NCBI GenBank assembly: GCA_012516125.1
Contig: JAAYXB010000091.1
Coordinates: 1 to 56,639 of the forward strand
Source: Bacillota bacterium
GTDB lineage: Bacteria > Bacillota > SHA-98 > UBA4971
Length of the DNA: 56,639 nucleotides
Reading direction: 5' to 3'
Both the position numbers and the translations under genes were made by a program. Numbering within the stretch: position 1 is the stretch's first letter; the number at the start of each line of letters is the position of its first letter. The notes under the pieces were generated by a model. It searched no databases. It saw only the letters and a program-made list of their open reading frames with translations, and was not told the DNA's origin. Below are positions 1-56,639 of this stretch, piece after piece.

Positions 1-888
1 GGAAATCTGAAGGGCTCCGATAAGATATGGGAGGGCATCGGACGGATCAGGGAAGGGGGGACGCACGCCATATCGCCGCACATGACTTACTACAACCTTC
101 GGGACGCCATGACAAAGCCGGGCTGTCCCATATGCAGGCTTGTGAGCGACACGGTCGCTCGCTACCTCGAGACGTTCCTCTATGAGAATGTCAACGATCC
201 CGGGATGCGGGCGGATCTACGGCAGTCCAACGGCTTCTGTCCTGACCACGCTGGGCTGCTTCGAGAGCACGGGGACCCGCTCGGCCACGCCATCATCTAC
301 GGGGACCTCGTCGACCACGTGCTTGAGTCGCTTGAGGGCCTGCTCCGGAGCTGCGGTAGCGGCAGTGCGCGGTTGCCCGCGACTGGGACGGTCGCCTCAC
401 TGGCGGACGACTTGCTTCCCGGGCGCAGATGCCCGGCGTGTCTTGTGGCGCGTGAGGCAGAGCAAAGGTACATCGGGGTGCTGGTAGCTGAGCTGGGGTC
501 GAGGAGCGATGTCGGACCAAGCTCCGACCTCGGGTGGGGCACCGGTGTCGGATCCAGCGCCGGCCTCGGGTCTAGCGCCCGGCTTGGGTCGGCCGCCTTC
601 GAATCGGGCCCCGACCTCGAGAGGGCGCTTGCGTCATCTGATGGGCTGTGTCTTTCCCACCTCGTTCAGGCATTGAAGGCGTCGCGATGCGGGGCGGCTG
701 CCACGCGGCTTCTGCAGGCGTCCATAGCGAAGCTGGAGGAGCTGAAGGCCCAGCTTGCTGAGATAAGGCGGAAGCACGACTACCGCTTCTCCGGAGAGCC
801 GTGGGGGGCCGAGAAGGACGCATGGGCGAGGGTCTCAGCCCTCTGGAGCGGGCACCCAGCGGAAAAAGGACAGGCAAGGAAGTATTGA
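1..888 (+). CDS. Cys/His-rich DUF6062-like protein, possibly 5'-truncated by the window edge
   Basis: The reading frame is open to base 1 and codon use there looks coding. The first ATG is at 82 and no good ribosome site precedes it, so the true start may lie outside the window. From ATG 82 the protein has two similar zinc-finger-like units: CPIC (C15, C18) with FCPDH (C53, H56), and CPAC (C117, C120) with LCLSH (C190, H193). Residues about 139-175 are a low-complexity Gly/Ser/Leu tract made of near-repeats. The C-terminus is a charged helix. The pattern resembles DUF6062-type proteins of unknown function. A structural zinc role is inferred from the Cys/His spacing only. Confidence 0.7.
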   Translation, partial: GNLKGSDKIWEGIGRIREGGTHAISPHMTYYNLRDAMTKPGCPICRLVSDTVARYLETFLYENVNDPGMRADLRQSNGFCPDHAGLLREHGDPLGHAIIYGDLVDHVLESLEGLLRSCGSGSARLPATGTVASLADDLLPGRRCPACLVAREAEQRYIGVLVAELGSRSDVGPSSDLGWGTGVGSSAGLGSSARLGSAAFESGPDLERALASSDGLCLSHLVQALKASRCGAAATRLLQASIAKLEELKAQLAEIRRKHDYRFSGEPWGAEKDAWARVSALWSGHPAEKGQARKY

Positions 889-913
889 GTTCCGGCGAGA
901 TTGTGAGTATAAT
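885..913 (+). promoter_or_regulatory. Sigma-70 type promoter for the first toxin-antitoxin pair
   Basis: TTGAGT at 885-890 and a perfect TATAAT at 908-913 are separated by 17 bases. The antitoxin start follows 27 bases after the -10 box, with GGAGGT at 928-933 in between. Binding of the antitoxin here (autoregulation) is expected for such modules but is not shown. Confidence 0.8.
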
Positions 914-940
914 CATATGTGAGATACGGAGGTGAGACAC

Positions 941-1231
941 ATGCCCGAGGAGACAAGGATGATCCACGTGAGAATGCCCGTTTCGCTTGTAAAGGCGCTG
1001 GATGACATGATCAAGAAATCGTCTCGTCCCATGTCGCGCTCCAGGTTTGTTGTGGAGGCTGTTGCAGGCAGCATCCAAAAAGAGAGGTGCCTCAGCGCCG
1101 TAAAGGGTATGGCGGGCATGCTGACAGCTGAAGAAGTTCCCCACTGGCGAGATGAAAAGGCCATCGACAAGTGGTTATCGGATAACCGGGACGCCGACAG
1201 GAGGGCATCCAGGGAAAAGTGGGAAGTATAG
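941..1231 (+). CDS. Ribbon-helix-helix (CopG/VapB-like) antitoxin
   Basis: A 96-residue protein whose first 50 residues read as a ribbon-helix-helix: a short beta strand (MIHVRMPVSL), then a helix beginning KALDDMI and a second helix after MSRSRF. This fold binds DNA as a dimer. The C-terminal half, with HWRDEKAIDKWL, would be the toxin-binding part. ATG 941 is preferred over GTG 932 because GGAGGT lies seven bases upstream of it. The 3' end overlaps the next gene, a PIN-domain toxin, by 13 bases, which indicates translational coupling. Probable role: neutralise the PIN RNase and repress the shared promoter. Confidence 0.8.
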   Translation: MPEETRMIHVRMPVSLVKALDDMIKKSSRPMSRSRFVVEAVAGSIQKERCLSAVKGMAGMLTAEEVPHWRDEKAIDKWLSDNRDADRRASREKWEV

Positions 1232-1620
1232 TATATCTCCTTGACACGACGGTCTTCATCGACGTGTCCAGGGGAAGCCAAACGGTGATAGACTGGCTAA
1301 TGGCTCGAGCCGACGAACCGGAGACTATCGCTACGTCAGTTGTGGCAGTAGCCGAGTACTTCTCAGGTCTACCGCGTGACAAGCGTGATCAAGCCAGAGA
1401 ATACTTGTCCGCCTTCAACGTCTTGCCGGTTACCTTCGAAGATGCCGTCCGCGCCGGGGAGATCCGGTGGGACTGTGCCCGCAAGGGGATCACAATCGCC
1501 GTCGCTGACGCCCTTCACGGGGCGATCGCTGTCAGAAGAGGGCTTACCGTGGTAACGTCGAACCCTGCCCACTTTCCTTTCGCGCCAACTCTCGACCCTC
1601 GGAAGGGCGGACGGCCATAG
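1219..1620 (+). CDS. PIN-domain toxin ribonuclease (VapC-like)
   Basis: A 133-residue PIN-domain protein. The acidic residues expected for Mg2+-dependent RNA cleavage are visible: D9 in LLDTT, E46 in AVAEYF and D97 in VADALHG. The usual fourth Asp region reads TSNPAHF, with His where many relatives have Asp. The GTG start overlaps the antitoxin's end. Known family role: cleaves tRNA or other RNA when released from its antitoxin; the target cannot be read from sequence. The pair sits in a stretch less GC-rich than the flanks, which fits mobility. Confidence 0.85.
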   Translation: MGSIVYLLDTTVFIDVSRGSQTVIDWLMARADEPETIATSVVAVAEYFSGLPRDKRDQAREYLSAFNVLPVTFEDAVRAGEIRWDCARKGITIAVADALHGAIAVRRGLTVVTSNPAHFPFAPTLDPRKGGRP

Positions 1621-1780
1621 GGGGCCAGCCTCGCTCCTACATGCGTGGTTGGCGGTCTGAGGTTTCACGTGACCACCACAGGGGCAGAACATCCAACGAC
1701 CGGCGATGGGTATTCGCATTTCAGGGTCGATATGGTAAAATCGGATTGAGACGTCTGAGAGGGTCAGAGGGGAGTGGAGG

Positions 1781-2005
1781 GTGGTGGACAACGTCAATAG
1801 AGCTGTCAATAGAGCTTTTGACTATGAGCTTGTTGCCGCAACACACCATGTGGAACCGGCGGTTTTGGCCGAATTGGTCCAAGATGCACGTAAGGAGTTT
1901 CCACATGACGAAATGATGGCGGAGCTGCATGTAGTTCGAGCGCTTCATTGGCTACTGCGTCGACGTGCCATCGAAGGGGGTCGGTCAGCTGAGCATGAGC
2001 ACTGA
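1781..2005 (+). CDS. Putative antitoxin of the second PIN module
   Basis: A 74-residue acidic-basic helical protein with no family I recognise. GTG 1781 (or GTG 1784) follows GGAGTGGAGG. Its last 11 bases overlap the start of a PIN-domain gene. The antitoxin role is inferred from this coupling, its size and its position. The C-terminal segment (RALHWLLRRRAIEGG) is basic and could contact DNA or the toxin. It has no ribbon-helix-helix resemblance to the antitoxin at 941, so the two modules look independently acquired. Confidence 0.55.
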   Translation: MVDNVNRAVNRAFDYELVAATHHVEPAVLAELVQDARKEFPHDEMMAELHVVRALHWLLRRRAIEGGRSAEHEH

Positions 2006-2447
2006 GGTCCGTGTATACCTGGATACTTCGGTCATCAGCGCGCTATTCGACTCCAGGGCAGTCGATAGGCAGCGCATGACCGCGGCTTTGTGGGAGACTC
2101 TTGGCGATTACCGGGTGTACATATCAGAGATCGTTCTGGACGAGCTCGGTGCAGCACCAGAAGGCTTGCGCAGCAAGTACCTTGAGGCCGTTAAAGGATT
2201 CTCGGTATTGAGGGTGACTGAAGAAGCGGAGCAATTGGCTGGGGACTACATCGCTAATGGGATATTCCCTGAGAAGTACCGGTCTGATGCCCTGCACGTG
2301 GCCTTGGCGTCTGTCAACGGCATTGGTTATCTCTTGAGTTGGAATTTCAAACATCTGGTCAAGGTCAAGACCAGAAGGCTTGTAGCCGTCGTAAACATGG
2401 TAAGAGAGTACCAACCGATCGAGATCATAGCCCCTCCAGAACTTTGA
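1995..2447 (+). CDS. Second PIN-domain toxin-like protein
   Basis: A 150-residue PIN-domain protein starting at the ATG that overlaps the upstream stop; an upstream in-frame ATG at 1965 is possible but lies deep in the previous gene. The first acidic motif is VYLDTSVISALFD, an internal Glu lies in EIVLDELG, and SDALHVALA carries the conserved Asp. The C-terminal SWNFKHLV matches the family's final strand and Asn. Proteins with this SWNFKHL ending are commonly annotated as PIN-domain or type II toxin-antitoxin nucleases. RNase activity is inferred from the family. Confidence 0.75.
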   Translation: MSTEVRVYLDTSVISALFDSRAVDRQRMTAALWETLGDYRVYISEIVLDELGAAPEGLRSKYLEAVKGFSVLRVTEEAEQLAGDYIANGIFPEKYRSDALHVALASVNGIGYLLSWNFKHLVKVKTRRLVAVVNMVREYQPIEIIAPPEL

Positions 2448-2641
2448 TCCCGGGGGGGACGCGCCTCCTGGAAACGCCTGCTGCGATGACCTCACTTGCT
2501 GCCTGTCCTGTTGTCTCGTTCGCCCACCCCGCCGGCAGATTCAATCCGAACACGTAACTGGCTGGTGCACCTTGTTTTCATCTGCGTCGAGTAGATGGGG
2601 CGAGTTCAGTTACCATCAGGACACACCTGTTAACACACCTC

Positions 2642-2675
2642 TTGACATATGATTGGCTACATGGCAATATAGCCA
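2642..2675 (+). promoter_or_regulatory. Promoter and probable ArsR operator
   Basis: TTGACA at 2642-2647 is followed after 17-18 bases by CAATAT/AATATA. An inverted repeat, TGGCTA (2654-2659) and TAGCCA (2670-2675), lies over the spacer and -10 box, where an ArsR-type repressor would block RNA polymerase. The downstream gene starts at 2695. Confidence 0.6.
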
Positions 2676-2694
2676 TAGATGTGAGGTGAGGGAT

Positions 2695-3078
2695 ATGGCG
2701 CAGAAGCATGGTTCTGTGGCGTACGGCGCTGTCGCCACCGAACGGCGGGTGGCCGTATTCAAGGCGCTCGGCCACGAGACCCGCGTGAGGATGGTGGAGA
2801 TCCTGGCGCGCGAGGGCGAAAAGTGCGTGGGCGAGCTCGTTGAGCGGCTCGGCTTCGACCAGTCCACCATCTCCAAGCACCTTGCGGTGCTGAGGGTGGC
2901 GGGGGTGGTCGCCTCGCGTAAGGAAGGGCTCAACGTCGTCTACAGGCTCAGGACACCGTGCGTCTACCAGTTCATTCGCTGTATAGACCAGATGGCTGAA
3001 GACGCAGAGTGCGCTCTTGCCTGCAACGGAATTGCGGCGGGGCCGCCCGCCGAACGCACGACTGGCGCCGAGCTCTAG
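2695..3078 (+). CDS. ArsR/SmtB-family metal(loid)-responsive repressor
   Basis: A 127-residue winged-helix regulator. The helix-turn-helix is the segment containing VGELVERLGFDQSTISKHL, and the wing follows at RKEGLNVVYR. Cysteines at positions 44, 89, 96, 106 and 110 could bind a thiophilic ion such as arsenite, though the classical ELCVCDL box is replaced by EKCVGEL. ATG 2695 follows AGGTGAGG; the in-frame ATG at 2653 lies inside the promoter and is rejected. The repressor is followed by an ArsP-like permease and a small thioredoxin, a recurring arsenic or thiol-redox grouping, and probably represses that set and itself. Confidence 0.85.
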   Translation: MAQKHGSVAYGAVATERRVAVFKALGHETRVRMVEILAREGEKCVGELVERLGFDQSTISKHLAVLRVAGVVASRKEGLNVVYRLRTPCVYQFIRCIDQMAEDAECALACNGIAAGPPAERTTGAEL

Positions 3079-3497
3079 CTGCGGGCATCGGCAGACTTTC
3101 CGACCGCCACGTCCAACGGGACAGGCAAGGGTCAAACGGCGTCCGGCCGGACAGCGTCCGGGTCGGCGCGGAGTGCGGGACGGCGTCGTGGCGGTCCCCT
3201 GGCCGGCCTTCAGTGATCCGCTGGCGATCTCCCGTGGCGATCTCGCGGCGGTTTGTAAGAGGCCTTCTGGTATGCAAATAGGCCGGGGCGCGGAGGTGCA
3301 TAGTAATGCGAGCGCGACGAGACTGCGGGTGCCCATGCGAGGCCGTCGCAAGCCGTCGGCGGCTGCCACAGGCGAGGCGTGTCATGGCGCAGGGCGACTA
3401 GCCGCGGCCGCTCGCGGTGACAGCGTCCGTAGACTTATCGGGCAGTATTGGATGGCCTAACGCATGGTGTAGAAGAACGGATTGAGGTGAACAGGCT
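3079..3497. other. Intergenic region, 419 bases
   Basis: GC-rich, with a short direct repeat of GGCGATCTC near 3210-3245. I see no convincing gene, terminator or promoter. The overlapping open frames have no ribosome site and no recognisable product. The downstream permease has its own ribosome site (GAGGTG at 3484). Confidence 0.5.
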
Positions 3498-4679
3498 GTG
3501 AACGCGAAGGAACTCAGGACTTTCCTCCCAATAGTGGCGGTTTTCCTGCTTGCGTACTTTGCTCCTCTTGGCAACCTGCGCGTGCAGGGGGCGATACTGG
3601 AAGCGTTCTATATGCTGCAGGAGTATGTCAGGGAGCACGTGCTGTTCTGCCTGGTCCCGGCGTTCTTTATCGCCGGCGCGATGCAGAACTTCATTTCGCA
3701 GCAGTCTGTGATGGGATATCTCGGACGGGACGCGAAGCAGTGGCTCGCATACGCGGTGGCCTCGGTGTCCGGGGCGATCCTCGCGGTGTGCTCCTGCACG
3801 GTGCTGCCGCTTTTCATGGGGATATACAAGCGGGGCGCCGGCCTTGGTCCAGCCACGGCGTTCCTTTACTCGGGGCCGGCCATCAACGTGCTTGCAGTCA
3901 TATTGACCGCGCGGGTCCTGGGGTGGCAGATCGGGCTTGCCCGGGCCATCGGTGCGGTGCTCTTCTCCGTGGTGATAGGACTCGCCATGGCGGTCCTCTT
4001 CAGGGGCGAGGAGACGAACCGGCAGAAGGGGTTCGCCGCGGCGGCTCGGGCGGTTGAGGAGAGCGGACGCAGCCTGGGGCAGACAGCTGCGTACTTCGCG
4101 ACGCTCGTGCTCATCCTGGTGTTCGCCGCGTGGGGAAAACCGGCGGAGCCGGTGGGGTTCTGGAGCGACGTATTCAAGATAAAGTGGTATCTGGTAGCCG
4201 CGCTCCTTGTCTTCCTGGGATACATGCTCAAGGCGTGGTTCAGGCGGGACGAGCTTGTAGCCTGGAGGGACTCGACGTGGGACTTCGCGAAGAGGATGCT
4301 TCCGCTTCTCTTCGGAGGCGTCATGGTCGCAGGTCTCCTGATGGGGCGCCCGGGAGTCGATAGCGGGCTCATACCGTCACGTTATGTGGCGACGCTCGTC
4401 GGCGGGAATTCGCTCCTCGCTAACTTCATCGCGTCCGTCGTCGGGGCGTTCATGTACTTCGCGACGCTGACCGAGATCCCGATACTCCAGGGCCTTCTCG
4501 GGTCCGGGATGGGCCAGGGACCAGCGCTGGCGCTGCTTCTTGCCGGACCGGCGCTCAGCCTTCCGAGCATGATCGTGATCAACAGCGTCCTCGGACCCAA
4601 GAAGACCGCCGCATACGTGGCGCTTGTGGTCGTCATGGCGACCATAAGCGGCATGATCTTCGGGGCCATCGTCGCTTGA
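3498..4679 (+). CDS. ArsP/UPF0718-family integral membrane permease
   Basis: A 393-residue membrane protein with about ten hydrophobic segments in two halves separated by a charged cytoplasmic stretch near 170-190. The first half carries the signature CSCTVLPLF (C98, C100) followed by the GPA box YSGPAINV. The second half repeats the pattern with LLAGPALSLPSM. This two-repeat, GPA-motif architecture is that of PF03773 permeases, some of which (ArsP) export trivalent organoarsenicals. GTG 3498 has GAGGTG eight bases upstream. The neighbouring ArsR and CxxC protein suggest metalloid or thiol-reactive substrates; the actual substrate is unknown. Confidence 0.85.
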   Translation: MNAKELRTFLPIVAVFLLAYFAPLGNLRVQGAILEAFYMLQEYVREHVLFCLVPAFFIAGAMQNFISQQSVMGYLGRDAKQWLAYAVASVSGAILAVCSCTVLPLFMGIYKRGAGLGPATAFLYSGPAINVLAVILTARVLGWQIGLARAIGAVLFSVVIGLAMAVLFRGEETNRQKGFAAAARAVEESGRSLGQTAAYFATLVLILVFAAWGKPAEPVGFWSDVFKIKWYLVAALLVFLGYMLKAWFRRDELVAWRDSTWDFAKRMLPLLFGGVMVAGLLMGRPGVDSGLIPSRYVATLVGGNSLLANFIASVVGAFMYFATLTEIPILQGLLGSGMGQGPALALLLAGPALSLPSMIVINSVLGPKKTAAYVALVVVMATISGMIFGAIVA

Positions 4680-5055
4680 CACGCCCCGACGGACAGCAGC
4701 CCGGCGGAGCCCGCGCCCACACCGGCAGCGCCCGGCGGATGGCCGGCGCCGCGGGCAGCGCGCACGGCATGACGAGTGACGTGGTGGACGACGCGACGGA
4801 CGACAGCGCGACGAAGTGCGCAACCAACGACTCAACGAACGCGCGGCCGAACGGTGGAATTCAAGGCTGAACCGACGGCCTGACGGCCGGCCGGGCAAAT
4901 CGCCAGCCAAAGCGGCGGGGCGGTACACCGCAAGAGTTCCTCTCCCGCCCCCAACGTAGTCGGGCTCGCAGCATAGATCGTTGGCGCAATTGTGCGCAGC
5001 GCGCATAGCCTACGGAATCCGGGAACACTACGCGTCACGAAAGGAGGGGTCGGGC
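4680..5055. other. Intergenic region, 376 bases
   Basis: Mostly GC-rich, with imperfect GACGA/GACGG repeats around 4785-4830. A short open frame (4676-4870) is low in complexity, lacks a ribosome site and starts within the permease stop, so it is not called. No terminator is evident before the thioredoxin gene. Confidence 0.5.
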
Positions 5056-5289
5056 GTGAAGGTGGAGATACTCGGGACAGGTTGCACGAAGTGCCGGAAG
5101 ACTGAAGACATGATCGCAGAGACCGTCCACAAGCTCGGCGTTGACGCCGAGATCGTCCATGTGACGGACATCGACGAGATCATCGAGCGCGGGGTCATGA
5201 TGACTCCGGCCGTGTTCGTGGACGGGGAGAAGAAGGTCGAGGGGCGGATGCCGACAGAGGCGGAGATCCGCAAGTGGTTCGGGAAGTAG
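5056..5289 (+). CDS. Small thioredoxin-like redox-active disulfide protein
   Basis: A 77-residue single thioredoxin fold. The CTKC active site sits in GTGCTKCRK near the N-terminus, and the conserved cis-proline lies in MMTPAVFVDG. Length and layout match the small 'redox-active disulfide protein 2' family, often encoded with ArsP-like permeases. GTG 5056 is preferred because a perfect AAGGAGG at 5041-5047 precedes it by nine bases. It probably exchanges disulfides for the neighbouring permease or for thiol-bound metalloids in the cytoplasm; that link is contextual. Confidence 0.88.
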   Translation: MKVEILGTGCTKCRKTEDMIAETVHKLGVDAEIVHVTDIDEIIERGVMMTPAVFVDGEKKVEGRMPTEAEIRKWFGK

Positions 5290-5311
5290 CCGCGATGGTG
5301 AGGAGGAATCG

Positions 5312-5383
5312 ATGAAACCTGTTTGCGCGGGCATTTTTCGTTACGAGGTGGGCAACCTACCGGTAGACTGGGCTGCAAACTGA
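5312..5383 (+). CDS. Possible 23-residue small protein
   Basis: ATG 5312 is preceded by GAGGAGG with a seven-base gap, one of the best ribosome sites in the window. It opens a 23-codon frame (MKPVCAGIFRYEV...) ending at TGA 5381. The peptide contains one Cys and resembles no family I know. It lies between the thioredoxin and the next small gene and is in the same frame as the latter. It may be a real small protein, a leader peptide, or the decayed start of the downstream gene. Confidence 0.35.
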   Translation: MKPVCAGIFRYEVGNLPVDWAAN

Positions 5384-5404
5384 GTTTATGCGGGGTTGAT
5401 GCTC

Positions 5405-5608
5405 ATGGGTACCAGGGACGATCAGATAGCGGAGATCATGCGCTTCGTCGCGAAACACAAGGAATCTCAGGCCACGCGGGCCGTCTTCGGGCGCATACTC
5501 GGGCGCTACGACATGGAAGTCGGCGGCGAGTCACTGCGCGAACTACGTGACGGCCTTGACAAGGCCAGCGACGAGGAGGTGGAGTCGCTCTACTATATGG
5601 TGCGTTGA
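5405..5608 (+). CDS. Conserved-looking small protein of unknown function
   Basis: A 67-residue highly charged, probably all-helical protein (ATG 5405; ATG 5399 and TTG 5396 are also in frame). There is no membrane segment, no Cys and no recognisable motif. The ribosome site is weak (GGGG at 5392-5395). It is the last gene of the ArsR group by position, but I cannot assign a role. The in-frame small ORF upstream suggests the N-terminus may once have been longer. Confidence 0.5.
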   Translation: MGTRDDQIAEIMRFVAKHKESQATRAVFGRILGRYDMEVGGESLRELRDGLDKASDEEVESLYYMVR

Positions 5609-5850
5609 GTGGACCGCTGACCCGTCAATTCCTAGCCGCGGCCATCGTACATGCGCAGTCAGCCGCGGCATCTGCTTCGTTACCACGCGCCGCCCTTCAC
5701 CATGATAGCGGCCTGCGCCCTCCCCGGAGATGGACACGGGCGCCTCGCCGTCGGCATACTCGACCCTCAATGCGGCGTCAATGCCTTATTCCTGCTCTGG
5801 ACGCTCTCTGCACGCCCCAATTTCGGTAGATCCGCTCACCTGTGAGGCAG

Positions 5851-5901
5851 TGCACAGATCGTGTGCATCCGCAAGCCGAACGGGTGCACAAGAAATGTGC
5901 A
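5851..5901 (+). promoter_or_regulatory. Twin upstream activator sites TGCACA-N5-TGTGCA
   Basis: Two identical inverted repeats, TGCACA-GATCG-TGTGCA (5851-5867) and TGCACA-AGAAA-TGTGCA (5885-5901), have starts 34 bases apart (about three helical turns). They lie 130-180 bases upstream of the sigma-54 promoter, the usual place for a Fis-type enhancer-binding activator. The activator encoded at 13908-15524 is the natural candidate. Confidence 0.75.
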
Positions 5902-6032
5902 GGCGACGCGCGGGTCGCGCCCGGGAACGTCTCTTGCGTGCGGCGGCACCGCCTCGGTCTTACGGCCGTTTGCCGGGGAAGCCTGGAGTTTGCGGGGACC
6001 CCGCGGCACGCTCGTTGCCCTGAGCGGTGCTC

Positions 6033-6049
6033 TGGCACGGGACTTGCGA
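6033..6049 (+). promoter_or_regulatory. Sigma-54 (-24/-12) promoter
   Basis: TGGCACG at 6033-6039, four bases, then TTGCGA at 6044-6049. This matches the consensus TGGCACG-N4-TTGC exactly. It drives rightward into the sugar-transporter operon, whose last gene encodes an activator with the sigma-54-contacting GAFTGA loop. Confidence 0.88.
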
Positions 6050-6236
6050 CGATCCTAGGGCGAAAAGACCGTTGCGCAACGGCCACAAGGGAGGGCCCGC
6101 AGGAATCAAGCGTGACGCGGGAGGTATCAAGTCGAAGGCACCGAGCGGGAGGCATCGAGTCGTAGGCGTCGAGCGGGAAACAAAGAGGCAACGAGGCCAG
6201 TCAGGCAACCAACAGCGAAAAGGAGGTCCATCACAG

Positions 6237-7148
6237 ATGAGACGCTGGCTTTCGGTGATCGTGCTGGCGGTCATGGTTGTCGGTCTCATGGGCGTGCAGG
6301 AGGCGTTCGCGGCCACGAAGCTGATCGGGGTCACGCTCCTCACAAGAGAGCACCAGTTCTACAGAGACCTCGAGGCCGGGCTTCGCAGCGAGGCCGCGAA
6401 GCACGGGTTCGAGCTACAGGTGGTGGCGGGTGAATTCGACTTCGGGAAGCAGGCGGCACAGATCGACGACTTCATCTCCAAGAAGGTTGACGCCCTCATC
6501 ATCGCACCGTGCGACTCGCTCGCCGTCGGCAGCTCCATCGCAGAGGCGAACAAGGCAGGCATACCGGTCTTCACCGTCGATATCATGAACCTGTCCCCCC
6601 AGGGCAAGGTCGTGTGTGCGGTGCAGTCTGACAACGTCGAGGGCGGCCGTCAGGCGGGCAGGCTCATGGCCCAGGCCCTCAAGGGCAAGGGCGGCAAGGT
6701 GGTCATAATCAACCACCCGGGCGTGACATCGGTGCTCGACAGGGTTGAAGGTTTCCGCGAGATCATCGCTCAGCATCCGGAAATCAAGATAATCGCGGAC
6801 GTCCCGGCGTGGGGTCAGCGTGACAGGGCGATGGCCGCGATGGAGGACATCCTCCTCAGGGTGCCAGACGTTGCGGGCGTGTTCGGCATCAACGATGACT
6901 CGGCGCTCGGCGCGGTCGCGGCCATCGAGGCCGCGGGCAAGCTGGGCAAGATCGTGGTCGTCGGCTACGACGCAACGCCCGAGGCAAAGGACGCCATCAA
7001 GGCCGGAAAGATCTACGGTGACGCGATCCAGTATCCGACCCTGATAGGAGTGAAGGCGATCCAGGCGATAGCGGACTACTTCGCCGGCAAGAAGGTCCCA
7101 GAGAAGATCAACGTCGAGGTCGGCGTGTGGACGAAGGACAGCAAGTAG
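6237..7148 (+). CDS. Sugar ABC transporter substrate-binding protein (RbsB-like)
   Basis: A 303-residue exported protein. Residues 1-25 form a signal peptide (basic start, hydrophobic core, EAFA cut site). The rest is a two-lobed type I periplasmic binding fold (PF13407), with IIAPCDS, TVDI, SDNVEGGR, GINDDSALGA and VVGYDATPEA in the positions seen in ribose-binding proteins. ATG 6237 follows AGGAGGT by nine bases. It is first in the operon after the sigma-54 promoter and is very similar to the second binding protein at 12848. The substrate is probably a sugar, identity unknown. Confidence 0.92.
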   Translation: MRRWLSVIVLAVMVVGLMGVQEAFAATKLIGVTLLTREHQFYRDLEAGLRSEAAKHGFELQVVAGEFDFGKQAAQIDDFISKKVDALIIAPCDSLAVGSSIAEANKAGIPVFTVDIMNLSPQGKVVCAVQSDNVEGGRQAGRLMAQALKGKGGKVVIINHPGVTSVLDRVEGFREIIAQHPEIKIIADVPAWGQRDRAMAAMEDILLRVPDVAGVFGINDDSALGAVAAIEAAGKLGKIVVVGYDATPEAKDAIKAGKIYGDAIQYPTLIGVKAIQAIADYFAGKKVPEKINVEVGVWTKDSK

Positions 7149-7293
7149 CGCGCGTAAGCAGCACACGTAATACGCGCGCCGCAGCACGCACACCGTAGTA
7201 AGGACGCTGCTGCAGGCGGTGACCTGATGCCACGGGCGGCCAGTCGGCATGTAATTGCCGACAGCTGGCAGGTGGCCACGAAGCACGGGGAAT

Positions 7294-7325
7294 GCGGGGC
7301 GGCAGGCAGCACCTGCCGGCCCCGC
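7294..7325 (+). other. GC-rich hairpin between binding-protein and ATPase genes
   Basis: GCGGGGC-GGCAGG (7294-7306) pairs with CCTGCC-GGCCCCGC (7312-7325) around a five-base loop, with one bulge. There is no U-tract, so it is more likely an mRNA-stability or processing element, or a weak attenuator, than a terminator. Such elements commonly raise binding-protein output above ATPase output. Confidence 0.5.
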
Positions 7326-7403
7326 GGTTCCCGCCGGTCGACCGGAGGACCCGGGCGAGACCGATAGCCGCCCGGGGCAATAGTGAAAAGGGGAGGGTTC
7401 CAT

Positions 7404-9131
7404 ATGCCTGGGGAGGCGCACGACCGGGCCGGGCACGCCGGATACGCTCGGCATACCGGGCGTACTGGTCACGACGCGCGTGATGCACATGACGGCCACG
7501 ACGGTCTGGTGGCGTCGGCCGACCCGGCGGGGCATGCAGAGCAGGTCGGGGACATGGAGCCCGGAGGGCCGGCCACAGGGACCAACCAGGCACCACACGC
7601 CGTGGGCGCAGGCGAAGTAGGCCGCGCAGCATACCTCCTCGAGATGCGCAACATCACCAAGGACTTTCCGGGAGTCAGGGCCCTCGACAACGTCAGCTTC
7701 ACGCTGGCTCCCGGGGAGGTCCACGCCCTCGCGGGCGAGAACGGCGCGGGGAAGTCCACGCTCATCAAGATACTCGCCGGCGCTGAGCGGATGACCTCAG
7801 GGGAGATATTCCTCGGTGGCAGCAGGGTGGACATAACAGGTCCTCTTCACGCGAAGAAGCTCGGCATAAGCGTAATCTACCAGGAGTTTGACCTCATCCC
7901 GTTCCTGTCGGTCGCGGAGAACATCCTCCTCGGGCGCGAGCCGCGAAAAGGCGCGTTCATCGATTGGCCCGCGCTTTACGCGCAGGCAGGCGAGGCGCTC
8001 AGGAGGCTTGGCATAGACCTGGACCTCCGGGCCGTCGTGAACGACCTCAGCGTTGCCCAGAAGCAGATGACGGAGATCGCGAAGGCAGTGTCCACCGACG
8101 CTCGTATTATCGTCATGGACGAACCCTCCGCTACGCTCACCCTTCGGGAGCAGGCGCACCTTTTCGACCTTGTGCGGACGCTGAAGAAGCAGGGGGTCGC
8201 CATCATCTACATCTCTCACCGGCTCGAGGAGCTCTTCGAGATAGCGGACCGCGTGACCGTGCTTCGCGACGGCAGGCGGGTCATGACCGCGCCTGTCAGC
8301 GAGGTCACGAGGGAGCAACTCGTAAAGCACATGGTCGGGCGCGAGCTTACCGGTGACTATCCGAGGAGGACCCACCCGCCCGGAAAGGAGATCCTCAGTG
8401 TGCGGGATCTTTCGAGGCGCGGAGTTGTCCACGATGTGAGTTTCTCGCTGCGTGAGGGCGAGGTGCTCGGCATCACGGGTCTTGTCGGATCCGGCCGGAC
8501 TGAGATCGCCCGCGCGATCTTCGGGGCAGACCCGGCGGATGCCGGGGAGATACGCCTCGCTGGCGAGCGGCTTCACATCAGGGACCCGCGTGCGGCCATC
8601 CGCGCTGGGATCAGCCTTGCAACGGAGGACCGCAAGGAGCAGGGCCTGGTCCTCATAATGAGCGTCCGCGAGAACGTAACCCTCGCAAACCTGCGTACCC
8701 TCGCAAAGCGCGGGTTCGTGAACAGAAGGCGCGAGAACACCGAGGCGTCGCGGCTCGTTCAGTCGCTTGCCATCAAGACCGCGGGTCTCGAGCAGAAGGT
8801 GCAGAACCTGAGCGGCGGCAACCAGCAAAAGGTGGTCCTGGCGAAGTGGCTTTTCACCAACTCGAAGGTAGTGATATTCGACGAGCCCACGCGCGGCATA
8901 GATGTCGGGGCGAAGCAGGAGATATACCGGCTTATGAACGATCTTGCCGAACAGGGCGTCGGGATAATCATGATCTCGTCTGAGCTTCCGGAGGTCCTCG
9001 GGATGAGCGATCGCATCCTTGTGATCCATGAGGGCAGAGTGCGTGCCGAGCTAACCCGGGACGAGGCCACGCAGGAGAAGATCATGAGTTACGCTATGGG
9101 CGGCCCGGTGGCCCCACCGCAAGCCGGGTGA
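7404..9131 (+). CDS. Sugar ABC transporter ATP-binding protein with tandem ATPase domains (RbsA-like)
   Basis: A 575-residue protein with two fused nucleotide-binding domains. Domain 1 has GENGAGKST, a degenerate signature LSVAQKQ and Walker B IIVMDEPSA. Domain 2 has a divergent Walker A (LVGSGRTE), signature LSGGNQQK and Walker B VVIFDEPTRG. This is the RbsA/MglA class that energises CUT2 sugar importers. The first about 75 residues, before the normal start LLEMRNITKDF, form an unusual His/Asp/Gly-rich extension. GGGGAGGG seven bases before ATG 7404 supports translation of that extension, and the internal ATG 7644 has no ribosome site. Confidence 0.92.
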   Translation: MPGEAHDRAGHAGYARHTGRTGHDARDAHDGHDGLVASADPAGHAEQVGDMEPGGPATGTNQAPHAVGAGEVGRAAYLLEMRNITKDFPGVRALDNVSFTLAPGEVHALAGENGAGKSTLIKILAGAERMTSGEIFLGGSRVDITGPLHAKKLGISVIYQEFDLIPFLSVAENILLGREPRKGAFIDWPALYAQAGEALRRLGIDLDLRAVVNDLSVAQKQMTEIAKAVSTDARIIVMDEPSATLTLREQAHLFDLVRTLKKQGVAIIYISHRLEELFEIADRVTVLRDGRRVMTAPVSEVTREQLVKHMVGRELTGDYPRRTHPPGKEILSVRDLSRRGVVHDVSFSLREGEVLGITGLVGSGRTEIARAIFGADPADAGEIRLAGERLHIRDPRAAIRAGISLATEDRKEQGLVLIMSVRENVTLANLRTLAKRGFVNRRRENTEASRLVQSLAIKTAGLEQKVQNLSGGNQQKVVLAKWLFTNSKVVIFDEPTRGIDVGAKQEIYRLMNDLAEQGVGIIMISSELPEVLGMSDRILVIHEGRVRAELTRDEATQEKIMSYAMGGPVAPPQAG

Positions 9132-9287
9132 GGCTGAAGCGGCTGTGCGTCGCCGTGCGTCATCAACTGCTGCCGGGCCGCGCCGGGCCACCGCCTGAGC
9201 ACGTGGGGACCTGGATGGTCCGGGAGGAGGCGTGCTGAAGAGGCACGCCGCGGTGGGCGGAGCGCGGAGTAAGGAGGGGACACACGG

Positions 9288-10385
9288 ATGTGGGACTCGC
9301 GTAAGAACCTGGCTCAGGTGGCGCCCGCGGGGGTGGTCGCGGCCGGCGGTCCCGGTAGTGATGGCGGCGCGGGCGCAAGCGCTGCCGTGGCACGGCGTAG
9401 AAGTGGCCTGGGCGCGAGGCTTGGCCGCCTCTTTGAGGATTACGGGATGGCGCTCGTCTTCGCCGGGATATGCGTCCTTTTCACCATCTGGACGAAGGGG
9501 CTTTTCATCAGGCCCGACAATATCGTGAACGTGCTGCGGCAGATCTCGATCAACGCGTGCATCGCCACAGGCATGACGTTCGTGATAATCACCGGCGGCG
9601 TGGACCTCTCCGTGGGGTCGGTCCTCGCGGTGGTCGGGATTGTCACCGCGAAGCTTCTCACAAGGTTGCCGGGGCTTATGCCGGTCCTCCCGGCGATCAT
9701 CCTGTCGTGCCTCGTCGGGCTCATGATGGGTGGGGTTATGGGATCGGTCAATGGCTTCACCATAACGCGGTTTCGAGTTCCGCCGTTCGTGTCCACCCTC
9801 GCGATGATGACAGCCGCCCGGGGGGTTGCGTTTCTCCTCTCCGACGGGCGCCCGGTCTGGAACCTGCCGCTGCAGTTCAACTTCATCGGTCGAGGTTACG
9901 TCCTCGACAAGGTGTTCGGACCGTGGGTCCCGATGCCGGTGGTCATCATGGTCGTGGTCATGGCCACAGCGCACGTCATCCTCACCCGCACCCAGATCGG
10001 CCGCTACGTCTACGCGGTGGGAGGCAACGAGGAAGCGGCGAGGCTGTCAGGTATAAACGTCGCGCGGGTGAAGATGTTCGCGTATAGCCTGAGCGGCGTG
10101 ACGGCGGCTCTCGGCGGCATCATCCTCATATCGCGCCTGGCCTCGGGCCAGCCGGGAGCGGGGGAGTCGTACGAGCTCTATGCCATCGCCGCCACGGTCC
10201 TGGGCGGTACGTCCATGTCGGGCGGCAAGGGCACCATGGTCGGCACGGCCATAGGCGCTCTCATAATGGGGGTTCTCAATAACGGCCTGAACCTGGCGGG
10301 AGTGGAATCGTACAGCCAGAACGTCATCCTTGGCGCGGTCATCCTGGGGGCCGTGCTCATCGATAGACTGAGGAAGGGCGCGTAG
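9288..10385 (+). CDS. Sugar ABC transporter permease (RbsC-like)
   Basis: A 365-residue integral membrane protein of the BPD_transp_2 family. After a Gly/Ala-rich cytoplasmic N-terminus of about 45 residues there are eight to ten transmembrane segments. Family landmarks are GGVDLSVGSV, the ATPase-contact loop AVGGNEEAARLSGIN and VLGGTSMSGGKG. ATG 9288 has AAGGAGGG nine bases upstream. It forms the pore with the preceding ATPase and the binding protein(s) on either side. Confidence 0.93.
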   Translation: MWDSRKNLAQVAPAGVVAAGGPGSDGGAGASAAVARRRSGLGARLGRLFEDYGMALVFAGICVLFTIWTKGLFIRPDNIVNVLRQISINACIATGMTFVIITGGVDLSVGSVLAVVGIVTAKLLTRLPGLMPVLPAIILSCLVGLMMGGVMGSVNGFTITRFRVPPFVSTLAMMTAARGVAFLLSDGRPVWNLPLQFNFIGRGYVLDKVFGPWVPMPVVIMVVVMATAHVILTRTQIGRYVYAVGGNEEAARLSGINVARVKMFAYSLSGVTAALGGIILISRLASGQPGAGESYELYAIAATVLGGTSMSGGKGTMVGTAIGALIMGVLNNGLNLAGVESYSQNVILGAVILGAVLIDRLRKGA

Positions 10386-10593
10386 CGGCAGGGCGGCAAA
10401 GCACGGAAGGGGTAAAGCGGCGGAGTAACGGAACGGCGGATCGACCCGGCTAAGAGGGTCACACGATGCTGGAGGAATGTCCCCGGCGGCGTCGAAGAAC
10501 CGCACCGGGGACTACTCTGCGTTACCAGGGAACTGCGCCTGAGAACTGACCCAGTACATTGGTATCGATGGGGAGCAGGGGGCTTCGGTTGAC

Positions 10594-12765
10594 GTGATGA
10601 AGCCGCTCCGCGTAAAGGCGCTGCCCGGCGCCATCAGCCTGCAGGCGAGGATCATCCTGTACCTTGTCCCGCTCCTCGCGGTGCTCATTTCCGCCGTGAC
10701 AATGCTCGGCATGGGCATGATCAGGCGGGGAATCATCCAGCAGATGCAGCGCGACGGGGTGGCCCTCGCGCGTTCCTACGCCCTGAGCGCCGAGAACGCC
10801 ATTATTCTTGGCTCAGGGCTTGGCCGCGTCACGGGAGAGGCTTCGCGCTCGAGCGGGGTCCGGTATCTCAAGATCGTGGACGACAGGGGTGTGGTCATCG
10901 CTCACACCGACGTGTCGGCCATCGGAAAGCACGACGTGGACCCATGGGTCGAGGAAGCCCTCGCGGGCCCCATCACCGCCGTGCAGGTGGGGAGCAAGCC
11001 GATATCCGGGATGAGCCGCGCCGAGGGCGACATCGGCGGGGACCAGGTCTTCAGGGTAGTAGTGCCCCTGGTCGTGCTGGACTCGGTGGTTGGGGCGCTC
11101 GATCTCGGCCTCGATACCGCTGGCGTGCTTGAGGCCCTGGGGCGGTCCGCCCGTCAGTCGCTCGCCGTCGCCGCGGTGGGCCTCGTGTTCGGTGCCCTCT
11201 ATGCCTGGTTTTTCGCGCGCGTCTTCACGCGGCCCATAGGCCGGCTCGCGCACGCGGCAGACATGATCGCCGGAGGCGACCTCGACCAGGAGGTGGCGCT
11301 CGACTCCGAGGACGAGATCGGGAGGCTTGCCTTCTCGTTCAATCGCATGGCGCGTAGTCTCAAAGAGTACATGGGAAACCTGCGACGGGCGAACGCCGAG
11401 ATCGAGGCCCGCGCGGAGACCATCCAGAAACTCATGTGCTACACAGAGGATATCCTCGCGAACATTCCCGCGGGCGTGATCACCGTGGACCTCGACGGCA
11501 AGGTGACCGTGGCAAACGGCGCGGCCCGAAGGCTTCTGGCGGGAGCTGCCGGGGCAACCGGAGCCACCGGAGCCACCGGAGCCACTGGGGGCACCGGGGG
11601 CACCGGGGGTACGGGAGCCGCCGGAGCTACCGGGAGCGCCGAGGCTACAGGGGTCATCGGGACCGCCGTTGCCGCCGGGCATGGCGGGGATGCGGGCGCC
11701 TCGCAGCCCGTGGGAATGGCGCCCGGCTCCGACGGCGGCCCGGCCGGCTACGAGCCTGGCATCACTCACATCACTCCCATCATAGGCACGCACTACCGCA
11801 AAGCTTTCGGGGCGACTCCCGCGATCGTAGCCCTCATCGACGATGCGCTCTCGCACGGGCGCACCAGGCGCGGTTGTGAGACCACCGTGCCCATCAGTGG
11901 CGCTTCCGCGACTCTTGTGGCCAGCAGCAGCGTGCTCCTGGACAGAAACCAGCAGCCCCTTGGTGTTGCCGTCACCTTCGAGGACGTGACGGAGTTGCGG
12001 GAGCTGCAGCGGCAGGTCCACGAGGCCGCCAAGCTCGCGGCGGTGGGTGAGCTTTCGGCAGGCCTCGCGCACGAGGTCCGTAACCCGCTCGGGGCGATAA
12101 AGGCGTGTTCGCAATTCCTGGAGGACCGCGTCCCGGGGGATGAGTCCCTCAGGCGGTTCACGAGGATACTCGTGCGGGAGGTTGATAGGCTGGACCAGCT
12201 GGTGGAGAGGCTTCTCGGGTTCGCGCGGCCAAGGGAGAGCGACATGCAGTACGTCGACATCCACGAGGTGCTCGACCGGATGGTGTCGCTCGTGGGTTTG
12301 AAGGCAAAACAGGCCAGGGTGGAGGTCGTGCGGCGGTACGAGCCCGACCTGCCCAGGGTATTCGCAGATCCCGAGAAGCTCCAGCAGGCATTCCTCAATA
12401 TCATGCTAAACGCCATCGACGCCATGCCCCAGGGCGGAGTCCTTGCGGTAGCCACGGCTGCTTGCTGTGGGCCAGAGTCGGCCGCAGGCAGCAGGGTCAG
12501 AATCGACTTCCGTGACACGGGGGTCGGCATACCCCCGGACCAGCTTGACAAGGTCTTCACGCCGTTCTTCACCACAAGGGAGCGGGGAACGGGGCTCGGC
12601 CTTGCCATCGCGCGGCGGGTTGTGTCGGAGCACGGCGGGGAGATAACCGTCGAGAGCGAGCCCGGGGTCGGGACGGCGTTTTCCATTTTTCTGCCTGTTG
12701 CCCGGGGGACGCCCCTCGACATGGGACCCGCTGCGACCGAGGCTGCTCCGGAGGACATGACGTGA
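10594..12765 (+). CDS. Membrane sensor histidine kinase
   Basis: A 723-residue kinase. Layout: transmembrane helix about 19-40, extracytoplasmic sensor about 45-190 (Cache-like), second transmembrane helix about 190-212, HAMP about 213-265, coiled coil, PAS-like domain about 285-465, HisKA with phosphoacceptor H493 (GLAHEVRNPLG), and HATPase with DTGVGIP and GTGLGLAI. The PAS region is interrupted by a collagen-like Gly-Ala-Thr tract (about 310-355). It lies between the permease and a second binding protein and is followed by a response regulator, so it probably senses the transported sugar directly or through that binding protein. GTG 10594 and ATG 10597 are both plausible starts. Confidence 0.92.
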   Translation: MMKPLRVKALPGAISLQARIILYLVPLLAVLISAVTMLGMGMIRRGIIQQMQRDGVALARSYALSAENAIILGSGLGRVTGEASRSSGVRYLKIVDDRGVVIAHTDVSAIGKHDVDPWVEEALAGPITAVQVGSKPISGMSRAEGDIGGDQVFRVVVPLVVLDSVVGALDLGLDTAGVLEALGRSARQSLAVAAVGLVFGALYAWFFARVFTRPIGRLAHAADMIAGGDLDQEVALDSEDEIGRLAFSFNRMARSLKEYMGNLRRANAEIEARAETIQKLMCYTEDILANIPAGVITVDLDGKVTVANGAARRLLAGAAGATGATGATGATGGTGGTGGTGAAGATGSAEATGVIGTAVAAGHGGDAGASQPVGMAPGSDGGPAGYEPGITHITPIIGTHYRKAFGATPAIVALIDDALSHGRTRRGCETTVPISGASATLVASSSVLLDRNQQPLGVAVTFEDVTELRELQRQVHEAAKLAAVGELSAGLAHEVRNPLGAIKACSQFLEDRVPGDESLRRFTRILVREVDRLDQLVERLLGFARPRESDMQYVDIHEVLDRMVSLVGLKAKQARVEVVRRYEPDLPRVFADPEKLQQAFLNIMLNAIDAMPQGGVLAVATAACCGPESAAGSRVRIDFRDTGVGIPPDQLDKVFTPFFTTRERGTGLGLAIARRVVSEHGGEITVESEPGVGTAFSIFLPVARGTPLDMGPAATEAAPEDMT

Positions 12766-12847
12766 TGGTGGGTCACGAACACAATCGGGCCGGGTGGCCC
12801 GGCAGGAACCGGCGTTTTGAGTGCATCGGTACGGGGGAGGAGATACC

Positions 12848-13801
12848 ATGGTGCGGAGAAGGCACGGATGGAGTCGTATTCTGGTTCTCCTGACCGATCT
12901 TGCAGTCATGGCCGTCCTTGTTGCAGGCACGGGCGCGCTCGCGGCAGCGCCTGCTCCTGCGAAGCGCCGGATAGCGGCATCTCTCCTCACGAGCAAGCAC
13001 GGGTTCTACCAGGAACTCGAGGACGGCCTTGTTGCCGAGGGGCGCAAGTACGGATTCGAGCTGGACATCACATACGCCGAGTTCGACGCGGCGAAGCAGG
13101 CCCGCCAGATCGAAGATCTCATCGCCAGAAAGCCCGATGCTCTCATCATCTCCCCATGCGACTCGACCGCCATTGGCGAGAGTATCGTAAAGGCCAATAA
13201 GGCCTCGATACCTGTCTTCACCGTCGATATTGCGAACCGATCCGGATACGGGAGCGTGGTCTCGCATATCGCGTCGGACAACTTCGAGGGGGGCCGGCTT
13301 GCCGGGCAGCTCATGGCAAAGGCCCTCGGCGGAACGGGCAAGGTCATCATCATAAACCATCCCAGCATCACCTCGGTGATGGACCGGGTGAGCGGGTTTC
13401 GCGAGTATCTCGAGCAGTACCCGGGGATCCAGATCGTCGCGGACATCCCGGCATGGGGACAGAGAAGCCGGGCGACCGCCATCATGGAGGATGTCCTCAT
13501 GATGATGCCGTATATCGACGGCGTCTTTGGCATAAACGACGACTCGGCGCTCGGAGCGCTCCAGGCCATCGAGGCGGCGAGGGTGAAGCGGCGTATCGTG
13601 GTGGTGGGCTACGACGGCACCCCGGAGGCGGTGAAGGCCATCCGGGCGTCGAAGATATACGGGGATGTGGTCCAGTACCCCAGACAGATAGGAGTGCTGG
13701 CTATCCAGGCGATCCGCGACCATTTCAACGGGCTGCCCGTGAAGCCTTACATTGCCGTGGGAGTGGGGATTGTCACCGCGGATAGCCTCGGCGGCCCGTG
13801 A
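12848..13801 (+). CDS. Second RbsB-like binding protein, candidate sensor partner
   Basis: A 317-residue exported type I binding protein with a signal peptide ending near residue 35 (GALAAAP). It shares almost every motif with the binding protein at 6237: IISPCDST, TVDIANR, SDNFEGGR, PAWGQR, GINDDSALGAL and VVGYDGTPEA. It is therefore a paralogue from duplication. Its position between kinase and response regulator, rather than with the transporter genes, suggests a role in signalling, as LuxP- or ChvE-like proteins have for their kinases. It could also be a second receptor for the same permease. ATG 12848 follows GGGGGAGGAG. Confidence 0.9.
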   Translation: MVRRRHGWSRILVLLTDLAVMAVLVAGTGALAAAPAPAKRRIAASLLTSKHGFYQELEDGLVAEGRKYGFELDITYAEFDAAKQARQIEDLIARKPDALIISPCDSTAIGESIVKANKASIPVFTVDIANRSGYGSVVSHIASDNFEGGRLAGQLMAKALGGTGKVIIINHPSITSVMDRVSGFREYLEQYPGIQIVADIPAWGQRSRATAIMEDVLMMMPYIDGVFGINDDSALGALQAIEAARVKRRIVVVGYDGTPEAVKAIRASKIYGDVVQYPRQIGVLAIQAIRDHFNGLPVKPYIAVGVGIVTADSLGGP

Positions 13802-13907
13802 GGCGGTACCCTTTGGGGCTGTGCGGGGCTGCGCAGGACAAGACAGGGCATGCAGGCGACCCGGAAAGGGCAGGCTCAGGCTGGTCTTGGTTTCGGAGGC
13901 GAAGGGC

Positions 13908-15524
13908 TTGAGAGACGAGAGGGACACAAGAAGCGCGACTTCTATCCTGGTGGTGGACGATGATGAGGGCATCCGGGAGACGCTCGAGGCCGTGCTCTCA
14001 GAGGAGGGCTACCAGGTGGCCGCGACGGGCACGGGCCGCGGGGCGCTAGAGCTTGCGCGCGGGCGCGAGTTTCACCTGGTCCTTCTGGATCTCAGAATGC
14101 CGGACATGAGCGGACTCGAGATCCTGCCACGCATGCGGAGCGAGCTGCCGCGCGCTCCGATCATCATCATGACGGCGTACGGGACGATCAAGACGGCCGT
14201 CGAGGCAGTGAAGCAGGGGGCCTACGATTTCGTCTCAAAGCCCTTCGACCTTGATGAGATGCGCATCACCATAGAGAAGGCCCTGGCCCACGAGCGCCTC
14301 AAGATGGAGAACGAGCGCCTGCGGACCATGCTGGAGGACGAGCTCGTGTTCCAGGAAATCGTCGGCCGGAGCAGCAAGATGCGAGCGGTGTTCGAGCTCA
14401 TCAGGAAGGTCATGAACCATGACGTTACCGTTCTCATCGTCGGGGAGAGCGGGACGGGGAAGGAGCTCGTGGCGAGGGCGATCCACTACAACAGCCCGCG
14501 CCGCGCCGGCCCGTTCCTGAAGCTGAATTGCGCCGCACTGCCTGACGCGCTGCTTGAAAGCGAGCTGTTCGGTTACGAGAAGGGGGCTTTCACCGGGGCC
14601 CAGGTGCGAAAGCCAGGCCGCTTCGAGCTCGCCGACGGCGGCACGCTCTTCCTGGACGAGATCGGCAACATGAGCCCATCGATGCAGGTCAAGCTCCTGC
14701 GCGTCCTGCAAGAGAAGGAGTTCGAGCGGGTCGGCGGCAAGGGCACCGTCAAGGTGGACGTCCGAATACTCGCAGCGACGAACTCGAATCTCAAGTCCGA
14801 GGTGGCGAAGGGTACCTTCCGGGAGGACCTATACTACCGGCTCAACGTCGTTCAGATCCACGTGCCGCCGCTTCGGGAGCGCAAGGAGGACATCCCCCTC
14901 CTGGTGCAGCACTTCATCAAGGAATTCAACGTGTCCCTCGGGAAGGAGTTCGCTGGCGTCTCGCCGCAGGCCATGAACCATCTTGCGCGCTACGACTGGC
15001 CGGGCAACGTGCGGGAACTCAAGAACGCCATCGAGGCCGCTATGCTTCTCGGGGAGGGGCCGTTTATCATGCCTGAGCATCTGCCCGAGGAAGTGACGGA
15101 CGGCGCGGCAGCGGCGCGAGCGGCGCTTGGGTCGGCGGCACCTGATGGTTCTGGAGTCGCAAGCCGTGCTTCTGGCTCCGGGTTCTGCCCTGATCTTCCG
15201 CCTGCTTCGGGTTCCGGTGCCAGTGTTACTCCGGGCTCTTCGTCCGCCTCCGCCTCCGCCTCCGCTTCCGCCTCCGCCTGTGCCTCTGTCTTTGCTCCTG
15301 CTCCTGCCCCTGCCCCTGCTCCTGCTCCTGTTTCTGCTTCTGCCACCATCCCAGCCGATCCTTCGGCAAACGCGCCCCTTGAGGCGGTGGAGCGCGAGCA
15401 CATTCTTCGCGTGTTGAGGCAGTGCTCGTGGAACCAGTCCAAGGCTGCGTGGGTGCTCGGTGTGCACCGCAATACGCTTCGCAAGAAGATAAAGGAATAC
15501 GACCTCGAGAGGGCGAAAACCTGA
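13908..15524 (+). CDS. NtrC-family sigma-54-dependent response regulator
   Basis: A 538-residue activator. The receiver domain has the acidic pair D17/D18, phosphoacceptor D61 (LLDLRMPD) and SKPFD. The AAA+ domain has Walker A GESGTGKE, the sigma-54 contact loop GAFTGA and Walker B LFLDEIG. The C-terminal Fis-type helix-turn-helix (NQSKAAWVLGVHRNTLRKKI) should bind enhancer sites. Between AAA+ and Fis is a long Ser/Ala/Pro-rich low-complexity linker. TTG 13908 is chosen because GGAGG lies eight bases upstream and the receiver begins directly after it. With the kinase upstream and the sigma-54 promoter at 6033, it most likely activates this operon. Confidence 0.92.
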   Translation: MRDERDTRSATSILVVDDDEGIRETLEAVLSEEGYQVAATGTGRGALELARGREFHLVLLDLRMPDMSGLEILPRMRSELPRAPIIIMTAYGTIKTAVEAVKQGAYDFVSKPFDLDEMRITIEKALAHERLKMENERLRTMLEDELVFQEIVGRSSKMRAVFELIRKVMNHDVTVLIVGESGTGKELVARAIHYNSPRRAGPFLKLNCAALPDALLESELFGYEKGAFTGAQVRKPGRFELADGGTLFLDEIGNMSPSMQVKLLRVLQEKEFERVGGKGTVKVDVRILAATNSNLKSEVAKGTFREDLYYRLNVVQIHVPPLRERKEDIPLLVQHFIKEFNVSLGKEFAGVSPQAMNHLARYDWPGNVRELKNAIEAAMLLGEGPFIMPEHLPEEVTDGAAAARAALGSAAPDGSGVASRASGSGFCPDLPPASGSGASVTPGSSSASASASASASACASVFAPAPAPAPAPAPVSASATIPADPSANAPLEAVEREHILRVLRQCSWNQSKAAWVLGVHRNTLRKKIKEYDLERAKT

Positions 15525-15730
15525 GGCGTGCTGAGAGGCGTGGAGGTGCCGGAGAGGTGCGAGTTTGACGAAAACCCCCTGACTGCGCCGGGAGCAGGGA
15601 TCGTCTCGTTCTGGTGGAAGGAAACCTCTCCGTGATGGCGAATATCAGATACGTGCGCTGCGGATGGGCTTCGGGAGCGGGCGATGTGCCCACGAGCCGC
15701 GGCCAGTCCTTAAGGGGAGGGTAAACGGGT

Positions 15731-16774
15731 ATGGCTGTGTTCAGAAAGTCGGGAATGGTATGGGGCGTTGCGTTATTGTTCGTGCTCGTCTTGGCGGTTG
15801 GGGTGTCAACAGGCGTCGCCGCTCCGAAGGCGAGGGTTGCGGTAGTGTTCGCCACCGGAGGCCTCGGGGACAAGTCCTTCAACGATTCAGGTTTTGCGGG
15901 GCTGAAACGCGCGGAGAAGGAGCTCGGCATCGAGTCTCAGTACGCTGAGCCGCAGCAGATAGCCGAGTATGAGACGCTTCTCACGCAGTTCGCACAGACG
16001 AGGAAGTATGACCTTATTGTATCCATCGGTTTTGACCAGGCTGACGCTTTGAAGGTGGTTTCTGCGAAGTTCCCGAACCAGAAGTTCGCCATCATCGATA
16101 CGGTGGTTGATGCCCCGAACGTCGCTTCATATGTGTATAAGGAACAGGAGCGCGGTTTCGTGCTCGGCGTCATCGCTGGCCTCATGACCACGAAGACCGG
16201 TGACCCGCGCATCAACCCAGAGAAGGTTATAGGCGTAGTAGGCGGAATGGATATCCCGCTCATCAACGCCAACATCGCCGGGTACATGGCTGGCGCCAAG
16301 TACGTGAACCCCGATGTCGAGGTGCTATATTCGTACGTGGGCGCTTGGGCCGACCCTGCCAAGGGGAAGGAACTCACGCTGGTGCAGTTCAACCAGGGAG
16401 CCGACATCGTGTGGCAGGCCGCGGGTAGGTCGGGCCTGGGTGTTATCAAGGCGGCAGAGGAAACGAACCACTATGCCATCGGCGCCGACTCCGACCAGTG
16501 TTATCTTGCGCCTAAGAACGTGTTGACCAATGGGATGAAGTTTGTTGACAATACGATCTACACCGCAATTGAGCAGGTCATCTCCGGCAAGTTTAAGGGC
16601 GGCATCCACGTGCTGGGGCTGGCCGAGAAAGGTCTCGGGTACACCACAAGCCTGGTGCCAGCGGATATCGTCGCGAAGGTGGACGCCCTCGCCCAAAAGG
16701 TGATATCGGGTGAGCTGGCCATCCCTGACAAGATACAGGACGTGGAGGCGTGGCTGAAGGCGCATAAGAAGTAG
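15731..16774 (+). CDS. BMP-family substrate-binding protein (PnrA/TmpC-like)
   Basis: A 347-residue exported protein with a signal peptide of about 30 residues (cut near GVAA) and no lipobox Cys. The mature part begins ARVAVVFATGGLGDKSFND, the hallmark of the basic membrane protein family (PF02608), with GFDQAD, DTVV and GADSDQ further on. Characterised relatives bind purine nucleosides. ATG 15731 follows GGGGAGGG. It is the first gene of an operon with an ATPase and two permeases. There is no sigma-54 box or purine riboswitch in the 206 bases upstream, so its control differs from that of the preceding operon. Confidence 0.92.
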   Translation: MAVFRKSGMVWGVALLFVLVLAVGVSTGVAAPKARVAVVFATGGLGDKSFNDSGFAGLKRAEKELGIESQYAEPQQIAEYETLLTQFAQTRKYDLIVSIGFDQADALKVVSAKFPNQKFAIIDTVVDAPNVASYVYKEQERGFVLGVIAGLMTTKTGDPRINPEKVIGVVGGMDIPLINANIAGYMAGAKYVNPDVEVLYSYVGAWADPAKGKELTLVQFNQGADIVWQAAGRSGLGVIKAAEETNHYAIGADSDQCYLAPKNVLTNGMKFVDNTIYTAIEQVISGKFKGGIHVLGLAEKGLGYTTSLVPADIVAKVDALAQKVISGELAIPDKIQDVEAWLKAHKK

Positions 16775-16939
16775 TGGGCGAACGGAGAAGCGGCGCGCGA
16801 ACGAGCGTCGCAGCGTGGAAGCGTCGAAGCCGGGAAAACGGCGGCCAAGAGAGCGCTGGTAGTCGTGAAAACCGACACCCACTCGAGGGACGGCGCCGGG
16901 AGCACCGGGAGCAGAAAAGGGAAAGCAGAAAAGGCGGAT

Positions 16940-16968
16940 GCGGGGCAGGGAGGCTTTCCCTGCCCCGC
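16940..16968 (+). other. Perfect GC-rich hairpin upstream of the ATPase gene
   Basis: An 11-bp perfect stem, GCGGGGCAGGG (16940-16950) with CCCTGCCCCGC (16958-16968), and a seven-base loop. No U-run follows. It sits between the binding-protein and ATPase genes, the same position as the hairpin at 7294 in the other transporter operon. Confidence 0.6.
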
Positions 16969-17004
16969 TATCGGAATTGGAATCGGAGTGAGGTTTGTCG
17001 CGCC

Positions 17005-18552
17005 ATGTGGGCTGTGCGGATGGAGAAGATCACCAAGCGCTTTGGTCCGGTGGTGGCCAACGATGCCGTGGATTTCGAGGTCGCGCCGGCGGAGATCCAC
17101 TGCTTGCTGGGGGAGAACGGCGCAGGCAAAACCACGCTCATGAGGATCCTGTTCGGACTCTATCGCAAGGACGCCGGCGAGATCTACGTGGACGGCAAGC
17201 CCGTGTCGTTCTCCGGTCCCAGGGACGCCATCGCGCACGGGATCGGCATGGTGCACCAGCATTTCATGCTGGCGGGCAGGCTCACCGTCACCGAGAACAT
17301 TGTGGCGGGCGCAGAGCCGCGCAGGGGCGTGCTGCTCGACTACGCGAAGGCCAGGGAGATGGTGCGCGAGGTCTCGGAGCGTTACGGGCTCAAAGTGGAC
17401 CCTGACGCCCATGTGGAGAGCATCTCCGTGGGCCAGCAGCAAAGGGTGGAGATCTTGAAAGCCCTGCTTCGCGGCGCAAAGGTGCTGATCCTGGATGAGC
17501 CGACGGCCGTTCTCGCGCCGCAGGAGGTTGGGGACCTGTTCGACATCATGCGCAGGCTCAAGGAAGGCGGCACGACCATCATCTTCATAACCCACAAGCT
17601 CAAGGAGACCGCGGCGATATCCGACCGTGTAACGGTGCTGCGCGATGGCAGGCGGGTGGCGACGATGAACACCGCCGATGCAAGCCCGGCGGACCTGGCG
17701 GAGCTCATGGTCGGAAGGCAGATCGTCCCGCCAGCCCGAAAGGGCCACAGCCCCGATGGCAAGGTGGTGCTGGAGCTTCAGAATGTGTCCGTGCGGGGCG
17801 GCCTGGGTGCGGGCGCACGCACGGGGGGCGCAGGGGGCAAAGCCAGGCTGAACAACGTCAGCCTGCAGGTGCGAAGCGGCGAGATCCTGGGCATAGCGGG
17901 GGTGGAGGGGAACGGCCAGCTTGAGCTGGAGGAGGTCATCGTCGGGCTGCGGAAACCGACCTCAGGCCGGGTCCTGCTGAACGGACGCGACATCACTCGC
18001 CTCGGGCCGAGGGGTATCCGCGACATGGGCGTCGCCTGCATCCCGTCCGACCGGCTGAGGCGCGGGATAGTGGACTCGTTCAGCGTCGCCCAGAACCTCA
18101 TCCTCGGCGAGCAGACATCAGCGCCGTTTGCTGCAAGCGGCATCCTGCAACCTCGGAAGATAGTCGAGCACGCCGCGAAGATCGTCAACATGTTCGACGT
18201 GAGGACCGCTTCCCTCGATCAGCCGGTGGGGTCGCTTTCAGGCGGAAACCAGCAGAAGCTGGTGGTCGGGCGCGAGCTTTCGCGCGGTCCCAACCTCATC
18301 GTGGCCGCCCAGCCCACGAGGGGGCTCGACATCGGGGCGACCGACTACATACACCGGCAGCTTCTGGCAATGAGGGAACAGGGCAAGGCGATCCTGCTTA
18401 TAAGCGCCGAGCTGGACGAGGTCAGAGCTCTCTCGGATCGCATCGCTGTCATGTATGAAGGTCAGATCGTTGCTCTGAGGCCGGCCGAGGAGTTTACTGA
18501 AAGGGATCTGGGTCTTCTGATGGCGGGGCAAGGGGTCGGTGTGGCGTCATGA
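17005..18552 (+). CDS. Nucleoside-type ABC transporter ATP-binding protein (NupO/YufO-like)
   Basis: A 515-residue tandem ATPase. The first domain is complete (GENGAGKTT, LSVGQQQR, LILDEPTAVL). The second has a divergent Walker A (VEGNGQLE), LSGGNQQK and an altered Walker B ending LIVAAQPTRGLD, normal for this subfamily, in which Asp-Glu is replaced. ATG 17005 is preferred: the domain begins at once, and the longer upstream frame is low in complexity. The TGA stop overlaps the permease start (ATGA). Confidence 0.92.
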   Translation: MWAVRMEKITKRFGPVVANDAVDFEVAPAEIHCLLGENGAGKTTLMRILFGLYRKDAGEIYVDGKPVSFSGPRDAIAHGIGMVHQHFMLAGRLTVTENIVAGAEPRRGVLLDYAKAREMVREVSERYGLKVDPDAHVESISVGQQQRVEILKALLRGAKVLILDEPTAVLAPQEVGDLFDIMRRLKEGGTTIIFITHKLKETAAISDRVTVLRDGRRVATMNTADASPADLAELMVGRQIVPPARKGHSPDGKVVLELQNVSVRGGLGAGARTGGAGGKARLNNVSLQVRSGEILGIAGVEGNGQLELEEVIVGLRKPTSGRVLLNGRDITRLGPRGIRDMGVACIPSDRLRRGIVDSFSVAQNLILGEQTSAPFAASGILQPRKIVEHAAKIVNMFDVRTASLDQPVGSLSGGNQQKLVVGRELSRGPNLIVAAQPTRGLDIGATDYIHRQLLAMREQGKAILLISAELDEVRALSDRIAVMYEGQIVALRPAEEFTERDLGLLMAGQGVGVAS

Positions 18553-19766
18553 AGGATGGAGAAACCGAACGCGGATGTAACCACGAGCATGAGCGCGGAC
18601 AGGAGCACGAGTATCGGCACGGGCGCGGGAGCGAGTATCAGATGGGCACGAGGGAGGGCGACCTCAGCCGCGGGCCCGCAGCTCGGGTCGTGCGGCGAGC
18701 GGCCGGGTGGCTCGCGAGGCCGGGCGTGTCGGACATCGCATACTCAGCGGTGGCGGTGTTGCTTGCCCTCGTCATAGGGGCCATCCTCATCGCGGCCTCG
18801 GGCTATAGCGTCATCGATGCGTATGCTAACCTCTTCGATGGGGCCTTCGGGAGCATCTACAATCTCGCGAACACACTGATGATGGCCACGCCATTGCTCT
18901 TCACGGGGTTATCGGTGGCGGTCGCTTTCCAGTGTGGGCTCTTCAACGTGGGAGCCGAGGGGCAGCTCTACGTCGGTGGGCTTGCATCGGCCGTCGTGGT
19001 GCTCGTGCTCGGGCCGGCGGTGCCCGGTGTGGTGCGCGTGTTGCTCGCGCTGGTGGCCGGCGCGCTTGCCGGCGCCGTGCTCGCCGCTGGGCCGGGTTAC
19101 ATGAAGGCGAGGCTGGGGGCGCACGAGGTCATCACCACGATAATGCTCAACTACGTGGGTATTCTTCTCACCACGTTCCTCGTAAAGACATACCTCAAGG
19201 AGCCAGGGCCGGTGGACCAGACGCCTCTCCTGCCGGTGGGAGCAAGGCTCCCGGAGCTCATCCCCGGCACGCGGGTGTCGTGGGGTATTGTCCTGGGTGT
19301 GGCAGCTGTGGTGGCCGTCGACTACATCCTCAGACGCACGTCGGTGGGGTACGAGATCCAGGCGGTGGGGCGGAATGCGGCAGCCGCCGAGTACGCCGGT
19401 GTCAACGTGCCCGGCAGGATCGTGCTGGCCATGGTCATGAGCGGGGCCATTGCAGGGCTTGCGGGGTCGTCGGTAGTGATGGGGACGCTCTACAGGTTCA
19501 TCACGAACTTCTCGCCGGGTTATGGGTTCACCGGAATAGCCGTGGCGGTCCTCGCCAGGAACAAGCCATGGGGCGTGCTGCCGGCGGCGCTTCTATTCGG
19601 GATGCTGCAGTCGGGTGGCATGTCCATGCAGCTTTTCGCGCGCATTCCGGCGGACCTGATGACCCTTGTGCAGGGTATTGTCATCCTGTTCGTTGCCGCG
19701 CCTGCGCTGGCAAGCATGTTCCTTGCACGCAGCAGGTTTGGGGCCAGAACAGGGGGCAGGGGGTAG
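18549..19766 (+). CDS. ABC transporter permease (NupP/YufP-like)
   Basis: A 405-residue BPD_transp_2 permease. The N-terminal about 50 residues are an unusual hydrophilic stretch rich in His, Glu, Arg and Gly, absent from usual relatives. The membrane part follows, with FNVGAEGQLY, ITTIMLNY and the ATPase-coupling loop AVGRNAAAAEYAGVN. ATG 18549 overlaps the ATPase stop by four bases (ATGA), so translation is coupled. It pairs with the next permease to form a heterodimeric pore. Confidence 0.92.
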   Translation: MKDGETERGCNHEHERGQEHEYRHGRGSEYQMGTREGDLSRGPAARVVRRAAGWLARPGVSDIAYSAVAVLLALVIGAILIAASGYSVIDAYANLFDGAFGSIYNLANTLMMATPLLFTGLSVAVAFQCGLFNVGAEGQLYVGGLASAVVVLVLGPAVPGVVRVLLALVAGALAGAVLAAGPGYMKARLGAHEVITTIMLNYVGILLTTFLVKTYLKEPGPVDQTPLLPVGARLPELIPGTRVSWGIVLGVAAVVAVDYILRRTSVGYEIQAVGRNAAAAEYAGVNVPGRIVLAMVMSGAIAGLAGSSVVMGTLYRFITNFSPGYGFTGIAVAVLARNKPWGVLPAALLFGMLQSGGMSMQLFARIPADLMTLVQGIVILFVAAPALASMFLARSRFGARTGGRG

Positions 19767-19775
19767 GGCACGACC

Positions 19776-20720
19776 ATGAGGGAGATCCTGGACGTCATCT
19801 TCGACATCAACAACGTCACCGCCACCATCAGGATGGCGACACCCATCGCGCTCGCGGCAATGGGTGGCGCCTTTTCCGAGCGGTCTGGCGTCATCAACAT
19901 CGGGCTCGAGGGCATGATCCTGACCGGAGCTTTCTGCGGGGTGCTCGGGTCGTATATCTCGGGCAGCCCGTGGCTGGGTGTGCTCTTCGCGGTCGTGGGT
20001 GGCGGCCTCATGGGCGCGACCCTGGCGGTGTTCGCCATCAAGCTCAAGGCCGACCATGTGGTGAGCGGCGTCGGCCTTAACATTCTTGCGCTCGGCCTCA
20101 CGTCGTGGCTCATGCAGGTCCTCTGGAAGAACAGAGGCACCTCGGTGTCGGTGAACGGCCTGCCGATGTTCTCCATCCCTGTGGTTCGCGACGTGCCCGT
20201 CCTCGGGACGATCCTGGGGACGCATTCGCCCCTGGTGTACATGATGCTCATCCTCATCTTCCTCGGCTGGGTGGTCATGTTCAAGACTCCGCTGGGCCTG
20301 CGTATCAGGATGGCCGGGGAGCACCCGGAGGCCGCCGACACGGTCGGAATAAACGTGCACGCGGTGCAGTACTTCTCCGTTATCCTCAGCGGTTGCCTTG
20401 CCGGGCTAGGCGGCGCGTATCTGTCGCTTGCCCAGCTCAACTGGTTCAGCATGAACATGTCGGCAGGCAGGGGCTACATGGCCCTTGCGGCCAACATCTT
20501 CGGGCAATGGAACCCCATCGGCGGGCTCGGCGCGAGCTTCCTGTTCGCGTTCACGGACGCTCTGCAGATGAGGATCCAGACGTCACCGATCAAACTTCCG
20601 ACGGACATCATCCAGATGCTTCCGTACATCCTCACGATTCTGGTTCTAGCGGGGGCCGTCATCCGGTCGCGCCCGCCCGCGGCGCTGGGCAGGCACTACG
20701 AGTCCGGACGGGCGGCCTGA
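19776..20720 (+). CDS. ABC transporter permease (NupQ/YufQ-like)
   Basis: A 314-residue permease, the second subunit of the nucleoside-like importer. It has family motifs SGVINIGLEGMILTGAF, a MAGEHPEAADTVGINV coupling loop and a final PYILTILVLAG helix. It starts nine bases after the previous stop. Its 3' end overlaps the convergent gene on the minus strand by 25 bases, so there is no room for a separate terminator. Confidence 0.92.
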   Translation: MREILDVIFDINNVTATIRMATPIALAAMGGAFSERSGVINIGLEGMILTGAFCGVLGSYISGSPWLGVLFAVVGGGLMGATLAVFAIKLKADHVVSGVGLNILALGLTSWLMQVLWKNRGTSVSVNGLPMFSIPVVRDVPVLGTILGTHSPLVYMMLILIFLGWVVMFKTPLGLRIRMAGEHPEAADTVGINVHAVQYFSVILSGCLAGLGGAYLSLAQLNWFSMNMSAGRGYMALAANIFGQWNPIGGLGASFLFAFTDALQMRIQTSPIKLPTDIIQMLPYILTILVLAGAVIRSRPPAALGRHYESGRAA

Positions 20721-21253
20721 CGCCGGGCGGCGGGCTCGGTCGCGGGCCGGCGGCGCTTGATCTTGTCCACCGCGAGCACAATGGGCGTGAGGACGACCGC
20801 TGCGAAGACGGCCTCGGGCACGCCCTGGAGGAGTGCGATGGCGAGCGCTCCCTGCTTGCCAGCGAGCGGGATGTAGCCGAACGCTACTGCGAGCCCTAGC
20901 GTGCCCACGGTGTTGGTGGCGCTACCGGCGGCGGCAGCGATGGGTATGCCCCAGGCCCTTCTGCCGCACGCCTGGTATACGAAGAAAGAGACCACACCGA
21001 TGAGCAGCCTCGCCGGGAGGACGACGCGTGGGTCTCCCAGAAAGCGCAGGGTGAAGAGGCCGAATATGAGACCCACGAACGATCCCACTAGAGGTCCTTC
21101 GAGTATTCCTGCAAGCTCAACCGGAAGGTGCATCAGAGTGGCGGCTCCGGCGGGGGTGGGCACCGGGATGAAGCCGATTCCCGTCATGCCCATGACGAGG
21201 GTGAGGGATACGAGCAGCCCCGAGACAACGACCTGCCTGGTGTTAAGTTTCAT
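20696..21253 (-). CDS. ECF transporter S component (substrate unknown)
   Basis: A 185-residue membrane protein with about six hydrophobic segments, starting MKLNTRQVVVSGLLV. It has the ECF S-component features of a small Ala-rich N-terminal helix, GIGFIPVPTPAGAATLMHLPV and EGPLVGSFVGLIFGL. Such proteins bind a vitamin or metal and work with a shared ECF energising module, which is not in this window. ATG (complement of 21251-21253) is seven bases after GGAGGTG. The C-terminus is a basic, Arg/Ala-rich tail. No riboswitch is recognisable upstream, so the substrate stays open. Confidence 0.8.
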   Translation of the reverse strand: MKLNTRQVVVSGLLVSLTLVMGMTGIGFIPVPTPAGAATLMHLPVELAGILEGPLVGSFVGLIFGLFTLRFLGDPRVVLPARLLIGVVSFFVYQACGRRAWGIPIAAAAGSATNTVGTLGLAVAFGYIPLAGKQGALAIALLQGVPEAVFAAVVLTPIVLAVDKIKRRRPATEPAARRQAARPDS

Positions 21254-22044
21254 CACGTGACACCTCCGTTCCAGCCCCTTCTCGGGTGCCGGACGACTTT
21301 AGTGTGCTCGGCGCTCGGCCAACAGGCTTCTCATACGTCGGGCGCAAGCTCCAGGTCCGGCGGGATCCTGGTCTCGAGCCCGTCGAGGAAAACGGCTTGC
21401 CCGCGTTCTGAAGCCGGCTGGCTTGGACCCCCACAGTGCTGACAGCTATACGACACCACGCGCCTGAGCGAGTGCGTGCGCGGTCCCGACGAAGCGGGGA
21501 CCATCCAGGGGACCGAACCGCGTTGAGCCAAGCCAGCCTGAGCTGGGCTGAGCCGGGCCGGCCGATTTAAGGTGCGTTAAACCGAACACGACTGTGCTGC
21601 GCTGCTTCGGACCGCGATAACCCGAGCCGAGCCAAGCCAGGACCATACTTGCGGGTACACACCACCTGCCTTTCCCTTCCGTGGCGGCACTCCTAAGTGA
21701 AGGTGCATTAGTCCTCGCCCCTCTTCCAGTAGTTGCCGGGTTGCCGGTGTTGCACTCGGGGACGGCGCCCCAAGCGGGGCGCGCTTCGTCAAAATCCGGC
21801 CCGTCTGGCTAGGCAGCCGGATTTTGACACCCCTCGTGCAATCACCGGCAACCCCTCCCAAAAGTCGGGAGCATTTTTGCACCCCCACTTAGGCCTTTCA
21901 CATTTTATGTTTCGTGTGAGGAAGCAAAATTCCTGCAGACACTGCCAATCGGGATTCGACTGTACCGCTACATTACTATTGTATCACTACATTACTATGC
22001 CTTACGCAGCGGTCCTGGGCGGCCGCTCGCGCTGGGGGTCGCCG
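21254..22044. other. Intergenic region, 791 bases, holding a palindromic repeat
   Basis: Contains the 198-bp palindromic element (21694-21891), a 12-base direct repeat CTACATTACTAT near 21970-21998, and a possible short minus-strand frame (21331-21459) with one CQHCGG motif. That frame has no ribosome site and may be a gene fragment. The remainder is runs of AGCC/GAGCC-like simple sequence. Confidence 0.5.
21694..21891. repeat. 198-bp palindromic repeat element (copy A)
   Basis: The ends are inverted repeats, TAAGTGAAGGTGCA at 21694 and, on the other strand, TAAGTGGGGGTGCA from 21891. Inside is a second inverted repeat (GGTTGCCGGTG-TTGCAC type) plus two hairpins: CAAAATCCGGC/GCCGGATTTTG and GCGCCCC/GGGGCGC. 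Bases 21734-21891 recur at 56482-56639 in the opposite orientation with three mismatches in 158. No coding capacity and no clear target-site duplication. It resembles a MITE or REP-like dispersed palindrome. Confidence 0.85.
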
Positions 22045-23262
22045 TCAGACCGCGACATCGCAGGCTGCGGGGACTCCGGCTGCAGCAACAGCGGCCCTCA
22101 CGGCACGCAGTACGGCCGTGGCTACCGCGTCGGCTGCCGCAGCCCCAAGGACTGTGATGTCCGCTGCCTTGTTGCCCGTGAGCGGCTTGTCGCCCGTGGA
22201 AAGCGCAAAGATCACGTCCCCGTCATACATGGTGTGCACGGGCCGGATAACGCGGGCGAGACCGTCGTGGGCCATCTGGGCCACCTTGTTCGCACCCTCT
22301 TTGTCGAGGAGGGCGTCGGTGGCGATCACAGCAAGCGTCGTGTTGCCGCCGAACCCCAGGAATCCAGCGGAACCCGGCTGGGCTCCGGCACCTCTCGTGC
22401 GTGCGTCGGCCTCAGGGCGGGAACTCGCGCAGCTCGACCCCGCGCCAGAGCCAGAACTTGCGATGCCGCCGAAGCCGCAGGTAGAACTTGATTTTGGGTC
22501 GGCACTAGAAGTGGCACTGACACCTGCACTGGGACTGGGACTCGGACTGAAACTGGAACTGGAGATAAAACTAGACCCGATGCCAGGGCAGAGGTCCGAA
22601 ACGGGGCCGGGGCCGGGCTGCAAGAACCCCCTGGCACCCCTGTCGTACGCGCCCGCGATGATCTTTCCGGAACCTGGGTCCACCACATCGCCGAGGGCGT
22701 TGACCACTACGAGGGCTCCGACCGTGACCGGCTCAGGGTCCCCCTCCCGGCGCTTCAGCCTCACCGCCCACGTGCCGACGCCGCCCTTCATTGCGTGCGC
22801 CGGTCCCCACGTCTTACCAACGGTGGCGCCGATCCCGGCTCCGGCATTACCCTCAGCCGGCGGGTCGGCCGAGGCGGCAACGCACGCCGCATAGCCCATG
22901 CCCTTGTCCGGCCGCACCTTCGGATCGCCGATGTCAAGGTCGAAGATGACCGCAGCGCCCACGATGGGCACGACACCGAACCCCGTGTCGAACCCCACGC
23001 CGCGCTCCTCGAGGAACTGCATCGCGCCGCACGCGGCGTCGAGGCCATACGCGCTGCCTCCGGCAAGCATCACGGCGTGGACGCGCTCGACCAGGTTGCA
23101 CGGGCGCATAAGGTCGGTCTCGCGCGTCCCAGGCGCTGACCCCCGCACGTCCACCCCAGCCACAGCACCGCCCATCGTCAACACCGCCGTGCAGCCTGTA
23201 AGTGCAGCGTCGTCCTGAGCGTGTCCTACAAGTACTCCTGGTACATCTGTGATGCAAGGCAA
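22045..23262 (-). CDS. P1-family self-processing peptidase (DmpA/BapA-like)
   Basis: A 405-residue member of peptidase family P1 (PF03576), which cleaves itself into two chains so that a new N-terminal Ser/Thr becomes the nucleophile. The cleavage-site motif GFGGNTTLAV places the cut at N307/T308. The alpha part carries LAGGSAYGLDAA and GMGYAAC, typical of the family. A Ser/Gly/Pro-rich insert of about 75 residues (about 228-300) precedes the processing site. TTG 23262 has AGGGGGG upstream. Known relatives are aminopeptidases of D- or beta-amino acids; the substrate here is unknown. Confidence 0.85.
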   Translation of the reverse strand: MPCITDVPGVLVGHAQDDAALTGCTAVLTMGGAVAGVDVRGSAPGTRETDLMRPCNLVERVHAVMLAGGSAYGLDAACGAMQFLEERGVGFDTGFGVVPIVGAAVIFDLDIGDPKVRPDKGMGYAACVAASADPPAEGNAGAGIGATVGKTWGPAHAMKGGVGTWAVRLKRREGDPEPVTVGALVVVNALGDVVDPGSGKIIAGAYDRGARGFLQPGPGPVSDLCPGIGSSFISSSSFSPSPSPSAGVSATSSADPKSSSTCGFGGIASSGSGAGSSCASSRPEADARTRGAGAQPGSAGFLGFGGNTTLAVIATDALLDKEGANKVAQMAHDGLARVIRPVHTMYDGDVIFALSTGDKPLTGNKAADITVLGAAAADAVATAVLRAVRAAVAAAGVPAACDVAV

Positions 23263-23304
23263 AGTCGAACCCCCCTCAATGAGCGCTATTGTGCTCTCGA
23301 CCCC

Positions 23305-24696
23305 TCAGCTTACGCGCCTGAGCACGTCCAGGCCTAGGTGAAGAACGGTGTTGCCGCAGGCGCGCGTCTTGAATCGGAGGCTGCGCGCAAGCATTCGGGT
23401 AAGGCGCGACCGGGTTCTCAAGATAGGTAGGCCACGCAGGACCCGGGCGATGCGTGAACCTGCCCCTGACGCGGCGATGTAGGCCTCCGCCATCTGGATG
23501 AGTTTCGCCGCCTGGAGGCCTATCTCAGCCCACGACGAAAACTCGTCGAGCCAGGGCTTTACCTCCTCGACGAACTTGCGGTTGGGATTGCCGCGCAGCA
23601 TCGCGGCGGAGGCCTTCATCTCCAGCATATACGAGGACAGTATCCCGGCCGCCTCCGCCAGCTTGCCAGCCTCCGCCCGCTTGCGTGCCCGGTCAAGTGC
23701 CGCGGTGATGCCCGGCGGGTCGTCCGGGTGGAGCGGGCTTATGGCGCAGGCGTCGGCAAAGAGAGCGCAGGCCCCGAGGGCGTCCCTGCCGAGGATGCGC
23801 GCGACCGCGTCCTCCCAGGCCGACCGGGGGTCGTACTGAGCGGGGTTCTCGAGGTAGCGTGCGGCCGCGGCGAGCGGGATCTTCGAGGCTTCGGCCTGGT
23901 TCATCGGGTTGAGGAAGACTCCCCTCGCGGCCTCGGGGAGATAGGGGCTGCGACCGGTGTACGGCCCGATGTGCAGTTCGGCCTTCATGGGACCGTCGTT
24001 CACGGGGTAGTTGTCCCAGTAGGTGACCGACCTCCTCAGGGACTCGGCCACGGTCCTGGTATGCTCGAGCGTTAGTTCCTTCGAACACACCACCGGGCCT
24101 GTCCACATGACGTCGATGGCCGGGTCCAGGCCTGTCCCGATCTTGCGAACGTATTCCGTGGACGGGTCCCCGCAATATTGCGTGGGGCATATCATGAGCG
24201 AGGTCTGCGCGGACAGCCCCTTTAGGCGGGCGTACACGGCATTCGTGAACGAGACCTGCGCGCTCGCGAGGTCATTGAAAGCCTTCCGGTCCTCCTCGTG
24301 ACGCAATTCGGCCGGGATGTCGTCGTAGAGCAGGGCGAAAGCCCGCACTCCGGCGTCGTACATGGCCTTCAACTTTGCAATGAGTGCATCCTGGTCCCGC
24401 CTGTCCGAGTAGCGCAGAGACAGCCCGGGGCTTACCGCGAAGATGAACGTGATGCCGTGCTTCCTTGCGTGCGACGCAAGCTCCGAGAGGCGGGCGAGCA
24501 GGTCCTCCGGGTACGGCGCCCGCCACCTCTGCCTGTGGTACGGGTCGTCCTTCGGCGCATAGATGTATGCGTTCATCCCGATCTCTGACATGAAGGACAC
24601 CATGCTCATCCGCTCGTCATGGGTCCAGGGTTTACCATAGAACCCCTCCACGATACCCCGCCAAACGAAGCCTTGGGCCATGATAAACACCCCCAT
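23305..24696 (-). CDS. GH84 family beta-N-acetylglucosaminidase
   Basis: A 463-residue protein beginning with the GH84 catalytic-domain signature GIVEGFYGKPWTHDER. The catalytic Asp pair is D125-D126 in LLYDDIP; this pair performs substrate-assisted hydrolysis through an oxazoline in the family. WTGP, YWDNYPVND and FLNPMNQAEASK are further GH84 landmarks. The C-terminal third is a helical domain ending in a basic tail. There is no signal peptide, so it should act in the cytoplasm on GlcNAc-bearing substrates. Either the ATG at 24696 or the one at 24681 could be the start; both have purine-rich sites. Confidence 0.88.
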   Translation of the reverse strand: MGVFIMAQGFVWRGIVEGFYGKPWTHDERMSMVSFMSEIGMNAYIYAPKDDPYHRQRWRAPYPEDLLARLSELASHARKHGITFIFAVSPGLSLRYSDRRDQDALIAKLKAMYDAGVRAFALLYDDIPAELRHEEDRKAFNDLASAQVSFTNAVYARLKGLSAQTSLMICPTQYCGDPSTEYVRKIGTGLDPAIDVMWTGPVVCSKELTLEHTRTVAESLRRSVTYWDNYPVNDGPMKAELHIGPYTGRSPYLPEAARGVFLNPMNQAEASKIPLAAAARYLENPAQYDPRSAWEDAVARILGRDALGACALFADACAISPLHPDDPPGITAALDRARKRAEAGKLAEAAGILSSYMLEMKASAAMLRGNPNRKFVEEVKPWLDEFSSWAEIGLQAAKLIQMAEAYIAASGAGSRIARVLRGLPILRTRSRLTRMLARSLRFKTRACGNTVLHLGLDVLRRVS

Positions 24697-24846
24697 GGTG
24701 TATGCCGCCTCGTGTCGTCCCCGTGTTGTCGTACTGGAGATTCAGCGCAGGGCACCGAATTCCTGCCAGGATTGCCCACCGCTCTTTCCGGTCACCTCTT
24801 CTTTGGAACCCGCAATAACCTGCAACCCTCTCAGGTTCGGGGTCTC

Positions 24847-26733
24847 TCAGGTGCGCGCCGAGGTGCGAAGGTCCACGGGCCAATACAGGTACTCCCCCTT
24901 CGCGCCGGACGCGTCGCTTACGTCAACGAAGATGTCGTACCTACCCGGGCGGAATGCTGGCCCGAACTTGAGCCGTATGAGGAGGGGCGAGGCTGTGGTG
25001 TCGGACTCAAAGCCCACCGCGAGCTCGGCGAATTCCGGGTGCTCGGAGACGGGGTAGCCGTTGACGTTCACCCGCACCGAGTTGATGTCCAGGGACTTTA
25101 GGTGCGCAAGCTCCCGTCGGCCGCGCGGAATGGCGGGCCACGCCTTGAAAACGATCTCGCGCTGCCTGAGCGCCATGTCGAGAAGCTCCGATCTCGTAGG
25201 CATCTCGCGCCCCCCGGGCAGGTCGCTGCCGTCGCGGTTCACTACGGTAATGATAGGCTTCATCGAGGTCGCGAATTCCTTGCGCGCCGCCTCCACCGAC
25301 CGCCGCTTCAGCAGGACGGCGTTGGCGAAGGCGAGGATGGCTTCCTGCGCGGGCGCACGGCCGTCTTTGGCGGTCGCGCCGAGGCTGTCGAAGCTGCTCG
25401 TGATGAACGCGTCCACAGACGGCTTTGCCACCTTGTGCCAGAGTACGTTCGCTACCCAGTCCAATCGCACGAGGGGTCCGATGACTGGCGCTCGATCCAG
25501 CGCCCGAAGAGGATTCTCGATGATGTCCATGGTGCGCGCCGTGGTCTTCGTGCTGATGGTGCCGTCGGGCGCGGACAAGGACGATGCCAGGGAATAGGCT
25601 ACCTTGAACACGACGGTCCCCGGGTACTTGACGCTCGTGGTGTCTAACGGCCCGATAGGTTGGTCAGCAGGTCGGGGGCGCCTACCCATGCGTGCGAGGT
25701 GCGCTATCTCGTCGAAGCTCTTGCGGAAAAGACCGTCCAGAACGCGCTGGATGGACAAGTCAACATAGCGGGAGTGGACGACCTTCGCCGCTTCCTGCCG
25801 GATAAAGGGCTGGCGGGTTCGGACGAGCTGTTGTATAACGTACATACCCAGGAGGATGAGGTTCATGTTCGTCCAGAGGACGGGGACATGGTCCTCCGGG
25901 AGGCGCACGGCGCCGTCGAAATCCTCGGAGGCCAGGGTGATGATGTTCGTGTTGCCGTCCTTGAGGGTTGAGAGGCGGGGGAGCGAGAGGTTCTCGAACC
26001 TGTGGCCGCCCGGCGCGAAGATGAGCAGGCTGTCCACAAGGAACTCAGTGAGGCCGTGGTCGGCCAGGTTGTAGCGCCTGAGGAAGGGCATGGGGTAGTC
26101 GTGGCCTAGGACGCGATGGGAGTCAGCATACCCCGAGAACGTGTTGACCTCGTCGGCGATGGCGTCGGGCGGGTCGCAGACGTTGCCCTCGTCGTCTATA
26201 CAGGCGTAGTGTGCGTACCAGTCCGCAAGCTGGTGCGACAACCATCCGCATGCGATGGCGAGGTCGCGCAGGCGATCCTCGCTACTGTGCCACATCGTCT
26301 CGGGCAGGCGGCGCCAGGTGTCAACGAGCGTGTACCCAAAGTTCGGGATGCCCTGGACATGGTCTGGGATGGAATTGTGCGTGTAGTCGTATGCAGTGAA
26401 GTTGTTGAGCGTGTGGTAGCTCGATATGGCGTCGGCGCTGTTGGCGGCGAGTATGTACGCGTTCTCCACATCCGGGGAAGACGTAAGGAGCGCTACGAGC
26501 TCTTTGTTGATGCGGTTGATGCGGCGCGCTCCATCCCTACCAAGTGCACCGTGCTGTGTGTCTATACCGCCCCCCGTGTCCCGCGCATCGGGGCGATCGT
26601 CTTGTGCAAGCTCCTTTGCCTTTTGCAGGGCCGTCCGGTTGATGTGGACGTGCGTGAAAGGCCCCCACATGAAGGCGGGAAATATCGGCCCGAGGAGAGC
26701 CCCCAGGATGACACGCCGAAACCAGGACACCAT
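24847..26733 (-). CDS. Zinc-dependent phospholipase C-like protein
   Basis: A 628-residue protein with a short hydrophobic N-terminus, then MWGPFTHVHINR (W23, H28). An N-terminal Trp-Gly...Thr-His pattern is found in the zinc phospholipase C / P1 nuclease superfamily (PF00882). Further ligand-like motifs are HSIPDHV and GWLSHQLADWYAHY (His...Asp). Residues beyond about 260 are not recognisable, and the last about 90 resemble a beta-sandwich. ATG 26733 follows GGGAGGGG; the upstream ATG at 26766 has no such site. Likely membrane-anchored or exported; lipid hydrolysis is inferred from the motifs only. Confidence 0.7.
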   Translation of the reverse strand: MVSWFRRVILGALLGPIFPAFMWGPFTHVHINRTALQKAKELAQDDRPDARDTGGGIDTQHGALGRDGARRINRINKELVALLTSSPDVENAYILAANSADAISSYHTLNNFTAYDYTHNSIPDHVQGIPNFGYTLVDTWRRLPETMWHSSEDRLRDLAIACGWLSHQLADWYAHYACIDDEGNVCDPPDAIADEVNTFSGYADSHRVLGHDYPMPFLRRYNLADHGLTEFLVDSLLIFAPGGHRFENLSLPRLSTLKDGNTNIITLASEDFDGAVRLPEDHVPVLWTNMNLILLGMYVIQQLVRTRQPFIRQEAAKVVHSRYVDLSIQRVLDGLFRKSFDEIAHLARMGRRPRPADQPIGPLDTTSVKYPGTVVFKVAYSLASSLSAPDGTISTKTTARTMDIIENPLRALDRAPVIGPLVRLDWVANVLWHKVAKPSVDAFITSSFDSLGATAKDGRAPAQEAILAFANAVLLKRRSVEAARKEFATSMKPIITVVNRDGSDLPGGREMPTRSELLDMALRQREIVFKAWPAIPRGRRELAHLKSLDINSVRVNVNGYPVSEHPEFAELAVGFESDTTASPLLIRLKFGPAFRPGRYDIFVDVSDASGAKGEYLYWPVDLRTSART

Positions 26734-26802
26734 TATCCCCTCCCAACGGGTGGTGATGCTGCACAAGATACAATATGCGGTGCGGCATGAACCGGCGCCA
26801 CA

Positions 26803-27738
26803 CTACTCCCCGAGCCGCCCCAGCCCTTCGAGCCCGCCAAGGTCGAACTTCGGAGTGAACGACGAGTCCTGGGAGGACGGGTCCTGCATGAAGCCGTTCT
26901 CGAGACCGATCTCTTCGAAGTGGTCCAGGACCTCTTCATACTCTTCTTGGGTCAGACGGCGGTTGATCTCGGGGAACCTCGCCGCGAGGTGTACCGGAAC
27001 ATACTGCGACATCACGCTGACGTAGGTGTCACGGGGGAGGTTCGCCCGGATCCAGTCGAGCACCCGCTTGCTGTCGTCGGCGTGGCCGGGCAGGACGAGG
27101 TGCCTTACGAGGACGCCGCGCGTCATGAGACCGTCTGGCGAGAACCTCGCGGGGCCCGCCTGCCTGTGCATCTCGAGGATCGCGCGGGTGGCACGGGCGA
27201 AGTAGTCCCGGGCCAAGGAGTAGCGGTCGGCGGCGCGCTCACTGTGGTACTTGAGGTCCGGGAGGTACACGTCCACGAGACCCTCAAGGTGTGCGAGAGA
27301 TTCGGGGAGCTCATAGGCGTTGGTGTTGTACACCACGGGGATTGCGAGACCCTGGTCTCGCGCGAGGCGAATCGCCCAAGCCACCTGGGGCAGAAAATGC
27401 GCTGGGGTGACGAGATTGATGTTGTGAGCGCCCTTTTGCGCAAGCCTCAGGAAAACCCGGGCAAGCTCTGGCACGGTAAGGTCCTTGCCAAAGCCGCCGT
27501 GGCTTAGGTCATGGTTCTGGCAGAAGACGCAACGTAAGTTGCAGTGGGAGAAGAACACGGTGCCAGAGCCACGGACGCCGCTTATGCACGGCTCTTCCCA
27601 GTGGTGAAGCGACGCCAGGGCAACCCTGGGGAGCGCACCTGCCCCGCAGAACCCCGTCTCGCCGGCAACACGGTTCCTGCCGCACGCTCGTGGGCAGAGA
27701 CGGCAACTTTGGAGCATAGCCACGAGGGGTTCCGGCAT
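26803..27738 (-). CDS. PflA/PflX-like radical SAM protein (COG1313 type)
   Basis: A 311-residue iron-sulfur protein. The radical SAM cluster motif is CNLRCVFC (CxxxCxxC). The N-terminus carries extra Cys motifs (CRLCPRACG, GFCGAG), and HHWEEPCISG precedes the core, all typical of the COG1313 'PflX' group related to pyruvate formate-lyase activase. The length fits a start at ATG 27738, although its ribosome site is poor. GTG 27813, which overlaps the yjbQ stop, is an alternative that adds 25 residues. The substrate of this family is not established. Confidence 0.88.
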   Translation of the reverse strand: MPEPLVAMLQSCRLCPRACGRNRVAGETGFCGAGALPRVALASLHHWEEPCISGVRGSGTVFFSHCNLRCVFCQNHDLSHGGFGKDLTVPELARVFLRLAQKGAHNINLVTPAHFLPQVAWAIRLARDQGLAIPVVYNTNAYELPESLAHLEGLVDVYLPDLKYHSERAADRYSLARDYFARATRAILEMHRQAGPARFSPDGLMTRGVLVRHLVLPGHADDSKRVLDWIRANLPRDTYVSVMSQYVPVHLAARFPEINRRLTQEEYEEVLDHFEEIGLENGFMQDPSSQDSSFTPKFDLGGLEGLGRLGE

Positions 27739-27805
27739 GTTGCCAAGGGCTGCCCCTGGGCAGGGTCCAGCGGCCGGCCCGCACGCCGGATATGTGTCGA
27801 GCCGG

Positions 27806-28204
27806 CTATTCACACTGCCACACCTGGACATAGACCTTTCTCGAACGTGGGCCGTCGAACTCGCAGAAGAACACACCCTGCCAGGTGCCGAGCGCAAGGT
27901 CGCCGCTCTCGACCGGAATGGTGACCGAGGATCCGACCAGCGACGCCCTGATGTGGGACGCGGCATTGCCCTCCACGTGACGGTAAGCCCCGTGCCTCGG
28001 AACCATCTTCGTAAGGGCTTCGAGGATGTCGCGCGCCACGTCGGGGTCGGCACTCTCGTTGATGGTCACGCCTGCCGTGGTGTGAGGCACGTATACCAGG
28101 CACGCGCCGCGCTGGACCCCCGACTCGCGAACGAGGCGGCGCACTTCGGCAGTTATGTCAACCACCTCGTCCTGCGCTCTCGTCCTGATGCCTATGGTGT
28201 TCAA
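27806..28204 (-). CDS. YjbQ family protein
   Basis: A 132-residue protein of the UPF0047/YjbQ family (PF01894). The conserved core is seen as [18 protein letters not shown], then [18 protein letters not shown] and [12 protein letters not shown]. Some members act as secondary thiamine-phosphate synthases; the general role is unresolved. TTG 28204 has AAAGGAG seven bases upstream. The stop codon overlaps a possible GTG start of the following radical SAM gene. Confidence 0.9.
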
Positions 28205-28240
28205 CGTCGGACTCCTTTCCTATCCTCCATGTTGTGGTAT

Positions 28241-28678
28241 CTAGCCAAGCGGCCACCCGAACGCTACAGCCGCGCCGAGCCCGACTCCCGCGAGCACCTC
28301 GAGCGGGGTGTGGCCGAGAAGCTCGCGCAGGCGCTCCTCCGGGATGCGGTGCTTCCTGTAAAGGTCGTCAACTATCCTGTTGATGATCCGCGCCTGCCTG
28401 CCGGCGGCCCGTCTGATGCCCGCTGCGTCGTAGAGCACGATGAGCGAGAGCACCGACGCCACGGCGAAAATGGGCGAGCCCCATCCCGAGATGCGGCCGA
28501 CCATCACGGACATGCTCGAGACCAAGCTGGAGTGGGAGCTTGGCATGCCGCCTGGGTTCACGAGGCGCGTGAAGTCCGGCCTTTTGTGGATGATATAGTC
28601 CACAACGAACTTGAGCACCTGGGCTGTGGCCCACGCCACAAGGGGCGCCATAAGGGCGGGGTTACGTAACATCAACAT
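28241..28678 (-). CDS. Divergent PAP2/DUF212 membrane protein (YuiD-like)
   Basis: A 145-residue membrane protein of the DUF212 family, distantly related to acid phosphatase/vanadium haloperoxidase. It has KRPDFTRLVNPGGMPSSHSS, equivalent to the phosphatase SGH box, plus DAAGIRRAAGRQA and GHTPLEVLAGV. Four transmembrane helices are likely. GTG 28684, ATG 28678 and ATG 28672 are all in frame; GAGGTG lies just before, and ATG 28678 is a compromise. Substrate unknown. Confidence 0.88.
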   Translation of the reverse strand: MLMLRNPALMAPLVAWATAQVLKFVVDYIIHKRPDFTRLVNPGGMPSSHSSLVSSMSVMVGRISGWGSPIFAVASVLSLIVLYDAAGIRRAAGRQARIINRIVDDLYRKHRIPEERLRELLGHTPLEVLAGVGLGAAVAFGWPLG

Positions 28679-28878
28679 GTTCACCTCGGGTCGGGGCGTG
28701 TGGCGAGCTTGTGCCCGCTCTGCCGTCTATCGGCTTTGTGCAAGAGCTTACTGGTCCGGTGTGCTCGGTGCTTTAGCGGCACGCCCCGGCGCTGTGTTCG
28801 TTAAGGTAGTCATCGCCGCTTCAAGGTAGTCATCGCTGCTCCACGTTGGCCGCTCCAAAAATGGACGCAGGCAAGTTC

Positions 28879-29370
28879 TCAGCCCTCGGAGCGGTCCTTG
28901 GCAATATCCGCGACCGCTCCCCCAGTGATACGCACGAGCTCCGCCGGCGCGATCCTGAACAGGCTTCGGGGAGTCCCGGCTGCGGCCCAGATTTCGTCGT
29001 GCTGAAGAAGATCCCGGTCTATGAAGATCGGCAGGGGCGATTTGAGACCGACGGGCGGGACCCCGCCTATGGCGAAACCCGTGACCTCGCGGACCGTTTC
29101 TGCGTCGGCCTTCTTGACAGGACCCCCAGCGAGGGCGGCAAGCTTCCGCTCGTCCACGCGATTCGCGCCCGACGCAATGACCATGACCGGCCGCCCGTCC
29201 GCCATGAACACCAGGCTCTTCGCTATCTGGCCGACGCTCGAGCCGACGGCCTCGGCTGCCTGTGCCGACGTGGCGGTGCTCTCCGCAAGCTCGCGCACAA
29301 CCGACGGGCACCCGAGCGCCCGGAGCGCTTCCTGCACTCTCATCGACGATGGGTGGAGCTCGCCTGCCAT
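28879..29370 (-). CDS. YbaK/EbsC-family tRNA editing-like protein
   Basis: A 163-residue single-domain protein of the YbaK/ProX aminoacyl-tRNA deacylase family (PF04073). Motifs are AQAAEAVGSSVGQIAKSLVF, the conserved Lys in this segment, then VTGFAIGGVPPVG and the final GTPRSLFRI strand. Relatives hydrolyse mischarged Cys- or Ala-tRNA(Pro). ATG 29370 follows AAGGAG; the frame is open upstream but has no site there. First gene of the minus-strand run. Confidence 0.88.
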   Translation of the reverse strand: MAGELHPSSMRVQEALRALGCPSVVRELAESTATSAQAAEAVGSSVGQIAKSLVFMADGRPVMVIASGANRVDERKLAALAGGPVKKADAETVREVTGFAIGGVPPVGLKSPLPIFIDRDLLQHDEIWAAAGTPRSLFRIAPAELVRITGGAVADIAKDRSEG

Positions 29371-29831
29371 GCGATCATCTCCTTGTCTTGCGCCTGGTTG
29401 CTGCAGAACCTGTACTTGCCTGGGGCACTTCACATGGACACCTGACGCGGCTGAGGGGCTATTGCCGTCAGCTCGGGCGGCTATCCGCTCTATTCCATCT
29501 TAGTTTGCGGGGGCGCGAGTGTCAACGTCCGTGCCGTCCAATGGTCCATTGCGGCGGTAGCTGTCCGCCGTCCCGCACCTGCTATCTGGTGGCGCCCTCC
29601 GCGTGCTCGTTGTGCGCGGGCGCACGTGTGCCCCGCAAGCGGACCCAGCCTGGTAATCCGCCTGCCCTTTCGCCACGCTAGCATTCCGACCCACCCGTGG
29701 TATGATTGTCCCGGAATGTTCTGAAGGGTTGCCTTCCACGGTGCCGACGGGGTTGCCTTCCAGGGCGCCGACACGGCGTAACATCCGGAGCGGGCAGGAG
29801 CGGGCAGGCAGCCAGCACAGGCGGTGGGAAC

Positions 29832-30037
29832 ATGGACGCAAGCGAACTTGCACAGCGCATTCGCGGAGGAGAGAACCTGCACACGGACTTCTCAGCCGCG
29901 CGGGCCTCGTCACGGGGATCGGCAGCGGGGTGTTCCGCATGATTCAGCTCGTCCGCGATGCAGTAGGTCGCGAACCCGAACTCGGCGAGGAAGAGGCGGA
30001 GTTCGTGGTCCGCATCCCGAGACCCTCCCTGCGGTAG
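29832..30037 (+). pseudogene. Remnant of an AlbA/Schlafen-domain (RecG-like) gene
   Basis: From ATG 29832 one frame reads MDASELAQRIRGGENLHTDF, resembling the start of AlbA_2/Schlafen-type proteins (usually ...GEN...EFK). Near 29893 the similarity jumps to another frame, which reads GLVTGIGSGVFRMIQLV...ELGEEEAEFVVRIPR and ends at 30037. That matches the C-terminus of the same protein type. Thus only the two ends of a gene of usually 400 or more codons remain, joined by an internal deletion with a frame change. A decayed accessory gene at the edge of the defence-like island. Confidence 0.6.
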
Positions 30038-30119
30038 GGTAGGTCATCCCGCGGTGAAAGGCCCCCTCCGTCGCGAGAGCCCCGGTTGCAGCGGGTTACA
30101 CACAGATGCCTTTCTGTCT

Positions 30120-30189
30120 GCCTCATGTGCCCTTTCTCTGTAGCGCTTAGCCCATAGCGGTTTCACACAGGTGCACCGTCACATGAGGC
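30120..30189 (+). other. 70-base structure closed by a 10-bp perfect inverted repeat
   Basis: GCCTCATGTG (30120-30129) and CACATGAGGC (30180-30189) are perfectly complementary. Inside, CTGT and ACAG can form a smaller stem. It could be a structured RNA, a cruciform or an element boundary. No family is recognised, and no U-run follows. Confidence 0.4.
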
Positions 30190-30434
30190 CCCTCGCGTGC
30201 ATGCGAATAGGACGCTAGAAGCGTGCTCCGAAACTCGCGCGCGACTCTAGCGACTACAGGCTCAGCCCGCAAATCCGCAGCTAGGCGGCGTACCGATTAT
30301 CCCATGGGCGCGGCACGGGCGGTTTTGGAGCAGACTACTAGGCACGTCGATGCTTGCTCCCTACGGTCATTGCTCTTGTAGATAGAAAGCACGGATGCAC
30401 GAATGGCAACGCACTGGTATCGGAAGAAGGATAC

Positions 30435-30456
30435 GTTACTGTCGAGTCGAAGTAAC
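30435..30456. promoter_or_regulatory. Inverted repeat GTTACT-N10-AGTAAC, possible operator
   Basis: Perfect six-base arms (30435-30440 and 30451-30456) about 50 bases upstream of the first methyltransferase gene. The size and position suit a dimeric repressor site, but no regulator gene is present in the island. Confidence 0.4.
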
Positions 30457-30503
30457 TATCGATGACAGCGAGTAATGCCCAGCTACTGCAACGAAGGTGA
30501 GGT

Positions 30504-33500
30504 GTGGTCGTGGTTGTTGATCTGGACAGGGCTGCCGCGGAGCTTGCGCCGACCGTGGCGAAGAGCCTACTCAGCGCAGCCCGCGCTGGCGGCACTGAGG
30601 CGGATTTCCGCCGGGAAGCCGCCCAGATTCTTGAGGAGGCAGCAAGAGAGGTTGGGCTCACCATTGTGCCCAGAGACGAATTCTCAGTGGCACGCGGCCG
30701 AGTGGACTCGTTGTACAATCGGCTCATACTTGAATACAAGCGTCCGGGCATCCTGGCCCCACGCCTTCAGGCGAGTGCCAACCGCGCTGCTGTCCAACAG
30801 GTTAAGGATTACATCCAGGACGTGGCCCGCCGAGAGCGAAGAGAGACCCACCGGCTCGCGGGAGTTGCTACTGACGGGTTCTTCTTCATCTTTGTCCGCC
30901 GCGTCGGGGAGGGTTGGGCAGAGCCCGAGGTCCTCCCTGTCAATGAGGCTTCGGTCGAACGGTTCCTTCGCACGCTATTCGCCCTCTCAGCGGGTACGGC
31001 CCTCGTTCCTGAGAACCTTGTAGCTGACTTCGGCCCCGGGACTTGGCGTGCCCGGAGGGCGGTGGGAGCTCTTTACGGTGCTCTCGACGTTGATAGGCAT
31101 CTGCTAGTCGGCCGACTGTTCGACCAATGGCGCACGTTCTTTTGTGAGGCTACCGACTATAGAGAATGGGCTGGGCGAATACAGTCCAAGAAGGAGTTCC
31201 GGTCATTCGTAGACGGCATGGGACTCGACCCGAGCCGCTGTGACCCTGCCAGGGTATTCTTTGCGCTCCACACCTATTACGCGCTGCTCATCAAACTGGT
31301 GGCCGCTGTGGCGGCGGCGCGTTTCGCTGGCGGGAAGAACGGCTTCCTTACGGCCCTGGTATCGAAGGAGGGAGCCGCGTTGCGGGAGCAGTTCGCGGAG
31401 ATCGAACGCGGCGGGGTCTTCCGAGAATACGGCATTCGCAACTTCCTCGAAGGTGACTTCTTCGGATGGTACCTCGCTGCATGGGACACCCACATCGAAG
31501 AGGCAACGAGTGCACTTGTAAGGCGTCTCGCTGACTACGATCCCGGGACCCTCGAGCTTGCACCGGAGAATGCGCGAGATCTCCTCAAGAAGCTCTACCA
31601 CAACTTGCTTCCCCGCGAGATCCGCCATGACCTGGGCGAGTACTACACTCCTGACTGGCTGGCCGAACGCCTTGTCATCCAGACGCTGGGCGAGGCGGAC
31701 CTGGGCGACCCCACGAAACGGGTACTCGATCCCGCCTGTGGCTCGGGTACGTTCCTTGTGATACTCATCAAGCATATCAAGGAACGCGCAGCGCGCAAGA
31801 GGATGGAGCCCAGCCGGGTGCTACAGCTTATTCTCGAGAACGTAGTCGGCATCGATCTCAACCCCCTCGCTGTGATAGCTGCACGTACTAATTACTTAAT
31901 CGCGCTTGGGGATCTTCTGAAGGCTCAGACCGCGGACATCAATATCCCCGTCTACCAGGCGGACTCGATCCTTGCCCCCTCGCAAGGAACCGGGCTCTAC
32001 GACGGCAACGTATATCCCCTTAAGACTTCCGTGGGAGTCTTTAAGATTCCAGCTGTCTTTGCTAGGCGCGACCGCATGGATGTGCTCTCGAACGTGCTGG
32101 ACGAGGCCGTAGAGGCAGGTGTCCACGAGAGTTCATTCGTGTCGAGACTCGCTGAGGTCGCGCGACTTGACGCCGAGGAACTACAGGCGGCAGAGGACGA
32201 CCTGAAGACCCTGTACCGACGGCTCCGCGAGCTGCATGATGAGGGTCTTGACGGCGTGTGGGCGCGGATCATCAAGAATGCCTTCGCCCCGCTTTTCCTT
32301 GAGCCGTGCCATTACGTGGTTGGGAATCCACCATGGATCAATTGGGAGAACCTGCCAGATGAGTACAGGCTGGATACGAAGCCCCTTTGGGAGCACTATG
32401 GGCTATTCCCTCATCGTGGCATGGACACCATCCTGGGCAAGGGTAAGAAAGACATCTCCATGTTGATGACTTACGTTGCTGCTGACCGGTACCTGAGGCG
32501 CGGCGGCAAGCTGGGGTTCGTCCTGTCTCAAAGCTTGTTCAAGACTTCTGGGGCCGGTCAGGGCTTCAGGCGATTCTTGCTTCCCGATAAAACGCCATTT
32601 GGACCTCTTGTGGTGGATGACATGGTTGAGTTGGATCCGTTCGAAGGGGCCTCAAACCGCACGGCGGTAGCCGTGTTTGCGAAAGGACATGCCGTAAGGT
32701 ACCCTGTGTCGTATCAGTACTGGAAGAAACGTGCCACCGGACGGGGCAGCTCTATCGGCTTCGACACACCCTATGAGGAGGTAACGCGGGAGAAGATAAC
32801 CTATCGAAAGTGGTTTGCTGCGCCCATCGACAGTACCGACGAGACATCTGCATGGATTACAGCAGGGCCAAAGGCGCTGAGAGCGTTGTCAAAGATACTC
32901 GGTCCGTCTCACTACTCGGCTTGCGCAGGTTCGTACACCGGCGGGGCGAATGCGGTGTTCTGGGTCGAGGTCATGGGAATACGTCCAGGCGGGCTTGCGA
33001 TCGTGTCCAACCTGACCGAAGGCGCCAAGAAGAAGGTCCTTCGGGTCCAGGCGGCCATGGAGGCGGACCTTTTGTATCCTTTGCTCCGCGGGCGCGATGT
33101 AAGGCGATGGTCTGCTATCCCGTCGGCGTACATCATCATGACCCAAGACCCGGAGAAGCGTCGCGGGATAGACGTGGAGACCATGGAAACACGGTACCCC
33201 AGGGCGCACTCGTACTTGAAGCGGTTCGAAGAAGCGCTCCGCAGCAGACGTGACCGAGGAACAAGGGGCCTGATTGAGAAGGGCGCGCCCTTCTGGTCAA
33301 TCTTCGGAGTTGGCTCCCATACACTCGCGCAATGGAAAGTCGTCTGGCGAGAGGTTGCCAATCAACTCGACGCGGCCGTACTAGGGATGGCCCCGGTGGG
33401 ACCGACCGAGAAGCCGGTCGTGCCGGATCATACCTGCATCATGATCGACTGTTCGAGCGAAGAAGAGGCTCATTACGTTTGTGCTGCACTGAACTCCGCA

Positions 33501-33773
33501 CCAGCGAGACTGGCAATCAAGAACCACATAGTCTTGCACCCTGACCCTCACGTGCTCAACAATGTGAGGCTGCCGAAGTTTACCAGGAAAGATCCGGTGC
33601 ATCGTGCGTTGGCTCAACTCTCTGAAGAAGCCCACAGGCTTGTAGCGCCCCCCGACGAAAAGGGTGGCGAGCTCCAGCGCGTAGAGGAAGAGATCGACCG
33701 GAAGGCGGCTGCGCTCTGGGGTCTGACTGATGACGAGCTCCAGGAAATCGAGGCGTGTCTGAAGGAGGCGTGA
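30504..33773 (+). CDS. Nuclease-methyltransferase fusion (type IIG-like, N6-adenine class)
   Basis: A 1089-residue protein. The N-terminus has a PD-(D/E)xK nuclease pattern, D68 then E77-Y-K79 (VDSLYNRLILEYKRPG), as in HsdR and type IIG enzymes. A helical middle follows. The methyltransferase core has SAM motif I DPACGSGTF (D409) and catalytic motif IV NPPW (N608), i.e. N6-adenine methylation. The last about 350 residues should include target recognition. GTG 30504 is the frame's first start; GTG 30510 suits AAGGTGAGG better. The next gene begins two bases after its stop. Nuclease plus modification in one chain suggests self-contained restriction, here embedded in a NurA-HerA operon. Confidence 0.82.
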   Translation: MVVVVDLDRAAAELAPTVAKSLLSAARAGGTEADFRREAAQILEEAAREVGLTIVPRDEFSVARGRVDSLYNRLILEYKRPGILAPRLQASANRAAVQQVKDYIQDVARRERRETHRLAGVATDGFFFIFVRRVGEGWAEPEVLPVNEASVERFLRTLFALSAGTALVPENLVADFGPGTWRARRAVGALYGALDVDRHLLVGRLFDQWRTFFCEATDYREWAGRIQSKKEFRSFVDGMGLDPSRCDPARVFFALHTYYALLIKLVAAVAAARFAGGKNGFLTALVSKEGAALREQFAEIERGGVFREYGIRNFLEGDFFGWYLAAWDTHIEEATSALVRRLADYDPGTLELAPENARDLLKKLYHNLLPREIRHDLGEYYTPDWLAERLVIQTLGEADLGDPTKRVLDPACGSGTFLVILIKHIKERAARKRMEPSRVLQLILENVVGIDLNPLAVIAARTNYLIALGDLLKAQTADINIPVYQADSILAPSQGTGLYDGNVYPLKTSVGVFKIPAVFARRDRMDVLSNVLDEAVEAGVHESSFVSRLAEVARLDAEELQAAEDDLKTLYRRLRELHDEGLDGVWARIIKNAFAPLFLEPCHYVVGNPPWINWENLPDEYRLDTKPLWEHYGLFPHRGMDTILGKGKKDISMLMTYVAADRYLRRGGKLGFVLSQSLFKTSGAGQGFRRFLLPDKTPFGPLVVDDMVELDPFEGASNRTAVAVFAKGHAVRYPVSYQYWKKRATGRGSSIGFDTPYEEVTREKITYRKWFAAPIDSTDETSAWITAGPKALRALSKILGPSHYSACAGSYTGGANAVFWVEVMGIRPGGLAIVSNLTEGAKKKVLRVQAAMEADLLYPLLRGRDVRRWSAIPSAYIIMTQDPEKRRGIDVETMETRYPRAHSYLKRFEEALRSRRDRGTRGLIEKGAPFWSIFGVGSHTLAQWKVVWREVANQLDAAVLGMAPVGPTEKPVVPDHTCIMIDCSSEEEAHYVCAALNSAPARLAIKNHIVLHPDPHVLNNVRLPKFTRKDPVHRALAQLSEEAHRLVAPPDEKGGELQRVEEEIDRKAAALWGLTDDELQEIEACLKEA

Positions 33774-33775
33774 GA

Positions 33776-34894
33776 ATGGCTAACCCCTTCGCTCCCCTTC
33801 GACCAGCGCTCGAATTCATCGCTCGAGAAGGGCAGGTGTTGCCCGCCACAGGGCAGGCGATGGAGGACCTCATGCGTCCGGACCACGCGGAAGTCCTTGA
33901 CGGACTGCGGATGGGTGAGGACAAGCTGCTTGACGTGATCATGGAGTCGCCTAACCGGGAGCCGTATGTGGAGCTTAGACCCCTTTATCGGACTCACAAG
34001 CATCTGTTGCGATACTTCCTGGATGGGTCCGCACGGACCTTCTTTCTCGGAGACGTGATCGAGGGAACACGGAGGACCCCGGTTCACGTCGCCCAGGTGG
34101 GCGCGGCAGCCGTCTTCAGGAAGGATAGTGGCCAGGTTCATGTCGCACGCTCTACGCACCGTATCGTCCTGATGCTGGATAAGCAGGCGGTCTCATTCGG
34201 AGACAGAGTCGAAGAGCTTGTGAGGGAAGCTGGGCCGGGGTTCATGTTCCATGACACCATGGAAGAGGATGGCGAAACGGAGAGAACGTCGCCGGGCAAA
34301 GAGCCGCGGTCCAGGGCTGCGCACAAGGCGCATCATATCATGGCACAGATTGAGGAAGAACTTGGCCGGTCTCTGCCCCGTGAGAGCGGCCAGTGGCTGG
34401 TGCTCGACGGGAGTCTGGGCAAGGACCTCTACCCATGGCGTGCGGTGAAAGAGTTTCTTGGGGTTACCAAGTCCTTCAGCCGGGAACCGCTCTTCAAGCT
34501 GCCGGGTGCCCGAGGCGGGGCCCGAGTGAACCTTTACGGGCTTCTTGCTGGGCTTCCGTTTTCCGCGAGAACGTGCGCCTTTTCGGCAAGGTCAGGTCAG
34601 GTGGTGGTCTGGTACGTCCGTATACGCGAGCAGCGCCACCTGGACTACCCACTCATGGGAGTGGTCAAGGTGGAATACCCCAACCCGAGCCAGGAGCCCG
34701 TTTCTTCCGAGCTGATCGACGAGCTGTCCTCAGCCCTGGTGGCTGAGCGGCAGGCAACCCCGCACGGCAAAGACGTACGCTGGCACGCCCATCTCTACGC
34801 TATCTACCTGGCTGAGACCGCGGTGAAGAACGGGTTCGTTTCCGTGGAGGTATTGAAAGCCGGGATAAAGTGGCCTGGAGCGCAAGGCACCTAA
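33776..34894 (+). CDS. NurA-domain nuclease
   Basis: A 372-residue protein with the acidic motifs of NurA (PF09376): FLDGSARTFFLGD near the N-terminus (D83), a second LVLDGSL (D211), GVTKSFSREPLF, and late strands GVVKVEYPN and LYAIYLAETA. NurA is a 5'-3' nuclease that works inside a ring formed by the HerA ATPase. ATG 33776 has AAGGAGG seven bases upstream and lies two bases after the preceding stop. The HerA-type gene follows directly. Residues about 160-190 are an acidic and basic linker. Confidence 0.78.
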   Translation: MANPFAPLRPALEFIAREGQVLPATGQAMEDLMRPDHAEVLDGLRMGEDKLLDVIMESPNREPYVELRPLYRTHKHLLRYFLDGSARTFFLGDVIEGTRRTPVHVAQVGAAAVFRKDSGQVHVARSTHRIVLMLDKQAVSFGDRVEELVREAGPGFMFHDTMEEDGETERTSPGKEPRSRAAHKAHHIMAQIEEELGRSLPRESGQWLVLDGSLGKDLYPWRAVKEFLGVTKSFSREPLFKLPGARGGARVNLYGLLAGLPFSARTCAFSARSGQVVVWYVRIREQRHLDYPLMGVVKVEYPNPSQEPVSSELIDELSSALVAERQATPHGKDVRWHAHLYAIYLAETAVKNGFVSVEVLKAGIKWPGAQGT

Positions 34895-34913
34895 CGAACA
34901 GGGGGAAATGTCG

Positions 34914-36680
34914 ATGCTGGACAACGAGTCGCGTGAAACCGCCGGGAAAGGGCAGCAAGGCTCTCGAGAGCCCATCGGGAAAGCCTCTGCAACTGAGCGC
35001 GAGCCTAATTCCTCAGAGAAGTTCTGTTTCTGGCTCGCGCCCGGGCGTATAGTCAACCCGTTCGACATTGTTGAAGCGGAGCAGATGGAGAACACCTGGA
35101 CTTTCGGTCTGGTGACTAACATTCGTCAACTCACCGATGCTCCTTCTCACCTGTCGAACTACATATCAAATGACTTCGGCAGCACTGAGGCGCTTCCCCA
35201 GACACCTCGGCAGGGGGCCAACGTGGCCGACGTGAGCGTGCTTGCCAACTATGACCCATCGGAGCCGAAAAGGTTCCCAATGGGGATCTACATGCCTGTT
35301 CAGAGCGATTCCCCGGTCTATTTTGCAGATGAGGCAGGCATTCACGTGGCCCTGGGCATCGACAAGATGTTCGAGTATGAGAAGGAACACAAGGAGAGAA
35401 TTGCCATACCAGCTGGCCTTATCAGGATGTCATGCGGGACGAAAGCCCGCGTTTACCTGGACAAAAGATATGTCCTGGGCCCGGAGGGCGCTCACGTGAA
35501 CATATCAGGGATCTCAGGTCTTGCGACCAAAACGTCGTATGCGATGTTCCTCATACAGTCAATTCTCCAGACTGTTGGTGCAGAGAAGATAGCGGTGATC
35601 CTCCTGAACGTGAAGCAGAACGACCTTCTGGTTATCGACAAGGATCGCAAGGGCATGAAACCTGAAGAGCATGACATGTGGGACGATCTGGGTCTTGAAC
35701 CCAGGCCGTTCGAGAACGTGCGGTACCTCCTTCCGTGGGGGAAACAGACTGCTACGACGGGGATGCCGAACTGTTTTGGCGAGCCGCCGGACCACTTCGT
35801 GACGTATGCGTACTCTCTTGAGGATGTCATCGGAGACAGGACTCATCCAGGGCCGGGCCTCGGACTTCTCATCCGTGTTCCAGACCCGTGGGACACCCTC
35901 GGAGCTCTCATTGGGGAGATCCACCAGGGAATACTGAACAATGAACCGAAGTGGCGCGACATCCGCACGTGGAATGACCTACTCACAAAGAAACCTCTCA
36001 TGAACGAAGGGGTGCCGCAACAGGTAGGCGAGGTCAGGGCTTCGTCTGTGGGACGGTTCGTGCGGGTCCTCCGCCGGGTGGTCCGCAACAGACAATCAGG
36101 TGTTTTCGTAGAGCAGCGAGCGGCCCGCCGGGCAGTCAACCTGGGGGAAGAGATCCGGCAAGTCCAGGGCGGGCAGACTGTTGTGGTTGACGTGGCGAAG
36201 CTGGAAGAGGAGGAACGGGCACTTGTTTTCGGACACATCATTCAGGAAGTGTACAGCATGTACGCGGAAGCCTCCATAGATGACCGGTCAACCTTGCCCG
36301 AAAAGGTCATCATCTTTGTCGACGAGCTGAATAAGTATGCGCCACAGAGAAAGGGAGAGGGTGAATCATCCGTACTTGACTATGTCCTCGACATCGCAGC
36401 ACGGGGCAGGTCTCTGGGAGTGGTTCTCATCTCGGCCGAGCAGTTCATGAGCGAGGTTCATCCACAGGTAGTGGGCAACTGTGCGACGAAGGTCATAGGG
36501 AGAAGCGATTCCTCTGAACTGTCGGACGCTGCTTATCGGTTCGTGTCCCAGGACGTTAAATCGCACCTGACCCGGCTTGAAAAGGGCGAGCTGCTGCTTT
36601 CGCATCCGATATACAGACAGCCTGTGAAGATCGAGTTCCCCAGGCCTGCGTACGAGGCTATAGGGCACGGCCGATCCTAG
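34914..36680 (+). CDS. HerA/DUF87-type hexameric ATPase
   Basis: A 588-residue ATPase. After a charged N-terminal about 35 residues comes a HAS-barrel-like beta region, then a P-loop reading SGLATKTS (K206) in which the usual Gly before Lys is Thr. Walker B is VIIFVDELNKYAP (D470, E471). A sensor/arginine region follows (AARGRSLGVVLISAEQ, GRSDSSEL), typical of HerA-FtsK translocases. With NurA it should form a DNA-translocating and degrading complex. ATG 34914 has GGGGGA eight bases upstream; ATG 34908 is too close to that site. Confidence 0.82.
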   Translation: MLDNESRETAGKGQQGSREPIGKASATEREPNSSEKFCFWLAPGRIVNPFDIVEAEQMENTWTFGLVTNIRQLTDAPSHLSNYISNDFGSTEALPQTPRQGANVADVSVLANYDPSEPKRFPMGIYMPVQSDSPVYFADEAGIHVALGIDKMFEYEKEHKERIAIPAGLIRMSCGTKARVYLDKRYVLGPEGAHVNISGISGLATKTSYAMFLIQSILQTVGAEKIAVILLNVKQNDLLVIDKDRKGMKPEEHDMWDDLGLEPRPFENVRYLLPWGKQTATTGMPNCFGEPPDHFVTYAYSLEDVIGDRTHPGPGLGLLIRVPDPWDTLGALIGEIHQGILNNEPKWRDIRTWNDLLTKKPLMNEGVPQQVGEVRASSVGRFVRVLRRVVRNRQSGVFVEQRAARRAVNLGEEIRQVQGGQTVVVDVAKLEEEERALVFGHIIQEVYSMYAEASIDDRSTLPEKVIIFVDELNKYAPQRKGEGESSVLDYVLDIAARGRSLGVVLISAEQFMSEVHPQVVGNCATKVIGRSDSSELSDAAYRFVSQDVKSHLTRLEKGELLLSHPIYRQPVKIEFPRPAYEAIGHGRS

Positions 36681-36701
36681 AAAGCGAACGGTGGTGCTGC
36701 G

Positions 36702-37997
36702 ATGGCGGTTGCGTATGTCATGGAGGAGCGGCTGGAGTGGCGTACGTGGGTGACCCCAAGGCCGCTCGAGGCCAAGCCGGTGCATCGGTGGTATGTCTTC
36801 CCACACAGCTTCACGAGCGAACTTGTGAAGGGCCTGGCTCAGGAGTGGGAGCTTGGTCAGGGCGATAGCATCCTGGACCCGTTCGTCGGTGCCGGGACAA
36901 CAGTGCTTTCTGCGAAGGAAATGGGAATCAGCGCGACGGGTTACGACCTCTCGCCTCTTGCGGTGCTGGCAGCCAAAGTGAAGACCACAGACTACCAGGT
37001 CGAAGCGCTCCGCGAGGCGTGGCAGGTGCTTAAGGGCACTATCGTTGAGTACCTGCGCTATCAAAGGCGGGGCGACCTGTCGAAGCCGTATGCGGAGCTC
37101 GTCCAAAGGGCGTTACCAGGAGGCTTGCTTGAAGCCTTCGATGCCGTCTTGAACCACATCTGTTTGCTTCCCGCGAGCGAAGAGGAAAAGGACTTCTTCC
37201 GGCTGGCGGTGCTTGGCCTGGTCCCGCGTTACAGCCGAGCTCGGGCAACCGGCGGGTGGCTCAAATGGGTGGACGAGACTGAGGGTGTCTCAACCATTCC
37301 GGACGCGCTTGAGCAGCGGGTGGAACTCATGCTTGAAGATGTGGAAAGGGCCACGAAGATGCGGCCTGATTCCGACCATACAGCCTGCCGCGTGGAAAGG
37401 GCTGACGCACGATGCCTTCCTGATCCAGATGGGACGTTTTCCGCAGTTATCACCTCACCGCCCTATCCAAATCGCCATGATTACACCAGGGTCTTCGGTG
37501 TTGAGCTTATGCTCGCGTTCCTGGACTGGGAAGGGACGCGTCAACTGCGATACCAGAGCTTCCATTCGCATCCGGAGGCGCACCCGGTTCGGCCTCGCAT
37601 AAAGGGTTACAGCGTTCCAGAGGAACTTGCGCTCTTGCTGCGCAAGATCAGGCAAGGCCGGAGCGACCCTAGGGTGCTTGCGATGCTTGACGGTTATTTC
37701 CGTGACGTGTTCTTGTGTCTCCGCGAGTTGGCGCGGGTTTGCAGGCCAGGGGCGCGGATCGCTCTTGTAGTGGGAAACGCGCAGTACTATGGGGAGCCAG
37801 TCCCAGTGGACCAGCTCGTCGCTGGAATAGGTGAGCAGGCCGACCTTCTGTGCGAACGCATTCTCGTGGTGCGTTACCGAGGCAACAGTGCGCAGCAGAT
37901 GGGAAGATACGGGCGCAATCCCTCGCGGGAGAGCGTCGTGGTTTTTCGTTCGCCCGGTCCGGGAAGCTCAAAGAATAAAGAAGTCTTACAGAATTGA
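36702..37997 (+). CDS. DNA methyltransferase with SPPY motif
   Basis: A 431-residue SAM-dependent DNA methyltransferase. Motif I is DPFVGAGTT (D59-T67). Catalytic motif IV is TSPPYPNR (S252-Y255), found in N4-cytosine and some N6-adenine enzymes. About 185 residues lie between the motifs, so the order is motif I, putative recognition region, motif IV. It starts 21 bases after the HerA stop. In context it is probably the protective modification enzyme of the module, or a second specificity alongside the fusion protein. Codon use is less GC-biased than in the genes after 38 kb. Confidence 0.85.
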   Translation: MAVAYVMEERLEWRTWVTPRPLEAKPVHRWYVFPHSFTSELVKGLAQEWELGQGDSILDPFVGAGTTVLSAKEMGISATGYDLSPLAVLAAKVKTTDYQVEALREAWQVLKGTIVEYLRYQRRGDLSKPYAELVQRALPGGLLEAFDAVLNHICLLPASEEEKDFFRLAVLGLVPRYSRARATGGWLKWVDETEGVSTIPDALEQRVELMLEDVERATKMRPDSDHTACRVERADARCLPDPDGTFSAVITSPPYPNRHDYTRVFGVELMLAFLDWEGTRQLRYQSFHSHPEAHPVRPRIKGYSVPEELALLLRKIRQGRSDPRVLAMLDGYFRDVFLCLRELARVCRPGARIALVVGNAQYYGEPVPVDQLVAGIGEQADLLCERILVVRYRGNSAQQMGRYGRNPSRESVVVFRSPGPGSSKNKEVLQN

Positions 37998-38008
37998 CGT
38001 GAAAGGCG

Positions 38009-38416
38009 GTGGCGCGGGTGGCTGGCTACGAGTCCGCGGAGGAACTTCAGAGGGTGGTGCAACACCTGGTAGAACTCATGAAAGCTGACGAGAGGGTTCT
38101 GAAGGCGAGCACAGGTTCGACTTTCACAGTGGGATTCGCCATCACGGACCTCGACGAGACCTTCCTCCTCACCTTCAAGGACGGCCAGATAGGCGGAGAG
38201 GTGGGCGCGGACATCACGCCCGCCCAGATCAAGCTCACGATGGATAGCGAGACCTTCGATGGCGTGTTCGGCGGCGAGGTGGACCCCATGGGCGCGGCGA
38301 TGTCGGGTCAGATCACGTTCTCTGGAGACCTGGGCCTTGCCATGAACCTCCTTGGGGTGGTGGACGACCTGCGCAGGATCTACAAGGCTGCCAGGGCGCA
38401 GGCGGGGACCGCCTGA
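38009..38416 (+). CDS. SCP2 sterol-carrier-domain protein
   Basis: A 135-residue SCP2-like domain (PF02036): five-stranded sheet and helices with GFAITDLDETFLLTFKDGQI, a central ADITPAQIKLTMD and GDLGLAMNLLGVV. The domain binds lipids or acyl chains. GTG 38009 is used; GTG 38018 has a better distance from GAAAGG. It begins 11 bases after the methyltransferase but returns to the high-GC codon use of the efflux genes downstream, so it belongs functionally with them. A lipid-handling role beside a MacB-like exporter is plausible but not proven. Confidence 0.8.
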   Translation: MARVAGYESAEELQRVVQHLVELMKADERVLKASTGSTFTVGFAITDLDETFLLTFKDGQIGGEVGADITPAQIKLTMDSETFDGVFGGEVDPMGAAMSGQITFSGDLGLAMNLLGVVDDLRRIYKAARAQAGTA

Positions 38417-38498
38417 ACGCATTCTCACTCGAGCGCTTAGTCGGAACGACCCGGGACCATGCATTCCGGCCTCGTGCGTCCACCAGGGGAGTGATGCC

Positions 38499-39902
38499 AT
38501 GAGAATCCGGGACCTGCTGTCAGTGGCGGTTCGCAATTCGCGTCTGCGGCTTGTCGAGTCGTTCCTCATCGTGCTCGGCATAGCCCTGGGCGTCGCCGTC
38601 GTAGCGGCATTCGGCGGGCTCGTCGGAAGCGTGGGCGCGCAGGCCCGCGTGTTTGCCGAAAGCCCGGTGGCGTGGGAGATAACGGTGATTCCGCGGGAGG
38701 AGGACTACTCGGCGCTCTGGGATGGAAACAGCGGCCAGGTGCCTGCTGTGGCGGTAGGCCCCGCCGGCGCACGGCCTGTCCGCCTCACCATGCGCGACCT
38801 CGAGCGGTTCAGGAACGGTGTGACGTCCGCGAAATGCGTCTACACGTGCGAAAACATCGGCCTGCCGCTGCGGCCTGCGAACCCCTCTTCAGGCGACGGG
38901 CCGGGTGCGCAGGGGGAGACAACCGGGGCTCCGAAGAGTGACGGGGAAGACTCCAAGGCCGTCCGCATCAACCAGCTGGAGGAACAGGGATTCGTAGAAC
39001 TCGTGGCCACGGTCCCCGATTACTTCCGGGCATACGGCCTGAAGCCGCGCGAAGGATCGTTCTTCGTTGACTCCGACGTCGCGTCCGGGACCAGAGTCAT
39101 GGTCGTCGGGGATGAGCTGGCGAGGCGCCTCGCCGGCGACACATCCCCGTTGGGGCAAGAGTTGATAATGGGATCACCGGGCGGCGGCAGCGTGCAGGAT
39201 GCACCGCGGTACACGGTGATAGGCGTGCTCGAGTCCCTTTCGCCTCCCTCCGACGGGGGGCGAGGCGGACGTTCGGCCCCCCCGGGACCGCTCACCCACC
39301 TCGATAGGCTTGGGTTCATACCGGTAACCTCCGCGCCGGGCTACAGCGGCGAAGATGAGCAGCTAAGCGAGATCCGAGTCATGCCGGCATCGGCGGACGC
39401 CGTGGCGACCACCATTGATGAGCTGAGGCGGTTTATCGAACGGGAGTACCAGGGTAGACTCACGATCCGGTCCGAGATCGACAACATGAGACGAGCCCTG
39501 CGCGAGATGCGCGGTATCGCAGTTGGTATCCTGGTTATCGCGTCAGCCGGGATCGTGATCGCCTCCATCAACATCCTCAACCTCATGATGGCCCGTGTCC
39601 TTCGGCGCACGAAGGCCATTGGGATATCCATTGCGCTCGGCGCAAGCCGCGGAGACGTGTTCGCGCAACTCCTTACCGAGTCGCTGGTCCTCGGGATCGT
39701 AGGAGGCGTCATAGGGATCGGCCTTGCGTACGTTGCAACGGGCCTCATTTCCAGGGTAACTCAGGGGCTGGCGGTCACTGTCGGCGCATGGGGCATCCTT
39801 GCGGGGACCGGAGCGTCGCTCGTCGCGAGCGTGGTGTTCGGGCTGTATCCGGCTCACCTGGCCGCCAGGACCGTTGCGGCGGACGCGCTGAGGGGGGATT
39901 AG
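38499..39902 (+). CDS. MacB/FtsX-type ABC transporter permease 1
   Basis: A 467-residue permease with the MacB layout: one transmembrane helix (about 18-42), a large extracytoplasmic MacB-like domain (to about 335), then three transmembrane helices with GIAVGILVIASAGIVIASINI and a loop RRTKAIGISIALGASRGDV, the usual ATPase contact. ATG 38499 follows GGGGAG by eight bases; the longer frame upstream is not coding-like. It works with the second permease, adaptor and ATPase that follow. Confidence 0.9.
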   Translation: MRIRDLLSVAVRNSRLRLVESFLIVLGIALGVAVVAAFGGLVGSVGAQARVFAESPVAWEITVIPREEDYSALWDGNSGQVPAVAVGPAGARPVRLTMRDLERFRNGVTSAKCVYTCENIGLPLRPANPSSGDGPGAQGETTGAPKSDGEDSKAVRINQLEEQGFVELVATVPDYFRAYGLKPREGSFFVDSDVASGTRVMVVGDELARRLAGDTSPLGQELIMGSPGGGSVQDAPRYTVIGVLESLSPPSDGGRGGRSAPPGPLTHLDRLGFIPVTSAPGYSGEDEQLSEIRVMPASADAVATTIDELRRFIEREYQGRLTIRSEIDNMRRALREMRGIAVGILVIASAGIVIASINILNLMMARVLRRTKAIGISIALGASRGDVFAQLLTESLVLGIVGGVIGIGLAYVATGLISRVTQGLAVTVGAWGILAGTGASLVASVVFGLYPAHLAARTVAADALRGD

Positions 39903-39906
39903 GGCG

Positions 39907-41328
39907 ATGCTCCCGATAATCCTCACATCCGCATATCACAACGTCAGGCGCCGCCCGTTCCGGGCAGCCCTCACGATCCTGCAGATCGGCATCGGGATCG
40001 CGTGCGTGGTGTCGGTCTTGAGCTACAGGATGAACATCTCGGCGCGGATAGACCGCATAATGCGCGAGGACGAGGATGTGGTCGTCGTTTCCGGGGGCAC
40101 CGAGACGCGAAACGAGTACGGAGGCTGGACCCGCGAGACCTATGCGGTGTTCTCCGACCAGGACGTCGAGGAGGTCGCCTCCTCGCCCGACGTTGAAGCC
40201 GTGTCGCCATTCACGCCGCAGTGGATGATGATGGTCGAGGCTGCGGGGACTCGCTACCTCGTGAACGGCGGGGCATCGGTCGGGCCCGACTATGCCCGGG
40301 CCTACGGGCTCGAGATGGTCGAGGGCGCGTTCATCACCCGATCAGATGTAGAGAGCCGGTCGAATGTGGTCGTCGTATCGGAGAGTCTTGCGAAGATTCT
40401 ATTCGGCAAGCCACCATACGCGGGAAAGACCATCGAGGTTGTGCCGAGGCAACCCGCGGTGTCACGTGAGACGGGGGGCGAGAGCCCTGCGCCTCCGATG
40501 GCCTACCGGGTGATCGGCGTGTTCCGAGAGAACCCGAACTGGGCCGAGACTATCTTGTTTTCGCCGTTCCGAAAGGTTGTGCCGCTACTGTGGCCAGCGA
40601 CGGTGAACCCGTCCATGACAATGGGCTTTTCCTTCTCCAGTGCCAGGTCGCCCGGGGGAAACACGTACCCTTACAGGACCCTGGTGATCAAGGCGAAGGC
40701 CGGCCGGGGCGCAGCAGTCAGAGAGTATGTGAGGGCCATGGTATCCGGCCGCAGCAGGCCGGGGAAGCCGTGGGCGGGGGCGGCCCAGCTCGGCGATGGC
40801 GATGGCGATGTCGCCCCGGCGGGAGGGAAGTACGGCGACGATGCCTCCGCGGCGTCGGTCATCTTCGAGACGTCTGCGGATCGGGCGCGGATGTACGCTC
40901 GGTCCATGTTCGACCTTACATTGCTTCTCGGCGGCGCGGTCTTCATCGCCCTCGTAGTGAGCGCCATCGGCATACTCAGCATCATGATGGTCGGCGTGGT
41001 CGAGCGGTCCAGGGAGGTGGGCCTCCGGCGGGCGCTCGGGGCGTCGCGCGCGTCCATCGTCCTGCAGTTCACGTTCGACTCCGTAGCCCTGTCTCTCGTC
41101 GGAGGCGTCCTGGGCATCCTCGCATCCCTGTGGCTTTATCCGTTCCTGGACACCACAGTATTCACGAGGATCGGCCTCTTCGCAGGCGCCCGGGTGAGCG
41201 GGGGCCTGTCTCCCGTGGCGGCGCTCGCAGGCCTTGGCTTCGCTGCCGTGTTCGGAGCTGTGTTCGGGTTCGTGCCGGCGCTCCAGGCCGCAAGGGTCGA
41301 GCCGGCGGAGATCCTGAGAGAGCTGTGA
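39907..41328 (+). CDS. MacB/FtsX-type ABC transporter permease 2
   Basis: A 473-residue paralogue of the preceding permease with the same layout: helix about 17-40, extracytoplasmic domain, and three C-terminal helices with the contact loop ERSREVGLRRALGASRASI. It starts four bases after permease 1 ends, suggesting translational coupling and a heterodimer. Residues about 285-305 include a Gly/Asp-rich low-complexity stretch. Confidence 0.9.
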   Translation: MLPIILTSAYHNVRRRPFRAALTILQIGIGIACVVSVLSYRMNISARIDRIMREDEDVVVVSGGTETRNEYGGWTRETYAVFSDQDVEEVASSPDVEAVSPFTPQWMMMVEAAGTRYLVNGGASVGPDYARAYGLEMVEGAFITRSDVESRSNVVVVSESLAKILFGKPPYAGKTIEVVPRQPAVSRETGGESPAPPMAYRVIGVFRENPNWAETILFSPFRKVVPLLWPATVNPSMTMGFSFSSARSPGGNTYPYRTLVIKAKAGRGAAVREYVRAMVSGRSRPGKPWAGAAQLGDGDGDVAPAGGKYGDDASAASVIFETSADRARMYARSMFDLTLLLGGAVFIALVVSAIGILSIMMVGVVERSREVGLRRALGASRASIVLQFTFDSVALSLVGGVLGILASLWLYPFLDTTVFTRIGLFAGARVSGGLSPVAALAGLGFAAVFGAVFGFVPALQAARVEPAEILREL

Positions 41329-41359
41329 GGAGCGAGCTATCAAGGTGGGAGGGCGAGCC

Positions 41360-42691
41360 ATGGGACATGAACAGCAGCGGACCGACGCCGGTGCGAAGCG
41401 GTTCGAGCCCATAGTGAGGCGGCCGCCCGCGGCGCGTGGGGGACGGCTTCGGAGAGACGCGGGGCTTGTGGTGTTTGTCGTGGTCGTGCTCGGCGTGGTG
41501 GTGGCCGTGCCCGCATACTTCCTCATTCCCCGTGAGAGGCCTTACGTGCTCGCAAACTACACGTATGCTGAGGTCAGGCTCGGGGAATTCGAAGACGTGG
41601 TGGGCGCACCCGGCACGGTCGTGCCAGCTCACACCGTGGACGTCAGGGCAGGTTCCGGCGGCGTGGTTCAGGAGATCATGGTGGCGCCCGGGGAGCAGGT
41701 AAGCCTGGGCGCTCCCATCTGTCAGCTTCACTCCCCGGAGCTTGTGACGAGGCGCGAGGACGCTCGTCGCCAGGTGCTTTCGGCCGAGGACAGCCTTGCG
41801 AAGGCGCGCCTGGACGCGTCCCAGTCGGAGGAGCGTCTCGAGCGCGACCTCGCCGAGGCGACAAGGGCCCTTGCAGCGGCGCAGGCGAAGCTCGCGGATG
41901 CGCGGAAGCTCTACGAGGCGGGCGCGATCCCGAGGAAACAGGTGGACGATGCCCAGGCCGAGGCGGACCGCGCGCGGTCCCAGGTCGAGGCCAGGGAACA
42001 GGAGCTCTCCGCGGCGAAGTCGGTGGCCGCGCTCCAGATCGAGACTTGCACGCGGCAGCTCGAGGCGGCGCGGTCGAGCCTGAAAGCTATAGAGGACGCC
42101 ATCGCCAGCCTCGTGCTGCGATCGCCCATCCAGGGGACGGTCCTCGACGTGCCCGTTGTGCTGGGTGCGACGGTGAGCCAGGGGACCGTAGTGGCTCAGG
42201 TGGCAGACCTGGGGCGTCTCGTGGTAAAGGCGAAGGTCAGCTCGTCCGACGTGCAGCACGTCACCGTCGGCCAGCGAGCCACGGTCAGCCTCGGCGGGGC
42301 AAGCGTCGGCGGGCGAGTGCAGTCCGTGGCGCCCAGGGCCGAGGAGAGCGGGCAGGGCACCACCGTGGAGGTCGTCATCGAACTCGACTCCCCGCCGAGG
42401 GACGTGCCGCCGAATAGCGCGGTGTACGCCGAGATCCAGGTGAAAGAGCGCTCTGGAGTGCCGTATCTTCCGCGCGGCGCGTTTCTGGCAAGTGGGCAGG
42501 AGATGTTCGTTTACGTGATTGAAGGAAACCGGGCATATCAACGGGACGTGCGGTTCGGCAGGGCGTACGGCAATGCCATCGAGGTCCTTGACGGGCTTTC
42601 CGTTGGCGAGAAGGTGATCACGTCCTCGTACGAGGAATTCAAGGACAGGCGCGACATCAGGGTACTGCCTGAGGGAGGGAGAGCGCAGTGA
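41360..42691 (+). CDS. HlyD/MacA-type periplasmic adaptor
   Basis: A 443-residue membrane-fusion protein. A single transmembrane anchor (about 36-57) precedes the lipoyl halves (GTVVPAHTVDVRAGSGGVVQ and SPIQGTVLDVPVV), which flank a long coiled-coil hairpin (about 130-245). A beta-barrel and membrane-proximal domain follow (VGQRATVSL, VYAEIQVKE). ATG 41360 follows GGTGGGAGGG. The TGA overlaps the GTG start of the ATPase gene. It bridges the exporter to extracytoplasmic partners. Confidence 0.9.
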   Translation: MGHEQQRTDAGAKRFEPIVRRPPAARGGRLRRDAGLVVFVVVVLGVVVAVPAYFLIPRERPYVLANYTYAEVRLGEFEDVVGAPGTVVPAHTVDVRAGSGGVVQEIMVAPGEQVSLGAPICQLHSPELVTRREDARRQVLSAEDSLAKARLDASQSEERLERDLAEATRALAAAQAKLADARKLYEAGAIPRKQVDDAQAEADRARSQVEAREQELSAAKSVAALQIETCTRQLEAARSSLKAIEDAIASLVLRSPIQGTVLDVPVVLGATVSQGTVVAQVADLGRLVVKAKVSSSDVQHVTVGQRATVSLGGASVGGRVQSVAPRAEESGQGTTVEVVIELDSPPRDVPPNSAVYAEIQVKERSGVPYLPRGAFLASGQEMFVYVIEGNRAYQRDVRFGRAYGNAIEVLDGLSVGEKVITSSYEEFKDRRDIRVLPEGGRAQ

Positions 42692-43392
42692 GCGAGCAGC
42701 GCGAGAACGGGGCTTTCATCCAGCTTCGCGACATCGCCAAGGTATATGCCATGGGCAAGGTGGATGTGGCGGCCCTGTCCGGGGTAACGCTTGATGTGGA
42801 GCGCGGAGAGTACGTGGCGGTGATGGGACCATCCGGCTCGGGCAAGACCACGCTCCTCAACGTACTGGGAGGGCTCGACGTGCCGACCTCAGGCAAGTAC
42901 CTGCTCGAGTCGGTCGACATATCTAAACTGCCCGATAAGGAACTTGCGAGAATTCGTTGTCACCACTTCGGGTTCGTATTCCAGAGCTACAACCTCTTCC
43001 CCGAATTCAACGCTCTCGAGAACGTGATGGTGCCCATGATGTACGCGGGCGTCGGTGCGACTGAGCGGAGGAGGCGAGCGGCGGAATTGCTCGAGTCGCT
43101 TGGCATGGGTCCAAGGATGCGGCACTATCCGAGCCAGCTTTCCGGCGGCGAGCAGCAGCGGGTGGCCATCGCGAGGGCGCTTGCCAACGACCCCGACGTC
43201 ATCCTGGCGGATGAGCCCACAGGCAACCTCGCGACGCAGCAGGGTAAGGAGATCCTTGGCATCTTCGACGATCTCAACGCACGGGGCGTCACGATCGTGA
43301 TGGTGACGCATGACGAGGGCGTCGCGGCCCATGCGAAGAGGCTAGTGCTCCTTCGGGACGGACGGGTTGAGAGCGATGAGCGAGTACCGTAG
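42688..43392 (+). CDS. LolD/MacB-type ABC transporter ATP-binding protein
   Basis: A 234-residue ATPase: Walker A GPSGSGKTT, Q-loop FVFQSYNLFPEF, signature LSGGEQQRVAIA and Walker B VILADEPTGNL. This is the class that drives FtsX-type permeases. GTG 42688 overlaps the adaptor stop (GTGA). Last gene of the efflux operon; the substrate is unknown and could be a lipid, peptide or antibiotic. Confidence 0.92.
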   Translation: MSEQRENGAFIQLRDIAKVYAMGKVDVAALSGVTLDVERGEYVAVMGPSGSGKTTLLNVLGGLDVPTSGKYLLESVDISKLPDKELARIRCHHFGFVFQSYNLFPEFNALENVMVPMMYAGVGATERRRRAAELLESLGMGPRMRHYPSQLSGGEQQRVAIARALANDPDVILADEPTGNLATQQGKEILGIFDDLNARGVTIVMVTHDEGVAAHAKRLVLLRDGRVESDERVP

Positions 43393-43684
43393 GGAGCGAG
43401 TGTCGTAGGGAGCGAGTGGCGTAGTGCACATCTGCATCCGCCGGTCCGCTCGGTCGCGGCAAGTATTGGAGGCTTTGTGGGCGCCGCGTGGGGCCCGGCG
43501 GCCGGCGGCGGCAGCGTACGGACTACGTGAGGTGCTGGGGTGCTTTCAACTTACGGGAGGGGTTGCGGGTGACTCAAAGAGAAGAGCGCAACACCGGAAG
43601 CCAAGCAACTAGTGGAAAAGGAGGCAAGGATTAACGCCCCCTTCACTCAAGTCATGTGGATCAATCCGAAAGGCGTAAGAGAAC
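43393..43684. other. Intergenic region, 292 bases
   Basis: Begins with a short tandem duplication of GTAGGGAGCGAGT. Bases 43550-43572 (CTTACGGGAGGGGTTGC...) resemble one arm of the palindromic repeat at 21694. No terminator or clear promoter is seen. Confidence 0.45.
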
Positions 43685-45472
43685 ATGGGGCAGAACCAGG
43701 GCTTCAGTATCCAGATCACGGACCTGAACCACGCGGGCGAAGGGGTTGGCAGGAAAGACGGACGCGTGGTGTTCGTGCCGTACGCGACGCCCGGCGATAT
43801 CGCTGTAGTCAGGATCGTGGAGGAGCGGCGGGGGTTCGCAAGGGCAGAGCTCCTTTTGCTCGAGAGAGAGTCGCCCGACAGGGTGTTTCCGCCGTGCCCC
43901 GTGTACCTGCAGTGCGGCGGATGCCAGCTCCAGCACATCTCATACGACGCGCAGCTAGCCTACAAGAAGCGCCGGGTGGAGCAGGCGCTGCGGCGCATCG
44001 GCAAGCTCGAGGGTGTGCCTGTTGGAGATTGCCTTCCGGCCCCCCGGGTGTTTCACTATCGAAATAAGGCGAAATTCTCGTATTCCACCCGGCCAGCGAC
44101 GAGAGGGCCTTCGGAGGTTTTCCAACGGTGGGCGCCGAACCACAGTTTTGGGGATGTATTTGACCCGCGCGCTGCGGGTGGGGCGGGCGATGTTTGCGGT
44201 GCCCAGGACGCGGGCGGCGCCCGGAACGTCCGCGCTGTACGGGATGCCCCAGTTGACCGGGATGACGGTGATGGCCGCAATGGCCTCAGTTGCCCAGACG
44301 CTGGCGCGGGCCGGAGAGGGTTCGTGTCAGGGTTCTATGGCCGCCGCACCCACGATGTGGTAGACTTCAACGAATGCCTGATCCAGAACCATACCAACAA
44401 CAAGGTGTTCCAGGCGCTGAACGCCGTCGTGGCGGAGCGCCGTATCCCGGTGTACGGCGGTGGCGAGGGCCCCGACACCGTTCCCGACGGATCGCGCACC
44501 AGTGGCAGCGCTGCCGGTTCAAATGCCCCCCGCGAGGGTGCTCTCAGGCACCTTGTCGCCCGGTGCACCGGCAGTGGCGAACAGGCGCTGGCCTTGCTTG
44601 TGTCGTCTGGGGGGCCTCTTCCGGAAGCCGACGGCATCGCGCGGGACCTCATGGTCCGAACACCCGAGCTTGTTGGGGTAGTCGAAGAGGTGGAGGACGA
44701 AGAGGACGAAGAGGGCGGCGCGCCCATGCTACGCCCCGGGCGGAGAGCGCTGGGACCGGGCGGCAGGTCGGCGCCAGGGCAGGTGCCGTGCCGGGTTATA
44801 AGAGGCGCCGGGCTCCTCCGCGAGCGCATCCTGGGTCTCGAGTTCATCGTGTCTGCGAAGTCGTTCCTTCAGGTTAACTCCGAAGGCATGGAAGTCCTGT
44901 ATCGTGAGGCCTTGCGCGCTGCTGACCTGTCGGGAGGCGAGGTGGTTCTCGACGCGTATTGCGGCATCGGTACCATCTCGCTGCTCCTCGCCCGCGAGTG
45001 CCGACACGTGTACGGCATCGAAGTGGCCAGCGCTGCGGTCGAAGATGCGAAGAAGAACGCCGAGCTGAATCACCTTGTAAACTGCACGTTCCTCGCGGGG
45101 AAGGTGGAAGACGTGCTTTCGGGAGAGGCCGGCCGGGCGCCGGGAGGCAGGAAAGCGGGGAACGGAGCACCCGGCGCCGGCGGCGACGGCCGCAGGGCGA
45201 GGAACCACGACAGGCGCGAGCTTCCCGACCAGGTGGATATCGTCGTGCTGGATCCCCCGAGGGCGGGTTGCGACGTCCGCGCCCTCCAGGCCATAACCTG
45301 CCTCCGACCAGCACGGATCGTGTATGTTTCCTGTAACCCCGAGACGCTCGCCCGCGACCTCGCGCTTCTTGCCGAGTCGGGTTTCCGGGTGACGCAGGTC
45401 CAGCCTGTAGATATGTTTCCGCAGACGGCACACGTCGAGTGCGTTGTGCGGCTTGATGGGGAACGCCGCTAG
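43685..45472 (+). CDS. 23S rRNA (uracil-C5)-methyltransferase, RlmCD/RlmD-like
   Basis: A 595-residue RNA m5U methyltransferase. Residues about 1-60 are a TRAM RNA-binding domain. An iron-sulfur motif CPVYLQCGGCQLQH follows, then SAM motif DAYCGIGTISLLL, catalytic DPPRAGC and the nucleophile Cys in YVSCNPETLARDL. Usual relatives have about 450 residues. The excess comes from three low-complexity inserts (about 155-210, 335-370, 475-515) rich in Gly, Ala, Asp, Glu and Arg, placed between motifs, so activity is probably kept. Confidence 0.9.
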   Translation: MGQNQGFSIQITDLNHAGEGVGRKDGRVVFVPYATPGDIAVVRIVEERRGFARAELLLLERESPDRVFPPCPVYLQCGGCQLQHISYDAQLAYKKRRVEQALRRIGKLEGVPVGDCLPAPRVFHYRNKAKFSYSTRPATRGPSEVFQRWAPNHSFGDVFDPRAAGGAGDVCGAQDAGGARNVRAVRDAPVDRDDGDGRNGLSCPDAGAGRRGFVSGFYGRRTHDVVDFNECLIQNHTNNKVFQALNAVVAERRIPVYGGGEGPDTVPDGSRTSGSAAGSNAPREGALRHLVARCTGSGEQALALLVSSGGPLPEADGIARDLMVRTPELVGVVEEVEDEEDEEGGAPMLRPGRRALGPGGRSAPGQVPCRVIRGAGLLRERILGLEFIVSAKSFLQVNSEGMEVLYREALRAADLSGGEVVLDAYCGIGTISLLLARECRHVYGIEVASAAVEDAKKNAELNHLVNCTFLAGKVEDVLSGEAGRAPGGRKAGNGAPGAGGDGRRARNHDRRELPDQVDIVVLDPPRAGCDVRALQAITCLRPARIVYVSCNPETLARDLALLAESGFRVTQVQPVDMFPQTAHVECVVRLDGERR

Positions 45473-45511
45473 AATACAGGTGCGAGAATGGTTGGTGGGA
45501 GGCGAACAATC

Positions 45512-46126
45512 ATGAGGGCGCCACATGGAGGGTCTGCCACCTGGCAGGTGCTGCCTGTTTCGCATCTTGCAAGGCATCCCGCGATCCCGGCGCTCAGGCA
45601 GGCGGGCGAAGTGGACGAGGCTGCAAGCTGCGGCGCAGCCCTGGTGTTTTTTCTCACGGGCACCATCTATGAGCTGCGCGACGTGGTCGCGAGGGCTGCA
45701 GCCGCAGGGCAGCAGGTGTTTTGCCATGTGGACCTGTTGCATGGAATCGGCAAGGACCCCGTGGGCATGAGGTGGCTCGCCAGGGAGATAGGGGTCAAAG
45801 GGATCCTGACGACAAGGAGTTCCCTCATAAAGGCTGCAAAGGACGAAGGCCTCGTGGCCGTGCAGCGCCTCTTCGTGCTGGACTCGGAGTCCCTGAAGAC
45901 GGGGCTTTCTGTGGTCGCCTCGTCGCGGCCTGACGCCGTGGAGATTCTCCCTGCGCTCGTGCTCCCCAGCATTATCCACCGGCTGCCGGTCGATGAGATA
46001 TCGCCTTTCATAGCCGGTGGGCTCGTCGAAACCGTACCTGAGCTAGAAGCCGTGCTCGCCACGGGCGCGCTGGGCGTCTCGACCAGCAAGAAGGAGTTGT
46101 GGGGCTACACCAAAGAAGGCACGTGA
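45512..46126 (+). CDS. glpP: GlpP-like glycerol-3-phosphate-responsive antiterminator
   Basis: A 204-residue TIM-barrel-like protein of the GlpP family (PF04309): VFFLTGTIYELRDVV, HVDLLHGIGKDPVG, GILTTRSSLIKAAK, DAVEILPALVLPSII and PFIAGGLVETVPELE, with a final GVSTSKKELWG. Known members bind leader mRNA with glycerol-3-phosphate and prevent early termination of glpD-type genes. ATG 45512 has GGGAGG nine bases upstream; ATG 45488 is weaker. A strong intrinsic terminator lies in the leader between this gene and the glycerol-3-phosphate dehydrogenase-like gene, the expected target. Confidence 0.9.
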   Translation: MRAPHGGSATWQVLPVSHLARHPAIPALRQAGEVDEAASCGAALVFFLTGTIYELRDVVARAAAAGQQVFCHVDLLHGIGKDPVGMRWLAREIGVKGILTTRSSLIKAAKDEGLVAVQRLFVLDSESLKTGLSVVASSRPDAVEILPALVLPSIIHRLPVDEISPFIAGGLVETVPELEAVLATGALGVSTSKKELWGYTKEGT

Positions 46127-46223
46127 GGCTGCAGGAGTCTGCGGATTTCTGGTGAAGAGAAATATAGGAAGCGAGAATCTATCATAGTCGCGGCATTGGC
46201 TTCTAACGTTACGGCGCGGAGAT

Positions 46224-46278
46224 AAGGAGAAGGCCGAACGGAAAGCGTTGTTTTCCGTTTTGGCGCTTCTCCTTTTAT
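46224..46278 (+). terminator. Leader terminator, likely GlpP-controlled
   Basis: AAGGAGAAGGCC (46224-46235) pairs with GGC (46262-46264) and CTTCTCCTT (46266-46274). An inner perfect stem AACGGAAA/TTTCCGTT (46237-46244, 46252-46259) extends it, and TTTTA follows. It lies in the leader between glpP and the dehydrogenase-like gene, so read-through would depend on antitermination. Confidence 0.85.
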
Positions 46279-46709
46279 GTTTGGTACGTTTGGGAGCCAT
46301 GTGCGAGTGACGCGTGGAAGTTCCGCCGTGCCTGAGTCTGTCGCGTGGCATAATTCCGTGGGTCACGCAAACCGGAAGGCCATCAGCCCTAGACTCACGC
46401 TTGCAGAGTGACGCGGGATGCGTGGATTGCTCCCGGGCTCAGGTGCGGTATGGCAAGCACCGGGCCGCCGGCTGCGGCGGCCCGGCGGGGCAGGTGCGGG
46501 CTGAGCGCATACTCATACTGGATGAGCAGGCCGTTACACGGGAAAAGCGAACCGGGCGGAGTGGACGGGAGATCATGAGAAAGTCCTATCTGCCAGGCCC
46601 GTTGCTCGTTCCTTCTTGCTCAACGTTCATTGCAACGGGGCTTGTTGCAGGCTGGACTTTTCTTTATGACACGACGGCACGCAAGACACGCATCACGGGG
46701 GGATGTGGG
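46279..46709. other. Leader and intergenic region, 431 bases
   Basis: Follows the terminator and precedes the TTG start at 46710. It contains a GGGCCGCC/GGCGGCCC hairpin at 46462-46483. The dehydrogenase frame stays open back to 46314, but the encoded residues have no family resemblance, so I treat this as untranslated. Confidence 0.45.
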
Positions 46710-48407
46710 TTGCAGGGTACACGGTCCACGCAGTCAACGACCGTGAAAGCTGACGTAGCAATCATCGGAGCGGGGGTGGTGGGCGCCGCCATCGCAAGGG
46801 AACTCGCGCGATATGACCTGAGAGTGGTCCTCATCGAGCGCGAGGTGGAGGCGGCGTTCGGCACCAGCAAAGCCAATAGCGGTGTTGTGCACGCCGGCTT
46901 CCACTCTACCCCCGGAACCCTGAAAGCCTCGCTATGCGTTCACGGGAATGCCATGTTCGACGACATCGCGGCGGAGCTCTCCGTGCCTTTCAGGCGCAAT
47001 GGGTGCCTCATGGTCGCGATGTCTCGCGACGAGGTCGGCGTGCTCCGCGAGCATTTCGAGCAGGGGCGGCGTAACGGCGTGCCCGGGCTTCGCCTTCTCG
47101 ACGCGGATGAGGCCCGCAAGTTGGAGCCGGGGCTTGCGCCAGAGGTTGTAGCGGCGCTATATGCCCCGACGGGCGGGGTCGTGTGCCCGTACCAGCTCAC
47201 GTTCGCTCTGGTCGAGAACGCCATCGCCAACGGCGTCACGTTCATGGCCGGCTCGCCGGTCACTTCGATTCACCTCCGGGACGGCCGGGTCATGGCGGTC
47301 GAGACGCCGGAAGCAATCATAGAGACCGCGTGGGTGGTGAATGCCGCGGGGCTCTTCGCGGACCGGATCGGGGCCATGGCGGGAGACGAGTCCTTCGAGA
47401 TCCGGCCGAGGAAGGGCGAGGAGTACCTGCTGGACAAGCGCGTCGGGAGCCTGGTCCGGTCCACGGTATTCCCTGTGCCGACCCCCGTGTCCAAAGGTAT
47501 CCTCGTGATCCCGACGGTGGATGGAAACATCATGGTCGGTCCCACCGCCGAGGACACCAGGGATCGCCTGGACCTTACGACAACGCGGGCGGGGTTCGAG
47601 GCGGTGTTCGCCGCTGCGCGGCGCATGGTGCCGTCGGTATCGCCACGCGATATCATAGCGTCTTTCGCCGGCCTGCGCGCTGCGTGCTCCGAGGACGACT
47701 TCATCATAAGGCCGTCCCGGGTGGCGAGGGGCTTGGTCCACGTGGCAGGGATAGAGTCGCCCGGCCTCACTGCGGCACCTGCCATCGCACGGATGGTCGC
47801 GGAGATCTTGCGGGAAGAAGGGCTCGAGATGCGGGCGCGGCGCGCGTTCAACCCTGTTCGCCCTGCTCCGGTGCGGTTCGCGCACCTCTCCCGGGCGCAA
47901 CAGGCACGTCTTGTGGCATCCGAACCGGCGTTCGGGCGCATCGTATGCAGGTGCGAGACGGTTACGGAGGCCGAGGTGGTGGACGCGATCCGCAGGGGCG
48001 CGAGGACGGTGGACGGGGTCAAGCTCCGGACGCGCGCCGGCATGGGGAGGTGTCAGGGCGGTTTCTGTATGCCCAGGGTCATGAGGATCCTCTCGCGCGA
48101 GCTGGGAATCCCCGTCAAGCAGGTCACGAAGCGAGGCCCAGGCTCGGTGATCGCTCCATACCCGGCCAAGGCGTTGCTACGCGCGGGCCGGGCTGAGGTT
48201 GGTATTGAGGCTGAGGCTGAAGCTGAAGCTGAAGCTGAGGCTTGTAGCGCAAACGGGATTGGCGTCAGGGCCGCCATCAAGGCTGGGACGGGGAGTCCGG
48301 GCGGAGCGGGGCCCGGGGCCGACAGCAAGGTCGCACGCGGAACCCGAGTCCGGCGTGCAGATGGAATCGAGACCGGGTTCCAGGCCGCGCCGACAACAGG
48401 GAGGTAG
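46710..48407 (+). CDS. GlpA-like FAD-dependent glycerol-3-phosphate dehydrogenase with BFD-type [2Fe-2S] domain
   Basis: A 565-residue flavoprotein. It begins with a dinucleotide-binding site (ADVAIIGAGVVGAAIARELARY), followed by GTSKANSGVVHAGFH and a DAO-type catalytic core. Near the end is a BFD-like iron-sulfur domain (CRCETVTEAEV...RCQGGFC). The final about 75 residues are a low-complexity tail including a Glu-Ala repeat. TTG 46710 has GGGGGGA six bases upstream; ATG 46576 is possible but would add a non-conserved N-terminus. Together with the next two genes it forms the anaerobic-type GlpA / oxidoreductase / DUF1667 trio that oxidises glycerol-3-phosphate. Confidence 0.85.
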   Translation: MQGTRSTQSTTVKADVAIIGAGVVGAAIARELARYDLRVVLIEREVEAAFGTSKANSGVVHAGFHSTPGTLKASLCVHGNAMFDDIAAELSVPFRRNGCLMVAMSRDEVGVLREHFEQGRRNGVPGLRLLDADEARKLEPGLAPEVVAALYAPTGGVVCPYQLTFALVENAIANGVTFMAGSPVTSIHLRDGRVMAVETPEAIIETAWVVNAAGLFADRIGAMAGDESFEIRPRKGEEYLLDKRVGSLVRSTVFPVPTPVSKGILVIPTVDGNIMVGPTAEDTRDRLDLTTTRAGFEAVFAAARRMVPSVSPRDIIASFAGLRAACSEDDFIIRPSRVARGLVHVAGIESPGLTAAPAIARMVAEILREEGLEMRARRAFNPVRPAPVRFAHLSRAQQARLVASEPAFGRIVCRCETVTEAEVVDAIRRGARTVDGVKLRTRAGMGRCQGGFCMPRVMRILSRELGIPVKQVTKRGPGSVIAPYPAKALLRAGRAEVGIEAEAEAEAEAEACSANGIGVRAAIKAGTGSPGGAGPGADSKVARGTRVRRADGIETGFQAAPTTGR

Positions 48408-48412
48408 GTTCG

Positions 48413-49762
48413 TTGGAATCAGCAGGAAAGCATGTGCGCGCTGACGTGGTGGTGATCGGCGGGGGCCCGGCAGGCCTCGCCGCGGCCGTGGCCGCGAAGC
48501 AGGCAGGGGCGGGACGGGTGCTCATCATCGAGCGCGATGTGCGCCTGGGCGGCATACTCCCGCAGTGCATACACACGGGATTCGGGGTGAGGTGGTTCGG
48601 CGAAGAACTCACCGGCCCCGAGTACGCCGGGCGGTTCGTCGAGCAGGCGAAATCCGCAGGCGTCGAGTTCATGCTCGAAACCATGGTCCTCGAGGTTACA
48701 CCCGACCTCCGAGTGCTGGCAGTGTCGCCCCGTGACGGCCTGGTCGTGGTCGAGTGTGGCGCCATCGTGCTCGCCATGGGGTGCCGGGAACGTCCCCGCG
48801 GGGCGCTCGCTATCCCCGGCACGAGGCCGGCGGGGATCTTCACGGCCGGCACGGCCCAGCGCCTCGTGAACATCGAGGGCGTCTTGCCAGGGCGGCGGGC
48901 GGTCATCCTGGGGTCGGGCGACGTGGGCCTCATCATGGCGCGGAGGCTCACCCTCGAAGGGGTGAAGGTCGAGGCGGTTGTGGAGATCATGACTTACCCG
49001 GGTGGCCTTGCTCGGAACATACAGCAGTGCCTTCGCGACTTCGACATCCCGCTGTACCTCGGGCACACCGTCTCCAGGATCCACGGCCGCGACAGGCTGG
49101 AGGGAGTGAGCGTCGCCCCTGTTGATGATGCGTGGGTGCCTATCACTGAGAAGGAGTGGTTCATCCCGTGCGATACGCTGCTCCTCTCGGTCGGCCTCAT
49201 TCCTGAAAACGAGCTTTCGGCGGCGTGTGGCATCGAGCTCGATCCTGCCACCGGGGGCCCCATCGTCACCGACGAGATGGAGACGAGCGTCCCCGGCATC
49301 TTCGCCTGCGGTAACGTGGTGCACGTTCATGACCTTGTGGACCACGTTACCGAGGACGGCATGGTGGCAGGCGCTGCGGCCGCAGCGAGGGCGGCAGGCC
49401 GCGCGGGTGCAGGTGCGGGCACGGGTGCGGTTGCAGGTGCAGGCGCAGGCGCAGGGGACGAGTCCCGCCGCACGCTAGGCGAGATTCGCCCGGGGCTGAA
49501 CGTGCGATACGTGGTCCCTCAGCGCTTCGTGCAGGGCGGCGAGCGCAGCGGGGGCGGCAGGATACTCACCATATCTCTAAGGCCCAGCGAGCCTGCGGAA
49601 AACGTGGTCTTGGAGGTGTCGGCTGCCGGGAAGGTGCTGCGGCGCCAGAGGAAGGAGAAGGTCCGACCCAGCGAGATGCTGCAGGTGAACGTGGATAGGC
49701 TTGCGCTTCCGTCCGAGAGCGGTGTCGTGGTTACGGTATCCATAACAGAACGGAAGGTGTGA
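48413..49762 (+). CDS. FAD/NAD(P)-dependent oxidoreductase of the glycerol-3-phosphate group
   Basis: A 449-residue flavoprotein with two nucleotide-binding folds: DVVVIGGGPAGLAAA for FAD and AVILGSGDVGLIMARR for NAD(P). LPQCIHTGFG and the FAD-closing VPGIFACGNVVHVHDLVD are typical of the COG0446 partner found beside GlpA-like proteins. An Ala/Gly tract (about 325-350) is inserted before a C-terminal beta domain. TTG 48413 follows GGGAGGTAG, six bases after the previous stop. Probably passes electrons from the dehydrogenase. Confidence 0.87.
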   Translation: MESAGKHVRADVVVIGGGPAGLAAAVAAKQAGAGRVLIIERDVRLGGILPQCIHTGFGVRWFGEELTGPEYAGRFVEQAKSAGVEFMLETMVLEVTPDLRVLAVSPRDGLVVVECGAIVLAMGCRERPRGALAIPGTRPAGIFTAGTAQRLVNIEGVLPGRRAVILGSGDVGLIMARRLTLEGVKVEAVVEIMTYPGGLARNIQQCLRDFDIPLYLGHTVSRIHGRDRLEGVSVAPVDDAWVPITEKEWFIPCDTLLLSVGLIPENELSAACGIELDPATGGPIVTDEMETSVPGIFACGNVVHVHDLVDHVTEDGMVAGAAAAARAAGRAGAGAGTGAVAGAGAGAGDESRRTLGEIRPGLNVRYVVPQRFVQGGERSGGGRILTISLRPSEPAENVVLEVSAAGKVLRRQRKEKVRPSEMLQVNVDRLALPSESGVVVTVSITERKV

Positions 49763-49768
49763 TTCCAC

Positions 49769-50128
49769 GTGAGCAAGGGCTCCAGTGAGTTCACGGTGAC
49801 CTGTATTGCCTGCCCCGTAGGGTGTGAGGTCATGGTTTCAGGCGCCGACGAGGTAAGGGGCAACAAGTGCGACCGGGGCCACGAATACGCGCTCCTCGAG
49901 CGCCACGACCCAAGACGCGTCTTGACGTCCACTGTGCGCACAACGTGTCCTGATCATCCGCTCCTCCCTGTGAAGACGGACCGGCCGATTCCGAAGCGCT
50001 TCCTTCTTGAAGCCACGAAACTTCTGGCTGAGGAGTGCATCAGCCCGCCCGTGAAAGCCGGCGACGTGGTGGTGCGCGACATCCTGGGGACTGGCGCTTC
50101 TGTGGTGGCCACCGACGACCTCCTATAA
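49769..50128 (+). CDS. DUF1667 Cys-rich protein
   Basis: A 119-residue protein of DUF1667 (PF07892). The N-terminus has CIACPVGC, then GNKCDRGHEYA, giving a CxxCxxxC plus Cys pattern suited to an iron-sulfur or metal site. VLTSTVRT and VPVKT-like segments follow. It is regularly third in GlpA-type glycerol-3-phosphate operons, probably as an electron-transfer subunit. GTG 49769 starts seven bases after the oxidoreductase stop. Its 3' end overlaps the convergent small gene by six bases. Confidence 0.88.
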   Translation: MSKGSSEFTVTCIACPVGCEVMVSGADEVRGNKCDRGHEYALLERHDPRRVLTSTVRTTCPDHPLLPVKTDRPIPKRFLLEATKLLAEECISPPVKAGDVVVRDILGTGASVVATDDLL

Positions 50129-50305
50129 CAGGTATCTGCTCAGCCTCCGTTTTACCTCGGCGTGTTCGAGGAAACGGTCGGCATCGAGGTCCTTCAGTCC
50201 GGAATCGACCTTTAGCCTGAAGTACAGCTCGGCCATTATATCTTCAAGCGTGACTGTCTCAGGCATGGAGTTTATCAGCTCCAGGACCAGGTCCTTGGTA
50301 GACAT
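50123..50305 (-). CDS. Small antitoxin-like protein without an obvious partner
   Basis: A 60-residue acidic helical protein (MSTKDLVLELINSMPETVTLEDIMAEL...). The pattern of a leading helix, VTLEDIMAELYFR and a later EVKRRLSRYL resembles small antitoxins found beside RelE-type toxins and as orphans. ATG 50305 is six bases after GAGGTG, and an extended -10 promoter lies close upstream. No toxin gene is adjacent on either side, so the role is open. Confidence 0.6.
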   Translation of the reverse strand: MSTKDLVLELINSMPETVTLEDIMAELYFRLKVDSGLKDLDADRFLEHAEVKRRLSRYLL

Positions 50306-50323
50306 CCACATCACCTCAAACCA

Positions 50324-50332
50324 ATTATACCA
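50324..50332 (-). promoter_or_regulatory. Extended -10 promoter of the antitoxin-like gene
   Basis: On the minus strand the sequence is TGGTATAAT, a consensus TGn extension plus a perfect -10 box. No good -35 is present, as is common for extended -10 promoters. The predicted transcript start would fall almost at the ribosome site, giving a very short leader. Confidence 0.6.
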
Positions 50333-50756
50333 TGAGGCACGCATGGCGGCAGCTCATTATTCATTTAGGGTGCCCGGTTTTCGACGGACGGGCCCGCCTT
50401 CCTGAGGTGCCGCCGGTCTCGTGGTCCGCGGTGCCTGCAACAGCGACCCTTCTCACAGCGCGTCGGCTGCCAGGCGCGGTTCAACGACGATTGAGCACCC
50501 GGTCAATATACGCTACAATGCCCGTGCGACGATGTCAACCTCCGTCTCGCCGAGGGCGAGATACTTTGTCTTTTGCAAGGGGGAGTTCAGCGCCCGGAGC
50601 TTCCGGGACCTAGGCCGTTACCGTTGGTCTGGCCGTCGTGCTCTTTGGGGCGGGCTGCGGCAGGTTCAAGGCGGCTGACCTGCCTTGACAACCCTGCGAA
50701 CGTATCTTCACAGCGCCTTCTCGATATAACCGCCCAGATAGTCGCGCACGTCACTA

Positions 50757-50785
50757 TTGACATCCCCTGCGGCGCACGGTAAGCT
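50757..50785 (+). promoter_or_regulatory. Sigma-70 promoter of the TIGR00300 gene
   Basis: A perfect TTGACA at 50757-50762, a 17-base spacer and TAAGCT at 50780-50785, with the gene start 30 bases further on. Confidence 0.7.
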
Positions 50786-50814
50786 GGTTGCAAACCATAC
50801 AGGGGGCGGCGGCA

Positions 50815-52035
50815 ATGGTCAGCGCAATGATCGAACTATCAGGTCACATCATTGACTCCCGGATCCTCCCCAGGGTGATGGACGCCATCATGGACCTGGG
50901 CGGAGACTTCCACATCGAGGAGATCAGGGTCGGTAGAACCAAGCTGGACACGAGCTACGCGAGGATCGAGATCAAGGCACCGACGCCGCAGGTGCTGGAA
51001 GCCATCGTCGAAGAGGTACAGGGCCTCGGTGCGACCGTTGTCGACCAGGAGGAAGTGACTCTGGAAGCGGCCGAGCAGGACGGCGTCTTCCCCGAGGGTT
51101 TCTACTCCACTACGAACCTGGACACATTCGTGCGAGTGGCAGGGTCGTGGATCCCTGTGCGCGACATCGAGATGGACTGCGGCATCGTGGTTGACAGGTC
51201 ATGCACGCCTCCGACGGCGCGATGCGTGCCGATCCACCGCATCAAAAAAGACGACCTGGTGGTGACCGGACGAGCGGGGGTCAGGGTCGTTCCGCTGGAG
51301 AGGCCGAGGCACCGCGAGGTGTTCAGCTTCATGGGAAGCCCGGTGTCGAGCGAGAGGCCCAAAGCCCTCGTCGTCGAGGAGATCGCCCGGACCATGAGGG
51401 ACGTCAGGGCGCGCGGCAAGAAGATCCTTGCTGTGGCCGGCCCGGCCGTCATCCACACGGGGGCAGGCAAGCACCTCTGCGCGCTCATCGAGGCGGGGTA
51501 TGTGAACGTGTTGTTCGCGGGCAACGCCGTGGCGGTCCACGATGTCGAGTCGGCGCTGTACGGCACGTCTCTGGGCGTTTACCTTGAGAATGGCGCGGCG
51601 GCTTCTGAGGGCCACGCGCACCACCTGCGCGCCATCAACACCATACGCAGGCTGGGCGGGCTTCGCGCCGCTGTGGAGGCGGGGGTGCTCAAGAAGGGCG
51701 TCATGCATGCTTGCATCACGCACGGTGTGGACTATGTGCTTGCGGGCTCCATCCGCGACGACGGCCCTCTCCCTGACGTCATCACCGACACGGTGAAGGC
51801 CCAGGACGAGATGCGCCTGAAGATCAAGGACGTCGAGCTTGCACTCATGTTGGCCACGATGCTCCATTCCATTGCCACCGGGAATCTGCTTCCGAGCCGG
51901 GTCAGGACCGTGTGCGTGGACATCAATCCTGCCACCGTAACCAAGCTGGCAGACAGGGGAAGCTTGCAGGCCGTCGGCATCGTGAGCGACGTGGAGTGGT
52001 TCCTCAAAGAGCTGGTTGGACGGCTTGTGGGCTGA
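50815..52035 (+). CDS. TIGR00300 / LOR-SDH-domain enzyme (ornithine cyclodeaminase-like)
   Basis: A 406-residue protein with the LOR/SDH conserved region at the N-terminus (SGHIIDSRILPRVMDAIMDLGGDFHIEEI...GRTKLDTSYARI). The C-terminal part contains VAGPAVIHTGAGKHLCALI, LFAGNAVAVHDVESALYGTSLG and IRDDGPLPDVITD. It matches TIGR00300; archaeal and cyanobacterial members (the ArgZ/AgrE C-terminal part) have been linked to ornithine cyclodeamination. The start is ATG 50815 after AGGGGGCGG; ATG 50827 is also possible. It lies just upstream of a lysine riboswitch, but its own promoter is separate. Confidence 0.85.
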   Translation: MVSAMIELSGHIIDSRILPRVMDAIMDLGGDFHIEEIRVGRTKLDTSYARIEIKAPTPQVLEAIVEEVQGLGATVVDQEEVTLEAAEQDGVFPEGFYSTTNLDTFVRVAGSWIPVRDIEMDCGIVVDRSCTPPTARCVPIHRIKKDDLVVTGRAGVRVVPLERPRHREVFSFMGSPVSSERPKALVVEEIARTMRDVRARGKKILAVAGPAVIHTGAGKHLCALIEAGYVNVLFAGNAVAVHDVESALYGTSLGVYLENGAAASEGHAHHLRAINTIRRLGGLRAAVEAGVLKKGVMHACITHGVDYVLAGSIRDDGPLPDVITDTVKAQDEMRLKIKDVELALMLATMLHSIATGNLLPSRVRTVCVDINPATVTKLADRGSLQAVGIVSDVEWFLKELVGRLVG

Positions 52036-52501
52036 AGGCATCCTGGCTGAGCGTCGTCTGCTGGGAGCACGTGTTTCGGGCAACGTGGGAGGCGTTGGAC
52101 GTCCACGTTCGCGGTCACGCCCACTTTTGCGCTCGCAGCCATACCCGGCCATGTCCGCGCCCGTGTTCGCCCTCGCGTCCGTGCTTACGCCTGTATTCAT
52201 ATCTGCTACTCATATCTGCGTCCACGGCCACAGGCATGGCTGTGCCAGCAGCCGCGGCCGCGACTGGGCGCACGTCTATGTTCACGTGCTCGCGCGAGAT
52301 CGGCTCTGTTCGCGTGCGCATGTGCATGAACATACACTCTGCGTTAACATACACCTCGTGTTCTGCCCGCGGCCGCAGTTGAATGCAGCTGTCGACCTCG
52401 TGCGGACCGCCGTGCGCGGAACTGCGACGATAGGACCTCCCGGCCCAAGGAGGTCTACGTTCCTCGGCTGCCATCTGCTGCAATCCGCGGTTGACACGCG
52501 G
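52036..52501. other. Intergenic region between the TIGR00300 gene and the pckA promoter
   Basis: About 465 bases without a convincing gene. A minus-strand frame (52115-52483) and a plus-strand frame (52016-52717) are open, but they lack ribosome sites and recognisable products, and the plus one runs into the riboswitch. Confidence 0.5.
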
Positions 52502-52530
52502 TTGACAGGCGAGGAAGCATCCAATATACT
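52502..52530 (+). promoter_or_regulatory. Strong sigma-70 promoter of the riboswitch-pckA transcript
   Basis: A perfect TTGACA (52502-52507), a 17-base spacer and TATACT (52525-52530). The transcript would begin near 52537, about 55 bases before the riboswitch aptamer. Confidence 0.85.
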
Positions 52531-52591
52531 GAGAAAAAACACATGGTCGGCAAGCCAGAGAATGGAGGGGTCACCTCATCTCCCCACAGGA

Positions 52592-52777
52592 GGTGAGGTA
52601 GAGGCGCGGCGCGCCATGAGTAGGCATTCGGAGAAGGGCATCTCTGAAGGATGCCGAAAGGGGCCGCCGCCGAAGTCCCGCGCCCGGCCAGGGGCACGGG
52701 GCTGGGCCTGCACCTAAGAGGTGCAGGACTGTCACCGGACGCCTTTCCCTTGAGCGCCCGGTGGAGCGCTATCTCAC
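52592..52777 (+). ncRNA. Lysine riboswitch (L-box) aptamer
   Basis: The core matches the lysine riboswitch: AGGTAGAGGCGCG at the start, GAGTAGG, GGAGAAGGGCATCT, CCGAAAGGGGCCGC, CGCCGAAG, GGGCTGGGC, CTGTCACCGG and GGAGCGCTATCTCAC at the end. P1 pairs 52593-52601 with 52769-52777 (one G-U). P4 is CCTGCACC...GGTGCAGG and P5 is ACCGG...CCGGT. An upstream segment TCACCTC (52571-52577) can instead pair with GAGGTGA (52590-52596), overlapping P1. GAAG-N3-CTTC with six Ts (52784-52800) follows as a possible terminator tail. The next gene is pckA. Confidence 0.94.
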
Positions 52778-52841
52778 AGGGGGGAAGGTGCTTCTTTTTT
52801 GCCAAAATCGGTTGAGTCCCGAGGAGGAGGGGCGCTACAAA

Positions 52842-54521
52842 GTGGCATACGAGGCAGTAGCACATGGTGCGTGGCAGCCAGAGAAGGACGAGAGACGCAG
52901 AGCAGACTCTGGGACACCGAGCGACTTTCTTGCAGGAGATGTGGTAGCGCTCGCGGGAGTGCACGCGGCCCACTACAACCTAACCGTCCCCAGGCTCATT
53001 GAGGTTGCCGTCGCGCGCGGAGAGGGTGTGCTCACGAGCATGGGCGCGTTCAACGTGGTGGGCGGCAGGTACACGGGCCGATCCCCGGACGACAGATTCA
53101 TCGTGGACGAGCCCGGCATACGGGAGGAGATATGGTGGGGCCCGGTGAACAGGCCATTTTCACAGGCTGCCTTCGACAGGCTCTACTATCGCGTCGCAAG
53201 GTACTTGAAGGATAGGGAGATCTTCGTGTTTGACGGGTTTGCCGGCGCCGACCCTGAGTACCGGCTGCCAATCCGCGTGGTCACAGAGCTTGCCTGGCAA
53301 AACGCTTTCGCACAGCAGGTATTTCTCCATGCGACCCCAGATGAGCTTCGCACGCACGAGCCCGAGTTCACGGTGATCTCTGCTCCGGGGTTCAAGGCCT
53401 CACCCGAGCGGGACGGGACGAGGTCTGAAGCGTTCATTCTCATAAGTTTTGCGCGCAGGCTCATCCTCATCGGCGGGACCTACTATGCCGGTGAGATAAA
53501 GAAGTCGGTCTTCAGCGTGATGAACTTCCTCCTACCCAGCCGCGGTGTCTTTCCAATGCACTGCTCCGCCAACATCGGCCCAACAGGCGATGTCGCGCTC
53601 TTCTTCGGCCTCTCCGGCACAGGTAAGACAACGCTTTCTGCGGATCCGGCCCGTCGCCTTATCGGCGACGACGAACACGGCTGGTCCGCGAGGGGCGTTT
53701 TCAACATCGAGGGCGGATGCTATGCCAAATGCATCAGGCTTTCGCCGGAGAGCGAGCCACTCATCTATCAGGCCATCCGCTTTGGGACGGTTCTCGAGAA
53801 TGTGGTTGTGGACCCGGATAGCCGAGAGCCGGACTTCGACAGCGACGCGCTAACCGAGAACACCAGGGCGGGCTTTCCCGTAAGCTTCATCCCAGGCGCG
53901 GTGACATGCGGCCTTGGTGGCCATCCCAGCGTGATCATCTTCCTTACGGCCGATGCGTTCGGAGTGCTGCCCCCGGTCGCCAGGCTGACGAAAGAGCAAG
54001 CTATGTACCATTTCCTGTCGGGCTACACGAGCAAGCTGGCAGGGACAGAGCGTGCCGTCACCACCCCCCAGGCCACGTTCTCGACGTGCTTCGCCGCCCC
54101 GTTCCTGCCGCGCCCGCCGGTGGTGTATTCGCGGCTATTGGGGCAGAAGATCGAGGCCCACGATGTGCCTGTGTATCTTGTCAACACTGGCTGGATCGGA
54201 GGGCCTTACGGTGTCGGCAGCCGGATCAGGATCCGCGACACGCGAGCGATCGTGTCCGCCGTGCTTAGCGGCAAACTCAACGACATTCCTGCCCTTCGGG
54301 ACCCGGTTTTCGGTTTTATGGTCCCCGAGGCATGTCCGGGGGTGCCGTCCGAGATCATGAAGCCCCGCGCCACCTGGGCTGACCCGCGCGCCTACGACGA
54401 GCAGGCCGCGGCTCTCGCCCGAAGGTTCGTCGAGAACTTCGCGCGCTTCGATGACGTACCCGACGCCGTCAGGGCCGCTGGGCCCAAGCTCCCGCAGGCA
54501 GGCGCGGCTATCGGGGGCTAA
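52842..54521 (+). CDS. pckA: ATP-dependent phosphoenolpyruvate carboxykinase
   Basis: A 559-residue PEP carboxykinase (ATP). It interconverts oxaloacetate and PEP with CO2 in the cytoplasm. Visible motifs are [30 protein letters not shown], the kinase P-loop [11 protein letters not shown], the metal-site [16 protein letters not shown], and the adenine-site region [15 protein letters not shown] 52842 is chosen because GGAGGGG (52826-52832) lies nine bases upstream and the start must follow the lysine riboswitch; the frame remains open further back, through the aptamer's end. The riboswitch suggests lysine-dependent expression. A hairpin overlaps the stop codon. Confidence 0.93.
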
Positions 54522-54560
54522 GTGAGGCCGGGAGGGTTTTTGCACCCTCACTTGGCCTGC
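54519..54560 (+). terminator. Hairpin at the end of pckA, repeat-like
   Basis: AAGTGAGG (54520-54527) pairs with CCTCACTT (54546-54553); a second pairing GAGGG/CCCTC with TTTTT in its loop is possible. It begins in the pckA stop codon, and the TAAGTG...CACTT ends resemble the tips of the palindromic repeat at 21694, so it may derive from that element. Terminator function is uncertain because the U-run is inside the loop. Confidence 0.5.
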
Positions 54561-54774
54561 TGCCGGTTGACCTCGGGAGTCCCTGGAGGCCCCGCTCGGG
54601 AGTCCCTGCTGGCCCTGGAGTGTCGCGACTGCGGAAGGAGCCTGAGTGATGTTATCGAAACATACTGGTGCGGCCGTGCGAATATGGTGAGAAGGGGCGC
54701 ACGGCCCTCCGTCTGCTCGTGGTCGCAGGGAAGGCGCACGCGGGGCCGGGTAAGCGGCAGGGGGTGGAGACGCG

Positions 54775-55710
54775 GTGAGAAAGAAGGTTGTAGTCCTCGG
54801 CGTCGTCGGGCTGGCCATCGTTTCCGTGGTCGTGCTCCTTCACATGGGGCCGCCTTCCGACGAGGGGTTCGCCGCACGCGGTCGCCTGGGCCCGCCTGGC
54901 AACAGAATCGCGGTGGCCTATCTCCAGGGGCCCATCGCCGAGGGGCGTCCGTCCATGTCGACCGCAGGGACCATAACTCCCAGGCTGGTGGCCAGGTACC
55001 TGGGGAAGCTGGAGGCTGATCCCTCAGTGAAAGCGGTTGTCCTCAGGATAGACAGCCCCGGCGGTTCGGTGGCCGCGTCCCAGGCCATAGCCGGAATGAT
55101 CGAGGAGTTCTCCAAGCCGGTTGTCGTGTCCATGGGCGACATCGCGGCCTCTGGCGGCTATTACATATCGGCCCCTGCCGACCGCATCCTTGCGATGCCG
55201 GGCACTATGACCGGCTCCATCGGAGTCATCATGAGCATTATGGACCTCCACGGACTCTACGACAAACTGGGCATCAAGGATCAGGTCATAAAGTCCGGCC
55301 GGCACAAGGACATGTACCAGCGCACCCTTACTCCAGAGGAGCGCGAGCTGGTTCAGAGGTTATCAGACGCCGCGTACGAGCAGTTCGTGACGTACGTCGC
55401 CGCCCACCGGGGCTTGACTGTCGAGAGAGTGCGGGAGCTTGCCACCGGGGAGCTGTTCCTGGGGAGCCAGGCGCTGGAGCTTGGGCTTGTCGATGCCGTG
55501 GGTGACCTCGACGACGCGGTGGCCGCCGCCGCGGAGCTTGCGGGCGTGGAATCGCCGGTCGTGTACGAAGTGCCGTCGCCCATTTTCTTTGTTGACCTCT
55601 GGGACCTCCTCGGCGAGGTACGAGCTTTCGTGAAGAGCCTGACCCTCAGCCCGGAGGAGCGCCTCTTCTTGCGGCTACGCGAGGAGCCCACCCCGGAGCT
55701 GCGTTACTAA
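54775..55710 (+). CDS. sppA: Signal peptide peptidase SppA-like protease
   Basis: A 311-residue membrane-anchored serine protease. A transmembrane segment spans about 4-22. The core has RIDSPGGSVAASQ, the catalytic Ser in DIAASGGYYI (S126) and the Lys in KSGRHKDM (K178). The Ser-Lys spacing of 52 equals that of Bacillus SppA. TGSIGVI is also conserved. It degrades cleaved signal peptides and may act in envelope stress. GTG 54775 follows GGGGGTGGAG. The TAA stop is the first three bases of a partial copy of the palindromic repeat. Confidence 0.9.
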   Translation: MRKKVVVLGVVGLAIVSVVVLLHMGPPSDEGFAARGRLGPPGNRIAVAYLQGPIAEGRPSMSTAGTITPRLVARYLGKLEADPSVKAVVLRIDSPGGSVAASQAIAGMIEEFSKPVVVSMGDIAASGGYYISAPADRILAMPGTMTGSIGVIMSIMDLHGLYDKLGIKDQVIKSGRHKDMYQRTLTPEERELVQRLSDAAYEQFVTYVAAHRGLTVERVRELATGELFLGSQALELGLVDAVGDLDDAVAAAAELAGVESPVVYEVPSPIFFVDLWDLLGEVRAFVKSLTLSPEERLFLRLREEPTPELRY

Positions 55711-55766
55711 GTGGGAGTGTATGAGTGCTCGCAACCCTTGAGAGGGGTTGCCGGTGATTGCACGAG
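55708..55766. repeat. Single-arm partial copy of the palindromic repeat
   Basis: Starts TAAGTGGGAGTG and continues to GAGGGGTTGCCGGTGATTGCACGAG, following the right arm of the element at 56482 with scattered changes, then stops. It contains a GCAACCC/GGGTTGC hairpin (55731-55751). It supplies the stop codon of sppA, and its end abuts the GAGGAGG ribosome site of the next gene. Confidence 0.75.
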
Positions 55767-55778
55767 AGGAGGATGGGT

Positions 55779-56387
55779 ATGTCGGAGGGGGTCTTCGACT
55801 GGCTGTACGGGGTCATAGTCGGCCCGTCTGCGGCTCTTCGCGCTGTGGCTGAGAGGAAGCCGGTAGGGTGGGCGCTCGGTGTGATCATCGGGATAGCGGC
55901 GCTTTCGTCCACGGCCGGTCTGTCACAGGCGAGCTTCGATGCCCTTGGGCGGGTTCGGCTGGAGGCGGTCCTACGCGCGTTGCTCTCCGGAGGGGTCATC
56001 CTCTCGGTTATCGGTTACGTCATAGGCACAGGGATCCTGCACCTGGCGGCACTTGTCTTCGGCGGCAAGGGAACCTTCGCAGGGCTCTTTTCAGCGATCG
56101 GGTTCGCGCAGTTCCCGATGATACTGTCCTTTCCCCTCATGGTGCTCGGACGGGTTGGCGGGCCGGCGGTGATGGGCCTCACCATCGTGGCATCGGTGGG
56201 ACTCGCGCTATGGGTTGTCGCCCTCAGCGTGATTGCTCTTAGGGAAGCGCACGCGATGCCAACCGGGGCGGCCATCGGGACATACGTCGCCGCTGCGCTC
56301 GTCCCTATTGCCCTCATCGTGGGCATCGTTCTCATAGTGGCGCTCGTTGCTGCCGCCGCGGGGGCGGCCTCCGGCCTGTTTTTCTAG
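55779..56387 (+). CDS. YIP1-family membrane protein
   Basis: A 202-residue protein with about five transmembrane helices (starting near residues 32, 65, 103, 130 and 170) after a short amphipathic N-terminus SEGVFDWLYGVIVGPSAALRAVAERKPVGWAL. This 'xxP..a...i...p....' start and helix pattern is that of bacterial YIP1 (PF04893) proteins, whose role is unknown. ATG 55779 is six bases after GAGGAGG; ATG 55773 would abut it. Confidence 0.78.
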   Translation: MSEGVFDWLYGVIVGPSAALRAVAERKPVGWALGVIIGIAALSSTAGLSQASFDALGRVRLEAVLRALLSGGVILSVIGYVIGTGILHLAALVFGGKGTFAGLFSAIGFAQFPMILSFPLMVLGRVGGPAVMGLTIVASVGLALWVVALSVIALREAHAMPTGAAIGTYVAAALVPIALIVGIVLIVALVAAAAGAASGLFF

Positions 56388-56481
56388 CCGTTTTCCCAGT
56401 GCTACTCTGTTGCGTGCGGATCTCATGCCGTTGCCGTCGGTTGAGCTCGCAGTTGACGTAGGTCATCAACGTCACGCATGG

Positions 56482-56639
56482 TAAGTGGGGGTGCAAAAGT
56501 GCTCCCGACTTTTGGGAGGGGTTGCCGGTGATTGCACGAGGGGTGTCAAAATCCGGCTGCCTAGCCGGACGGGCCGGATTTTGGCGAAGCGCGCCCCGCT
56601 TGGGGCGCCGTCCCCGAGTGCAACACCGGCAACCCGGCA
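56482..56639. repeat. 198-bp palindromic repeat element (copy B, cut by window edge)
   Basis: Identical to the complement of 21734-21891 except for three bases in 158. It starts TAAGTGGGGGTGCAAAAG and runs off the right edge before the second terminal repeat would appear. It contains the same CAAAATCCGGC/GCCGGATTTTG and GCGCCCC/GGGGCGC hairpins and the enclosing GGTTGCCGGTG/CACCGGCAACC pair. Confidence 0.9.

Follow-up and report, generated by a model that had tools for sequence, protein, structure and literature searches.

Genes of the importer and sensor set

The window, a 56,639-nt stretch of DNA, corresponds to contig C81 from the genome of a Bacillota bacterium (G000; 3.24 Mb) and carries on its forward strand an operon whose genes follow the order SBP1, ATPase, permease, kinase, SBP2 and activator. 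Domain searches identified SBP1 (6237–7148) as an RbsB-type sugar-binding protein (Peripla_BP_4) and the third gene (9288–10385) as a CUT2-type permease (BPD_transp_2), and the CUT2-type ATPase between them contains two ABC domains (7554–9131; its exact start is uncertain, the open reading frame opening at 7383). This combination of binding protein, double-ABC ATPase and permease defines a CUT2 sugar ABC importer, whose components scored under the NCBIfam cut-offs for the ribose importer RbsABC (RbsB, 174 vs 337 bits; RbsA, 576 vs 745 bits; ribose permease, 293 vs 398 bits). The genes neighbouring distant SBP1 relatives were mostly unrelated and offered no clue to the substrate. The sole possible hint, perhaps towards a mannose-type sugar, came from a related locus (L061), where a GH38 alpha-mannosidase gene (13554–18065) follows that of the permease after 32 bp. 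SBP1 (gene at 6237) and SBP2 (gene at 12848) both bear signal peptides in which no lipobox is obvious. Most binding proteins of Gram-positive bacteria differ in this respect, and the feature may hint at a two-membrane cell envelope.

Downstream of the permease, a domain search revealed a membrane sensor histidine kinase resembling AtoS, ZraS and NtrB (10594–12765), composed of an extracytoplasmic region with a weak sCache_3_2 match, followed by HAMP, PAS, HisKA and HATPase domains; low-complexity Gly-Ala-Thr repeats occur within the PAS region. The structure of the sensor region predicted from a two-sequence alignment reached a pLDDT of only 38 and was set aside, so that the assignment of its fold draws on the weak Pfam match, which lies below the cut-off. 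Searching the phylum with a profile of the sensor region returned matches in 162 of 398 genomes, most of them covering the HAMP part alone, and strong, near-full-length matches were few (G000, G009, G011, G182, G234, which corresponds to locus L062, and a paralogue group).

The last gene of the operon (13908–15524) had been annotated initially as a GAFTGA-containing Fis-type activator, and its domains and motifs proved intact: a receiver with the phospho-Asp, an AAA+ domain with Walker motifs and GAFTGA, and a Fis-type HTH, all of them conserved in relatives. Its TTG start at 13908 lines up with an ATG in locus L060, and an Ala/Ser/Pro repeat linker, variable between relatives, precedes the HTH. 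As the protein scored below the cut-offs for NtrC (NR-I; TIGR01818, 481.5 vs 558.6 bits; PRK10923, 402.6 vs 620 bits) and AtoC (NF008469, 521 vs 714 bits), it was classified only as an NtrC-class response-regulator activator. Receiver domains are found in only 44 of 431 sigma-54 activators of Clostridiales (PMC6615313).

Between kinase and activator lies SBP2 (approximately 12848–13801), the proposed co-sensor and a paralogue of SBP1, with which it shares 59.5% identity. The two proteins formed sister clades (tree support 99/97) with longer branches for SBP2, in a tree whose relatives were gathered with SBP1 patterns; this may have left SBP2-like proteins from elsewhere underrepresented, and fuller sampling could alter the sister relationship. 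All nine proteins compared were identical at the ten positions that align with the presumed ribose pocket of Escherichia coli RbsB, the alignment being ambiguous at R90. SBP2 thus appears to have arisen together with SBP1 by duplication, and it is predicted to have kept the same pocket.

The order kinase–SBP2–activator was maintained in all five lineages seen, namely the window, L059, L060, L062 and the pair L061/L165. In this last pair the three genes come first, followed by the promoter and then by the transporter genes, and the SBP2 gene is apparently split between L061 (at approximately 8072) and L165, from genome G182 (reverse strand, at approximately 10501). The split ends carry TGT and ACA, with a GATTC repeat on both sides, and the two loci probably flank a single Mu-like prophage insertion. 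The sensor set is therefore mobile relative to the transporter, which argues that SBP2 belongs to signalling. Encoding a second binding protein with a kinase and a regulator, as this operon does, is the arrangement of binding-protein-dependent three-component sensors. The initial annotation had proposed a two-component activator: kinase and activator do reside in the operon, but SBP2 was overlooked, and the sensor is likely to be three-component.

The upstream region and its conservation

The sequence TGGCACGGGACTTGC (6033–6047, forward strand) matches the sigma-54 consensus TGGCACG-N4-TTGC without mismatch, as originally reported, with GG at −24 and GC at −12, and the rpoN gene, whose presence had been left for verification, is encoded in the same genome. 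Counting from the GC at −13/−12, transcription is predicted to start at approximately 6059. The exact box occurs once in the whole window and eight times in the 3.24 Mb genome, compared with about 2.6 copies expected from the dinucleotide content of the window, and boxes with one mismatch were no commoner in the genome than a reversed control pattern. Because of these frequencies, the box by itself is weaker evidence than the paired palindromes or the conservation described below. A near-box with one mismatch at 6004–6018, 29 bp upstream of TGGCACGGGACTTGC, was rejected as a second promoter, not being conserved. Within the 5′ untranslated region, imperfect 14-nt tandem repeats at 6117–6172 are shared only in part with relatives.

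Two exact TGCACA-N5-TGTGCA palindromes, both predicted enhancers, precede the box: a distal copy, TGCACAGATCGTGTGCA (5851–5867), centred at about −200, and a proximal copy, TGCACAAGAAATGTGCA (5885–5901), centred at about −166. They had been described as identical and 34 bases apart, which holds for the arms and for the distance from start to start (34 bp), but the central 5 bp differ. The genome scan suggested earlier was run and found no further exact copy in the 3.24 Mb, against an expectation of 0.14 copies; for two exact palindromes no more than 100 bp apart, chance predicts about 6e-7 occurrences per genome. A wider regulon was rejected, the rest of the genome containing five one-mismatch sites (two for the reversed control) and none that was exact. 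When 13 genomes belonging to the order were compared, the exact palindrome occurred four times, always at this operon, and the reversed control pattern gave no match. The operon itself is present in three of the 13 genomes, to which the exact palindrome is confined.

In an alignment of the upstream regions of these genus members (the window, G009 and G011), both palindromes, their 34-bp step and the box were kept, and the DNA between and after them was altered by substitutions and indels. The proximal palindrome had one base changed at each end in G009 and one base changed in total in G011. This pattern of conservation offers the strongest evidence for a putative sigma-54 regulatory region. 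Similar elements were recovered further afield in L061, a more distant Bacillota MAG whose SBP1 is 75% identical to that of the window: two sites of the TGCACA-N5-TGTGCA type, one with a single mismatch, are spaced 32 bp apart, and the box TGGCAATAGTCTTGC lies directly before SBP1. A less favourable case is L062, the most distant of the relatives that possess the whole gene set: its palindrome is weak (TGCACACCGGCCATGCA, two mismatches), and the intergenic region containing it also serves a divergent activator gene. The box, the twin palindromes and their spacing are thus confirmed as real features of the sequence.

Just downstream of the predicted start lies a perfect 14-bp palindrome, CCGTTGCGCAACGG (6069–6082), which the three genus members share without a single change although indels occur around it. 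Even with one mismatch allowed, the genome contains no second copy, and the palindrome was not seen in the upstream regions of L061 and L062. Its interpretation as an RNA hairpin was rejected, since RNA folding was no better than that of shuffled sequences; it may represent a second operator.

The paralogous system and alternative explanations

The NtrC consensus box, TGCACCAnnnTGGTGCA, is a 17-bp TGCACC-N5-GGTGCA palindrome (PMC8743547), often found in tandem, and the twin sites of the operon fit its geometry but differ from it in the inner base pair. A related system in the same genome (L122, contig C74) encodes a kinase whose sensor half is 36% identical to that of the operon's kinase, and an activator that shares 60% identity and a closely similar HTH with the operon's activator; an Fbp-like ABC importer follows. 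Before this importer (L122, 10385–10536), GGCACCAGAATGGTGCT and TGCACCAGAATGGTGCA are spaced 21 bp apart and accompanied by the box TGGCACAAGACATGC. The second site agrees with the NtrC consensus, so that the paralogous system displays TGCACC-N5-GGTGCA exactly. The site pair and box recur in G009 and G012, with a related arrangement in G092. None of the other activator loci checked (L123–L132) combined a TGCAC palindrome with an adjacent exact box. The L122 paralogue adjoins twin TGCACC-N5-GGTGCA sites and a box, which lends support to an assignment of sites of this kind to this branch of activators. The two sister activators seem to act through paired palindromes distinguished by a single base pair in each arm, a contrast that makes enhancer specificity directly testable. 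From the paralogous system and the co-occurrence of site and operon, the operon's own activator probably binds 5851–5901. Elsewhere in the window, a palindrome of the NtrC/paralogue pattern, TGCACCTAAGAGGTGCA (52709–52725), is located about 36 bp before an open reading frame at 52761 resembling PEP carboxykinase.

Chance matches in GC-rich DNA can be given almost no credence as the origin of the palindromes and box. One-mismatch boxes are indeed as frequent in the genome as the reversed control, and the additional near-box at 6004–6018 is not conserved, but exact paired sites are expected very rarely and keep their position in two other genomes, a conservation that already disfavours this explanation. 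It also appears improbable that the palindromes serve another NtrC-family activator, whether that of the paralogous system or a global regulator of nitrogen, and thereby couple sugar import to a different signal. The genome encodes 12 full-length sigma-54 activators and the 6-5-6 geometry equals that of the NtrC box (PMC8743547), whereas the inner base pair is unlike that of the NtrC and paralogue boxes, the exact palindrome is absent elsewhere in the genome and co-occurs with the operon across the order, and G012 and G008 possess the paralogue kinase without the exact palindrome.

Somewhat doubtful, though more credible than either of these, is plain two-component control, in which the kinase would sense the sugar directly and SBP2 would simply supply this importer with another binding protein for transport. 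The weak single-Cache match in the extracytoplasmic region of the kinase would suit direct sensing, and pocket residues shared with SBP1 are equally fitting for transport; against this, SBP2 sits between kinase and activator in five of five lineages, even where the transporter lies on the other side, and evolves faster than SBP1. The remaining alternative concerns 6069–6082 and is compatible with the three-component reading, alongside which it can hold: as a repressor operator, this palindrome would create a promoter needing both activation and derepression. The proposal is tentative. Conservation of CCGTTGCGCAACGG in the three genus members, the nine LacI-family regulators encoded in the genome and the poor RNA folding speak for it; its single copy in the genome, its absence from the L061 and L062 upstream regions and the lack of any recognised repressor gene in the operon speak against it.

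Proposed circuit and known systems

The explanation we favour, with a probability of roughly 75%, is a sigma-54 operon that encodes a CUT2-type importer with its own sensor set of kinase, SBP2 and activator, forming a three-component positive loop. The promoter at 6033–6047 would drive SBP1, ATPase, permease, kinase, SBP2 and activator as one operon. Sugar-loaded SBP2, predicted to contact the kinase, would stimulate it, perhaps together with sugar bound directly by the kinase, and the kinase would in turn phosphorylate the activator. The phosphorylated activator would then bind the twin TGCACA-N5-TGTGCA sites at about −200 and −166, assemble there, and contact the sigma-54 polymerase through DNA looping, with the GAFTGA ATPase opening the promoter. 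If the signal runs in this direction, the external sugar, whatever its identity, would raise importer and sensor together.

Sigma-54 control of a CUT2 importer by an activator of the same operon had been proposed in the initial annotation; conservation, the genome-wide uniqueness of the sites and the paralogous system now support it well, although the proposal overlooked SBP2 and the palindrome at 6069–6082. The closed circuit put forward with it is sound as logic, with two qualifications: a different promoter may give the sensor genes a basal level of expression, and binding by the activator is inferred. An evolutionary account appears to us evenly balanced, according to which the transport binding protein was duplicated within the operon and the copy became a dedicated kinase sensor firing the sigma-54 activator, with CCGTTGCGCAACGG perhaps providing another input.

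The carbohydrate transporters reported to be under sigma-54 control in Bacillota are phosphotransferase systems, MFS permeases and a gluconate symporter (PMC12316311). Twin-enhancer sigma-54 promoters, importers of the CUT2 type and kinases assisted by a binding protein are each known, and their combination looks new: the portion of the literature searched contained no example of a CUT2 importer under sigma-54 control for which a duplicated binding protein acts as co-sensor. The earlier description of the arrangement as uncommon fits this literature, within its incomplete coverage. If true, such an importer, sensing its sugar through a duplicated binding protein, would unite two regulatory designs that are usually apart.

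AauR is an NtrC-type sigma-54 activator, and XylFII-LytS-YesN and AraPST have the same layout as CuaDSR, in which a second binding protein acts with a kinase and a regulator on a sugar importer. In Ruminiclostridium cellulolyticum, CuaDSR resembles the present system in that a second binding protein, kinase and regulator control an adjoining sugar ABC importer, which has its own binding protein, like the SBP1 system here; CuaR, however, is of the YesN/AraC type rather than a sigma-54 activator, and CuaD is a larger, 410-residue lipoprotein, unlike SBP2 (PMC10384115). AatJ-AauS-AauR of Pseudomonas likewise comprises a binding protein, kinase and regulator that act on an ABC importer through an inverted-repeat site, but responds to amino acids, uses a single binding protein for transport and sensing, and has the site TTCGG-N4-CCGAA (PMC7386598). 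NtrC-type enhancers share the tandem 17-bp 6-5-6 palindromes upstream of a −24/−12 promoter, whereas here the inner pair is A-T instead of C-G, the regulator would be local instead of global, and the target is a sugar importer (PMC8743547). LuxP-LuxQ-LuxU-LuxO of Vibrio similarly leads from a sensor like ribose-binding protein through a kinase to a sigma-54 response regulator, but serves quorum sensing through a phosphorelay in which the kinase becomes a phosphatase in response to the ligand, and its output is small RNAs rather than an importer, without a duplicated transport protein (PMC524169). An importer-derived three-component sigma-54 switch, if true, would represent a layout like that of LuxPQ-LuxO put to the service of nutrient uptake.

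Follow-up and report, generated by a model that had tools for sequence, protein, structure and literature searches.

A probable tdtA-type operon joining a type IIG enzyme, NurA-HerA and a second methyltransferase on a genomic island of a Bacillota bacterium

A 56,639-nucleotide contig of a Bacillota bacterium (the window) carries four genes that very probably form a stand-alone, horizontally acquired operon of the tdtA type, as described in Thermus. The identities of these genes, their intact catalytic motifs, their conservation as a unit and their insertion as an island can be read off the sequence directly. As the best explanation overall, we propose a tdtA-type operon that would cut DNA, then pump it, for donation to other cells; we regard this proposal as evenly balanced between right and wrong.

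The four open reading frames lie on the plus strand, separated by gaps of 2, 13 and 21 bases, and the genes are likely co-transcribed. They have a GC3 of 0.67-0.71 as compared to 0.68-0.85 in their neighbors, and both the tight packing and the less GC-biased codon use described in a previous sequence-only reading of this locus were thereby confirmed. The first protein (P1; 30504-33773, 1089 aa) is a type IIG/IIC restriction-modification (RM) enzyme of the TspDTI subfamily, as judged from its motifs and from a full-length match of 1191 bits to the PADLOC model REase_MTase_IIG (PDLC03630), along with Pfam matches to N6_Mtase, Eco57I and MmeI. Its predicted layout comprises a PD-(D/E)XK nuclease, a helical linker, an N6-adenine methyltransferase (MTase) and a target-recognition domain (TRD); the AlphaFold model of P1 is of low confidence (pLDDT 50, pTM 0.33). 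For the second gene (P2; 33776-34894, 372 aa) we took the ATG at 33776 as the start, the mechanical ORF beginning at 33755. Searches of P2 against Pfam and NCBIfam returned zero family matches. Its AlphaFold model (pLDDT 72, pTM 0.75) had a single match of E<1e-3 when compared to the PDB with Foldseek, namely the NurA chain of the Deinococcus radiodurans HerA-NurA complex (7f6d_G, 1.6e-8), identifying P2 as a bacterial-type NurA nuclease. HerA of the same complex (7f6d_B) was the top PDB sequence match (E 6e-40) of the third protein (P3; 34908-36680, 590 aa), a hexameric DNA-translocating ATPase of the HerA/TdtA type with Walker A and B motifs. The fourth protein (P4; 36702-37997, 431 aa) is a second DNA amino-MTase, of the SPPY type (Pfam PF01555 N6_N4_Mtase, E 5e-8; PADLOC MTase_II, 195 bits). 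Identities other than NurA for P2 and other than an amino-MTase for P4 were ruled out by the Foldseek and Pfam results, respectively. All the gene assignments of the sequence-only reading, i.e., a nuclease-N6-adenine MTase fusion of type IIG, NurA, HerA and an SPPY MTase, therefore stand.

Catalytic residues are intact throughout. In P1, D68, E77 and K79 were unchanged in nine orthologues as well as in a wider set of 10 core orthologues, and the MTase motifs DPACGSG (409-415) and NPPW (608-611) were kept across orthologues in the form DPxCGSG and NPPW. Invariant among the 10 core orthologues were also D83-G-S, D211-G and RWHxHxY (335-341) of P2, and Walker A (GISGLATKT) and Walker B (FVDELNKYAP) of P3, while the P4 motifs TSPPYPNRHDYTR and DPFxGAGTT were kept in 10/10. 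The operon hence combines a NurA fold bearing the catalytic D/D/H residues with the Walker A and B motifs of HerA. In the divergent operons L043, L025, L044 and L045, the P1 site reads D-x8-E-x-E, a Thermus-like ExE. The window branch of P1, by comparison, has a predicted canonical D-ExK nuclease site, which is new for this operon family. Mean pairwise identity was highest for HerA (81%), followed by P1 (68%), and lowest for P4 (60%). The pairwise divergence patterns of these three proteins correlate with one another (r 0.83-0.85), as expected if the unit moves together.

The operon sits on an 8.25-kb genomic island (29734-37982), delimited by blastn against two congeners. Window positions 26606-29733 (94.5% identity) and 37983-44091 (92.6%) are joined at positions 10687/10717 of contig L023 of congener G004, so that the flanks match this relative at 92-95% and the island is replaced there by about 30 bases; a second congener (G005, contig L024) likewise lacks the island genes. 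None of the five congeners searched encodes a HerA of the P3 type. The island has a GC content of 59.1%, compared to 63.9% in the rest of the window, and contains only the four operon genes and one remnant. The latter (29832-30037, plus strand), upstream of the operon, probably derives from an AlbA_2/HATPase_c_4 (RecG-like) protein, whose C-terminus it resembles, as suggested by a match to HATPase_c_4 (PF13749, E 0.0027) that falls below the cut-off. No integrase, tRNA target or other gene of an integrative and conjugative element (ICE) was found within the island (29734-37982), nor any tRNA in the whole window.

To what extent the four genes are kept together elsewhere was assessed by cross-genome searches. 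A genome scan returned nine loci with a HerA 77-83% identical to P3, in records labeled as Armatimonadota, Bacillota, Nitrospirota, Pseudomonadota, Thermodesulfobacteriota, Omnitrophota and Planctomycetota; most of these are metagenome bins that may be misplaced, and one (L008, Moorella sulfitireducens) is a named strain. The four-gene order was kept in 9/9 fetched loci (L005 begins inside P1 at a contig end), and the arrangement is therefore not due to chance. No fifth conserved gene recurs beside the operon in these nine loci. All four genes are likewise present in L041, the more divergent L043 and the viral contig L025, giving a total of 13 loci including the window, in at least seven phyla, all with the same gene order. 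Given that 12 loci besides the window, spread over at least seven phyla, have this arrangement and that no flanking gene is common to them, we regard the four-gene set as a real, horizontally moving unit. Searches of plasmid and phage records yielded only distant HerA matches. Within one of the loci (L004), the NurA (8802-9941) is about 54-57% identical to its orthologues and the HerA about 81-86%, suggesting that NurA was probably replaced inside this operon.

Linkage was also evident from the P1 side. Across 398 same-phylum genomes, all seven intact P1-type proteins scoring >1228 bits adjoin NurA-HerA, and the next P1 matches (721 bits or less) occur in genomes without a P3-type HerA. The exception is G301, which harbors a decayed copy (L046 1172-5510) with a P1 split by a stop and a truncated HerA joined near a P4 fragment. 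Two of the seven (L044 1927-10753 and L045 7247-16025) have the order NurA-HerA-IIG and lack P4, implying that the core link is that of the IIG enzyme with NurA-HerA; downstream of both are DUF3800 and B12/radical-SAM genes, 75-77% identical between the two genomes. P1-like genes are further present on two viral contigs with no NurA-HerA in the available stretch, one on L077 at 49% across residues 166-1088 and the other on L078 at 39%. The relative on L077 (1584-4373) apparently lacks the nuclease domain.

NurA-HerA pairs also recur in another context. We observed a second conserved cluster, NurA-HerA-GHKL (HATPase_c_3) ATPase-B12/radical-SAM, which is devoid of IIG or methylase genes and occurs in bacterial genomes and viral contigs (L021 5713-11367; L026 4875-10666; L027 4735-11142; L028 4823-11156; L029 3805-10574; L047 98-6104; L048 7554-13933). 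When the L021 copy was searched with PADLOC, its ATPase gave a weak TmtA match only and its radical-SAM protein zero matches. In the phage Marinitoga camini virus 1 (L049 5927-9753), genes for NurA and HerA lie close to a radical-SAM gene whose relatives belong to this second cluster.

The known counterpart of the window operon is that of T. thermophilus HB27, consisting of TTC1877 (a Tth111II-type IIG enzyme, 1106 aa), TTC1878 (NurA-like, 377 aa), tdtA (a HerA/FtsK hexameric ATPase) and TTC1880 (a pfam01555 methylase, 410 aa)(PMC5365140). TTC1877-TTC1880 are co-transcribed, with gaps of 4, 2 and -4 bp, and the ATPase was shown to form a hexamer (PMC5365140). TdtA, NurA and the IIG enzyme are needed for DNA donation by transjugation, which falls to zero without tdtA, by 4-5 logs without nurA and by about 3 logs without the IIG gene (PMC5365140); deletion of the methylase had minor effects only (PMC7767461). 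The operon resides on the low-GC element ICETh1, which is missing from strain HB8 (PMC5365140; Blesa et al. 2017), and homologous clusters were reported in T. scotoductus and Chloracidobacterium (PMC5365140).

By analogy, the C-terminal TRD of P1 would recognize an asymmetric site, at which P1 would methylate adenine; where this site is unmodified, P1 would nick or cut nearby. NurA-HerA, which in bacteria performs end resection (PMC9960219), would then load at the P1-made break, with the HerA ring pumping the duplex and NurA trimming it. P1 cuts may thus serve as NurA-HerA entry points, and the window member may do the same job as its Thermus counterpart, while P4 would add an accessory modification at a target of its own. 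The most likely output here would be DNA that is processed and exported so that other cells can receive it, which is what genetic work has shown in Thermus. We rank donation first because it is the only output that has been tested; tests of members outside Thermus were not found in the literature searched. ComEC, the recipient-side competence channel, was present in 7/7 hosts tested, and lends only weak support to donation since it is near-universal. The host additionally encodes AddA, so neither donation nor restriction is excluded by missing partners. That donation rather than restriction is the main output in the window host strikes us as a coin toss, or marginally less.

An alternative reading sees the operon as a restriction defense, in which P1 would cut unmodified incoming DNA at its recognition site and NurA-HerA would load on the ends to destroy it; host sites would be shielded by P1 (perhaps P4) methylation, and the module would bring its own end-degrading motor. 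That the core orthologues keep every catalytic residue of the nuclease, the methylase, the ATPase and NurA unchanged is consistent with such a function. So is the behavior of the P1 specificity region. Comparing L003 with L041, NurA, HerA and P4 are 93.8%, 93.5% and 87.5% identical, respectively. In 40-aa blocks, the identity of P1 is about 74-100% throughout except in residues 881-1040, where it drops to 30-50%, marking this stretch as an exchanged TRD. Two P1 TRD classes can be distinguished by eight fixed differences, all within residues 951-1015, a split that is the most extreme of the 56 possible for the eight sequences compared; in the same sequences, NurA, HerA and P4 show no fixed class differences. 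P4 thus fails to track the changing specificity of P1. Its constancy upon TRD exchange tells against P4 being the cognate MTase for the second strand at the variable P1 site, and likewise against the two-layer restriction suggested in the sequence-only reading if the second layer is simply to modify the same site.

Genomic neighborhoods speak to the same alternative. In Omnitrophota, the L009 operon is immediately bordered by PDC-M38A/B genes on one side and by a GmrSD/PD-T4-2-like gene on the other, and single defense-like neighbors (HEPN, TIR and GajB-like UvrD) accompany L004, L043 and L041, although most other flanks are metabolic genes. TRD exchange and the placement of the L009 module between defense genes fit restriction better than donation, and both count in favor of the two-layer idea. 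Against this, the sole genetic tests of the operon found DNA donation, and a phage-defense test of the operon was not found in the literature searched. With AddA already in the host, there is, moreover, no missing end-processing enzyme to replace, ruling out the module as a substitute for absent AddAB. Restriction accordingly ranks directly behind donation, because specificity exchange is typical of restriction and at least one copy lies among defense genes; we judge it a serious contender that falls somewhat short of an even chance. More tentatively still, the cassettes outside ICEs may represent a distinct restriction system, which would couple an entry cut by a specificity-switching IIG enzyme to a dedicated NurA-HerA motor degrading the invader, with Thermus donation as a re-use thereof (or the reverse). 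Loss of a type IIG gene removes both of its activities together, so that killing upon its loss would not be expected. It is for this reason, and because HerA as the most conserved component (81%, compared to P1 at 68% and P4 at 60%) suggests selection on the translocase, that we consider it very unlikely that the operon is a selfish mobile RM cassette, kept by P1-mediated post-segregational killing and using NurA-HerA mainly to process breaks for its spread, despite the sporadic distribution, the empty site in congeners, the decayed copy in G301 and the four genes on viral contig L025.

As for other known systems, BREX, DISARM and Dnd (PglZ-PglX, DrmABC, DndBCDE) were rejected, given PADLOC/NCBIfam matches far below the cut-offs and confined to the MTase domain; none of their additional core genes was found in the conserved block of the nine loci. 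MADS (mad1-mad8) was likewise dismissed on account of weak, superfamily-level mad2/mad8 matches and the lack of a further conserved neighbor. HerA-SIR2, HerA-DUF4297, MADS mad8 and DndH resemble the window operon in that a HerA-superfamily ATPase lies beside a nuclease, yet the similarity is at superfamily level only (P3 matched mad8 with E 7e-13 and the PADLOC HerA models with E 4e-12 or weaker), and the effectors differ. D. radiodurans NurA-HerA (7f6d), the only structural match of P2 and the best sequence match of P3, is an end-resection complex (PMC9960219), with no IIG enzyme or methylase described alongside it, unlike in the window. P1 shares with TspDTI, Tth111II/TthHB27I and TsoI a length of about 1,100 aa, the nuclease-helical-MTase-TRD layout and the motifs D-x8-E-x-(E/K), DPACGSG and NPPW. 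The predicted catalytic residues of the TspDTI subfamily are D66, E75 and E77, with ExE in Thermus and ExK in putative homologues, and DPACGSG and NPPW are its MTase motifs (PMC3384240); unlike TspDTI, P1 has K for E at the last catalytic position.

The closest likeness is to the tdtA operon of ICETh1. Both comprise IIG, NurA, HerA/TdtA and PF01555 methylase genes in the same order on one strand, near-contiguous and of similar lengths, on a low-GC island absent from relatives. This likeness to TTC1877-TTC1880 was judged from published composition, order, sizes and motifs as opposed to sequence alignment, and PDLC03630 matches were too widespread in control genomes to inform on Thermus. The window copy differs from ICETh1 in having neither an integrase nor a tRNA attachment site and in the size of its island (8.25 kb versus 14.9 kb), and from the Thermus enzymes (D-ExE) in the D-ExK nuclease site of P1 and in its non-Thermus host. 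The sequence-only reading could not match the set to a known system, and had named an existing system of exactly this composition as what would speak against its proposal; the tdtA operon has that composition and order (PMC5365140, PMC7767461), so the impression of an unknown system was false and the set is one already described in Thermus. New here are the broad spread without ICE genes, the D-ExK branch, and TRD exchange with NurA, HerA and P4 retained. A transjugation operon known experimentally from Thermus only, with two relatives in print, now extends to at least seven phyla as a compact, ICE-free cassette, in which the translocase is near-constant and the TRD of the IIG enzyme is exchanged. 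This raises a testable question: do tdtA-type operons serve as DNA-export machines across many bacteria, or are they restriction systems put to use for export in Thermus?

Follow-up and report, generated by a model that had tools for sequence, protein, structure and literature searches.

Genomic context of the pckA locus

The window analysed here, the whole stretch of 56,639 nucleotides, belongs to a Bacillota genome (G000) assembled in 98 contigs, and carries on its forward strand a promoter, an RNA leader and pckA, the gene for PEP carboxykinase (Table 1). The frame open from 52761 is that of an ATP-type PEP carboxykinase, matching TIGR00224 above its cut-off. This profile is entered at its position 15 by residue 64 of the frame, and a purine block similar to the ribosome site AGGAGGAGGGG precedes the matching GTG in relatives of the same genus; from these two observations we infer that pckA starts at the GTG at 52842.

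Table 1 Features of the pckA leader and gene in the window.
Feature	Position	Strand	Basis
Sigma-70-type promoter of the leader, TTGACA-17-TATACT	52502..52530	+	11/12 consensus bases; hexamers common to the other five pckA leaders
Purine run upstream of strand A, able to pair with CUUCUU leading into the U tract	52564..52570	+	Folds with P1 enforced; purine-rich in 4/4 genus leaders
Strand A, CACCUCAUCUCCCC, partner of the P1 5′ side or of D	52572..52585	+	Folds; A:D shuffle test, 15/1000
Strand B, P1 5′ side and upstream neighbours	52589..52601	+	RF00168 alignment; 10 contiguous A:B pairs
Lysine riboswitch aptamer (L-box, RF00168)	52591..52779	+	124.2 bits, full length
Strand C, 3′ end of aptamer core and P1 3′ side; can form a hairpin with D before U6	52763..52777	+	Local folds; C:D shuffle test, 35/1000
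Strand D, GGGGGAAGGUGCUUC, 3′ arm of the proposed terminator	52780..52794	+	Folds; shuffle test
U6 tract of the proposed terminator	52795..52800	+	Sequence
Ribosome site, AGGAGGAGGGG, purine-rich	52822..52832	+	Sequence; genus relatives alike
pckA, ATP-type PEP carboxykinase, 559 aa, inferred GTG start	52842..54521	+	TIGR00224, 724.1 bits against a cut-off of 590.05; 11-residue stretch in translation

The gene ahead of the leader (50788-52035) matches TIGR00300, named ornithine cyclodeaminase, at 559.8 bits against a cut-off of 410.8. An earlier, sequence-only reading of this DNA had pointed to it as a further amino-acid enzyme, and its identity stands, although the name refers to ornithine and not to lysine. 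We treat it as a neighbour of the system and not as a part, because of that name and because it stays in two genomes of the genus (G002 and G005) that have neither pckA nor an L-box. Further upstream, the window holds a glycerol-type cluster (45488-50128) with a G3P-responsive antiterminator (PF04309), an FAD oxidoreductase with a BFD domain, an NAD(P)-type oxidoreductase and a DUF1667 protein.

A full-length L-box directly before pckA

The sequence-only reading had proposed a full L-box aptamer with its own strong promoter immediately ahead of pckA, and each of these elements was recovered. An Rfam scan of the whole window gave RF00168 as the sole match at gathering threshold, with a covariance score far over the gathering score of 30 (E 7.6e-33) and an alignment spanning model positions 1-182 of 182. 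Read by eye, this alignment matches the upper-case consensus stretches of the five-helix junction core. The P2-P3 loop-loop contact is a known trait of the lysine riboswitch class. In the pckA L-boxes of G001 (L034) and G003 (L035), AUGAAUA replaces AUGAGUA in the P2 internal loop, the latter being the form of both the consensus and the window.

The promoter compares with a mean of 0.2 in shuffles of 52000-53000. The next gene after the aptamer is pckA, and an overlooked lysine gene between 52777 and 52842 can be discounted, as those 65 bases are too short to hold one. The scan therefore confirms a genuine L-box in front of pckA, apparently placed to control it. The aptamer itself is ordinary; what is new is the target gene and the layout of the platform.

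Distribution within and beyond the class

The arrangement recurs within the class, of which 17 genomes were sampled. RF00168 occurs in seven of them, with 11 L-boxes in total, and pckA in eight; in six of these eight, spread over two families, an L-box lies immediately 5′ of pckA. Four belong to the genus of the window (G000, G001, G003 and G004) and two to another family, f3 (G014 and G016), while the two other pckA-bearing genomes, G013 and G015, gave no L-box match. The six pckA copies score between 112.3 and 124.2 bits against RF00168. Examination of the genes downstream of RF00168 in relatives, which the sequence-only reading had named as a check, finds pckA recurring as the first gene after 6 of the 11 class L-boxes, with glutamate synthase after four and an amino-acid ABC transporter after one (G006; by eye). 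The gene targeted in the window is thus pckA and not one of lysine biosynthesis or transport. The biosynthetic gene lysA, which every one of the 17 genomes has, is not close to any of the 11 L-boxes. G000 has two full-length lysA matches (G000:C22:11735-12994 and G000:C80:6905-8167), which may reflect the 4.15% contamination of the assembly.

Within the genus, the leader and pckA are present or absent together. The order cyclodeaminase, L-box, pckA, sppA is intact in G001, G003 and G004, whereas in G002 and G005 the cyclodeaminase adjoins sppA with no pckA match between them, and no L-box was found anywhere in either genome.

A second L-box of the genus fronts a glutamate synthase (glt) operon in G000, G001, G003 and G004, as read from open reading frames, with Pfam applied to the G001 copy alone. 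The copy in G000 (L032, G000:C20:26133-26315), like L033, L036 and L038, precedes a split operon with amidotransferase, Fer4/Glu_synthase and GXGXG parts, which like pckA is an unusual target. This glutamate synthase and pckA co-occur in the identical 8 of the 17 class genomes.

Outside the class, the arrangement was not encountered. In a phylum sample of 299 genomes, pckA exceeds its cut-off in 107, six of them within the class, and none of the 101 others has an L-box directly before pckA, in a comparison of positions made by eye and an L-box search whose stricter filters lose weak matches. Direct Rfam scans of the region ahead of pckA, to a length of about 1 kb at most, in 29 outside-class genomes whose L-boxes might be missing from that comparison, and in G013 and G015, gave no match in any of these 31 regions. 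RF00168 was likewise absent from all 80 named pckA loci, of which five with less than 1 kb of upstream sequence (L057, L075, L103, L104 and L127) are weaker negatives. At many Bacillota loci (L054-L133), a SAM riboswitch (RF00162) lies upstream of pckA on the opposite strand.

Alternative pairings in the leader

Four strands of the leader have competing partners, B and D each being open to pairing with either A or C. The pairing of TCACCTC with GAGGTGA around P1 that had been suggested earlier is real and longer than claimed, running between ACCUCAUCUCC (52573-52583) and GGAGGUGAGGU (52589-52599). A stand-alone GAAG/CTTC hairpin before the T6 run, also suggested, was rejected: it has only 4 bp, a scan of 52000-53000 for simple terminators found none, and longer helices make better use of its letters. 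A third suggestion, pairing of AGCGCCC (52753-52759) with GGGCGCT (52830-52836) beside the ribosome site, holds by letter; the first of these strands is, however, the 3′ side of P5, and by eye the complementarity is only partial in G001 and G003, so that the pairing appears weakly conserved.

With P1 enforced in folding, A:D forms outside P1 in all ten pckA and glt leaders and ends at or reaches into the U tract. When pairing between the 5′ and 3′ strands is penalised, A:B forms and D pairs with C in seven of the eight genus leaders; under the same penalty D of the window leader is not free but pairs with the P5 arm (52737-52750), and in the two f3 leaders D pairs with aptamer arms, stopping 3-4 bases before U6. 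The C:D hairpin does appear when the window is folded in shorter or longer segments, and a fold of 321 nt prefers A:B together with C:D.

The energy difference between the state with P1 and A:D and the alternative spans +0.3 to -11.6 kcal/mol when no ligand term is included (-1.3 for the window). Partition functions place seven of the ten leaders in this state already without ligand, and a P1 bonus of 5 kcal/mol shifts only those of the window (G000), G004 and G016 into it. As no more than three of ten respond, a simple equilibrium switch is disfavoured in most leaders, and because seven occupy the P1 and A:D state beforehand, an OFF polarity is one that we infer. Real leaders fold during synthesis; the results given here are those of equilibrium models.

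Chance pairing was assessed with 1000 dinucleotide shuffles of D, counting those that reach or beat the real pairing. For A:D the counts are 15, 8, 20 and 25 in the genus pckA leaders, 0 and 35 in the f3 pckA leaders, 17 in an nhaC-type leader from G054, and 70, 156, 77 and 52 in the glt leaders, which are weak singly. For C:D they are 35, 25, 14 and 41 in the genus pckA leaders, 825 and 512 in f3, 317, 638, 610 and 612 for glt, and 401 for G054. The four genus leaders come from close relatives, and their results are non-independent. The base of the A:D helix differs on both strands, being purine-rich facing CUUC in the genus, as opposed to UGAC or CAAC facing GUUA in f3; such a two-sided change is what one would expect if pairing is maintained, although one position in G016 is unpaired.

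A strand like A, able to form 7 or more contiguous pairs with the P1 5′ side, accompanies 31 of the 38 L-box loci at hand in the phylum, a non-random sample, against a shuffle mean of 12.6. Among L-boxes of neither pckA nor glt the count is 21 of 28 (shuffle mean 10.0, maximum 17 in 100 runs). The G054 L-box (L024, G054:C21), assigned by eye to an nhaC-type transporter, has the same A/B/D layout, with CCTCATC upstream and GATGAGG directly before ATTTTTT.

Enzymes around oxaloacetate and lysine

PEP carboxykinase can be glycolytic, gluconeogenic, anaplerotic or cataplerotic, as outlined in PMC8100219. Our search found PEP carboxylase in 0 of the 17 class genomes and a PYC/OADA-type subunit in eight, including five of the six in the genus of the window and neither of the f3 genomes with an L-box before pckA. 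In f3, PEP carboxykinase is therefore the only one of the three searched enzyme types. Seven of the 17 genomes lack all three enzymes, which means that oxaloacetate must also be made by other routes.

The idea of lysine feedback on oxaloacetate supply, put forward in the sequence-only reading, gains indirect support from the L-box on glutamate synthase, the co-occurrence of pckA with that enzyme and the absence of the other two enzyme types from the f3 genomes with an L-box before pckA; the seven genomes without any of the three enzymes speak against leaning on this last point. These observations point to a supply role of PEP carboxykinase, with lysine as feedback signal. Because an L-box lies directly before pckA here and in several relatives, lysine probably controls oxaloacetate supply in these bacteria through a direct RNA switch.

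Against such a supply role, a lysine fermentation cluster in G000:C84 (L190:1097-9436) encodes kdd, kamA, kamE, kce and a CoA-transferase subunit, and is preceded by neither of the two L-boxes of the genome. Within the class, kce occurs in 11 of the 17 genomes, all of family f1.

A proposed mechanism and its alternatives

Building on the aptamer, promoter, gene identity, conserved arrangement and A:D complementarity, all of which the sequence shows, we propose, with about an even chance of being right, that the leader attenuates pckA transcription as a lysine riboswitch, most likely an OFF switch with a nested A:D terminator. Without lysine, A would fold back onto the 5′ side of P1 and be unavailable to D, and polymerase would read into pckA. 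With lysine, which presumably binds the aptamer, P1 would close and release A to pair with D just outside P1, and the A:D helix running into U6 would act as a terminator with the aptamer as its loop. Lysine would thereby lower the level of PEP carboxykinase, an enzyme that, if its flux runs in this direction, would supply the oxaloacetate and aspartate from which lysine and its family are made. OFF is favoured because A:D is common to all pckA and glt leaders, C:D is above chance only in the pckA leaders of the genus, and the A:D base has changed on both strands. It also draws on the f3 leaders, where other partners leave D short of U6, on the frequency of A-like strands among L-boxes of the phylum, and on the physiology, with glutamate synthase as second target and PEP carboxylase in none of the 17 genomes. 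Against it, C:D of the genus also beats shuffles, the 321-nt fold of the window prefers A:B with C:D, equilibrium models switch in three of ten leaders only, D of the window leader turns to the P5 arm when the 5′ and 3′ strands make no contact, A:D is weak in each glt leader taken singly, and the lysine fermentation cluster would suit induction by lysine too.

The main rival is an ON switch in the genus, which we consider unlikely. Here, without lysine, 52763-52775 and 52782-52794 would form a canonical hairpin that stands before U6 and halts transcription; closure of P1 with lysine would break this hairpin and induce pckA in cells growing on lysine or other amino acids. The hairpin (GGAGCGCU-A-UCUC / GGGA-A-GGUGCUUC) abuts U6 directly, its pairing beats shuffles in the four genus pckA leaders (14 to 41 of 1000), and kdd, kamA, kamE and kce are at hand in the genome; moreover, the lysine riboswitches of the catabolic genes kal and kce are described as positively regulated in the survey of PMC5584792. 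The same pairing is nonetheless at chance in the f3 pckA, glt and nhaC-type leaders, for which reason a pure ON switch through a hairpin of D with the 3′ side of P1 was demoted to its present rank. A:D with P1 enforced also leads into the U tract in ten of ten leaders, the f3 genomes with an L-box before pckA have no kce, and C:D carries little weight in the partition function of the window leader (0.7 pairs without ligand). The hairpin keeps the ON reading alive for that leader.

Control might instead act mainly on translation or mRNA stability, or the pairing of D with the P5 arm might outweigh both A:D and C:D, the U tract being incidental. We judge this improbable: the window's fold in which the 5′ and 3′ strands make no contact does pair D with 52737-52750, ligand has scant effect in seven of ten equilibrium models and the ribosome-site strands match by letter, yet a U tract lies closely 3′ of D in the pckA and glt leaders examined, and G001 and G003 retain just part of the ribosome-site pairing. 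That the aptamer is a relic, or has a lost or changed ligand and leaves pckA in effect outside lysine control, is highly improbable, since the altered P2 loop of the G001 and G003 copies stands against high scores in all six pckA copies, intact conserved stretches in the window, and promoter hexamers and platform strands that have been kept.

Relation to known lysine riboswitches

Lysine riboswitches were surveyed across 2785 genomes in PMC5584792, which places them on biosynthesis, transport and catabolic genes; a term search of its main text finds neither 'pck' nor 'PEP carboxykinase'. The usual logic of the class is given as OFF in PMC11477304, and the platform logic was checked against passages of PMC2258182. 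A literature search at title and abstract level found no report of an L-box on pckA, though an earlier one may exist.

The pckA leader shares with the lysine riboswitches of biosynthesis and transport genes its aptamer family, its leader position and the strand exchange around P1, but differs in its target, pckA (with glutamate synthase in the genus), and in a proposed terminator that would enclose the aptamer by means of an upstream strand. Like the kal and kce L-boxes, it stands outside biosynthesis, and the genome of the window also has a lysine fermentation cluster; here, however, that cluster is without an L-box, the controlled gene is not a lysine enzyme and OFF is favoured. The nhaC-type L-box of G054 has the same layout, and differs in its transporter target and a shorter A:D of 7 contiguous pairs. 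A further parallel is citrate synthase placed under an engineered lysine riboswitch in strains that produce lysine, touched on in PMC10949472. In both, the level of lysine would set flux around oxaloacetate, although that system is man-made and the present one would be natural and act on pckA.

We tentatively suggest, as a possibility that we hold to be somewhat short of probable, that lysine riboswitches in this lineage have shifted from the genes of lysine biosynthesis to those that supply carbon and nitrogen skeletons: PEP carboxykinase for oxaloacetate and, in a single genus, glutamate synthase for glutamate. Lysine would then be a sign of amino-acid sufficiency, and the aptamer reading it would form the loop of the terminator itself. 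As a platform, the nested A:D terminator would be simple enough to test with few mutants. If the proposal is true, RNA alone would tie a branch point of central carbon metabolism to an amino acid that is an end product, and the lysine riboswitch regulon would extend past the synthesis, transport and breakdown of lysine, providing a natural counterpart to engineered lysine-riboswitch control of flux. It would, moreover, favour oxaloacetate formation as the direction of PEP carboxykinase in this lineage.
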